Below are positions 1-32,279 of a stretch of DNA of 32,279 nt, piece after piece. Source of the stretch: Siminovitchia fordii DSM 16014 = CIP 108821 (GTDB lineage: Bacteria; Bacillota; Bacilli; Bacillales; Bacillaceae_C); contig NZ_KB894717.1 of NCBI RefSeq assembly GCF_000374565.1, positions 1 through 32,279 of the forward strand, in the 5' to 3' direction. The notes under the pieces were generated by a model. The model worked only from the letters and a program-made list of their open reading frames with translations. It was not told where the DNA came from and did not search any database. Each line of letters starts with the position of its first letter. Position 1 is the first letter of the stretch. Both the position numbers and the translations under genes were made by a program.

Positions 1-120
1 TAAAAGCTCCAACTCACATATAAAAGCTCCAACTCACATATAAAAGCTCCAACTCACATATAAAAGCTCCAACTCACATATAAAAGCTCCAACTCTTTTA
101 TAAAAACTTCATCTCCATTA
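1..120. repeat. Tandem 20-bp repeat array, cut by the window edge
   Basis: Four identical 20-bp units (TAAAAGCTCCAACTCACATA) run head to tail from base 1, followed by a fifth that diverges in its last bases (81-100) and a sixth, more degenerate copy (101-120). There are no unique spacers. The array may extend left of the window. It lies downstream of the leftward ger operon. The core AGCTCCAACTC recurs, with one extra C, in the array at 25888-25960, which has the same period. Confidence 0.9.
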
Positions 121-172
121 AAAAAGCCGGGACGCCGCAGTATGGCCGCAGGCACACTATTCTCGCTGTCCC
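120..172 (-). terminator. Candidate terminator of the ger operon
   Basis: Read on the minus strand, GGGAC (172-168) can pair with GTCCC (133-129) around a GC-rich interior with further pairing potential, and a T6 run follows at 125-120. It lies about 100 bases past the last gene of the leftward ger operon. The stem is short relative to its loop, so this is tentative. I see no gene in 173-271. Confidence 0.4.
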
Positions 173-271
173 AGTGGCCTGTGACTCATCCAGTTCCATT
201 GCCATTCCAATAAGGTATGACTGCAATGTCAGTCGTACTCTTCAAAATCAAGAAGAAACCACCCGCCCATC

Positions 272-433
272 TCATCTCCACTCGAGCATATAGGCCAATA
301 GCGGGAAAAACGCTGTCAATAGACCTAGGATAACCGCAGCAAATTTATTTCCGTCTTTCCACGCGATTCGGACCAAACTCCCGGTGTAGTAGGTCATATA
401 TAAACTTAGGATGACAATTAAATATGTTTTCAT
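272..433 (-). CDS. Small two-helix membrane protein, germinant-receptor D-subunit type
   Basis: A 53-residue protein made of two hydrophobic segments (about residues 3-25 and 31-50) joined by a short charged loop, WKDGNK. It begins 25 bases after the gerC-type stop in the same direction, so it is probably the last gene of the ger operon. Genes for small two-helix proteins of this kind (D subunits) are known in and beside some gerA-type operons of Bacillus, where they modulate germination. I chose ATG 433, preceded by AAGGA and AAAGG; a GTG at 454 would add seven residues. The assignment rests on size, topology and position rather than on a sequence motif. Confidence 0.7.
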   Translation of the reverse strand: MKTYLIVILSLYMTYYTGSLVRIAWKDGNKFAAVILGLLTAFFPLLAYMLEWR

Positions 434-458
434 GGCCTTTTCAGTCCTTCGCACGTGT

Positions 459-1676
459 TTATTTTACAGGCGGCCGGATTTGTTCTCCGAAATTTTCGAT
501 CATCACATCATATTGGACATCGATATCCGCATCTTGGAAGTGTTTTTCCCAGTCATATTTCTCAAATTGCTTCACGGTCCAAAAGTTTTTCCTGGCGGGA
601 ACATACCAGACGAACGGCTCCCCTTCATATTCATTTTGCATTTTTTTAATCAATTTCAGGGAAGAACGCTCAAGGTTCTCCTTGATTGACTGTTTTAGGA
701 TCTTCTGTTTCTCTTCATTCATTGTATAGCTGACTAGGCCGGGATTGGATGTAATCTGCAATCTTACCGGGACTTTCACTTGTACTTTGGCCGGTTCCCG
801 ATTTGTGTCCACTTTTACTTTTGTATTGCCATTTCTCATCATTCGAACACTTATACGGAACTCCTTGTTTACAGGATCTGGAAAAGAAGCTACCATCGAT
901 TCGAGCAGTGATTTTCGTCTTAGTAATAAAGATAATCTCGTTTCCTCACCGTCCAGGGTGCCAATCATTTTCCTGTTTTGTATAATAGCGGAGCCGATCA
1001 TTTGGACGGGATCTCCAGATTTTTGTGGAACCTCACCAGCCAAATACGTATCCTCATTTCTTTTTTCAACTTCCTCTCTTTCGGTTGTTGCATAGATAGC
1101 CAGGAACAGTTCCCCATCTACACGGTGAAAAAATATATTTAAATTTGAAAGGGGGACTAAGCCAGTCTTTTCCCATCTCTTTTCCATAAATTCGTAATAC
1201 TTATGCGGCCGGGTTTCCATTGTAGGTTTGTTCGCATGGATAAACTTACTTGCCTTTTCTCTCGATATGATCATTACTGATTCACGTCTGACCTCAGGAT
1301 CTACAATTGCGGAGCCCATAATATTGTGAAAAAGATCGCTCCTAGCTAGATCTTCTTCGACAATGAACGTTTCTAAATGAGCGAATGTAACTTTTCTGGA
1401 GTGGGAAGTTTGCACCAATTCTTTTGCAGCTAGAAGATCCGGAGCTGTGACAGTCACAATATCGGATGATGGTTCATTTTGGGCTTCCGCCGTTTGTAAT
1501 GTATTGACTTGAGGGTTCGCGATCTGAAAGGTGACATCAACCAAGTTGTCATCTTCCGCCTTATCAAGTCCGATAGCAACAACAAAAGCCTGTGTTTCCA
1601 ATTCTTCCCGTTCCCCGCACCCCGATAGAAGCAATATAAAGAAAGCCGCAGCAAAAATTGAGCAGGATATTCTCAT
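459..1676 (-). CDS. Spore germination receptor lipoprotein, Ger(x)C family
   Basis: C subunit of a nutrient germinant receptor, held by lipid on the outer face of the spore inner membrane. A hydrophobic signal peptide ends in the lipobox LLSGC, with the lipidated cysteine at residue 20. The remaining roughly 385 residues form a soluble domain opening with the family-typical stretch ETQAFVVAIGLDKA; the total of 405 residues is normal for GerC proteins. The start ATG overlaps the B-subunit stop as ATGA, which indicates translational coupling, and a GGTAGGGG ribosome binding site lies upstream. The closest B. subtilis paralogue (GerAC, GerBC or GerKC) and the germinant cannot be read from sequence alone. 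Confidence 0.95.
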   Translation of the reverse strand: MRISCSIFAAAFFILLLSGCGEREELETQAFVVAIGLDKAEDDNLVDVTFQIANPQVNTLQTAEAQNEPSSDIVTVTAPDLLAAKELVQTSHSRKVTFAHLETFIVEEDLARSDLFHNIMGSAIVDPEVRRESVMIISREKASKFIHANKPTMETRPHKYYEFMEKRWEKTGLVPLSNLNIFFHRVDGELFLAIYATTEREEVEKRNEDTYLAGEVPQKSGDPVQMIGSAIIQNRKMIGTLDGEETRLSLLLRRKSLLESMVASFPDPVNKEFRISVRMMRNGNTKVKVDTNREPAKVQVKVPVRLQITSNPGLVSYTMNEEKQKILKQSIKENLERSSLKLIKKMQNEYEGEPFVWYVPARKNFWTVKQFEKYDWEKHFQDADIDVQYDVMIENFGEQIRPPVK

Positions 1677-2764
1677 TTTTTTCCCCTACCTTTCACGCGG
1701 TCCAGCCCCCATAAAAAAAACGGAAGCAAAATGAAGAAACCGGAACTGGATTGAAGCAACAATTTCCTTGCTTCCACTCCCTGGAAGAAGTTATCTTGTA
1801 AAAGTCCCAGCATAACAGTGAGACCTGAAAGTGGCAGAAGTAGGCGCTTGAACTGTTTAAAATGAAGAAACTTTCCAAGCAGTAGGGCTGAGAGGTATAA
1901 ATAAATGGCAAAATGGAGGGCAGCTCCCAAGAACCACATGGCTAAAAAAACAGCTTCAATGTGGTTGGCGAGTGAGCCGACCATGGCCAGTCTTGTCATA
2001 TGATGGTAAGGAAAAGCGATATTTTCTACGGAAGAGTAATCAAACAGCATGACAAAAGTGGCCAAATACAGAACCATCTTCACGCTTGAGATACCAAATC
2101 CCCATAAAGCTCCGGTCCGGAAAGATTCAAAAGAACGGACATGGGAATAAATGACCGTGACCATAATAATGTCCCCGAAAAAAGAACTGTAGCCAAGACT
2201 CCCTTTAATAAGCGGCATAACACCCGGACCTGCAATTGGATATAAGAGTTCCAGATCCAAATTTTTCGAGAAAAAAACAATCAACAACAAGGATAAAACT
2301 AAAATAATCGGACCGACCACCCAGGAAGCCCGGCCAATATTATCAATCCCCAAGTAGGCGATGTAACAGGTCGTACCCAAAATAAAAAGAAACAGCAGGG
2401 CAAACACTGGAGTATCCGGATAATACATTGTAATCACAATATCGACATAACTCCGGCTGTTGATGACCGTCCCCGAAAAAATGATCAGGAACAAAACCAG
2501 TGCAATTAAATTACCGAAAAACTTCCCCGTCAACTCATAAGAGATCTCTACTAACCCGGTTTCGTATTTCTTCATTAAAGGAAGCAAAAGCAGAAAAGGT
2601 ACAATCAATGCAATCCCTGAAATAATAGGCATAGCCCATGAAGCGGTAGAGCCGATATTTAAAAGAAGATTTGGCGTAGTATCGGTCACTTTTATTCCTA
2701 TGCTTAAGTAAACAATGGCAAAAAGCTCTCTGGATCCAAACTTCCTATCCGATACCTTTATCAC
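1673..2764 (-). CDS. Spore germination receptor permease-like subunit, GerB family
   Basis: B subunit of the germinant receptor, an integral membrane protein of the APC-type spore permease family that is thought to form the germinant-binding pocket. The 363 residues contain about ten hydrophobic segments, and the N-terminus SRELFAIVYLSIGIKVTDT is typical of the family. Start is GTG 2764, overlapping the A-subunit stop (GTGA), with AAAGGAG about 11 bases upstream. Both junctions with its neighbours overlap by four bases, so A, B and C are made from one message in the usual order. Confidence 0.95.
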   Translation of the reverse strand: MIKVSDRKFGSRELFAIVYLSIGIKVTDTTPNLLLNIGSTASWAMPIISGIALIVPFLLLLPLMKKYETGLVEISYELTGKFFGNLIALVLFLIIFSGTVINSRSYVDIVITMYYPDTPVFALLFLFILGTTCYIAYLGIDNIGRASWVVGPIILVLSLLLIVFFSKNLDLELLYPIAGPGVMPLIKGSLGYSSFFGDIIMVTVIYSHVRSFESFRTGALWGFGISSVKMVLYLATFVMLFDYSSVENIAFPYHHMTRLAMVGSLANHIEAVFLAMWFLGAALHFAIYLYLSALLLGKFLHFKQFKRLLLPLSGLTVMLGLLQDNFFQGVEARKLLLQSSSGFFILLPFFLWGLDRVKGRGKK

Positions 2765-4341
2765 GAATTCGTATCTCCTTTAGGTTTGGCTCTGACCTTC
2801 TGTTTCGGATTCATTGATAAGGGGCGGAGCCACTGTCTGCTGATAGTTGACCTCCAAAACATGTCATGAGAGGAGGGGGAATACGGAGCAAGCGGTGAAA
2901 AGAAAGGCACCCCGAATGATGTTATTGACGTGGAATATGCCAATAATGCTGCAAGTCCGAGGGCAATACCGATGAACCCAAGAAAATTTGCTGCAAACAG
3001 GAAGCCAAAGCGCAAAATCCTCACAATGACACTCAATCCAATATCAGGGATCGCAAAAGAGGAAAGGCCTGTAATGGATACGACTATAACAAGAATGGGG
3101 CTAACAAGGTTGGCTTCAACTGCAGCTTGGCCAAGAATCAAGGCTCCGACAATTCCAATGGTGGCTCCAAGCGGTGTCGGCACCCGAATGCCGGCTTCCC
3201 TTAAAATTTCAAATGTGACCTCCATCAAAATGATCTCCCACAATGTTGGAAAAGGGATTCGTTCCCGGGTACCGCTAATGGCAAGCATTAAATCCGTAGG
3301 TATCATTTCGGGATGAAAAGTGGTTACCGCTAAAAAAATGGCAGGCATCAACATGGCAATCAGCAGGGAAATAAGTCGTATAATCCTTGCGAAGTTCCCG
3401 TAAGCCCAACGCAAAAATTGATCTTCGGCTGTATGAAAAAGCGACCAAAAAGTGACAGGCATCACTAATGCATCGGGAGAGTTGTCCATCAGTAAAACAA
3501 CATGCCCTTCCAATAATAAAGAGCACGTCCTGTCAGGGCGTTCTGTCGACAAACAGGAAGGAAAAAGGGAATAGGGCCTTTCTTCAATCAATTCCTCTAG
3601 GACGGAAAGAGTAAGAATGGCATCCCGATTTACTTCTGAGAGTCTCTTTTTTACATTTTCTACTAACTGATCATCCACAATATTATTAACATATAAAATC
3701 GATACTTCCTGAGGAGCCTCATTTCCAACGGTAACCACCTCTGTAATCAACCGATGGTCCTTTAATTGTCTTCTGATCAACGATAAATTAACCTCAGCGG
3801 ACTCGACAAATGCTGATTTTGGACCTTTGACTACAGTCTCAGTTGTCGATTCGGAAATCGACCGTTTTTCAAAGCCGGTCGTGTCAACGGCTATAGCGTA
3901 CTGCTCCCCATCAATTAAAATAACAGTGCTTCCATTCAATAAGATTTGCACCGCTTCATCGAAGGTGGAGATAATCTTACCGCCTGAGATGGTCAGAATA
4001 TTGTTCTTGACTTCGTTTATTAGGTCACTTTTATCGGTTGGTTTCTGGGTTGATTCAATCAGTGGCCTGATAATGTGGTCATTGATCAATTGTGTATTGA
4101 CAGTCCCGGTAACGAACAGAACGGTTGCTTTTCGCTCGATGGACGGGAGAAACAATTTTCGAAATTTCAACGCATCATTGGTTGGATAGTGAAACAACTC
4201 CTCGAACCGTTTTATGTTAAGAACCAAAACCTTCGAAAGCTTATCATTTTTCACTTTCGGTTCTTGCTCCTGTTCTTTTACGGCTTTGGAAAAATCAACC
4301 GGAAATTTCCGACGTTTTTTCTTAAAAAGGCCCACGCTCAT
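2761..4341 (-). CDS. Spore germination receptor subunit, GerA family
   Basis: A subunit of the germinant receptor, acting in the spore inner membrane. The protein has a soluble N-terminal half (about residues 1-310, with the family segment VLFVTGTVNTQLINDHI) and a membrane half with about five or six helices, including the conserved RERIPFPTLWEIILMEVTFE. With ATG 4341 it has 526 residues, close to the usual 480-545. GGAGG lies only two bases before that ATG, so the GTG two codons on (4335), eight bases from GGAGG, may be the true start. The reading frame stays open upstream to 4527, but that stretch lacks family character and a ribosome binding site. Confidence 0.95.
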   Translation of the reverse strand: MSVGLFKKKRRKFPVDFSKAVKEQEQEPKVKNDKLSKVLVLNIKRFEELFHYPTNDALKFRKLFLPSIERKATVLFVTGTVNTQLINDHIIRPLIESTQKPTDKSDLINEVKNNILTISGGKIISTFDEAVQILLNGSTVILIDGEQYAIAVDTTGFEKRSISESTTETVVKGPKSAFVESAEVNLSLIRRQLKDHRLITEVVTVGNEAPQEVSILYVNNIVDDQLVENVKKRLSEVNRDAILTLSVLEELIEERPYSLFPSCLSTERPDRTCSLLLEGHVVLLMDNSPDALVMPVTFWSLFHTAEDQFLRWAYGNFARIIRLISLLIAMLMPAIFLAVTTFHPEMIPTDLMLAISGTRERIPFPTLWEIILMEVTFEILREAGIRVPTPLGATIGIVGALILGQAAVEANLVSPILVIVVSITGLSSFAIPDIGLSVIVRILRFGFLFAANFLGFIGIALGLAALLAYSTSITSFGVPFFSPLAPYSPSSHDMFWRSTISRQWLRPLSMNPKQKVRAKPKGDTNS

Positions 4342-4370
4342 AACCTCCGCCAAATGCAGATTATATCGGT

Positions 4371-4400
4371 TAATATGAACTGAATTGGCAAAAAAATACT
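4371..4400 (-). promoter_or_regulatory. Weak candidate forespore promoter for the ger operon
   Basis: Reading left, CATATTA (4377-4371) lies about 30 bases before the first ger codon and resembles the sigma-G -10 consensus (CATWMTA) with one mismatch. The matching -35 region is poor. gerA-type operons are known to be sigma-G dependent, which is the main reason to consider it. Nothing else is visible between 4342 and 4545. Confidence 0.25.
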
Positions 4401-4545
4401 TCCTAATTAAGAAAAGGGTAGGCGCACAGTTTTGGGTGAAGTAAAAGGTGGTTTGCGAGGAGGCAGTTTCATAGCCACTGCAGTAGTTTCCGAAGATATC
4501 CGATATGGACTTAAAAAATGCATTCAAGTTTTATTCCTCACCTGC

Positions 4546-4592
4546 AAAAAAGAGTTGCAGAAGCCTACCTGTCTAATAGACTCCTGCAACTC
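4546..4592 (-). terminator. Rho-independent terminator of the BCCT transporter gene
   Basis: On the minus strand GAGTTGCAG (4592-4584) pairs perfectly with CTGCAACTC (4560-4552). The loop holds a small GTCT-ATT-AGAC stem, and a T6 run follows. It lies about 50 bases past the transporter stop and separates that gene from the ger operon. Confidence 0.8.
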
Positions 4593-4642
4593 ACGTAAAA
4601 GCAAGCTTCACTATAAAATTGACAGTACGAGCCGGATTTCCA

Positions 4643-6151
4643 TCAAGCTTTTCTTTTTCTGTGACGCCCCAGTTCTTTCCGTTCCTTATGCAGAGCTTTG
4701 TAAATGGAAATCATCATTAATATCATGATGATTGAAAAAGGGAATGCTGCAATGATCAGCGCGTTTTGTAATGCCTGCAGCCCGCCGCTATATAGAAGAA
4801 TGGAAGCCATAGCAGCAAGGAAGAAACCCCATACCACTTTTATACTGTTTGGCGGCGTCAAGGAGCCGTATGACGTTTGCATACCGAGCACAAATGTGGC
4901 TGAATCTGCAGAAGTAATAAAAAATGTTCCAATCAAAATGACAGCAATTACTGAAAGAATCACTGAAAACGGCATTTCATTAAAGACGGCAAACAGGACT
5001 TCCTCCGTTGCATACTTTGTCAGATCGACATTACCGGCCATCTGAACGTCAATGGCTGTTGTTCCAAAGACGGCAAACCAAATAAAACTGACGATGACAG
5101 GGAGGAGCAAGACGCCGATCATGAATTCACGTATCGTTCTCCCTTTTGAAACGCGGGCAATGAAAATACCCACAAACGGTGACCATGAAATCCACCAGGC
5201 CCAATAAAAGATCGTCCATCCGTTAATCCACTCGCGATGATCCGGATCAAGCGGAGCAATTCTGAAACTCATTTGAATAATATTTTGTACGTATGTTCCA
5301 ATGGTGTCCGTAAACAAGTTCAAGATGAACAAGCTTGGCCCGAGTATGAATACAAGCGCCAATAATAAGACTGCTAGTATCATATTTGTATTACTTAAAT
5401 ATTTGATTCCCTTACTGAGACCGGACCAGGCAGACATGAGAAATAAAACTGTCACGATAACAATAATGATCAATTGGATAGTGAAATTGTTTGGAATTCC
5501 GAGCAGGTAGGTAAGCCCTCCGTTAATTTGTACAGCCCCAAACCCAAGAGTTGTAGCCACCCCGACAACGGTCGCAGCAACAGCGATAATATCAACGATC
5601 ATTGCAAGCTTGCCGTGCGCATATTTTCCCAGCAGTGGGCTCAGTGTTGCACTGATCAAACCAGGCCGGTCTTTCCGGAAATTGAAATAGGCGAGGCATA
5701 GGCCCACCAAAGCATAGACAGACCAGGCATGGATCCCCCAATGAAAGAATGAGAAACGCATGGATTCTTTGATTGCGGCATCCGTTCCTGGGTCAGCGAG
5801 GGGAGGGTCAATCGCAAAATGAGAAATCGGCTCGGCCGCTCCCCAGAAAACAAGGCCGATTCCCATACCTGCGGAAAACAGCATGGCAAACCATGTCGGT
5901 TTGGAATATTCGGGTTTATCATCCTGCTTTCCCAGCTTGATTGATCCCACTGGATTGAATATAAGAAAAAGGCAGAAAGCGACAACGACCGTGACCAAAA
6001 TTAAATAATACCATCCGAAACCTGAAGTGACCAAAGACTTTATATTAGATGTAGCCGCCTCAAATTGGTCAGGTGCGGCAACACCGAAAACGACAGCAAC
6101 CAATAAGATGGCTGCTGAAATCCAAAAAACACTAGAGACTTTACTCCACAA
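4643..6151 (-). CDS. BCCT-family glycine betaine/choline-type transporter (OpuD-like)
   Basis: Sodium-coupled uptake of a quaternary ammonium osmolyte such as glycine betaine across the cell membrane. The family signature [18 protein letters not shown] lies near residue 100, and the aromatic substrate-site segment [14 protein letters not shown], followed by the regulatory-loop motif [14 protein letters not shown], lies in the second half. There are twelve hydrophobic segments and 502 residues, as in B. subtilis OpuD. The start is TTG 6151, preceded at nine bases by GGAAGGAG; an in-frame TTG at 6184 would add 11 residues but places the ribosome binding site inside the gene. Transcribed alone, with its own promoter and terminator. 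The exact substrate is not provable here. Confidence 0.93.
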
Positions 6152-6208
6152 AACGAATTCTCTCCTTCCTAAAATGGAGACCAATACGATATGCCATCAA
6201 CATGCCTT

Positions 6209-6268
6209 ACCATAACAATGATAATGACATGATTCAAACATTTAACATGACTTTTAAAAAAATGTCAT
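6209..6268 (-). promoter_or_regulatory. Promoter and possible operator of the BCCT gene
   Basis: On the minus strand TTGAAT (6237-6232) and TATGGT (6214-6209) are 17 bases apart. Just upstream, ATGAC-N12-GTCAT (6247-6268) is an inverted repeat that could bind a regulator. Seen by eye only. Confidence 0.45.
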
Positions 6269-6298
6269 AAATTAGCATACACAGGAGGTGTTAAAAAA

Positions 6299-6364
6299 GT
6301 GATGAATTTAGGAGGGGGCGGACCCCTTGCCAGCGACCTAGTTACCATTTTTATTCCCTGTTAA
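6299..6364 (+). CDS. Possible 21-codon ORF with strong ribosome binding site
   Basis: GTG 6299 opens a 21-codon frame beginning MMNLGGGGPLASD and ending IFIPC, with AGGAGG (6283-6288) ten bases upstream. It sits on the opposite strand to both neighbours, inside the BCCT promoter region. There is no clear promoter and I recognise no family. It may be chance. Confidence 0.2.
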   Translation: MMNLGGGGPLASDLVTIFIPC

Positions 6365-6369
6365 AACAT

Positions 6370-6398
6370 AAAAAAAACCATGCCACTAAAGACACGGT
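6370..6398 (-). terminator. Terminator of the symporter operon
   Basis: On the minus strand ACCGTGTC pairs with GGCATGGT (two wobble pairs, six-base loop), followed directly by a run of T. It lies about 40 bases after the symporter stop. Confidence 0.65.
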
Positions 6399-6437
6399 AA
6401 AATGATGAAAGAGATTTTTCGGAGAAGCGGCTCGGTC

Positions 6438-8006
6438 CTACGCCGCAGAGTCTGCTTTGACTGATTGTTTTTTCGCTGTTCCGATGCTCACTGCAATAAA
6501 AACAAGCGCTGATAAAGGAAGAGCATAGAACATTGGATCCACAAACGTCCACGGAAACCCGAGCAATGTTGTTTTTCCGAAAAGAGCTTCTGAAATTCCA
6601 AAGGCTGCGGCTTCTTTTTGGTGGATAAACAGGAAGCCGAAGACACTGACAACAAATCCTGTAATGGTACTGGCAACCGCACCTTCTTTGGTTGATTTTT
6701 TCCAAAAGAGAGCCCCGATTAATGTTGGTAAAAATCCGGCTGCACAAATTCCGAACCAAAAGGCTGTAGCCTGTGCAATGATCCCGGCCGGCATGATGTA
6801 GGCAAGAATGACCGCCGCCACAATACCGATCAACACGCCTAAACGGGAGAGGCTCATGCCGAACATTGATTGCAAACCCAAATTTTTCAAAATATCTTCA
6901 CCAAAGGCAGAGCCTTGCAAATGGATAAGGGAACTGATGGTAGAAATAGTCGCCGACAGCAAGGTCAATGTGAACAGATAAATAAACCAGTCGGGCATCA
7001 ATGAATTAATGAATGTCGGAATCACCAAGTCGACATTTCCTTTTGCCGCGTCAATTGCCAACATTCCTGCTGTTTCTTGGAAATAGACATTTGTCAGAGG
7101 CCCAATCATATACGCTGCGCCCGTCATAAAAAATATGAAGATTCCACCAACAAGGACAGAACGATAAAGTGAGCGATTATCCTTGACTGTCATACTGCGC
7201 ATTGCCAGCTGCGGCTGGGCAAGGACTCCGATGCCCACACCCATGATGATTGTGCTCACAATGGTCCACCACAATGGACTACCAAAAGCTGGCATTGAAG
7301 TCCATCCTTGGTGGCCCTGATCAACCAGATTCTGAGGAACGAGATCCTTCATTGCGGTCAAAGTACTATGTGCCGTTCCAATACCACCAAGTGTTTTATA
7401 CGTTGTCACCAGAAACAGGATCATTCCAAAAAGCATGACAACAGCGGCGAAAGCATCTGTGTACATGACGGCTTTAATGCCGCCCGTAATGACGTATACT
7501 CCGACAATCATGGCAAGAATCAAGAGAGCGACATTAAAATTCATCGATAGCGTCTCTTCTAAAAATCGCCCGCCGCCAATTAGGACAATGCTTGTATACG
7601 CAGGCATGAAAAGGAAAATCATTGCTCCTGAAAAAATGGTCAGAAACTTAGAGTTATATCTTTTCCCGAGTAAATCCGAAAAAGTATAGGAATTCAAGTC
7701 AAGGGACAGTTTTCGGATTCTTGTCCCAAATACGGCAAAGGCTATACCGACTCCAAGGACTATATTCAAAAGTGCCAGCCAAAGCAGACTGAAACCGTAA
7801 AGGGAAGCAACGCCGCCAAACCCGATAATCGAAGAAGTACTGATAAAAGTCGCTCCATAAGAAAGGGCCATGACCGTAGGGCTGATGTTTCGTCCGCCGA
7901 CAAGATAATCGGATTCCGTTTTTGTCTGCTTATAGCCATAATATGCAAGCGCTGTCATAATGCCGATATAAACAAGAAACAGAGCAGCAAGCACCGGATA
8001 ATTCAT
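6438..8006 (-). CDS. Sodium:solute symporter (SSS family)
   Basis: A 522-residue secondary transporter with about 13 hydrophobic segments, expected to import an organic solute with sodium. The N-terminal motif SDYLVGGRNISPTVMALSYG, then ATFISTSSIIGFGG, is typical of the family's sodium-site region. The substrate (amino acid, monocarboxylate or other) cannot be read from sequence. The ATG overlaps the stop of the preceding 38-residue gene by four bases, the arrangement seen for two-part symporters of the MetPS/MctP type. A terminator follows at 6370-6398. Confidence 0.93.
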   Translation of the reverse strand: MNYPVLAALFLVYIGIMTALAYYGYKQTKTESDYLVGGRNISPTVMALSYGATFISTSSIIGFGGVASLYGFSLLWLALLNIVLGVGIAFAVFGTRIRKLSLDLNSYTFSDLLGKRYNSKFLTIFSGAMIFLFMPAYTSIVLIGGGRFLEETLSMNFNVALLILAMIVGVYVITGGIKAVMYTDAFAAVVMLFGMILFLVTTYKTLGGIGTAHSTLTAMKDLVPQNLVDQGHQGWTSMPAFGSPLWWTIVSTIIMGVGIGVLAQPQLAMRSMTVKDNRSLYRSVLVGGIFIFFMTGAAYMIGPLTNVYFQETAGMLAIDAAKGNVDLVIPTFINSLMPDWFIYLFTLTLLSATISTISSLIHLQGSAFGEDILKNLGLQSMFGMSLSRLGVLIGIVAAVILAYIMPAGIIAQATAFWFGICAAGFLPTLIGALFWKKSTKEGAVASTITGFVVSVFGFLFIHQKEAAAFGISEALFGKTTLLGFPWTFVDPMFYALPLSALVFIAVSIGTAKKQSVKADSAA

Positions 8007-8119
8007 TCTGAATCCGCCCCTTTATTCCACATGATGACTCCAAACAAAACACAGCCAACCATGGAAATCACAGTGCCAATCCATCCCAAAACAATAACTG
8101 GATCTTCCATACCTATCAT
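8003..8119 (-). CDS. Small accessory subunit of the sodium:solute symporter
   Basis: A 38-residue protein with one hydrophobic helix (IVLGWIGTVISMVGCVLFGV) and a charged tail. It matches in size and position the small accessory proteins of some SSS transporters, for example MetS of the MetPS system. Start ATG 8119 has GAGGAGGAG eight bases upstream; the reading frame is open further upstream but without a ribosome binding site. Its TGA overlaps the symporter ATG, so the two are almost surely co-translated. Confidence 0.8.
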   Translation of the reverse strand: MIGMEDPVIVLGWIGTVISMVGCVLFGVIMWNKGADSE

Positions 8120-8211
8120 AGTTGTCTCCTCCTCGCAGCTAAAATGCTTACATTTCATGAATTGCAAACTTGGTAAAAATAGAGAAATGACTGAAATATC
8201 ATATAAACTAT

Positions 8212-8239
8212 AGTATATATTATCATATATGATTGTCAA
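8212..8239 (-). promoter_or_regulatory. Promoter of the symporter operon with internal palindrome
   Basis: On the minus strand TTGACA (8239-8234) and TATACT (8217-8212) are 16 bases apart, a near-ideal sigma-A promoter. The 12-bp perfect palindrome ATCATATATGAT (8222-8233) fills most of the spacer and is a plausible repressor site. Confidence 0.7.
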
Positions 8240-8400
8240 TACTTCTCAGTACCAGCTTTGATAACATCAGAAGCGGTGATAAAAAAAGGCCAATGCAGGT
8301 GTTCTGCACCCGAACAATTCACTGAGGTAAAATCAAAAGGCATCTTTTTTGTAAAGATGGTATATAAAATACAATTTATTAAAAAACAACCATGTAAGGG

Positions 8401-8429
8401 TTTACAATAGAAAGAGAGTATGGTAGATT
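8401..8429 (+). promoter_or_regulatory. Candidate promoter of the DUF2294 gene
   Basis: TTTACA (8401-8406) and TAGATT (8424-8429) are 17 bases apart and end 50 bases before the start codon. The -10 is imperfect. The rest of 8240-8478 shows no gene. Confidence 0.35.
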
Positions 8430-8478
8430 ACTGTTTAAGTATTTGGAATCTTCTTATCAAAAAGAAGGTGATATTTCT

Positions 8479-8847
8479 ATGAAGTTGGCTGTAGGCCATT
8501 TTAAACAGGAGCTGATAAAAGATTACAATGAGCTCAACTTGCGCATGTTCGATATCGGCGTCAAAAGTCAAAAGGTTGAAATTGTCGGGGATAAGATATT
8601 AATCTTCGCCTATCATAAGAGAATTCCTTCTCTTAGACATTTGGACGAGTTTAATCGCTTAGTCACCCGCATGACAGATGTCGCTATTATTGACAGCCAT
8701 AAAGAGAATTTCAAGGAATTGGTTGAGACTAAGTACGGGATGCATGTCATTTCCATTTTAAAGGACTACGATCCGTTTATGGAACTTGCAGTAACCATTA
8801 TCGTACTTGATCAGGATGTCAGCCAATATATATCCAATCAACTATAA
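8479..8847 (+). CDS. DUF2294 (YbcI-like) protein
   Basis: A soluble 122-residue protein with the charged N-terminal pattern and the ISILKDYDPFMELAVTI region typical of DUF2294. The function of the family is unknown. ATG 8479 has AGAAGGTGA at the right distance; the frame upstream of it (from 8443) lacks a ribosome binding site. It is followed by a structured terminator region and seems to be transcribed alone. Confidence 0.8.
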   Translation: MKLAVGHFKQELIKDYNELNLRMFDIGVKSQKVEIVGDKILIFAYHKRIPSLRHLDEFNRLVTRMTDVAIIDSHKENFKELVETKYGMHVISILKDYDPFMELAVTIIVLDQDVSQYISNQL

Positions 8848-8880
8848 ATGACTGGTCAAATGAACTCATTTGAGCGCATA

Positions 8881-8939
8881 AAAACCGTCAGTGCTAATCT
8901 GCAGATATATATCTGTCAGGTTTGTGCTGGCGTTTTTTT
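8881..8939 (+). terminator. Terminator after the DUF2294 gene
   Basis: An outer imperfect stem (AAAAC-CGTCAG with CTGGCGTTTT) encloses the perfect inner palindrome CAGATATATATCTG and ends in a T7 run. It stops 31 bases before the next start codon, so it could also act as an attenuator in the leader of the next operon. Confidence 0.6.
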
Positions 8940-8969
8940 ATATTAAGAAAACAAAAGGGAGGAAAATTC

Positions 8970-9992
8970 ATGTATACAATTGAGGATGTTTTAAAGGCAT
9001 TGGATGAGATAACAGGAGGGAGAGTGATTCAGTCACTCAACGAAGTGTACAAGCAGGAGCATCCATTTGTTATTAAAAAATCTTCCAATATTCCAGGAAA
9101 AGACATCATTGAAACCCCAGGATTGGTTTATGGAGACAGGAACAGAAAGGTGAAGAAGCTTGCCGTAACAATGACAATGACAGAGGGATCGATCGAACTT
9201 GCCGGTGCAACCGGGGTAGATGCCATTGTTGCTCACCATCCCATTGCAGAGGCGGCGAATTCCGGTGGTGTTACCTTGAAAAATTATCTCGATTTATACA
9301 ATATTTCGGCATTCGAACTTCATGAAGCGTTTCACGGACTACATCCCGGAATTTCTTTCTTACACGGGCATGAGGTATACCGTACCGACATTTCGTACGG
9401 GGGACTTGAAGGGAATGTGTTGTTTGTCGGAAAGGTCCTGCCTGGTGTAAACACACTCGGTGATATTTTGAACCGCCTGCATTCCTTTATGGGATTGGAA
9501 GAGGAAAATAATCTCCTATTCTTAGAAAAAGAAATTCGAAAAAATTCAGCTATGACGGAAACAAGTGTGGTGACTCGTGGAAGAATTCTCCGGGGTGAAG
9601 CAGAAAGTCCAGTGAATAACATTATTCATTTTTTTCCCCATACTGGCTTTACGCCTGACCATTTACGGCAGGTAGCGAAAGAACATCCGGAAGCTGATAC
9701 CGTCCTTGCTTCGATTAGCCGTGTGTACGACGGACATGAACTGATCCGGACAGCGGAAGAATTGAAGTTGAACTTTCTCGTCGGAAACTGTCATGTACTG
9801 GAGATACTGGAAAATGGACTTCCTCTCGCCTACGCACTTGACATGCTTCTTCCCGGTGTTGAGGTAGTGGTTTTTAGGGAACGGGTAACAAGTCTGCCGG
9901 CAAGAGCAGTTGGAACACCGCAAATGATGGAATATGCAGAGAAAATGGCGTCAAAGTATTTGGTGAAAAAGAAGCTTGCTGAACTATCATAA
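8970..9992 (+). CDS. NIF3-like (DUF34) dinuclear-metal protein
   Basis: A 340-residue cytosolic protein of the NIF3/DUF34 superfamily, whose members bind two metals and whose activity is debated (older annotation: GTP cyclohydrolase type 2). The metal motif IVAHHP is at residues 87-91, followed by a second histidine-rich part, ELHEAFHGLHPGISFLHGHE, and VGNCHVLEILENG near the C-terminus. ATG 8970 has GGGAGG eight bases upstream; the open frame before it overlaps the terminator. The gene is 17 bases upstream of a GATE-domain membrane protein, suggesting a joint function. It differs enough from housekeeping YqfO that I give no symbol. Confidence 0.85.
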   Translation: MYTIEDVLKALDEITGGRVIQSLNEVYKQEHPFVIKKSSNIPGKDIIETPGLVYGDRNRKVKKLAVTMTMTEGSIELAGATGVDAIVAHHPIAEAANSGGVTLKNYLDLYNISAFELHEAFHGLHPGISFLHGHEVYRTDISYGGLEGNVLFVGKVLPGVNTLGDILNRLHSFMGLEEENNLLFLEKEIRKNSAMTETSVVTRGRILRGEAESPVNNIIHFFPHTGFTPDHLRQVAKEHPEADTVLASISRVYDGHELIRTAEELKLNFLVGNCHVLEILENGLPLAYALDMLLPGVEVVVFRERVTSLPARAVGTPQMMEYAEKMASKYLVKKKLAELS

Positions 9993-10009
9993 TAAAGGAG
10001 TGAATGAAA

Positions 10010-11134
10010 ATGGGTGAAATTAAGCCTCTTGTAAAAGATGAAGTTTCTCTGGAGGAAGCTGTCAGCCAACCGGTTCTCCGGAAAAAGAAATGGGAAAAAA
10101 TTGAATTGGTGGGCCTCGCCTTAATTATTGCCTCATTGTCAGTCATGATGATCTCCCCAGGTACATTAGCAGGTTTGTTTACCGCGATGGTTGATAAGGT
10201 GTTCCCTGTTGTTGTCGAGGTGTTTTTAACAGGAACAGTCGGAGTCACAATCATTGTCAGTGTTGTTATTGGCAGGACGCTGGAAAGACTCGGATTTACG
10301 GATGCTCTGATCCGAGTCTTTCTTCCAGTAACTAAGCTGCTGAAAATAAATTCAGCTGTCCTGATTCCGAGCATTTATAATATCCTTGGGGATATTAACG
10401 CAGCCGGAAAAATCTCAGGACCCATACTTGTCCGGTCAGGAGCCACAAAGTCGGAGCAAAAGATGGCGGTTGCTACAATGGTGCAGTCGCAACAGTCATT
10501 TTCCACTTTCATGTTGGGAATGCTCGCATTGACCGCTGTCGGTGTCAATGCATTTGTAGTTGTCATAGTAGCTGTATTCTTGCCTGTGGTTGTCGCACCG
10601 TTTATTTTGTCAAAGACGATTTATCGTGATACAAAAGCAGTCGATATTGAAAACTTGCCGAAGTTCACTCCCACAACAGGGCCTTTGCCCACTCTGTTCA
10701 ACGCTGCCCGTGAAGGAGCGGAATTGGTATTTCTTTTGATCATCCCTGCAGTGGCTGCAGTCTTCGCGGTGATTGGTGTCTTGGAATACATTGGTGTATG
10801 GAAGTCGATTGAATCTGTGTTATCTGCAGGTTTGCTTGCGCTGAATATTGATCCGGAAACAGGTATCCTTTCCATACTGGCAACACCCACATTAGCAATG
10901 GCTCAATTGTCGGAGACTGCTGCCACAATGGATCCGCGTCTAGTCATAGGATCCTTTGTTCTGGCATCCTCAGGTTTGCCGCTGTCATCGATCTTTGGCC
11001 AAATCCCTGTTATTTGGGCGGCAAATTCTGATCTAAACGAAAGGGAAGCCATGACGGCTGCCGTCATTGGAATTGTCATGCGTCTGATCACAGCATTCTT
11101 GGTTGTATATTTTTTAACGCCCATATTAGTTTGA
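10010..11134 (+). CDS. Nucleoside-recognition (GATE) domain membrane protein
   Basis: A 374-residue membrane protein with a charged N-terminal tail of about 35 residues and eight to ten helices. The segments LIPSIYNILGDINAAGKISGP and FVLASSGLPLSSIFGQIP are typical of the GATE-type core shared by nucleoside transporters and spore maturation proteins. It probably moves a small molecule across the membrane; the substrate is unknown. I chose the second ATG (10010), nine bases after AAAGGAG, over ATG 10004, which is only three bases away. It forms a two-gene operon with the NIF3-like gene and converges on the gene at 11140, with five bases between the stops. Confidence 0.85.
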   Translation: MGEIKPLVKDEVSLEEAVSQPVLRKKKWEKIELVGLALIIASLSVMMISPGTLAGLFTAMVDKVFPVVVEVFLTGTVGVTIIVSVVIGRTLERLGFTDALIRVFLPVTKLLKINSAVLIPSIYNILGDINAAGKISGPILVRSGATKSEQKMAVATMVQSQQSFSTFMLGMLALTAVGVNAFVVVIVAVFLPVVVAPFILSKTIYRDTKAVDIENLPKFTPTTGPLPTLFNAAREGAELVFLLIIPAVAAVFAVIGVLEYIGVWKSIESVLSAGLLALNIDPETGILSILATPTLAMAQLSETAATMDPRLVIGSFVLASSGLPLSSIFGQIPVIWAANSDLNEREAMTAAVIGIVMRLITAFLVVYFLTPILV

Positions 11135-11139
11135 TTCAT

Positions 11140-11598
11140 TTATTTCTTCAGTAAGTAAAATAAATCGATCTGAAATTGGTTTTTCTGGATATTTTGAACA
11201 GAGTGTGGATCAAAGTAAAGAACAGTGTCCCGAGTAACGCTATCTTTTCTTTTCCACATTTTTATAAAACTTGTTTGGTATATTGTATCCACCATGCTGG
11301 ATTTGGGAACAGTAATGTCTAAACGGAGGGTTGACGGGGGATCTTTTGGACAGGAAACGAGATGGCAATGCTCGGACTGCAGGGGTTCGAAGGCATTTAT
11401 TGTTTCATCTGATATATGATGGATTCTTCCGGTACCTGTAAGAATTTTATTTGGGAGAATCATGCCGGCTTTATAAAAAATATCTTTGCCGATGGAGGAA
11501 GGTATTTTCGCTTGGTTCCATACTATAGCGATTGAAAAAGACGCACCCGGCAAAATGGTCCATGCCCTTTGCGTGATCAACTCAAACCCAATAAGCAT
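11140..11598 (-). CDS. Hypothetical protein, 152 residues
   Basis: I do not recognise this protein. It is soluble in character, with no signal peptide or long hydrophobic segment, a proline- and serine-rich middle, and a basic C-terminal third (FIKMWKRKDSVTRDTVLY). AAGGAGG stands ten bases before ATG 11598, no better frame exists on either strand, and the ORF fills the gap between its neighbours, which together support a real gene. It converges on the GATE-domain gene and is divergent from yyaC. Confidence 0.6.
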   Translation of the reverse strand: MLIGFELITQRAWTILPGASFSIAIVWNQAKIPSSIGKDIFYKAGMILPNKILTGTGRIHHISDETINAFEPLQSEHCHLVSCPKDPPSTLRLDITVPKSSMVDTIYQTSFIKMWKRKDSVTRDTVLYFDPHSVQNIQKNQFQIDLFYLLKK

Positions 11599-11643
11599 AA
11601 GGATCAGGCCTCCTTAATCAATTATATGAAAAATATGAACGAA

Positions 11644-11668
11644 GAAGACCGGCCGGGGGCCGGTCTTC
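11644..11668. terminator. Perfect 11-bp GC-rich hairpin
   Basis: GAAGACCGGCC-GGG-GGCCGGTCTTC is a perfect 11-bp stem with a three-base loop, followed on the plus strand by ATTTATT. It lies between two divergent starts, so it would stop only rightward transcription that has crossed the 11140-11598 gene in antisense. On the minus strand it would sit in that gene's leader. Confidence 0.6.
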
Positions 11669-11779
11669 ATTTATTAATGAAAACTGCACGTAAATGGTCT
11701 GTTTTCGATCCCGGCAATCTCTAAAAGGTGAGAACTGCTCAGGTTCTTAGGTATAATATTTTTAGAGGAGGGAAAGCGG

Positions 11780-12346
11780 ATGCGCGTTCTATTTGGACGA
11801 AGAAAAAAGAAGGCCTCTAACAAGCTGTTTTCCATATCTGTCGATGGGGATGGTATAGATATAATGGCGGATATGATCACTGAAATTCTCAGTACCTCCA
11901 CCCAAAAGGACATTATCTTCCTTTGCGTTGGTTCCCGCCGTTCAACGGGAGACTCTTTGGGACCTATAGTAGGGACCCTGCTTAAAGAAAAAGATCTGGC
12001 TTTTCATATATTTGGTACATTGGACGCTCCTGTCCACGCATTAAACTTAAGTGATACCCTGAAAAAAATACAAAACAAGTTTGCTTCCCCACACATTTTC
12101 CCGATTGATGCAAGCCTGGGTGATGCTTCTCAGGTAGGCAAAATTCACTTGATAAAAGGCCCTCTTATCCCTGGAAGAGCCGCCAATAAACCTCTACAAT
12201 CAATCGGTAATCACCATTTAAGAGCTGTAGTCAATGAACTGGATCCATTGCTGCCGGTAAAAGCTTTAGATGAGGCCAAAGCAGAGGATGTTGAACGGCT
12301 GGCTACGTTAATCACCGCGGTCCTCAGCCGAGTTAAAATAAAGTGA
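11780..12346 (+). CDS. yyaC: Sporulation protein YyaC (DUF1256, GPR-protease-like fold)
   Basis: A soluble 188-residue protein with the DUF1256 core IIFLCVGSRRSTGDSLGPIV (near residue 50) and the later FPIDASLGDASQVGKI. The fold is related to the germination protease GPR, which degrades small acid-soluble spore proteins; what YyaC itself does is not settled. A GAGGAGGG ribosome binding site precedes ATG 11780. TATAAT lies at 11752-11757 with no clear -35. The protein is slightly shorter than its B. subtilis homologue but shows no truncation. It precedes the GntR regulator gene, which has its own promoter. Confidence 0.9.
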   Translation: MRVLFGRRKKKASNKLFSISVDGDGIDIMADMITEILSTSTQKDIIFLCVGSRRSTGDSLGPIVGTLLKEKDLAFHIFGTLDAPVHALNLSDTLKKIQNKFASPHIFPIDASLGDASQVGKIHLIKGPLIPGRAANKPLQSIGNHHLRAVVNELDPLLPVKALDEAKAEDVERLATLITAVLSRVKIK

Positions 12347-12360
12347 AGAACATCCATTAT

Positions 12361-12405
12361 TTGATATTTACAGAAAAATCAAGTATAATTTGTATATAGT
12401 ATACC
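12361..12405 (+). promoter_or_regulatory. gntR promoter with operator 1
   Basis: TTGATA (12361-12366) and TATAAT (12384-12389) are 17 bases apart. Immediately downstream, TGTATATAGTATACC (12391-12405), on its complement GGTATACTATATACA, covers the expected start point and matches the operator seen at seven other promoters in this window. This position suggests that the regulator represses its own gene. Confidence 0.75.
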
Positions 12406-12445
12406 GGAATAAAATCAATAAACTGCAAAGAGGGGAGGATCCATT

Positions 12446-13126
12446 TTGTCGAGCTGGACAGAGGAAAGTCTACTCTCCATTCGCGAGAGAGCGTACAGAC
12501 ATCTTAAAAACCTGATTTTGGAAGGAGAATTAAAAACGGGAGATCGCTTGATTGAGCGTGAGCTTGCAGAGAAGTTGAAAATAAGCCGGACGCCAATCCG
12601 CGAAGCCCTGTTTCGACTAGAATCCCAAGGTTTTGTGAAAACCATCCCGAGAAAAGGGGTAATGGTTGCAGATATATCTGAAAAAGAAATTTTAGAAACG
12701 TTCACTATCCTGTCTTCTTTGGAGTCTTTGGCGGCTAAACTTGCGGCTCAAAAGCTGGATGAAGCGACGGAAAAGAAATTTAAAGAATGTATTGAAAGAG
12801 TGGAAGAGCAGCTGAAAAGTCCAGATGTTAATTACGCTGAGTTGCATAGCGAATTGAATTATCTCCTCTACAGTGCTGCCAAAAATTCCAAGCTATATGA
12901 AATATTGGGAGGACTGACAGATTACATCCGTGCCTTTGCAAAGACAGGCTTTAAGAAGGAAGGCTGGCCAAAGCAATCGATGGAAGAACACTTGGCCATC
13001 ATGAGAGCGATCTGCAACAAGGAAGTGGAGATGGCGGAGTATTTAACCAAAATCCATATTGAAAACTCCAAAAATGCGTATATAGAAGCAACCACTGGTA
13101 AAAAAGAGATTTCAACAAGCATATAA
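12446..13126 (+). CDS. GntR-family transcriptional regulator, FCD (FadR-type) subfamily
   Basis: A 226-residue DNA-binding regulator. The N-terminal winged helix spans about residues 10-75, with the recognition-helix region LAEKLKISRTPIREALFRLE and the wing IPRKGVMV. The C-terminal two thirds form an all-helical FCD ligand domain with the histidines expected for metal-assisted acid binding (HSELNYLLY, EEHLAIMRA, HIENSK). The start is TTG 12446, after GGGGAGGA. FCD regulators commonly bind TGGTATACCA-like palindromes, which is what recurs across the next 10 kb, so this is the likely regulator of that region. Its ligand is unknown. Confidence 0.93.
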   Translation: MSSWTEESLLSIRERAYRHLKNLILEGELKTGDRLIERELAEKLKISRTPIREALFRLESQGFVKTIPRKGVMVADISEKEILETFTILSSLESLAAKLAAQKLDEATEKKFKECIERVEEQLKSPDVNYAELHSELNYLLYSAAKNSKLYEILGGLTDYIRAFAKTGFKKEGWPKQSMEEHLAIMRAICNKEVEMAEYLTKIHIENSKNAYIEATTGKKEISTSI

Positions 13127-13135
13127 GAAAAGAAG

Positions 13136-13172
13136 GATCAGATCCATTAGGGAGTCTGATCTCTTTGTTTTT
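13136..13172 (+). terminator. Terminator of gntR
   Basis: GATCAGA (13136-13142) pairs with TCTGATC (13155-13161), followed by a T-rich tail. It starts ten bases after the gntR stop. Confidence 0.75.
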
Positions 13173-13204
13173 GTTTAGTAAGTTGTGAATGACTCCTTTA
13201 TCAT

Positions 13205-13548
13205 TTAATGTTCGCCCAGCTCTGATGTACAGGAAGTACTAGTCCGGGCGAAGAGACCGGACGTCACTGCTTGAGCCTGCAGAGTGCCATCTGCGCAAGA
13301 ATAAGCCAATCGCTGCAAAAGGCAAAAGACCCTTTTTCAAGCTCGCCCAGCTTTGCGCCGATAAGCAGACATCTCGTTTATCTCGTCGAGGTACTTTTGT
13401 CTAACGCGGAAGGCAGGGGCTTGAGGTTGCTTCGGTCGATCTAAGGTTAAAGGACGACTTCACTGGACTCTTCTCCGTCACATTTCGACCTAAACAGCCC
13501 TTCGATTCTGTCTTGTGTCGATGAACAGGCCCTTGTGCTTTTTTCTTA
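13205..13548. other. GC-rich, non-coding, highly structured block
   Basis: About 340 bases with higher GC than the surroundings and stops in all six frames. Perfect or near-perfect stems include TTCGCCC (13211-13217) with GGGCGAA (13246-13252), and CTTG-N5-GCAGA with TCTGC-N-CAAG (13273-13302). The 13-mer TCGCCCAGCTYTG occurs twice (13212 and 13343). It abuts a truncated NAD-binding gene. It could be a structured RNA, a small non-autonomous mobile element or a dispersed repeat; I cannot name it. Confidence 0.5.
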
Positions 13549-13619
13549 CCATCTGAAATAAGAGAAGCGATATCTTTACCGAGGGTTCCATAGCCGATCA
13601 TTCCTGCTTTTAGCATCAA
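13545..13619 (-). pseudogene. 5' fragment of an NAD-binding dehydrogenase gene (aspartate dehydrogenase-like)
   Basis: The first 25 codons, including KAGMIGYGTLGKDIASLI and SDGK, form the opening strand and glycine-rich loop (GYGTLG) of a Rossmann NAD-binding domain, close in style to L-aspartate dehydrogenase N-termini. The frame then runs into the GC-rich block at about 13548, loses all family character and stops at 13401. The rest of the gene is not in the window. The likely cause is an insertion or deletion at that junction. Confidence 0.55.
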
Positions 13620-13722
13620 TAAGCCGACCTTTTCATTTCCTCTTATAAAAGAATTTTCAAAATCATTTGACTCAGCAGAAATAGGGTGTTATATTAATAA
13701 CCATTATAGCGAATATTTTCAA

Positions 13723-13750
13723 TTGTTTAAAGTGGTATACAAAATATAAT
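13723..13750 (+). promoter_or_regulatory. Promoter of permease A with operator 2
   Basis: TTGTTT (13723-13728) and TATAAT (13745-13750) are 16 bases apart. GGTATACAAAATATA (13734-13748) fills the spacer: the left half-site is perfect, the right half degenerate. A bound regulator would block polymerase directly. Confidence 0.65.
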
Positions 13751-13759
13751 ATTTAAAAT

Positions 13760-13780
13760 ACCGTCAATTTATTTGACGGT
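13760..13780 (+). promoter_or_regulatory. Hairpin at the 5' end of the permease A transcript
   Basis: ACCGTCAA-TTTAT-TTGACGGT is a perfect 8-bp stem whose left arm lies within a few bases of the expected transcription start, followed by TTATTTTTA. It could be an early attenuator-terminator or a structure protecting the 5' end. The leader then runs 110 bases to the start codon. Confidence 0.55.
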
Positions 13781-13892
13781 TTATTTTTACCGCTTGATTA
13801 AAACGCTTACAAAGGGGGGTATCCAGTCAAGGAGGAGGTGCCTACAGCCTAGGGAGATCAAAATTCGAATCAAACTTGGAGGGGTAAAGTTA

Positions 13893-15341
13893 ATGGAAAT
13901 CACATTAGCTCATTGGCTCTATTTGTTTGTAACAATCATTGTAATCGGAACAATGCTTTTCAGGCGCGGTGTTGTATTACCAATTATCATTGGAACTTTT
14001 CTTGTGGCTGCCGTATATAAGGGGGATGTCGTCAGTGGATTCCAAGCTGTGTTTAATGCAAATCTAGTGGCGGCAAAGGAACTTTTCAGCATTTTTCTCA
14101 TTATATCTCTCATGATTGCTTTGCTAAATGCATTAAAAGGGCTGGGGGCAGATCAACGGCTGATTATGCCGGTCCAAAAAATAATGGTTAACGGTCATGT
14201 ATCTTTTATCATACTGTTCGCAACCACCTACATTATTTCGCTGTTTTTTTGGCCGACTCCTGCAGTACCGCTTATTTGCGCTTTATTGGTTCCAGCAGCA
14301 GTGCGTGCAGGTGTTCCAGTTATGTCAGCAGCCATGGTTGTTGTCATATCAGGGCAGGGGATGGCATTGTCTTCAGACTATGTTATTCAAGTGGCTCCCG
14401 TCATTAGTGCAACAGCGGCAGGGGTAGACAAGGCATTAATTACCGATAAACTAATGGTTCTTTCCCTTATTACAGGATTCTGTGCACTTTCGATCGTTTA
14501 CTTATCTGCAAGAAAAGTGATGTCAAAGAAAATTGCTCAATCGGAAGAAAACATCAAGATGCAAGAAAATTTTTTCGAAGACGCAGGGGAGTTGGCTGCT
14601 ACAGTTGAAGATGACGCAGACATTGTTCAAAGGAAAGAAACATGGGGAAAAGTATTTGCAGTCATCGTGCCATTATCCATGCTTGCGGTCATGATCTACA
14701 TGTTCCAATTCAAAATAACTGGAGGGTCCGGTTTTGAGGGAACGGATGGCGCTGCATTTGTTGGAGGAGTAGCAACAATTCTGCTGGTACTGGCAACCAT
14801 CGCATTAAATCGTATCCATGCCCTTGATCAAATTAGTGAACATATAACGGATGGGTTTGTCTTCGCTTTTAAGGCAATGGCTCCCGTTATTCCGATTGCC
14901 GGATTCTTTTTTATGGGGAGCAGTGAATTTACACCAGCCATTCTGTCATTGAGCGAGGGTGCCGCAACACCAGCATTCCTGTTTGATACGATTCAAGCTG
15001 GACAAGTCTACATACCGCAAAACTCAATCTTTGCGGGGTACGGGATTCTTTTAATTGGAATCATCACAGGTTTAGATGGATCAGGCTTTTCAGGACTTCC
15101 ATTAACAGGTGCTTTATCAGGGGCATTGTCTTCCGGTGCAAACATCGATGCGTCCACTATGGCGGCCATCGGCCAGATGGGAGCTATTTGGACAGGAGGC
15201 GGAACAATCATTGCTTGGTCATCATTGGTGGCGGTTGCCGGATTCTTAAAAATATCACCGATCGAGTTGGCGCGCAAAAACTTCATACCTGTCATGATCA
15301 GTCTGTTGATCGCTACAACTGTCGCTATTTTAATATGGTAA
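13893..15341 (+). CDS. Permease A, ion-transporter-superfamily type, substrate unknown
   Basis: A 482-residue membrane protein with about 12-14 hydrophobic segments in two similar halves, split by a soluble, acidic loop near residues 215-255. The organisation, and half-membrane segments such as FFWPTPAVPLICALLVPAA and DGSGFSGLPLTGALSGALSS, resemble carboxylate permeases of the ion transporter superfamily. I cannot assign a subfamily or substrate. ATG 13893 has GGAGGGG eight bases upstream; an in-frame TTG at 13773 lies inside the leader hairpin and is rejected. Transcribed alone from a promoter with operator 2, so it probably imports the compound handled by the GntR-linked module. Confidence 0.8.
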   Translation: MEITLAHWLYLFVTIIVIGTMLFRRGVVLPIIIGTFLVAAVYKGDVVSGFQAVFNANLVAAKELFSIFLIISLMIALLNALKGLGADQRLIMPVQKIMVNGHVSFIILFATTYIISLFFWPTPAVPLICALLVPAAVRAGVPVMSAAMVVVISGQGMALSSDYVIQVAPVISATAAGVDKALITDKLMVLSLITGFCALSIVYLSARKVMSKKIAQSEENIKMQENFFEDAGELAATVEDDADIVQRKETWGKVFAVIVPLSMLAVMIYMFQFKITGGSGFEGTDGAAFVGGVATILLVLATIALNRIHALDQISEHITDGFVFAFKAMAPVIPIAGFFFMGSSEFTPAILSLSEGAATPAFLFDTIQAGQVYIPQNSIFAGYGILLIGIITGLDGSGFSGLPLTGALSGALSSGANIDASTMAAIGQMGAIWTGGGTIIAWSSLVAVAGFLKISPIELARKNFIPVMISLLIATTVAILIW

Positions 15342-15369
15342 AAAGATATTTGTACTGATATGGATGCCT

Positions 15370-15401
15370 GATTCCTTCATAAATGGAAGGAATCTTTTTT
15401 T
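15370..15401 (+). terminator. Terminator of permease A
   Basis: GATTCCTTC pairs perfectly with GAAGGAATC around a seven-base loop and is followed by T7. Between it and 15567 I see no gene. Confidence 0.9.
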
Positions 15402-15566
15402 GTTTAAAAGTTTGGGTTGAAAACTTTTTTAAGTCTCAGTTATAAGAAGCACAGCCTGGGGTTCAATTAGAAATCCAGCATTACAATTTGCCAATCAAAG
15501 ACTAACATACTCAATTTAAAAACTATTTTTCCCGAATCTCGACAACCCTCTATTTGAAGTTCAAGC

Positions 15567-15600
15567 AATAAAAAATAGGAGCTCATGATCAGGAACTCCC
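15567..15600 (-). terminator. Terminator of permease B
   Basis: On the minus strand GGAGTTC pairs with GAGCTCC (one wobble), followed by a TATTTTTTATT tract. It begins 12 bases after the permease B stop. Confidence 0.75.
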
Positions 15601-15611
15601 TTTCATTTTTT

Positions 15612-16988
15612 CTAGGTTAACCATTGCAACGATAACAAATAGATGATGGTGCAGCTGATATACACTAAAGTGAATGGCATGTTCCAGTTGGACACTTTAT
15701 AAGAGCTTTGCTTCACGATGTTGGACATCAGACCGATGGTCGCATTATAAGGCCCGATTAAAAATGCAGCAGAGGCTCCTGAAAGCATGGCGACTGTCAA
15801 TATATGGGCAGAGATGTGCGTGATATCCGGATTCAAGGTTTCGGCCATCAGAGCCAGCGTAACGGCGGGATGAAATCCCAGGAATGCAAAGGCCAATGGA
15901 ATTAGAGGCAGCATCATCAAAAAGAAATTTGCTCCAATTGCTCCAATCAAATCGATAATCCATACATTTACGACTTCATTGCTGTGTGATGTTTTTATGG
16001 CGGAGATAAAAAATCCTGCCGATAAAAATAAGAAAAATTGATCCTTCATTTTATTGGAAAAGGATTGAAAATGCTTTTGGAACGCTACTCCGAATTCTCT
16101 TCCCTTTTTTAAAAAAAGAGCCCAAGCAAACGAGAATGGAATAACTAATAGTGAGACAAGTGTTAAAAATGAATATGGGAGCCGCGATTCAGCAACGGAT
16201 ACGATTACTATGAAGATGATAATGGCTAGCAATATCTGAAAAATTCTTCTTGGATTACTGGGCTCTTTTTCAATTGTTGTGGAAGCCACTTCGTCTGCCG
16301 CAAGGGAAATTTGAAGACGTTTCTTCGAAATACGTGATCCCAGATACCAGTCAAGTGCTAAACCAAATATGCTGAGTGGAATAACATAAGGTAAAATCGA
16401 AACCCAGCTGACCCCAGTTACTCCGATGACTATTCCGACGATAGGTGTGACCGGTGCCCAAACGAGCGGCATGGCAAACCCCCTAGTAATAGCTCGGCTC
16501 ATGAAACGTTCGGAATGCTGGACTGGAAAACCCTCCAAAGCCGGCTTAATAGAATAGTAAGTCATCGGCAAAGTCGCCAGATTCATAAAGATACTGAAAA
16601 AGTAGGAAATTCCTGAAGTCAGCATGTATAAATGTCTGTTCGATTTGATTTTGTTATGTAGGATTGCCTGGATATCAAAGCTGTACTTTCCAAGAGTGAT
16701 GGGAATCCCCAGGATCGGGACTAGCGTGAACATCATAAGCAGGTCCAACATGGGACCGAAGGATAGAATATACTGCGGCCAGCTTACTCCGCTGTTCAAA
16801 AGGAGGAGTACTCCGGCCGCCAAAAACACGCTTCCCAAAACTTGAACGAACCTTGATACTTTAAAAAATGTACAAAGGACAATGATCATACACAGGACTG
16901 AAATCATGGCGAGCAACCCCGGTGATGGGACCAGGATGGCAAGAAAATATAAAATGAATACAAACAAAAATAAAGAATTCAACATCAT
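15612..16988 (-). CDS. Permease B, ion-transporter-superfamily type, substrate unknown
   Basis: A 458-residue membrane protein with about 11-12 hydrophobic segments and short loops. The paired motifs FAMPLVWAPVTPIVGIVIG and MLSGASAAFLIGPYNATIGL, one in each half, look like the re-entrant substrate and ion sites of ion-transporter-superfamily carriers. It is not similar enough to permease A to be a recent duplicate. AAGGAGG precedes two adjacent ATG codons (16988 and 16985). Its promoter overlaps operator 3 on the opposite strand from the rest, so the same regulator probably controls it. It may be a second importer or an exporter of a pathway product. Confidence 0.8.
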   Translation of the reverse strand: MMLNSLFLFVFILYFLAILVPSPGLLAMISVLCMIIVLCTFFKVSRFVQVLGSVFLAAGVLLLLNSGVSWPQYILSFGPMLDLLMMFTLVPILGIPITLGKYSFDIQAILHNKIKSNRHLYMLTSGISYFFSIFMNLATLPMTYYSIKPALEGFPVQHSERFMSRAITRGFAMPLVWAPVTPIVGIVIGVTGVSWVSILPYVIPLSIFGLALDWYLGSRISKKRLQISLAADEVASTTIEKEPSNPRRIFQILLAIIIFIVIVSVAESRLPYSFLTLVSLLVIPFSFAWALFLKKGREFGVAFQKHFQSFSNKMKDQFFLFLSAGFFISAIKTSHSNEVVNVWIIDLIGAIGANFFLMMLPLIPLAFAFLGFHPAVTLALMAETLNPDITHISAHILTVAMLSGASAAFLIGPYNATIGLMSNIVKQSSYKVSNWNMPFTLVYISCTIIYLLSLQWLT

Positions 16989-17031
16989 CCAGCCTCCTTA
17001 TTAAGAATAGAATATGTTGTGAAACATATTC

Positions 17032-17063
17032 GGTATACAATAAAGGCGAACTTTCGAAAACAA
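17032..17063 (-). promoter_or_regulatory. Promoter of permease B with operator 3
   Basis: On the minus strand TTGTTT (17063-17058) and TTGTAT (17040-17035) are 17 bases apart. The operator-like GGTATACAATAAAGG (17032-17046, plus strand) overlaps the -10: its left half is perfect and its right half degenerate. Confidence 0.55.
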
Positions 17064-17083
17064 TTAATCATATTATATATTTA

Positions 17084-17127
17084 TTTTGGTATATTGTATA
17101 CCAAAATAAAATAATACCTGATATAAT
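17084..17127 (+). promoter_or_regulatory. Promoter of the 28-codon ORF with operator 4
   Basis: TTTTGGTATA-TTG-TATACCAAAA (17084-17106) is a perfect palindrome with ten-base arms, the most symmetrical site in the window. An extended -10, TGATATAAT (17119-17127), follows with the operator over its -35 region. The start codon is 33 bases after the -10. Confidence 0.7.
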
Positions 17128-17159
17128 AACTATAATAATGAAATGAAGGAGAGCTGCTT

Positions 17160-17246
17160 ATGATGAAATTTTTGTTTGATTCCGGGAAGGTGCAAGAGAG
17201 GGCAGACAAAAAGCTGGAACGTTTGAGAAAGATGATCAAGTTTTAA
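17160..17246 (+). CDS. 28-residue peptide with its own operator, RBS and terminator
   Basis: ATG 17160 opens a 28-codon frame for a highly charged, basic, probably helical peptide (begins MMKFLFDSGK, ends LRKMIKF) with no signal or membrane segment. AAGGAGAG lies seven bases upstream, operator 4 and an extended -10 lie just before that, and a strong terminator begins ten bases after the stop, so it looks like a complete single-gene transcript. I recognise no family. It could instead be the coding part of a small regulatory RNA. Its control by the same operator as the surrounding enzymes is the strongest sign that it is functional. Confidence 0.6.
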   Translation: MMKFLFDSGKVQERADKKLERLRKMIKF

Positions 17247-17255
17247 GAACCAAGT

Positions 17256-17301
17256 AAAAAGCAATCCCCCTTCAATCATTGTTGGAGGGGGATCGCTTTT
17301 T
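17256..17301. terminator. Bidirectional terminator
   Basis: AAAAAGC-A-ATCCCCC pairs with GGGGGAT-C-GCTTTTT with one mismatch. T runs on both strands serve the 28-codon ORF (plus) and the 110-residue gene (minus). Confidence 0.9.
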
Positions 17302-17306
17302 ACCAT

Positions 17307-17639
17307 CTAAGCCGATACGTTTTCAAGCTTAACAAGCTTCGAATCAGCGGATTTCTCCGATTCGTTTCGATCGACGATTTCATATAATTCTTCCCGGACT
17401 TCTTCGATTGTGTCGAAGTGCTCGAAAAACTTGACCCTAATATGGTTTACATACTCTCTATCGTGATATTCCTCGGACATTTTTATTTTTGTTTTTTCGT
17501 CCAATACTTTGGCAATCGTATATTTTGCCCGCAGTTTGTCAAAAAAATAGAAGTTGTACGTTTCCACAATCTCTAAACCCTCATTGTCAAGATCCGTCTG
17601 AAAAGTATCCTTGTTTGTCAATAAAATGTACTTGGCCAC
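17307..17639 (-). CDS. Unknown 110-residue protein of the GntR-linked module
   Basis: A soluble, highly charged protein that I cannot assign to a family. The N-terminal half looks beta-rich (KYILLTNKDTFQTD, IVETYNFYFFDKLRAKYTI) and the C-terminal half helical and acidic (HFDTIEEVREELYEIVDR). There is no cysteine, signal peptide or membrane segment. Start is GTG 17639, nine bases after AAAGGAG. It is transcribed alone, leftward, from a region containing operator 5. The shared operator implies a role in the same process as the ferredoxin and oxidase genes, perhaps as a small effector or coupling subunit, but nothing in the sequence shows this. Confidence 0.75.
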   Translation of the reverse strand: MAKYILLTNKDTFQTDLDNEGLEIVETYNFYFFDKLRAKYTIAKVLDEKTKIKMSEEYHDREYVNHIRVKFFEHFDTIEEVREELYEIVDRNESEKSADSKLVKLENVSA

Positions 17640-17724
17640 TCTTTACCACTCCTTTAATTAATGGTTGTAATCGCTTACTCAAAAGTTAAAGCAACAGGGA
17701 AAGTTTGATCACACCTCCTAATTT

Positions 17725-17739
17725 GGAATATTGTATACC
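17725..17739 (-). promoter_or_regulatory. Operator 5, upstream of the 110-residue gene
   Basis: GGAATATTGTATACC, on the coding strand GGTATACAATATTCC, differs from the perfect palindrome by one base. Its centre supplies a TACAAT that could be the -10 of the leftward promoter; the -35 is weak. Start codon 86 bases downstream. Confidence 0.65.
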
Positions 17740-17832
17740 AACCATGTGATTAATAGTTTATTACATGGCCCATAAAAATTCAACTATATATTTTGAATAT
17801 TTCATTTAAATAAAATCATTTGTATATAGCGC

Positions 17833-17861
17833 TTGACATAGCAATATATGATCAGTAGTAT
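17833..17861 (+). promoter_or_regulatory. Second, operator-free promoter toward the ferredoxin gene
   Basis: TTGACA (17833-17838) and TAGTAT (17856-17861) are 17 bases apart. It points toward the ferredoxin gene about 130 bases ahead and does not overlap an operator, so it may give basal expression, with operator 6 as a downstream roadblock. Confidence 0.5.
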
Positions 17862-17920
17862 AGTAGTCAATACGTTTCCTGCATTGATAATTCCCAAGTA
17901 TTAGTTTTTTTAAAAAATTC

Positions 17921-17954
17921 TTGCCTTTCCGTATTTATTGGTATACAATATACC
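17921..17954 (+). promoter_or_regulatory. Promoter of the ferredoxin-creatininase operon with operator 6
   Basis: TTGCCT (17921-17926) and TACAAT (17944-17949) are 17 bases apart. GGTATACAATATACC (17940-17954), a perfect GGTATA-N3-TATACC site, contains the -10. This is the clearest case of operator and promoter overlapping. Confidence 0.8.
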
Positions 17955-17992
17955 CAAGTTAAAATTTCAATAAAAAGGGGGGATATTTTCGA

Positions 17993-18325
17993 ATGCCAAA
18001 GGTGACACTTCACGTGGATGGGACAATTGTTGAGCAGGAAGTGAAAGAAAATGCCAATTTGGTAGTCTTGGCCGGAATTAAAGAATTTCCGAAGTTAAAA
18101 TTTGGGTGCGGAATGGGGAAATGTACAAGGTGTACATGCCGCGTAATTAATGGGTCTGAAGGACTTGACCCGCCGAATTGGAAGGAACAAAATATGCTGG
18201 GGGATAAGCTCAAAGAGGGTTACCGGCTGACTTGTCAGCTATACATCCAGCAGGATATAGAAATTTCACAGGAAAATATCAAAATAAAGCCTCCTAGAAA
18301 ACGCAGTACCATGATGACCAGGTAA
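17993..18325 (+). CDS. [2Fe-2S] ferredoxin 1
   Basis: A 110-residue plant/adrenodoxin-fold electron carrier. The cluster ligands C39-x4-C44-x2-C47 and C81 are all present (GCGMGKCTRC and YRLTCQ), with an extra cysteine at 49 and a basic C-terminal tail. AAGGGGGGA precedes ATG 17993. It is the first gene of an operon with the creatininase-family gene 36 bases downstream. It presumably delivers electrons to the oxidase of the same module. It differs from ferredoxin 2 (22291) in its cluster loop and tail, so the two are probably not interchangeable. Confidence 0.9.
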   Translation: MPKVTLHVDGTIVEQEVKENANLVVLAGIKEFPKLKFGCGMGKCTRCTCRVINGSEGLDPPNWKEQNMLGDKLKEGYRLTCQLYIQQDIEISQENIKIKPPRKRSTMMTR

Positions 18326-18361
18326 ATTGAAAGCGGTGACAAGGTACAGAGGGTGAAGTAG

Positions 18362-19135
18362 ATGAATTGTTATGAACTGGCAAAGATGACATGGGAAGAA
18401 GTCGAAGCCTCCTTGGAAAAAGTGAGACTGGCAATCATCCCTGTCGGGGCGCATGAACAGCATGGCCCGCATATGGTAGAGAGCTGCGATGCTGTTTTAG
18501 CAGAAAAGATGGCCGTCAAACTCGGCGAGCGGTTATTCCCGTACGTGCTTATCACACCGACGGTCAACATGGGTGTTTCATCACATCACATGAATTTTCC
18601 GGGAACAATTTCCCTTAAACCGACCACACTGATTGCTCTGCTGAAGGACATAGTTTCATCATTGAAGTGTCATGGCATTCAGCAGTTTTTATTTCTCAAT
18701 TCACATGGGGGCAACCAATCAACACTGGATGTAGCCGTCAATTTGATCACCGAAGAGTTGGAAGTAGAGGTATTTTATGCAAAAACGACTGCTTCAGCCA
18801 AAAAGGCGATAGTCAAAAATGTAAAGTCAACCTTATTTGGTCACAGTTGTGAAAGGGAAGTATCAGAGGCATTTTACTTGGCGCCCGAATTGATTCGTAC
18901 TGAAAAGCTTCAAAAAGGAGAAATACAGGAGACGGGAAGATGGAAACATTTAAGGCCGGGATGCGCGCTGCAAGGTTTTTATCACTACGAAGAAATGACC
19001 GCAAACGGATGTATTGGAGATGCCTCGCAGGCTGAATTCGAAATTGGCAGGCAAATAGTTGAGGAAGCACTTGATAACTTATCAAGAGAACTGATAAAAG
19101 TTTTAAAAATAAAAGAAGACGCCATACTACATTAA
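18362..19135 (+). CDS. Creatininase-family metal-dependent amidohydrolase
   Basis: A 257-residue cytosolic hydrolase of the creatininase family, whose members open cyclic amides or remove formyl groups and also include MftE-type peptidases. The metal motif VGAHEQHGPH supplies E32 and H34; D43, H115 (in NSHGGN) and E164 (in GHSCEREVS) complete the expected set, and SSHHMNFPGTISL is the usual core. The common GHAGE motif is altered to GHSCE but keeps the glutamate. It is co-transcribed with ferredoxin 1. A role in hydrolysing an amide or lactam made by the oxidase is inference. Confidence 0.9.
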   Translation: MNCYELAKMTWEEVEASLEKVRLAIIPVGAHEQHGPHMVESCDAVLAEKMAVKLGERLFPYVLITPTVNMGVSSHHMNFPGTISLKPTTLIALLKDIVSSLKCHGIQQFLFLNSHGGNQSTLDVAVNLITEELEVEVFYAKTTASAKKAIVKNVKSTLFGHSCEREVSEAFYLAPELIRTEKLQKGEIQETGRWKHLRPGCALQGFYHYEEMTANGCIGDASQAEFEIGRQIVEEALDNLSRELIKVLKIKEDAILH

Positions 19136-19196
19136 AGACCAGTACTCATACACCTTTAAAAGCTTAGTTTACAAGTTGTTAATCTATGAACCCCCT

Positions 19197-19237
19197 TTAA
19201 GTTATATTTTTAACTTAAATGGTATACAAAATATCAA
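19197..19237 (+). promoter_or_regulatory. Promoter region of the oxidase operon with operator 7
   Basis: GGTATACAAAATATC (19221-19235) repeats the half-degenerate form of operator 2. An 8-bp hairpin, TTAAGTTA-N6-TAACTTAA (19197-19218), lies just upstream. The promoter is weak by eye: TTTAAC (19209-19214), 17 bases, TATCAA (19232-19237). Confidence 0.5.
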
Positions 19238-19264
19238 ATACCAAATTTAAGGAGGAATTTTAAA

Positions 19265-19993
19265 ATGACAGAACTATTATCAAAAGAGGCCTTTCGTAAA
19301 GAATTGGAGATTGCAATCGCAGGAAATCACAGCCAGAAGGCTCCATTTACAGTAGCTTGGGCAGAAGGAAAGCTTGAAAGAAAACACTTTGCAAGATGGG
19401 CGGAAAACCATTACCACTATGTTGGACCATTTGCGGACTACCTCGCGTACATCTATCACAACACTCCAATGGATGAAAAATTCGTAAGTGCGAAGGATTT
19501 CACATTGCAAAACATGTACGAAGAAGAAATTGCAGGTGACCGCCATACTGACTTGTTGATCCGCTTTGCCGAAGCTTGCGGCTCATCCGCAGAAAGAGTG
19601 ATGGATCCAAACAATATGGCTATTACTACACTTGGCCTTCAAAGCTGGTGCTATGCTGTAGCGGCACGGGAAAACTTCGTAGTGGCAACAGCTGCACTTG
19701 TTGTCGGTCTTGAATCCCAAGTGCCTGATATCTATAGGAAACAGACACCTGCATTAAGGGAAAAATACGGCTTCACAGATGAAGAGATCGAATTTTTCGA
19801 CTTGCACATTGTATCTGACGAAATCCATGGTGAGCGCGGATACAAAATTGTGTTGGAACATGCAGATACTCCTGAATTACAGCAGCGCTGCCTGGAGATT
19901 GTACGAACAGGTGCGAAAATGCGCCGCATGTATATGGATGGCTTATGGAGAGAATATATCGAACAGGATCTTGGAGAACTGATTAAGTCTTAA
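19265..19993 (+). CDS. Haem-oxygenase-like diiron oxidase (HDO; CADD/PqqC-related)
   Basis: A 242-residue all-helical protein of the TenA/PqqC fold. Unlike TenA or cofactor-free PqqC it carries the full ligand set of the haem-oxygenase-like diiron oxidases: E87 and H94 (YEEEIAGDRH), E150 (GLESQVPDI), and H181, D185 and H188 (LHIVSDEIH). The ESQ-P motif and the H-x3-D-x2-H spacing are those of CADD, which uses a dimetal centre and oxygen in p-aminobenzoate synthesis. The family also includes UndA, SznF and BesC. AGGAGG precedes ATG 19265. It heads an operon with an aldehyde dehydrogenase and a GlcG/HbpS protein, which points to a catabolic oxidation rather than a cofactor pathway. Substrate unknown. 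Confidence 0.85.
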   Translation: MTELLSKEAFRKELEIAIAGNHSQKAPFTVAWAEGKLERKHFARWAENHYHYVGPFADYLAYIYHNTPMDEKFVSAKDFTLQNMYEEEIAGDRHTDLLIRFAEACGSSAERVMDPNNMAITTLGLQSWCYAVAARENFVVATAALVVGLESQVPDIYRKQTPALREKYGFTDEEIEFFDLHIVSDEIHGERGYKIVLEHADTPELQQRCLEIVRTGAKMRRMYMDGLWREYIEQDLGELIKS

Positions 19994-20021
19994 ATAATCT
20001 TGTAAATTGCCAAGTTTGTTT

Positions 20022-20142
20022 AGGTCAAGCCCAGGCGAGTTCCATCGCGGGGACCTGAATCATTAACGGCGGAACTCCTATTTGAAAATCCTGTCAGACG
20101 GACCGCTGTTACATACAAATCTATGAAATGATGGCGGTCCGT
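20022..20142 (+). other. Structured intergenic RNA region before the aldehyde dehydrogenase gene
   Basis: The 183-base gap between oxidase and dehydrogenase genes holds AGGTC (20022-20026) with GACCT (20052-20056), the enclosed stem GCGA-N6-TCGC (20035-20048), a competing perfect pairing GAGTTCC (20037-20043) with GGAACTC (20071-20077), and ACGGACCGC (20098-20106) with GCGGTCCGT (20134-20142). The two central pairings exclude each other, as in attenuators or riboswitches. I recognise no known class. Confidence 0.45.
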
Positions 20143-20177
20143 TTCATGGGGAAAAATATAGGAAAAGGTGATGAATA

Positions 20178-21644
20178 TTGCTGACTAAAACGAAGGTCGA
20201 AACGTTTAAAAATCTGATAGATGGCAATTGGAGTGAGTCACAAAGCGGCCAGACATTCTCAAGTATCAATCCGGCAAATAAGGAAGAAATTGTAGGAGCT
20301 TTCCAGGCCTCCAATGAAGAAGATGTCCGCCAAGCAATCGAAGCTGCTTCCAGAGCTTTTCCGCAATGGGCTGCTACGGCTCCATCCAAGCGGGCCGCCA
20401 TCTTAAATAAAGCGGCAGACATTTTGGAGCAGAGTGTTGATACATTGGCTGAAGAATTGACAAGGGAAGAAGGAAAGCATGTGAATGACGCTAGAAATGA
20501 AGTGCTAAGATCTGCTCAAACTCTTCGTTTCTATGCAGTAGAAGGACAGAGTTTTACCGGGGAAACATTTCCGCATGACGATTCGAACATGAAGGTATCG
20601 ACTGAGCGTGAACCACTCGGAGTGATTGCCGTCATTACACCTTGGAATTTTCCAATTTCAATTCCAGCAAGAAAGATTGCACCGGCTTTGGTTACTGGAA
20701 ACACAGTGGTATTCAAGCCCTCATCAGACACCCCACTCATTGCCTTCAGGCTGGTTGAAGCGCTGCAGGATGCAGGGATACCAAAAGGAGTCATCAACTT
20801 TGTGACCGGAAAATCATCCGACATCGGTGATCTGTTAGTGACTCATGAAGCTATCAAGGCCATCACTTTTACCGGATCGACAACAGCGGGAGAGGTTATT
20901 CATAGCAAAACCTCCTTTACCACGAGGACGCAAATGGAGCTCGGTGGAAAAAATCCCATCATTATTATGGATGACGCGGATCTCGACTTGGCGGCAACAC
21001 TGACGGTCAATGGAGCTTTCTCCCTGACTGGGCAGGCATGTACCGGAACAAGCCGTGTCATTGTCCTTCAAAGTGTCAAAGACGCTTACATCAATAAATT
21101 GATTGAAAAAACGAAGAATCTTAAAGTTGGCAATGGCTTCGAAGAAGGAGTCAAAATCGGGCCGGTTGCCAATCATCGCCAGTTGAAAAACATTCTTAAC
21201 TATATTGACATCGGTGTTAAGGAAGGCGCGAATCTCGTGTATGGTGGCAATCAGATCACTAATGGCAAGTATGCTCAGGGTTATTATGTGGAGCCTACTA
21301 TTTTTACAGATGTACAGCCAGATATGCGCATTGCACAGGAAGAGATTTTCGGACCGGTCGTCGCCGTCATTGAAGTGTCTACATATAAGGAAGCTATAAA
21401 AGTTGCGAACGGAGTAGACTATGGGCTGTCCGCCTCAATTGTGACGAACAACCTCAAGGTTGCAAACGATTTCACAAAGGATATTCAGGCGGGTACTGTA
21501 AAAGTGAACAGGACGACAACAGGAAACCTGATGAATGCTCCGTTTGGCGGGTTCAAAAATTCCAGTACAGCAACATTCCGCGAATCCGGAAGAGTCGGAC
21601 TGGAATTCTTCACGCAGGTAAAAACAGTCTATGTGGGTTATTAA
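20178..21644 (+). CDS. Aldehyde dehydrogenase, 2-oxoglutarate-semialdehyde-dehydrogenase-like
   Basis: A 488-residue NAD(P)-dependent dehydrogenase oxidising an aldehyde or semialdehyde to the acid. N157 (TPWNFPI), K180 (VFKPSSDTP), E254 (MELGGKNP) and the catalytic C288 ([14 protein letters not shown]) are all present. The overall pattern is closest to the 2-oxoglutarate (2,5-dioxovalerate) semialdehyde dehydrogenase group, such as B. subtilis YcbD, but the C-terminal [17 protein letters not shown] departs from the usual KGSS form, so substrate preference may differ. Start is TTG 20178 after AAAGGTGA; an ATG at 20171 is out of frame. It follows the oxidase gene and fits as a late step of the pathway. 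Confidence 0.92.
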
Positions 21645-21664
21645 ATAAGGAGGAGAGACAGACT

Positions 21665-22168
21665 ATGCCGGTTACAGAGAAGAAAATTTTTAAAACAGCC
21701 ATTAAGCTTGAGTTGGAAGCAGCGAAGCTGATGATTGAGGCTGCGAAACAGGAATCGGAAAAAATCAATGTGGCGGAAACAATCGCGATCGTGGATGATG
21801 GCGGGAACCTGATCGCTCTTGAAAGAATGAATGGAGCGCGCATCACGGGGCCGGAAATTGCGATCGCAAAAGCCTATACGGCTGCCGGCCATAAGCGTTC
21901 TACCCACTTATTCAACACAGAGCCGAATGGACCAGCGCTTCCAGGAAATGAAGCATTTGGAATCCAGCTAATGATTCCAGGAAAGTTTGCCATCTTCGTC
22001 GGTGGTTTCCCAATCGTAGTTAATGGCGAAGTAGTAGGAGGAATCGGAATCAGCGGTGGAAATGGCGAACAGGATACTGCTGTCGGAACTGCGGCATTGG
22101 AAGCATTGAAAAAACATGTAGAAAAAGACGGCATGACTGTGGAAACAAAGGCAGATATCAAGAAATAA
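21665..22168 (+). CDS. GlcG/HbpS-family protein
   Basis: A 167-residue single-domain protein of the GlcG/HbpS (DUF336) family, related to the PduO C-terminal domain; some members bind haem or corrinoid. The family signature GGIGISGGNGEQDTAV is near residue 125, and AIVDDGGNLIALERM is the usual N-terminal strand pair. There is no signal peptide, so it acts in the cytosol. GGAGGAG precedes ATG 21665, 20 bases after the aldehyde dehydrogenase stop, so the two are co-transcribed. Such proteins often sit in catabolic operons without a proven role. Confidence 0.9.
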   Translation: MPVTEKKIFKTAIKLELEAAKLMIEAAKQESEKINVAETIAIVDDGGNLIALERMNGARITGPEIAIAKAYTAAGHKRSTHLFNTEPNGPALPGNEAFGIQLMIPGKFAIFVGGFPIVVNGEVVGGIGISGGNGEQDTAVGTAALEALKKHVEKDGMTVETKADIKK

Positions 22169-22214
22169 ACCCTCGGGAAAATTCATACGAAACTGTTTGA
22201 AAAAATTGCATGGA

Positions 22215-22268
22215 GGGCTCAATGTCAATTGAGCCCCCAAATGACAAATTTTTGGTATACCATATACC
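22215..22268 (+). promoter_or_regulatory. Hairpin followed by operator 8
   Basis: GGGCTCAAT-GTCA-ATTGAGCCC (22215-22236) is a perfect 9-bp stem about 45 bases after the GlcG stop; without a T run it is only a possible terminator. GGTATACCATATACC (22254-22268) is a perfect GGTATA-N3-TATACC site 22 bases before the ferredoxin 2 start. ATGACA (22241-22246) is a weak -35 candidate. Confidence 0.65.
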
Positions 22269-22290
22269 AAGAGTGAGGAGGAGCAAAAAT

Positions 22291-22641
22291 ATGCCTAAAA
22301 TTCATTTCGTCAACAGTGAGAAAACATTTGATGTACCGGAAAACTCCAATGTTCTCAGAATGTCCCTCAGGTATGATGGTGATCTTCCGAACCTTTGCGG
22401 TGGAGGAATTTGTGGAACGTGTGTATTTAAACCAGTGGAGGGAGCAGAACATCTAGATAAGATTACGAAGCAGGAGCAAAGGAAACTAGGGGAAGAATGG
22501 CTTGCAAAGGGATATCGGCTTGGGTGTCAAACGTTTATAAAAGATCAGGACGTATCTGTTGCCTGGGATATGGAAATCACGAAACAGGTGAAAAAACGGA
22601 AGCCGGATAAGCTGGACAGGAAACCTTCTACAGTAAAGTGA
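22291..22641 (+). CDS. [2Fe-2S] ferredoxin 2
   Basis: A 116-residue [2Fe-2S] electron carrier with ligands C36-x4-C41-x2-C44 and C79 (CGGGICGTC and YRLGCQ) and a long, basic, lysine-rich C-terminal tail. ATG 22291 has GAGGAGGAG upstream; the frame before it overlaps operator 8 and is not coding. It is the first gene of the operon that also encodes a [4Fe-4S] ferredoxin and the ferredoxin-NADP reductase, so reduction by that reductase is likely. Confidence 0.9.
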   Translation: MPKIHFVNSEKTFDVPENSNVLRMSLRYDGDLPNLCGGGICGTCVFKPVEGAEHLDKITKQEQRKLGEEWLAKGYRLGCQTFIKDQDVSVAWDMEITKQVKKRKPDKLDRKPSTVK

Positions 22642-22666
22642 TCTGCAAGAATATGGAGGGAGCGCG

Positions 22667-22843
22667 ATGTGGGTCTGTATCGATCATTTAAAAGGAGTAG
22701 TTGAGTTTGCCAAAGCCCCTCATGTCAGCAAGCCGAGATGCCGTATGAAATGTTCCTTTTGTGAAAGGGATGCAATCGTTAAACTGCATTTTGAACGCAG
22801 AATTTGCCATTATGAAGAAAAGGAAAAGGCCGGGGTTAAATAA
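22667..22843 (+). CDS. 58-residue Cys/His-rich small protein
   Basis: A short basic protein with a knuckle-like motif RCRMKCSFCERDA and a later RICHY, which could bind zinc or an iron-sulfur cluster; a further CIDH lies at the N-terminus. GGAGGG stands six bases before ATG 22667, 25 bases after the ferredoxin 2 stop. I know no named family. Its place between two ferredoxin genes suggests a small metal-binding partner of the electron chain. About 100 bases without a gene follow. Confidence 0.7.
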   Translation: MWVCIDHLKGVVEFAKAPHVSKPRCRMKCSFCERDAIVKLHFERRICHYEEKEKAGVK

Positions 22844-22947
22844 ATATGAGGGTTACAGGTGTCATTGCGGGAGGTTTATTTAGCATAATGGCACCTCATT
22901 TCGTAGCCAATCCATTTTTAAATCATTTATATGAGAGGAGACTCATT

Positions 22948-23208
22948 ATGCCTTTATATACGATCGTCAATAGGGATACTTGCATAAGCTGCGGTTCATG
23001 CGGTGACTTGGCACCGGATATCTACGACTACGATGAAGAGGGTCTTGCCTTTGTGATGGCGGATGATAATCGGGGGTGCGTCCAGGTAGAGGAAGACTTT
23101 ATCGAAGATGTTCAGGATGCATTTGAGGAATGTCCCTCCGGTTCCATTCGTATCGCTGAAGAATCCTTTGAGGGTGATCCGGACAAATTCGATAAGGTTA
23201 CATCATAG
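22948..23208 (+). CDS. [4Fe-4S] ferredoxin, Fer-type
   Basis: An 86-residue ferredoxin close to B. subtilis Fer, with cluster ligands C12, C15, C18 (CISCGSC) and C62 (ECPSGSI), the acidic family segment APDIYDYDEEGLAFV and a C-terminal EGDPDKF. The second-cluster cysteines are absent, so one cluster is expected. ATG 22948 has GAGAGGAG seven bases upstream; the frame before it has no ribosome binding site. As it belongs to the regulated operon, it is probably an extra copy dedicated to this pathway, with the housekeeping fer elsewhere. Confidence 0.92.
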   Translation: MPLYTIVNRDTCISCGSCGDLAPDIYDYDEEGLAFVMADDNRGCVQVEEDFIEDVQDAFEECPSGSIRIAEESFEGDPDKFDKVTS

Positions 23209-23220
23209 GGGGCCGCTGGC

Positions 23221-23988
23221 TTGGACATTACCCTTCTCTTGGAATACGTCTGGATATTATTGATTTTAATAGGATTGGAAGGTATTTTGGCGGCGGATAA
23301 CGCAGTTGTGATTGCTGTAATAGTGAAGCACTTACCGAGGGAAAAACAGAAAAAAGCACTTTTTTACGGCTTGTTGGGTGCATTCATATTCCGTTTTGCC
23401 GCGTTGTTTATCATTGTGACATTGGTAAATATTTGGCAGGTGCAAGCGATTGGTTCGTCCTATTTAATATACCTCTGTATCAATCATTTCATAGGTAGAA
23501 CGAAAGAAAAGGCCAATCGGCCAAAGGAGAGAAAAGGCTCTTCGTTTTGGATGACGGTTCTAAAAGTAGAGCTGGCTGATATTGCCTTTGCTTTGGATTC
23601 TATGCTGGCTGCAGTTGCTTTGGCAGTGACCCTGACTCCCCTTGGAAAGTTTTCAGTAGCCGGTATGGACGGAGGACAATTCATTGTCGTATTTGTAGGC
23701 GGTGTCATTGGAATGATCTTGATGCGATTTGCTGCAGTTACATTTGTTCGTTTGCTTCAAAGGTTTCCGATTCTTGAATCTGCGGCATTTCTGCTTGTCG
23801 GTTGGGTAGGTGTAAAGCTGGCGGTACTTACACTCGCACATCCTCGTGTCGCCATATTGGATGTCTATTTTCCAGAGTCATTTGTATGGACGGCTATTTT
23901 TTGGACAGTATTTATGGGGATTATATTTAGCGGGTATTTAGTGGCAAGGAAGCAAAGCCGCGCGGAGGAGAGACAATTTTACGGTTAG
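23221..23988 (+). CDS. TerC-family membrane protein (YceF/YkoY-like)
   Basis: A 255-residue membrane protein with about seven helices. The two acidic family motifs are present: EGILAADNAVV (near residue 20) and VELADIAFALDSMLAAVA (near residue 117). TerC proteins of Bacillus export manganese and help load metal into secreted enzymes. Start is TTG 23221, 12 bases after the ferredoxin stop, with AGGGGGC upstream, so it is co-transcribed with the redox genes. Unlike many relatives, it has no manganese riboswitch ahead of it that I can recognise. Why a metal exporter is needed in this module is open; managing the oxidase metal is one possibility. Confidence 0.9.
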   Translation: MDITLLLEYVWILLILIGLEGILAADNAVVIAVIVKHLPREKQKKALFYGLLGAFIFRFAALFIIVTLVNIWQVQAIGSSYLIYLCINHFIGRTKEKANRPKERKGSSFWMTVLKVELADIAFALDSMLAAVALAVTLTPLGKFSVAGMDGGQFIVVFVGGVIGMILMRFAAVTFVRLLQRFPILESAAFLLVGWVGVKLAVLTLAHPRVAILDVYFPESFVWTAIFWTVFMGIIFSGYLVARKQSRAEERQFYG

Positions 23989-24164
23989 GAAGAGCTTTTC
24001 TTGAAAAATAAGGAGAAGTTTCATGGGCGAATAAGTCATCGACCGTCATGCAACGTAACGGAATAAGCGAAGTGAAAAAAACTGCTTTGTTATTAAAGAA
24101 ACCGAATTGGACGAAGAAAACGAGAAAGAAGAATTACTCTCTAAAAACGGGGGATATTGAAATC

Positions 24165-24626
24165 GTGATTAATGGAAGATTACAAGAGTTGAATATCACA
24201 TTGCCCGAACTACACGATAATGCCATGCCTTATGCATTGGGTGTTGTATCGGGACGAAATGTCATATTATCAGGACAGACCCCACGGGTTAACGGTGAAC
24301 AAAAGTATACCGGAACTTTGGGTACACCTTCGATCAATGTTGAGGAAGCGCAGGATGCAGCCAGGATTTGTGTCATCAATCTACTGGGAGCACTAAAAGA
24401 ACTGGTTGGAGACCTTGATCAAGTCGAGAGAATTGTAAAGATCAACGGCTATGTAGCTTCAACCAATGACTTTACAGAGCATTCGAAAGTGATCAATGCC
24501 GCTTCGGTGTTGTTGAATGATATTTTTAGAGAGGGAAAGAAGCATGCCCGGGTGGCAATCGGACTGGCTTCTTTGCCAGGCGGGGCACCGGTTGAAATCG
24601 AGATGATTGCTGAATTGAAGGCTTAA
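24165..24626 (+). CDS. RidA-family (YjgF/Rid) protein
   Basis: A 153-residue cytosolic protein of the Rid superfamily, whose members hydrolyse reactive imines and enamines. The start region VINGRLQELNITLPE and the segments ILSGQTPRV, DLDQVERIVKINGYV and HARVAIGLASLPGGAPVEIE are typical of the longer subgroup found in catabolic operons. This subgroup often lacks the arginine of true RidA deaminases in its usual context, so activity is uncertain. I chose GTG 24165 after GGGGGAT because upstream codons (from 24048) read as lysine-rich nonsense. It lies 22 bases before the reductase gene and was probably recruited to process an imine formed by the oxidase. Confidence 0.85.
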   Translation: MINGRLQELNITLPELHDNAMPYALGVVSGRNVILSGQTPRVNGEQKYTGTLGTPSINVEEAQDAARICVINLLGALKELVGDLDQVERIVKINGYVASTNDFTEHSKVINAASVLLNDIFREGKKHARVAIGLASLPGGAPVEIEMIAELKA

Positions 24627-24648
24627 CCTTTCTAAAGGAGTGAAATGA

Positions 24649-25695
24649 ATGATCCACGATGAAGAAGTATTTGATCTGACTATTATCGGTGGAGGGCCGG
24701 CGGGGCTTTTCACAGCTTTTTACGCAGGTATGAGACAGATGTCAGTCAAAATCATTGAGAGTTTGCCTCAGTTGGGTGGACAGTTGGCAGCTCTTTATCC
24801 TGAAAAAAATATATATGATATTGCGGGATTTCCAAAAGTGAGTGCGCAGGATCTGATTGACAATCTGTACGAGCAAATGTATCAATTTAAACCTGTTATT
24901 TGCTTGGGGCAGTCAGTCGAACAGGTCAAAAAACTGTCTGATGAAACATTCAGAATCAGTACGAACAAAGAGGTCCATCATACGAAAACAATCATTATTA
25001 CAGCAGGAAACGGTGCCTTTAAGCCAAGGAAGCTGCAGTTGGCAGAATCCGAAAAGTATGAAGGGGAAAATCTTCACTATTTTATAAAAGATATGAACCA
25101 ATTTGCCGGCCGGCGGGTTATTTTGTTTGGGGGAGGAGACTCAGCGGTTGATTGGTCATTGATGCTTGAGCCTATTGCTGACAGTGTAACTATTGTACAT
25201 AGGAGAGAAAAATTCCGGGCTCACGAATACAGTGTAGAGCAGCTCCGAAATTCAAAGGTGGAAATTCGGACGCCGTACGTTCCGGTGGAACTAATCGGCG
25301 AGAGTAGAGTTGAGCAGGTGGTCCTAGAAGAAATAGGGAGTGACCGTAAGGAGGTAGTCGAAGTTGATGATGTTATCGTTAATTACGGCTTTGTTTCTTC
25401 TCTCGGCCCTATCAAGGACTGGGGTTTAGATATTGAAAAAAATTCAATCGTAGTCAATTCAAAAATGGAAACAAATATTAAAGGCATCTATGCAGTCGGC
25501 GATATCTGTACGTACGAAGGAAAAATAAAATTAATAACCACCGGTTTCGGAGAGGCACCAGTCGCAGTAAGCAATGCCAAAATGCACATAGATCCAAAAG
25601 CCAGACTTCAACCGCAGCACAGTACCTCCATCCTGGGGGGATCACCAGAAAAAAAGCTTCGGACAAAAAAAGAGAAGAAGGCGATTCATACTTAA
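24649..25695 (+). CDS. yumC: Ferredoxin-NADP(+) reductase, YumC type
   Basis: A 348-residue flavoprotein passing electrons from NADPH to ferredoxin. The FAD motif GGGPAG is at residues 14-19, [17 protein letters not shown] follows, the NADP motif GGGDSAVD is at 161-168 with HRREKFR at 184-190, and the C-terminal FAD site is AVGDI. The CxxC of thioredoxin reductases is missing, as in the YumC class. It is near-colinear with B. subtilis YumC but has a lysine-rich extension after HSTS. AAAGGAG precedes ATG 24649 by eight bases. It closes the ferredoxin operon, so it supplies the electron chain of the module. Confidence 0.95.
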
Positions 25696-25809
25696 GGGCG
25701 CAATCCCTCACAGTGGAAATGATGATGGCCGGATTCATATAAGAAAGACTATTGGGATGTACAGGAGAAGCTTCGAAGTTAGAGGAAAACTGCATATAGG
25801 GAAAAAGCA

Positions 25810-25836
25810 ATCCTCCACATCCGGGAGGATTTTTTT
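25810..25836 (+). terminator. Terminator of the ferredoxin-reductase operon
   Basis: ATCCTCC pairs with GGAGGAT around a seven-base loop, followed by a T run. It lies 115 bases past the reductase stop. Confidence 0.85.
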
Positions 25837-25847
25837 AATGAGTAATT

Positions 25848-25960
25848 GAGTTGGGAGCAGCCGGGAAGGGATAACCTTCCGCCGGCTGCTCCCAACTCTC
25901 TTAAGAAGCTCCCAACTCTCTTAAGAAGCTCCCACCTCTCTTAAGAAGCTCCCACCTTTG
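25848..25960. repeat. Large hairpin running into a 20-bp tandem array
   Basis: A long stem joins 25848-25869 and 25875-25898 (outer 16 bp GAGTTGGGAGCAGCCG with its complement, then a small bulge and AAGG/CCTT) around a short loop. The right arm's GCTCCCAACTC is then repeated with a 20-base period (GCTCCCAACTCTCTTAAGAA) at 25888, 25908, 25928 and, partly, 25948; later copies read CCCACC. The core matches the array at 1-120. Confidence 0.9.
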
Positions 25961-25981
25961 CTTAACCATCAATGCTCTTAC

Positions 25982-26008
25982 AAAAAAGCCGCACCAATCG
26001 GCGCGGCT
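25982..26008 (-). terminator. Terminator of the sortase operon
   Basis: On the minus strand AGCCGCGCC pairs with GGTGCGGCT (one wobble, four-base loop), followed by T6. It begins three bases past the sortase stop. Confidence 0.9.
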
Positions 26009-26010
26009 CT

Positions 26011-26640
26011 TCATTCTTCATATTTTTTGCTTTCAATCAAATCGGCGACGAGGATGTAGCGATCCGGCGCATCACCAATATACCGAAACGGATAGCATGT
26101 AGTGACGGTCAAGGTGGCACGCGGCTTCGGAACGATGACCGTCCGGTCGTCCGCATCCACAATTCGTACTTTTCGTATTTTATAAGTGAATTTACCCATG
26201 GACGTGTTGACAATTAATAAATCGCCTTTTCCTACTTCGCCGAGACGTCTGAAAACTGTATCTCGATGACCGGAAAGGACTGAATTATCTTTTTCTCCTG
26301 GAAGGACGCTGCCGGCATAGTGCCCGACTCCTTTTTCCAGCTCATCTTCATCGGTTCCGTGATAGATAGGCAGTGTAGCGTCCAGTTTGGGAATAATCAA
26401 ATCGCCGATAATCTCGCCCTCTTCAGGGCGCTTTTCGTAAATAACTGTTTTGGTCTCCCGCTTTTCTTTTACAGGTGGTGGTGCTTCTTCTTGTTTGACG
26501 GGAGCAGGTTCTGAACTGGCTTTATTCACAGTAAAAATCATATACCCCGTCAAAAATTTAAAGGCATTCGTCCCGGCAAGCCAAGTACCAAAACCAATCA
26601 ATCCAACTGCCGCTGCAAGAAGAATGAAACGTTTCATCAT
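26011..26640 (-). CDS. srtD: Class D sortase
   Basis: A 209-residue membrane-anchored transpeptidase that cleaves a C-terminal sorting signal and links the protein to peptidoglycan. An N-terminal hydrophobic segment (residues 5-25) is followed by a proline/glutamate-rich linker and the catalytic domain with H125 (LSGHRDT), C182 (TLTVTTCYPF) and R194 (APDRY). The TTCYPF and short-domain form point to class D. Its ATG overlaps the substrate gene stop (ATGA), so enzyme and substrate are co-translated. Confidence 0.95.
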   Translation of the reverse strand: MMKRFILLAAAVGLIGFGTWLAGTNAFKFLTGYMIFTVNKASSEPAPVKQEEAPPPVKEKRETKTVIYEKRPEEGEIIGDLIIPKLDATLPIYHGTDEDELEKGVGHYAGSVLPGEKDNSVLSGHRDTVFRRLGEVGKGDLLIVNTSMGKFTYKIRKVRIVDADDRTVIVPKPRATLTVTTCYPFRYIGDAPDRYILVADLIESKKYEE

Positions 26641-27659
26641 GCACCTTTAACTTTTAATTTACGGAATAAGAGAGCGCCGAAAATTATAAACGCGAGTCCG
26701 GCGACAGTCTGTGGAAGATAGCCTCCCGCTGTGTTTGGAAGCTTTCCTCCCTTAACCGTTTTGGGAACCGGCTTTCCGGTGGATGTTTTGGAAAATGGGT
26801 TTCCAGCGGAAGCTTTGGCTGCTGTTTCCGCTTTGTTTATATTTTGCCCGGCATTGTTAATAAGATCGGAACCGAACATCTCTTTTGTAATCAGCAGGTC
26901 GGCAAGGAATTCGCCATCTTTTGAATAAATTTTTATTAGCAAATCAGCACCGTTGACCGTATCCATTTGGACTAATGCCGATAGAGAAACAGGCGTTTCA
27001 ATTCCATCTTTCACTAAATAGTAATCTACTTTTAGTTGAAGAAGGTCCAAAAGCTCGTCCCAAATGCTAAGCAATTCAGCGATTTGAGCTGGTGTAAGCT
27101 CAGAGGAGCTTTCAAAATCTGGGAAAGCCATCAAACGGTCTCCCAAGCTTAAGAGTTTAGCTAAAAATGCTTCTTCATCAGCATTTTCTACGACTTTGTC
27201 CAAGTGAGCTTCCAATCTTTGCATTTCGTCATTTGTAAGACCAAATCCAGCAAGGGCATCAATGATAGCCTCTTCGTCGATTGAATCAACGGCCAAATAT
27301 ATGATTTCATCCTCTAAATCATCAATGAAAATAAAATCATTCAAAGACATTCCATTTTCTGCAAGAAGCTGCTCCAATTCTTTTTGTGTCATTCCGTAGT
27401 CAGCAAGCAGGGCTTTCAAGTTTTCTTTGTTTATCTTTTCGCCCAAGTAATCTTTTATTTCTAAAACAGAATCGAACTCTTCGAGAGTGTAATCATGAAT
27501 TTCCTCAAAGTATGTAACAAAATCTTGCTCAGACATTCCAATTTCTTCTAAATATTTTTGAAACTCGGGATCTTTCGGATCCACCGCCGCAAAAGCGGAT
27601 AATGGCAGCGCCCAAATGGCAAGGATGGCCGCAAGCACTGCAGGCAATAACCGTTTCAA
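26637..27659 (-). CDS. Processed acidic surface protein with LPxTA-type sorting signal
   Basis: A 340-residue secreted, strongly acidic protein. It has a signal peptide ending near AFAA (residue 25), a body of helical repeats built on the pattern E-x2-GMs/t-x2-(D/E)-(F/L) (EIGMSEQDF, DYGMTQKEL, ENGMSLNDF, GFGLTNDEM), a Lys/Thr/Pro spacer, then the sorting motif LPNTAG, a hydrophobic helix and the basic tail RKLKVKGA. It matches the acidic LPxTA protein family that travels with class D sortase. Start is TTG 27659, after AAGGGGG. It is probably the only substrate of the adjacent sortase. Confidence 0.92.
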   Translation of the reverse strand: MKRLLPAVLAAILAIWALPLSAFAAVDPKDPEFQKYLEEIGMSEQDFVTYFEEIHDYTLEEFDSVLEIKDYLGEKINKENLKALLADYGMTQKELEQLLAENGMSLNDFIFIDDLEDEIIYLAVDSIDEEAIIDALAGFGLTNDEMQRLEAHLDKVVENADEEAFLAKLLSLGDRLMAFPDFESSSELTPAQIAELLSIWDELLDLLQLKVDYYLVKDGIETPVSLSALVQMDTVNGADLLIKIYSKDGEFLADLLITKEMFGSDLINNAGQNINKAETAAKASAGNPFSKTSTGKPVPKTVKGGKLPNTAGGYLPQTVAGLAFIIFGALLFRKLKVKGA

Positions 27660-27680
27660 ATGAGATTCCCCCTTAAATTA

Positions 27681-27706
27681 TCGAATATCCTAATTATTAT
27701 ATTCGA
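27681..27706 (-). promoter_or_regulatory. Promoter region of the surface-protein operon with inverted repeat
   Basis: TCGAATAT-N10-ATATTCGA is a perfect inverted repeat 22 bases before the start codon. It contains TATAAT on the minus strand (27701-27696), a likely -10; the -35 is weak (TATTCA). The repeat could be a repressor site. Confidence 0.5.
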
Positions 27707-27813
27707 AATCCTGTCCGGTGAATAGTACCTTTTTTATTATGTTTCTACCTATTTTTTAGCACAATTATTTTCAAAATGAATTAAATATATATTAAACAGG
27801 TATATAACAGATG

Positions 27814-27842
27814 TTGACATTATTAATCTGTTATACTACAAT
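27814..27842 (+). promoter_or_regulatory. Promoter of the YhfH-like gene
   Basis: TTGACA (27814-27819) and TACAAT (27837-27842) are 17 bases apart, ending 32 bases before the start codon. Confidence 0.75.
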
Positions 27843-27874
27843 GTATTTAATAACAAAAAAAGGAGGGCGTCTAC

Positions 27875-28003
27875 ATGTTGCCAATCGAATTTTACAGAAA
27901 CATTCCTGCCAAACAATGCTGCCAATGCGGAGAAGAAATGAATGAAATGCATGAGTGCTATTTCAACGAATGTGAGCGCTGCCTAAGCAAAGCGGAGGAG
28001 TAA
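27875..28003 (+). CDS. yhfH: YhfH-like small zinc-binding protein
   Basis: A 42-residue protein beginning MLPIEFYRNIPAKQCCQCG, with two CxxC-like pairs (CQCG and CERC) fitted for one zinc ion. Size, the FYRN-PAK opening and the cysteine layout match the YhfH family of Bacillus, whose function is unknown. AGGAGGG precedes ATG 27875. It has its own promoter and terminator. Confidence 0.85.
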   Translation: MLPIEFYRNIPAKQCCQCGEEMNEMHECYFNECERCLSKAEE

Positions 28004-28040
28004 TAAAAAATTGAAAAAATTATTTGAAGGCCATCCATAG

Positions 28041-28078
28041 TCTGCCTGTTTCCGGATGAGACAGAGCAGATTATTTTT
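28041..28078 (+). terminator. Terminator of the YhfH-like gene
   Basis: TCTGC-CTGT pairs with ACAG-A-GCAGA (one bulge), followed by TTATTTTT. A second small hairpin (AGCC-N-TCG with CGA-N-GGCT) follows at about 28094-28116. Confidence 0.7.
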
Positions 28079-28124
28079 GTGTTGAAAAAGAAGAAGCCCT
28101 CGCTGGGAACGAAGGCTGTATTGT

Positions 28125-28400
28125 GATATATAACAGATTAGTTGTTTATGACTGGCAATATGAGTTTTGCATCATAAACCTGCTCTAACTTATACCTGCT
28201 CCTGATAGGTCTTATTAGCGGAGTCCCGGTTATATCCTTACACTTCCCACCATAAAGATGGATCACCTTTCCTATCCGTCAGACTTCGTATCAAAAGTCT
28301 GTTCCTGGGTCATACGTACCAGGTTCCGTATCATAAAACTGAGGCCCCTTGGCACATACAAGTTGATAAAAATTACAATAAATGAGTTTACTGAGTTCAC
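28125..28400 (-). mobile_element. Non-coding block, possible IS110/IS1111-type end without transposase
   Basis: About 275 bases without an open frame. On the minus strand it has a 5' part with stems CCTGG-N10-CCAGG (around 28301-28322) and the perfect CAGACTT-N8-AAGTCTG (around 28281-28303), then a segment containing ATAACCGGGACTCCGCTAAT. This layout recalls, from memory only, the non-coding ends of IS110/IS1111 elements, which encode bridge RNAs. There is no transposase. The assignment is tentative. Confidence 0.3.
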
Positions 28401-28414
28401 TCAGAATCTTTTCT

Positions 28415-29536
28415 CTACAAATTTTCTCCAACAATTTTTACAAGGGCATCTCCTAACTGCCTTACATCCTCCATTTCTGTTTCCCGGCCAAACGTAATCC
28501 GAATGAATTCTTTTGCAGCTTTTCCTTCCACTCCAAGAGCAACCATTGTCTTCGCTGGAGCCTGTTGGCTCACCTGACAGGCGCTCCCTGTCGAGATGGC
28601 AAATCCGCGTTGGTTCGCCTCGTTCATGATTAGCTGACCTTCAAGCCCATTTATCCTCATGCCGACTGTTGAAGGCAGGTCAGCCTTATAAAGGGTACAC
28701 TTTGCCAAAATGGGATTCAGCGATTTCAAAAATGCTTCCCGAAGCGTGCGGTAATGCTTCTCGTAAACTTCCCATCCTCCCACAGCTTTTTCCGCGGCCA
28801 CAGCCATGGCCGCAATTCCCGGTACGTTCACGGTTCCCGGTCGGAATCCACCTTCGTGCGTGGTGCCTGGAACATAGGGATCCCATCGCAGTTCAGGATT
28901 CAGGTAAACGGCCCCTACTCCTTTTGGCCCGTAAAATTTATGGCCGGAGATCGTAAGGCTGTCAACGGAGCGGGCAACCGGCACCAAATTTACCTTACCG
29001 AAAGATTGAACGCAGTCACTATGAAAAAGAATACGATGCTCCTGGCAGACCCGACCAATTTCTTCAATTGGCTGAAGGGTACCGATCTCCGGGTTTGCGT
29101 GCTGGATGCTCACTAAAACAGTGTCTTCACGGATAACATTCAAGAAATCCGCCAAATTGATCCGCCCGTCCGGAGCAAAAGACAGCTTTGTGATATCCCA
29201 ACCGGATTCCCGTAATTTATCCATTGTATTTAAAACAGAAGAATGTTCAGCAGCTCCTGTTATGATGTGCTTTCCTTTTTTTAGCTTACTGGACAATAAT
29301 GTTTGAATGCCCAAAAAATTGCCTTCCGACCCGCCGCTTGTAAAATATACTCCATCTTTAGATACGCCGAAAAAGCAGGCGAATTGTGCCCGGCTATATT
29401 CCAAAAGTTCATGTGCCTGATCTCCGGCATCATGAAGGCTGCTCGAATTTCCGTAGTATGAGGATGCCGCTTTTACATAGACTTCCGCCGCTTCTTGATC
29501 CAGTGGACAAGTGGCTGCATAATCGAAATATTTCAC
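28415..29536 (-). CDS. nifS: Cysteine desulfurase NifS, NAD-biosynthesis type
   Basis: A PLP enzyme that provides sulfur for the iron-sulfur cluster of quinolinate synthase. With GTG 29536 it has 373 residues and begins MKYFDYAAT, as NifS proteins do; the PLP lysine is in SGHKFYGPKG, and the catalytic cysteine in the loop STGSACQVSQQAPAKT. In-frame ATG codons at 29581 and 29560 lack a ribosome binding site, whereas AAAGCAGG lies eight bases before the GTG. It is divergent from nadB-nadC, as in B. subtilis, and shares the NiaR-type box between them. Confidence 0.93.
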   Translation of the reverse strand: MKYFDYAATCPLDQEAAEVYVKAASSYYGNSSSLHDAGDQAHELLEYSRAQFACFFGVSKDGVYFTSGGSEGNFLGIQTLLSSKLKKGKHIITGAAEHSSVLNTMDKLRESGWDITKLSFAPDGRINLADFLNVIREDTVLVSIQHANPEIGTLQPIEEIGRVCQEHRILFHSDCVQSFGKVNLVPVARSVDSLTISGHKFYGPKGVGAVYLNPELRWDPYVPGTTHEGGFRPGTVNVPGIAAMAVAAEKAVGGWEVYEKHYRTLREAFLKSLNPILAKCTLYKADLPSTVGMRINGLEGQLIMNEANQRGFAISTGSACQVSQQAPAKTMVALGVEGKAAKEFIRITFGRETEMEDVRQLGDALVKIVGENL

Positions 29537-29606
29537 CTGGTAAACCTGCTTTCCATTCATTTTTAAAAAAACTCTTGTCATAAGTGTAATTGTGTGTAAA
29601 TATATG

Positions 29607-29616
29607 TGTCAAGACA
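29607..29616. promoter_or_regulatory. NiaR (NadR/YrxA)-type operator between nifS and nadB
   Basis: TGTCAAGACA (complement TGTCTTGACA) fits the TGTC-N2-GACA core bound by the nicotinate-responsive repressor NiaR in Bacillales. It lies in the 104-base divergent region and overlaps TTGACA of the leftward nifS promoter. Repression of both operons when nicotinate is present is expected. Confidence 0.65.
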
Positions 29617-29640
29617 ATTGTAAATACTGGGAGGCGCATA

Positions 29641-31290
29641 ATGAATAAAGCGGATGTCCTTATTATCGGAAGCGGTGTGGCCGCTCTGCAATTGGCGAAG
29701 CGTCTGGGTGACGATAAGAATGTGATAGTCATCACAAAGTCTTTTTTAAAAAATGGAAATTCCAACCTGGCACAGGGAGGAGTTGCCGCTGCCATTGGGG
29801 AAAGTGATCATCCGGAAAGTCACTTTGCCGATACGCTTGAAGCTGGGCGATTCCATAATGAAAGTGCTACAGTGCTGGCCGTAACAAGGGAAGCACCGGA
29901 ATTGATTGAAGAGCTGTGGGCGGAAGGCTGCCGGTTTGATACAGATGAAAAGGGCAGGCTGCTGCTCGGAATGGAAGGTGCACATAGAGAACATCGGATC
30001 GTTCATGGGGGCGGGGATGCAACAGGGCAGCAGATCATGAAGCATCTTGCTTCCGTTTCTGTCGGTAAATTTGTCGTCATTGAGAATATATTTGTATTTG
30101 AGTTAATCATGGATCCTTCCGGTCAATGCATCGGCGCCAAGGGGAAAAAGGCAGATGGTCACGTCGAATCATTTCTTGCTGACCATGTTGTTTTGGCAAC
30201 AGGAGGATGCGGCCAGCTTTACAGCCATACATCCAATGCTGAAACCGTATCAGGCGATGGCATTGCGCTTGCATACAAAGCGGGTGCGGAAGTCGTCGAT
30301 ATGGAGTTCATCCAATTTCATCCGACCCTTCTTTATTTGGATGGTAAAACCCATGGTTTGATTTCGGAAGCTGTTCGCGGAGAGGGTGGAAGGCTGGTCA
30401 CTGACAAGGGTGAACCGATTATGGATGATGTCCATCCAATGGGAGACCTCGCGCCGCGGCATATCGTTGCACAAACGATTTATGAATATATACGTAAAGG
30501 AACCCAAGTATATCTTGATGTATCACTTATTGAGAATTTCGCCGTGCGGTTCCCGACAGTTACCACTTTGTGTGAAAAAAATCACGTAGATTGGAAAAAA
30601 CAGATCCCTGTTGCACCAGGAAGCCATTTTTTAATGGGTGGCGTAAAAACAGATCTGATTGGCCGGACTAGCATTAAAGGGTTGTACGCCATTGGCGAGG
30701 TTGCCTGTACGGGCCTTCACGGTGCGAATCGTTTGGCGAGCAACTCGTTGCTTGAAGGACTGTTTATGGGGAAAAAGTTGGCTGAATGGATCAATGAAAG
30801 CGGAGAACGATCTGGACTGAATCCCCGAAGCATCGAATGGTGCAAACTGAATGAGATGGAAACCGTTCATTCGCTAAATGGAATAAAAAATGAGGATCAT
30901 CCGGAAGATAGCGGTTCGCTCATCGGGACGAACAACTGCAACATCCGATTGCCGAAAGCCAAAGATATCCAGCAATCCATGATGGACAACGTAGGAATTG
31001 TCCGCTCCGCAGAAGGCTTAGCCAGACAAAAGCAATGGTTGGAAGGTTTTCAAATAGACGAATGGATGAAAACGGATCTGGACCATTTAACTATTGAAGA
31101 AATGACCCGGGTGTTCATGCTTATCACATCATGGCTGATCACGGATTCAGCCTTGAAAAGGACAGAAAGCAGGGGAGGACATTTTCGCAGCGACTACCCT
31201 TGTGAAAAAAATCACGACTGGATGGGCAGGAAAATTATCCATAAAAGGAATGGGAACAATGAACAAATTAAAACTGCGGTTGCAACTTGA
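29641..31290 (+). CDS. nadB: L-aspartate oxidase
   Basis: A flavoenzyme oxidising L-aspartate to iminoaspartate, the first step of de novo NAD synthesis. In the 549 residues the FAD motif IIGSGVAALQLA is near the N-terminus, SNLAQGGVAAA and HRIVHGGGDATG form the usual core, IQFHPT and ARHIVAQTI-like (PRHIVAQTI) the active-site region, and GLHGANRLASNSLLEGL the C-terminal FAD contact. GGAGGCG precedes ATG 29641; the upstream frame lies in the operator region. The end overlaps nadC by 32 bases. Confidence 0.96.
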   Translation: MNKADVLIIGSGVAALQLAKRLGDDKNVIVITKSFLKNGNSNLAQGGVAAAIGESDHPESHFADTLEAGRFHNESATVLAVTREAPELIEELWAEGCRFDTDEKGRLLLGMEGAHREHRIVHGGGDATGQQIMKHLASVSVGKFVVIENIFVFELIMDPSGQCIGAKGKKADGHVESFLADHVVLATGGCGQLYSHTSNAETVSGDGIALAYKAGAEVVDMEFIQFHPTLLYLDGKTHGLISEAVRGEGGRLVTDKGEPIMDDVHPMGDLAPRHIVAQTIYEYIRKGTQVYLDVSLIENFAVRFPTVTTLCEKNHVDWKKQIPVAPGSHFLMGGVKTDLIGRTSIKGLYAIGEVACTGLHGANRLASNSLLEGLFMGKKLAEWINESGERSGLNPRSIEWCKLNEMETVHSLNGIKNEDHPEDSGSLIGTNNCNIRLPKAKDIQQSMMDNVGIVRSAEGLARQKQWLEGFQIDEWMKTDLDHLTIEEMTRVFMLITSWLITDSALKRTESRGGHFRSDYPCEKNHDWMGRKIIHKRNGNNEQIKTAVAT

Positions 31291-32113
31291 ACAATTTTTT
31301 CTGGAAGATATCGGAGATCGTGATGTGACCAGCCAAATATTCGGAGATGGCCATCATGGCGAGGTCCATTTTATCGCAAAAGAATTTGGTGTATTCTGCG
31401 GCAAGGACATTATTAGAACGGGATACTCAATCCTTGATCCGGAGTTGCATTATGAACTCTTTGTCCGTGACGGTGAAAACATTTCAGTGGGGCAGCTGCT
31501 CGCGACAGTAAGGGGTCCAGTATCGGCACTCTTGAAGGGCGAGCGTGTCATTCTGAACCTTGTGCAAAGGATGAGCGGCATTGCAACGAAAACACGCCAA
31601 GCAGTTGACGTCCTGAATAGTGAGCATACGAAAATTTGCGATACAAGGAAAACAACACCAGGCCTTCGGATGCTTGAAAAATATGCCGTCCGGTGCGGCG
31701 GAGGTCAGAACCACCGTTACGGCTTATACGACGGAGCGATGCTTAAAGACAACCACATTGCGTTTGCCGGGTCGATCGCCGAAGCAGTCGCCGCGGTACG
31801 GGCAAAGGCAGGCCATATGGTCAAAATCGAAGTCGAAACCGAGACGAGGGAAATGGTGCTTGAAGCAGTAGCTGCCAAAGCTGATGTCATCATGTTCGAC
31901 AACAGGGAACCAGAGGAAATCCGGGAATGGATCAAATTGGTTCCGGACAGTATTGTGACAGAGGCATCCGGCGGGATTACAATGGACAACCTTGCTTCAT
32001 ACCGCGATACGGGAGTCGATTATATTTCGCTGGGATTTTTGACACATTCTGTCTCTGCATTAGATATAAGTGCGAAAGTTAAAGTTGGAGGGAAGGAAAG
32101 ACTGCTTCTTTGA
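31259..32113 (+). CDS. nadC: Nicotinate-nucleotide pyrophosphorylase (carboxylating)
   Basis: Quinolinate phosphoribosyltransferase, which makes nicotinate mononucleotide from quinolinate and PRPP. A protein of 284 residues with LEDIGDRDVTSQIF at the N-terminus, the substrate motifs DTRKTTPGLRMLEKYAVRCG and NHRYGLYD, and the C-terminal barrel ending VTEASGGITMDNL and DYISLGFLTHS. I start at ATG 31259 after AAAAGGA. nadA, which usually follows in this operon, does not appear in the remaining 166 bases. Confidence 0.96.
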   Translation: MNKLKLRLQLEQFFLEDIGDRDVTSQIFGDGHHGEVHFIAKEFGVFCGKDIIRTGYSILDPELHYELFVRDGENISVGQLLATVRGPVSALLKGERVILNLVQRMSGIATKTRQAVDVLNSEHTKICDTRKTTPGLRMLEKYAVRCGGGQNHRYGLYDGAMLKDNHIAFAGSIAEAVAAVRAKAGHMVKIEVETETREMVLEAVAAKADVIMFDNREPEEIREWIKLVPDSIVTEASGGITMDNLASYRDTGVDYISLGFLTHSVSALDISAKVKVGGKERLLL

Positions 32114-32216
32114 ACAGGAGATCGGGATAAATTTTTTAATATGAATACCTTGCTGGGCAAGAGTACTTCAAAATCGTTCTACTTTTTATTCATGCCGGGT
32201 CCCTAAGAGTATGTCG

Positions 32217-32279
32217 AAAAGTGCCCGAATCGGCAGCAAAAGCGAAGAATTGGTCACTAATAGAGGATAAAAGTGCCCG
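32217..32279. repeat. 52-bp-period direct repeat at the window edge
   Basis: AAAAGTGCCCG occurs at 32217-32227 and again at 32269-32279, exactly 52 bases apart, the second copy ending at the last base. This may be the start of a longer tandem array. I see no gene between the nadC stop and the edge. Confidence 0.5.

What the first reader, a model, noticed from the sequence alone, without database searches (positions are those of the whole stretch)
17993..25695. Possible undescribed oxidative catabolic system built on a haem-oxygenase-like diiron oxidase
The oxidase at 19265 has all six dimetal ligands (E87, H94, E150, H181, D185, H188) with CADD-like spacing, but its neighbours are not a cofactor pathway: aldehyde dehydrogenase, creatininase-type amidohydrolase, RidA, GlcG/HbpS, three ferredoxins, a ferredoxin-NADP reductase and two permeases, all apparently under one regulator. 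A consistent reading is uptake of a nitrogen-containing compound, oxygen-dependent oxidation, imine and amide hydrolysis, and aldehyde oxidation. I know of no described pathway with this set.
Basis: partly seen in the sequence, partly recalled or inferred. Interest (0 to 1): 0.85.

Follow-up and report, generated by a model that had tools for sequence, protein, structure and literature searches.

The report
Self-regulated diiron oxygenase catabolic module
A soil bacillus carries a gene set, marked by its own DNA switch and shared with distant Burkholderia-type bacteria, built around an iron enzyme of a family best known for making natural products; here it looks like the oxygen-using core of a pathway that breaks down an unidentified nitrogen-containing acid.

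Summary
Observation confirmed; interpretation partly supported. The 242-aa protein at 19265 is a haem-oxygenase-like dimetal oxidase (HDO): six ligands invariant in 81 homologues from 80 loci. It is not a CADD p-aminobenzoate synthase (Tyr27/Lys152 positions are Thr/Ser/Ala and Gln). Its neighbours are conserved: ALDH and GlcG in 80 of 80 loci, two separate [2Fe-2S] ferredoxins in 76, a creatininase-type hydrolase in 71 of 71 Firmicutes loci. RidA (34/71), FNR (11/71), the 4Fe-4S ferredoxin (10/71) and TerC (4/71) are optional.

New here: (1) an operator, TGGTATA-N3-TATACCA, 10 sites in the window against 1.0 expected, recurring in the Firmicutes loci (363 sites vs 19 control) and in Burkholderiales (37 vs 3); (2) it adds two unclassified permeases, a NIF3-like operon, an orphan 110-aa protein and an unannotated 28-aa protein to the system; (3) an aspartate dehydrogenase under the operator (45 of 52), only a remnant in this window, is matched in Burkholderiales by an ornithine-cyclodeaminase-family enzyme.

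Best reading: a multicomponent HDO oxygenase with a dedicated electron chain that degrades a small N-containing carboxylic acid through aldehyde, amide and imine steps. Substrate and chemistry are unproven; opening an N-heteroaromatic acid is my leading guess.

The parts
8358..8374 (+). operator-like site (2 mismatches) upstream of the MpsC-like/NIF3/permease genes
8443..8847 (+). small protein weakly like MpsC (21.1 bits, below cut-off 23)
8922..9992 (+). NIF3/DUF34-like protein, possible metal-dependent hydrolase; in 7 of 71 Firmicutes loci
10004..11134 (+). membrane protein weakly like the Gate domain (22.8 bits, below cut-off 29.6); in 8 of 71 Firmicutes loci
12390..12406 (+). operator-like site (2 mismatches) upstream of the GntR gene
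12446..13126 (+). GntR/FCD-family regulator, presumed reader of the operator (inferred)
13542..13616 (-). remnant (25 codons, E 8.8e-4) of the aspartate dehydrogenase that sister loci carry here
13733..13749 (+). operator-like site (3 mismatches) upstream of permease 1
13890..15341 (+). permease 1, no Pfam/NCBIfam family; 79 of 80 loci
15612..16988 (-). permease 2, no Pfam/NCBIfam family; 68 of 71 Firmicutes loci, 0 of 9 Burkholderiales
17087..17103 (+). perfect operator between permease 2 and the 28-aa gene
17160..17246 (+). unannotated 28-aa protein, homologues in 48 of 80 loci
17307..17639 (-). 110-aa orphan protein, 68 of 71 Firmicutes and 9 of 9 Burkholderiales loci; candidate effector or coupling part (inferred)
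17724..17740 (+). operator (1 mismatch) upstream of the 110-aa gene
17939..17955 (+). operator (1 mismatch) upstream of Fdx1
17993..18325 (+). Fdx1, [2Fe-2S] ferredoxin
18362..19135 (+). creatininase-family amidohydrolase, 71 of 71 Firmicutes loci
19220..19236 (+). operator-like site (2 mismatches) upstream of the HDO gene
19265..19993 (+). haem-oxygenase-like dimetal oxidase (HDO)
20187..21644 (+). aldehyde dehydrogenase, nearest models 2,5-dioxovalerate / alpha-ketoglutaric semialdehyde dehydrogenase, both below cut-off
21665..22168 (+). GlcG/HbpS-like protein
22253..22269 (+). perfect operator upstream of the likely start of Fdx2
22291..22641 (+). Fdx2, [2Fe-2S] ferredoxin; start moved from 22210 to the ATG after the operator
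   Evidence: start inferred
22846..23208 (+). single-cluster 4Fe-4S ferredoxin, optional (10 of 71)
23221..23988 (+). TerC/YkoY-family metal transporter, optional (4 of 71), perhaps only a passenger
24048..24626 (+). Rid-family protein, optional (34 of 71)
24649..25695 (+). FAD/NAD(P) reductase, presumed ferredoxin-NADP reductase, optional (11 of 71)

Best explanation
A locally regulated catabolic module whose oxygenase is a distinct subfamily of haem-oxygenase-like dimetal oxidase working as a multicomponent system. Electrons pass from NAD(P)H through a reductase (thioredoxin-reductase-like in some bacilli, BenC/MmoC-like in Burkholderiales) and one or both [2Fe-2S] ferredoxins to the dimetal site, which activates O2; the conserved 110-aa orphan protein is the best candidate for a coupling or effector part. 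The substrate is most likely a small N-containing carboxylic acid taken up by permease 1 and/or 2. Oxidation gives products bearing an aldehyde (to ALDH), an amide (to the creatininase-type hydrolase, or an amidase in some Burkholderiales) and an imine/enamine (hydrolysed by RidA, or reduced by AspDH or OCD), ending in an oxo acid or amino acid of central metabolism. Cleaving an N-heteroaromatic carboxylate next to the nitrogen would use every step: pyrrole-2-carboxylate cut at C4-C5, then oxidised and deformylated, gives aminofumarate/iminosuccinate, the imine of aspartate; picolinate cut at C5-C6 would give iminoglutarate. SHOWN: gene content, conservation, ligands, predicted fold, shared operator. 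INFERRED: metal content, O2 chemistry, electron route, GntR binding, pathway order, substrate.
For: Complete invariant ligand set and HDO-type predicted fold. ALDH and GlcG 80/80 loci, two separate [2Fe-2S] ferredoxins 76/80, 110-aa family 77/80, permease 1 and GntR 79/80, creatininase 71/71 Firmicutes, BenC-like reductase and OCD 9/9 Burkholderiales. One operator across both phyla: 363 sites vs 19 control in 71 Firmicutes loci, 37 vs 3 in 20 Burkholderiales loci, all 4 genome places at <=1 mismatch inside the window. AspDH is under the operator in 45 of 52 loci, the amidase in 7 of 7 (control 3 of 7). A precedent for a dedicated HDO redox partner exists (MboA/MboB, PMC13185094, passages).
Against: No substrate, product or activity is known. 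FNR and RidA are absent near most Firmicutes HDO genes (11 and 34 of 71), so the reductase there would be a housekeeping one. AspDH is missing near 19 of 71 and decayed here. L088 and L093 show no ALDH, reductase or permease 1 beside the HDO. Permease 1 homologues are common in HDO-less Bacillales (159 of 249 genomes match at E<=1e-20). ALDH's nearest models point to C5 and AspDH to C4 products. Characterised HDOs act predominantly on fatty or amino acids (PMC13108848, section 4), so heteroaromatic ring opening would be new chemistry. ChrAB near most Firmicutes loci is unexplained.
Confidence: 0.55

Rival explanations
1. The HDO acts on an aliphatic amino acid or an N-substituted amino acid, cleaving a C-N or C-C bond to release an aldehyde and an amine or amino acid such as aspartate; ALDH and AspDH/OCD finish the two halves and the hydrolase removes an acyl or amide group.
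For: Characterised HDOs act predominantly on fatty or amino acids (PMC13108848, section 4); AspDH is a regulon member.
Against: Does not by itself explain why the amide hydrolase is in 71 of 71 Firmicutes loci.
Confidence: 0.25
2. The module desulfonates or otherwise removes an oxyanion group from an organic acid, giving an aldehyde for ALDH and an anion exported by ChrAB or by the TauE-like protein.
For: ChrA/ChrB-like genes in 65 of 71 Firmicutes loci; TauE-like protein in 11 of 20 Burkholderiales loci, 8 with an operator-like site (control 3).
Against: The TauE label is mine from reading the sequence; NCBIfam gave no family for the two proteins tested. ChrB-like scores 230 bits against a cut-off of 250. 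Amide hydrolase, RidA and AspDH/OCD would be left unexplained.
Confidence: 0.08
3. Detoxification rather than growth: the system oxidises an inhibitory N-compound (or handles haem, via GlcG/HbpS) and the transporters are exporters.
For: GlcG/HbpS family in 80 of 80 loci; many transporters; ChrAB.
Against: ALDH, hydrolase and AspDH/OCD lead towards central metabolism; no haem-uptake gene was recognised among the recurrent neighbours.
Confidence: 0.08
4. A CADD-like or PqqC-like cofactor-making enzyme whose neighbours are incidental.
For: CADD is the nearest NCBIfam model and PDB match.
Against: 90.3 bits against a cut-off of 200; Tyr27 and Lys152 replaced; neighbours conserved and sharing an operator.
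Confidence: 0.03

Closest known systems
CADD / NePabS self-sacrificing p-aminobenzoate synthases (TIGR04305)
   Same: Nearest sequence and fold; same six-ligand dimetal site
   Different: Self-sacrificed Tyr and amine-donor Lys are missing; operon of ferredoxins, ALDH and hydrolase
MboA/MboB (mangotoxin), an HDO with a dedicated flavin/[2Fe-2S] reductase
   Same: HDO plus dedicated redox partner (PMC13185094, passages)
   Different: Biosynthetic, peptide substrate; here two separate ferredoxins, an orphan 110-aa protein and a catabolic gene set
UndA, BesC, HrmI, FlcD (other HDOs)
   Same: Fold
   Different: Biosynthetic roles; 14-19% identity over the Foldseek alignments
Bacterial multicomponent monooxygenases (methane, toluene, phenol)
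   Same: Works alike in outline: oxygenase, ferredoxin, BenC/MmoC-like reductase, small partner protein
   Different: Their oxygenase is ferritin-like; the HDO fold is unrelated
Two-component flavin monooxygenase ring-opening of pyridine or trigonelline (recalled, no paper read here)
   Same: Logic of oxygenase, ALDH and amide hydrolase
   Different: A dimetal oxygenase would replace the flavin enzyme; substrate here unknown

Membership tests
Haem-oxygenase-like dimetal oxidases (HDO) | three His and three carboxylate ligands | tested here: met
   invariant in 81 homologues
Haem-oxygenase-like dimetal oxidases (HDO) | seven-helix haem-oxygenase-like fold | tested here: met
   predicted model pLDDT 88.3; best PDB matches CADD, PqqC, UndA, HrmI, BesC, FlcD; prediction only
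Haem-oxygenase-like dimetal oxidases (HDO) | binds two metals and activates O2 | not testable with these tools
   needs protein
CADD p-aminobenzoate synthase | sacrificed Tyr27 | tested here: not met
   position 29 is T 68, S 12, A 1 of 81 (alignment; role)
CADD p-aminobenzoate synthase | amine-donor Lys152 | tested here: not met
   position 160 is Gln in 81 of 81
CADD p-aminobenzoate synthase | curated score of TIGR04305 | tested here: not met
   90.3 bits, cut-off 200
PqqC | curated score of TIGR02111 | tested here: not met
   40.4 bits, cut-off 240
TenA thiaminase II | TENA_THI-4 as the best family and hydrolase active-site residues | tested here: inconclusive
   PF03070 36.8 bits (above its cut-off of 22) against 116.9 for Haem_oxygenas_2; active-site residues not compared
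Ferritin-like multicomponent monooxygenases | ferritin-like oxygenase subunit | tested here: not met
   the fold is haem-oxygenase-like; it may work like one but is not one
L-aspartate dehydrogenase (NadX), sister loci | curated subfamily score | tested here: met
   L002 gene: NF009828 244.1 bits, cut-off 177; TIGR03855 206.7, cut-off 206.55; other equivalog models below cut-off. Substrate not tested
Iminosuccinate reductase BhcD / other OCD enzymes | curated score | tested here: not met
   BhcD 113.5 bits, cut-off 500; no OCD-type NCBIfam model reached its cut-off for L083

The most novel reading that the evidence does not exclude
A catabolic, multicomponent HDO: a dimetal oxygenase fed by its own ferredoxins and a new 110-aa partner that opens an N-heteroaromatic carboxylate ring (for example pyrrole-2-carboxylate to an iminosuccinate precursor) without a flavin, Rieske or molybdenum oxygenase, kept as a portable operator-marked unit shared between Firmicutes and Burkholderiales.
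Probability: 0.2. Interest if true: 0.9.

Novelty: new variant of a known kind. Interest (0 to 1): 0.72.

Why it matters
A 2026 review (abstract and sections 4 and 11 read) says only about a dozen HDOs have been functionally validated, presents them in terms of natural-product biosynthesis and calls for ways to find functions for the rest; its main text has no hit for 'ferredoxin' or 'degradation'. An HDO conserved with ferredoxins, a reductase, a hydrolase, an ALDH and its own operator in two phyla would bring the superfamily into primary catabolism, offer a naturally coupled multi-turnover HDO, and expose a degradation route for a compound not yet identified. The operator makes it directly testable: what induces the regulon should be the substrate or its product.

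Tried and rejected
Substrate from permease 1: homologues in HDO-less Bacillales (16 kb or shorter stretches around 15 of them; part of that output was cut) sit in unrelated contexts. My early labels GntP and ArsB for the permeases were wrong and were dropped; 'TauE-like', 'YyaC' and 'SmallP' are also my own labels. CADD and PqqC identities rejected, TenA demoted (membership table). EutC, BhcD and other OCD identities: below cut-off. Paper searches on pyridine, pyrrole-2-carboxylate, dipicolinate and ring opening and on HDO or this gene set gave listings in which I saw no paper on this module; most listed papers were not opened. The 46% homologue in G1176 (L123) lacks most of the module. The 36% paralogue in G581 (L094) has no partner gene beside it other than an MFS match. 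A model-based pocket analysis was not possible: no coordinates are laid in the Python box. A first count of 80/80 for each ferredoxin let one gene answer both queries; recounted without overlap. One note says 11 genomes at about 30% identity; the right number is 12.
Full report
1. Observation. The HDO (19265-19993) matches PF14518 at 116.9 bits and TENA_THI-4 at 36.8; TIGR04305 (CADD) gives 90.3 bits against a cut-off of 200. The six ligands are invariant in 81 homologues from 80 loci, 73 of them distinct (one search counted 83 rows, including the window and its own copy L001). An AlphaFold2 model built on 27 sequences has pLDDT 88.3 and pTM 0.86; the best solved matches are CADD (E 2.6e-07, 23% identity) and PqqC, then UndA, HrmI, BesC and FlcD among others.

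2. Not CADD. The tyrosine that CADD sacrifices (Tyr27) and the lysine that gives the amine (Lys152; roles from passages of PMC11965152) align with residue 29 (T 68, S 12, A 1 of 81) and residue 160 (Q in 81 of 81) (alignment, counts).

3. A tight subfamily. In the plasmid collection 6 records match, all at 69-71%. In 399 Burkholderiales genomes 22 match at E<=1e-20: 10 at 68-72%, one of which also has a 36% paralogue, and 12 at 28-33%. In 249 Bacillales genomes 17 match (12 of 106 genera), at 80-100%. In 398 Bacillota genomes only this one matched at E<=1e-30. In 388 Pseudomonadota genomes 5 matched: four at 69-72%, three of them already in the Burkholderiales sample, and one at 46% that lacks most of the module. 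In the genome collection 464 stretches encode relatives but only the best 80 were kept. The counts below are for those 80 (L002-L081), a sample biased to close relatives and to Bacillaceae. Taxa are read from record titles; L028 is titled Chryseobacterium but has the Bacillaceae gene order and was counted with the Firmicutes.

4. Conserved partners, without letting one gene answer two queries. Of 71 Firmicutes and 9 Burkholderiales loci: HDO, ALDH and GlcG 71 and 9; permease 1 70 and 9; GntR family 70 and 9; two separate [2Fe-2S] ferredoxins in 76 of 80 (two of the four others are short loci, L069 and L071 are not); 110-aa family 68 and 9; creatininase-type hydrolase 71 and 0; permease 2 68 and 0; ChrA and ChrB 65 and 0; AspDH 52 and 0; RidA 34; F420-oxidoreductase-like 33; FNR 11; 4Fe-4S ferredoxin 10; permease at 10004 8; NIF3 7; TerC 4 (these last seven 0 of 9); OCD 0 and 9; BenC-like reductase 0 and 9; amidase 0 and 6. 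Several loci are cut short, so absences are upper bounds. In 20 Burkholderiales loci (the 9, two plasmid records and 9 fetched genomes, not freed of near-duplicates): HDO and two ferredoxins 20; GlcG and 110-aa family 19; GntR 18; ALDH, reductase and permease 1 17; OCD 15; TauE-like 11; amidase 7; alpha/beta hydrolase 2. L088 and L093 show no ALDH, reductase or permease 1 beside the HDO.

5. One operator. A scan for palindromes upstream of these genes in the window and in loci L002-L068 gave TGGTATA-N3-TATACCA. In the window it has 10 matches at <=3 mismatches against a mean of 1.03 in 100 shuffles, none reaching 10. Eight lie just upstream of the MpsC-like/NIF3 genes, GntR, permease 1, permease 2 and the 28-aa gene (one site between them), the 110-aa gene, Fdx1, HDO and Fdx2; those at 11276 and 28181 are weak and unassigned. 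In the whole genome all 4 places at <=1 mismatch are in this window; at <=2 mismatches there are 27 places against 23 for the reversed pattern, 7 of them in the window, so no outside member stands out. In the 71 Firmicutes loci there are 363 sites at <=2 mismatches against 19 for the reversed control, and 137 against 1 at <=1. By gene (control in brackets): Fdx2 61/68 (1), 110-aa 60/68 (0), HDO 57/71 (2), permease 2 46/68 (1), AspDH 45/52 (0), creatininase 42/71 (0), Fdx1 41/69 (0), permease 1 22/70 (0), GntR 21/70 (3), RidA 3/34 (0); ALDH, GlcG, ChrB and ChrA 0-1, which fits one HDO transcript; F420-oxidoreductase-like 0/33 and NIF3 1/7 give no support. In the 20 Burkholderiales loci, none of which was used to find the pattern, there are 37 sites at <=3 mismatches against 3; at <=4 mismatches HDO 16/20 (3), permease 1 16/17 (6), amidase 7/7 (3), TauE-like 8/11 (3), GntR 7/18 (1), OCD 4/15 (1), Fdx1 4/20 (3), ALDH 2/17 (0), GlcG 1/19 (6), and 0 for Fdx2, 110-aa and reductase. 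The looser threshold there makes single genes weaker evidence than the total. That GntR reads the operator is an inference.

6. A 28-aa protein. Between permease 2 and the 110-aa gene lies a 28-codon reading frame (17160-17246) followed by a terminator-like hairpin at 17264-17293 (the terminator scan found 22 against 16.5 in shuffles, so that hairpin alone is weak). Homologues occur in 48 of 80 loci, all Firmicutes: stop at codon 29 in 46 of 48 (one codon earlier in 2), operator within 120 nt in 43, a ribosome-site-like string in 33, and divergent placement from permease 2 within 600 nt in 44; pairwise differences over 49 sequences are 8842, 6143 and 17001 at codon positions 1, 2 and 3. It looks like a real small protein tied to permease 2.

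7. Aspartate dehydrogenase. Sister loci carry an AspDH near GntR (L002: 244.1 bits, cut-off 177). In this window only a 25-codon match remains at 13542-13616: B. norwichensis DNA aligns on both sides, but the part holding most of the gene has no counterpart. Siminovitchia terrae (L070) also lacks it. Another AspDH (38%) lies at C5:111806 of the same genome, beside genes that I read as TPP enzyme, ALDH and Rieske-type oxygenase (L113; labels mine except ALDH and AspDH). All 9 of the named Burkholderiales loci have an OCD-family enzyme instead. Members of both families reduce or form imines of amino acids (recalled); with RidA this is my reason to expect an imine step, not proof.

8. Function. 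In Burkholderiales the reductase scores best with BenC (217 bits, cut-off 430) and next among oxygenase reductases with AntC and MmoC, as expected for an oxygenase partner. MboA/MboB may be the first characterised HDO with a dedicated redox partner, in its authors' words (PMC13185094, passages). The 110-aa protein matches no family and no solved structure at E<=0.001. Downstream, ALDH, an amide hydrolase and an imine enzyme are what one expects if O2 is used to break a bond next to nitrogen. The pyrrole-2-carboxylate and picolinate schemes are my own chemistry; ALDH's nearest models (C5 semialdehydes, below cut-off) and AspDH (C4) disagree, so I do not choose firmly. A permease 1 homologue (39%) on an Arthrobacter plasmid stands beside a luciferase-like monooxygenase, flavin reductase, amidase, ALDH and Rid protein, an indirect hint at the same logic; against it, permease 1 homologues are common in HDO-less Bacillales (159 of 249), though in a Burkholderiales sample the 5 of 300 genomes that matched were all HDO-positive.

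9. Novelty. The HDO fold and most partner families are known; the combination, with dedicated ferredoxins, orphan partner, operator and presence in two phyla, turned up in none of the searches made here (open-licence PMC papers only). I rate it a new variant of a known kind. Interest 0.72: well supported as a system, function untested.

Noticed in passing
17160-17246 (+): An unannotated 28-aa protein gene, conserved in 48 of 80 loci, divergent from permease 2 and with its own operator.
   Followed up: yes
L113 (G000:C5:104000-120000): The same genome's second AspDH sits with an ALDH and genes that I read as TPP enzyme, Rieske-type oxygenase, SDRs and 2-oxoacid oxidoreductase: another oxygenase + ALDH + AspDH cluster, substrate unknown.
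   Followed up: partly
L003:13032-14179 and 64 other Firmicutes loci: A ChrB/ChrA-like transporter pair directly after GlcG in the HDO operon; absent from the window and from L002 and L070. Its role is unexplained.
   Followed up: partly
L094 (9014-9700 -): A 36% HDO paralogue in G581 without the module's partner genes; what it does is open.
   Followed up: no
L073 (5900-6694 - and 9938-10732 +): The Cupriavidus basilensis KF708 locus holds two HDO copies, one beside ALDH and GlcG, the other beside the ferredoxins.
   Followed up: no
11276-11292 inside the 152-aa frame 11140-11598 (-): A weak operator-like site in a reading frame whose relatives recur in 7 loci (cluster 16); unassigned.
   Followed up: no
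459-4527 (-): Three genes that read like a spore-germination receptor operon (my reading of the sequence, not searched).
   Followed up: no
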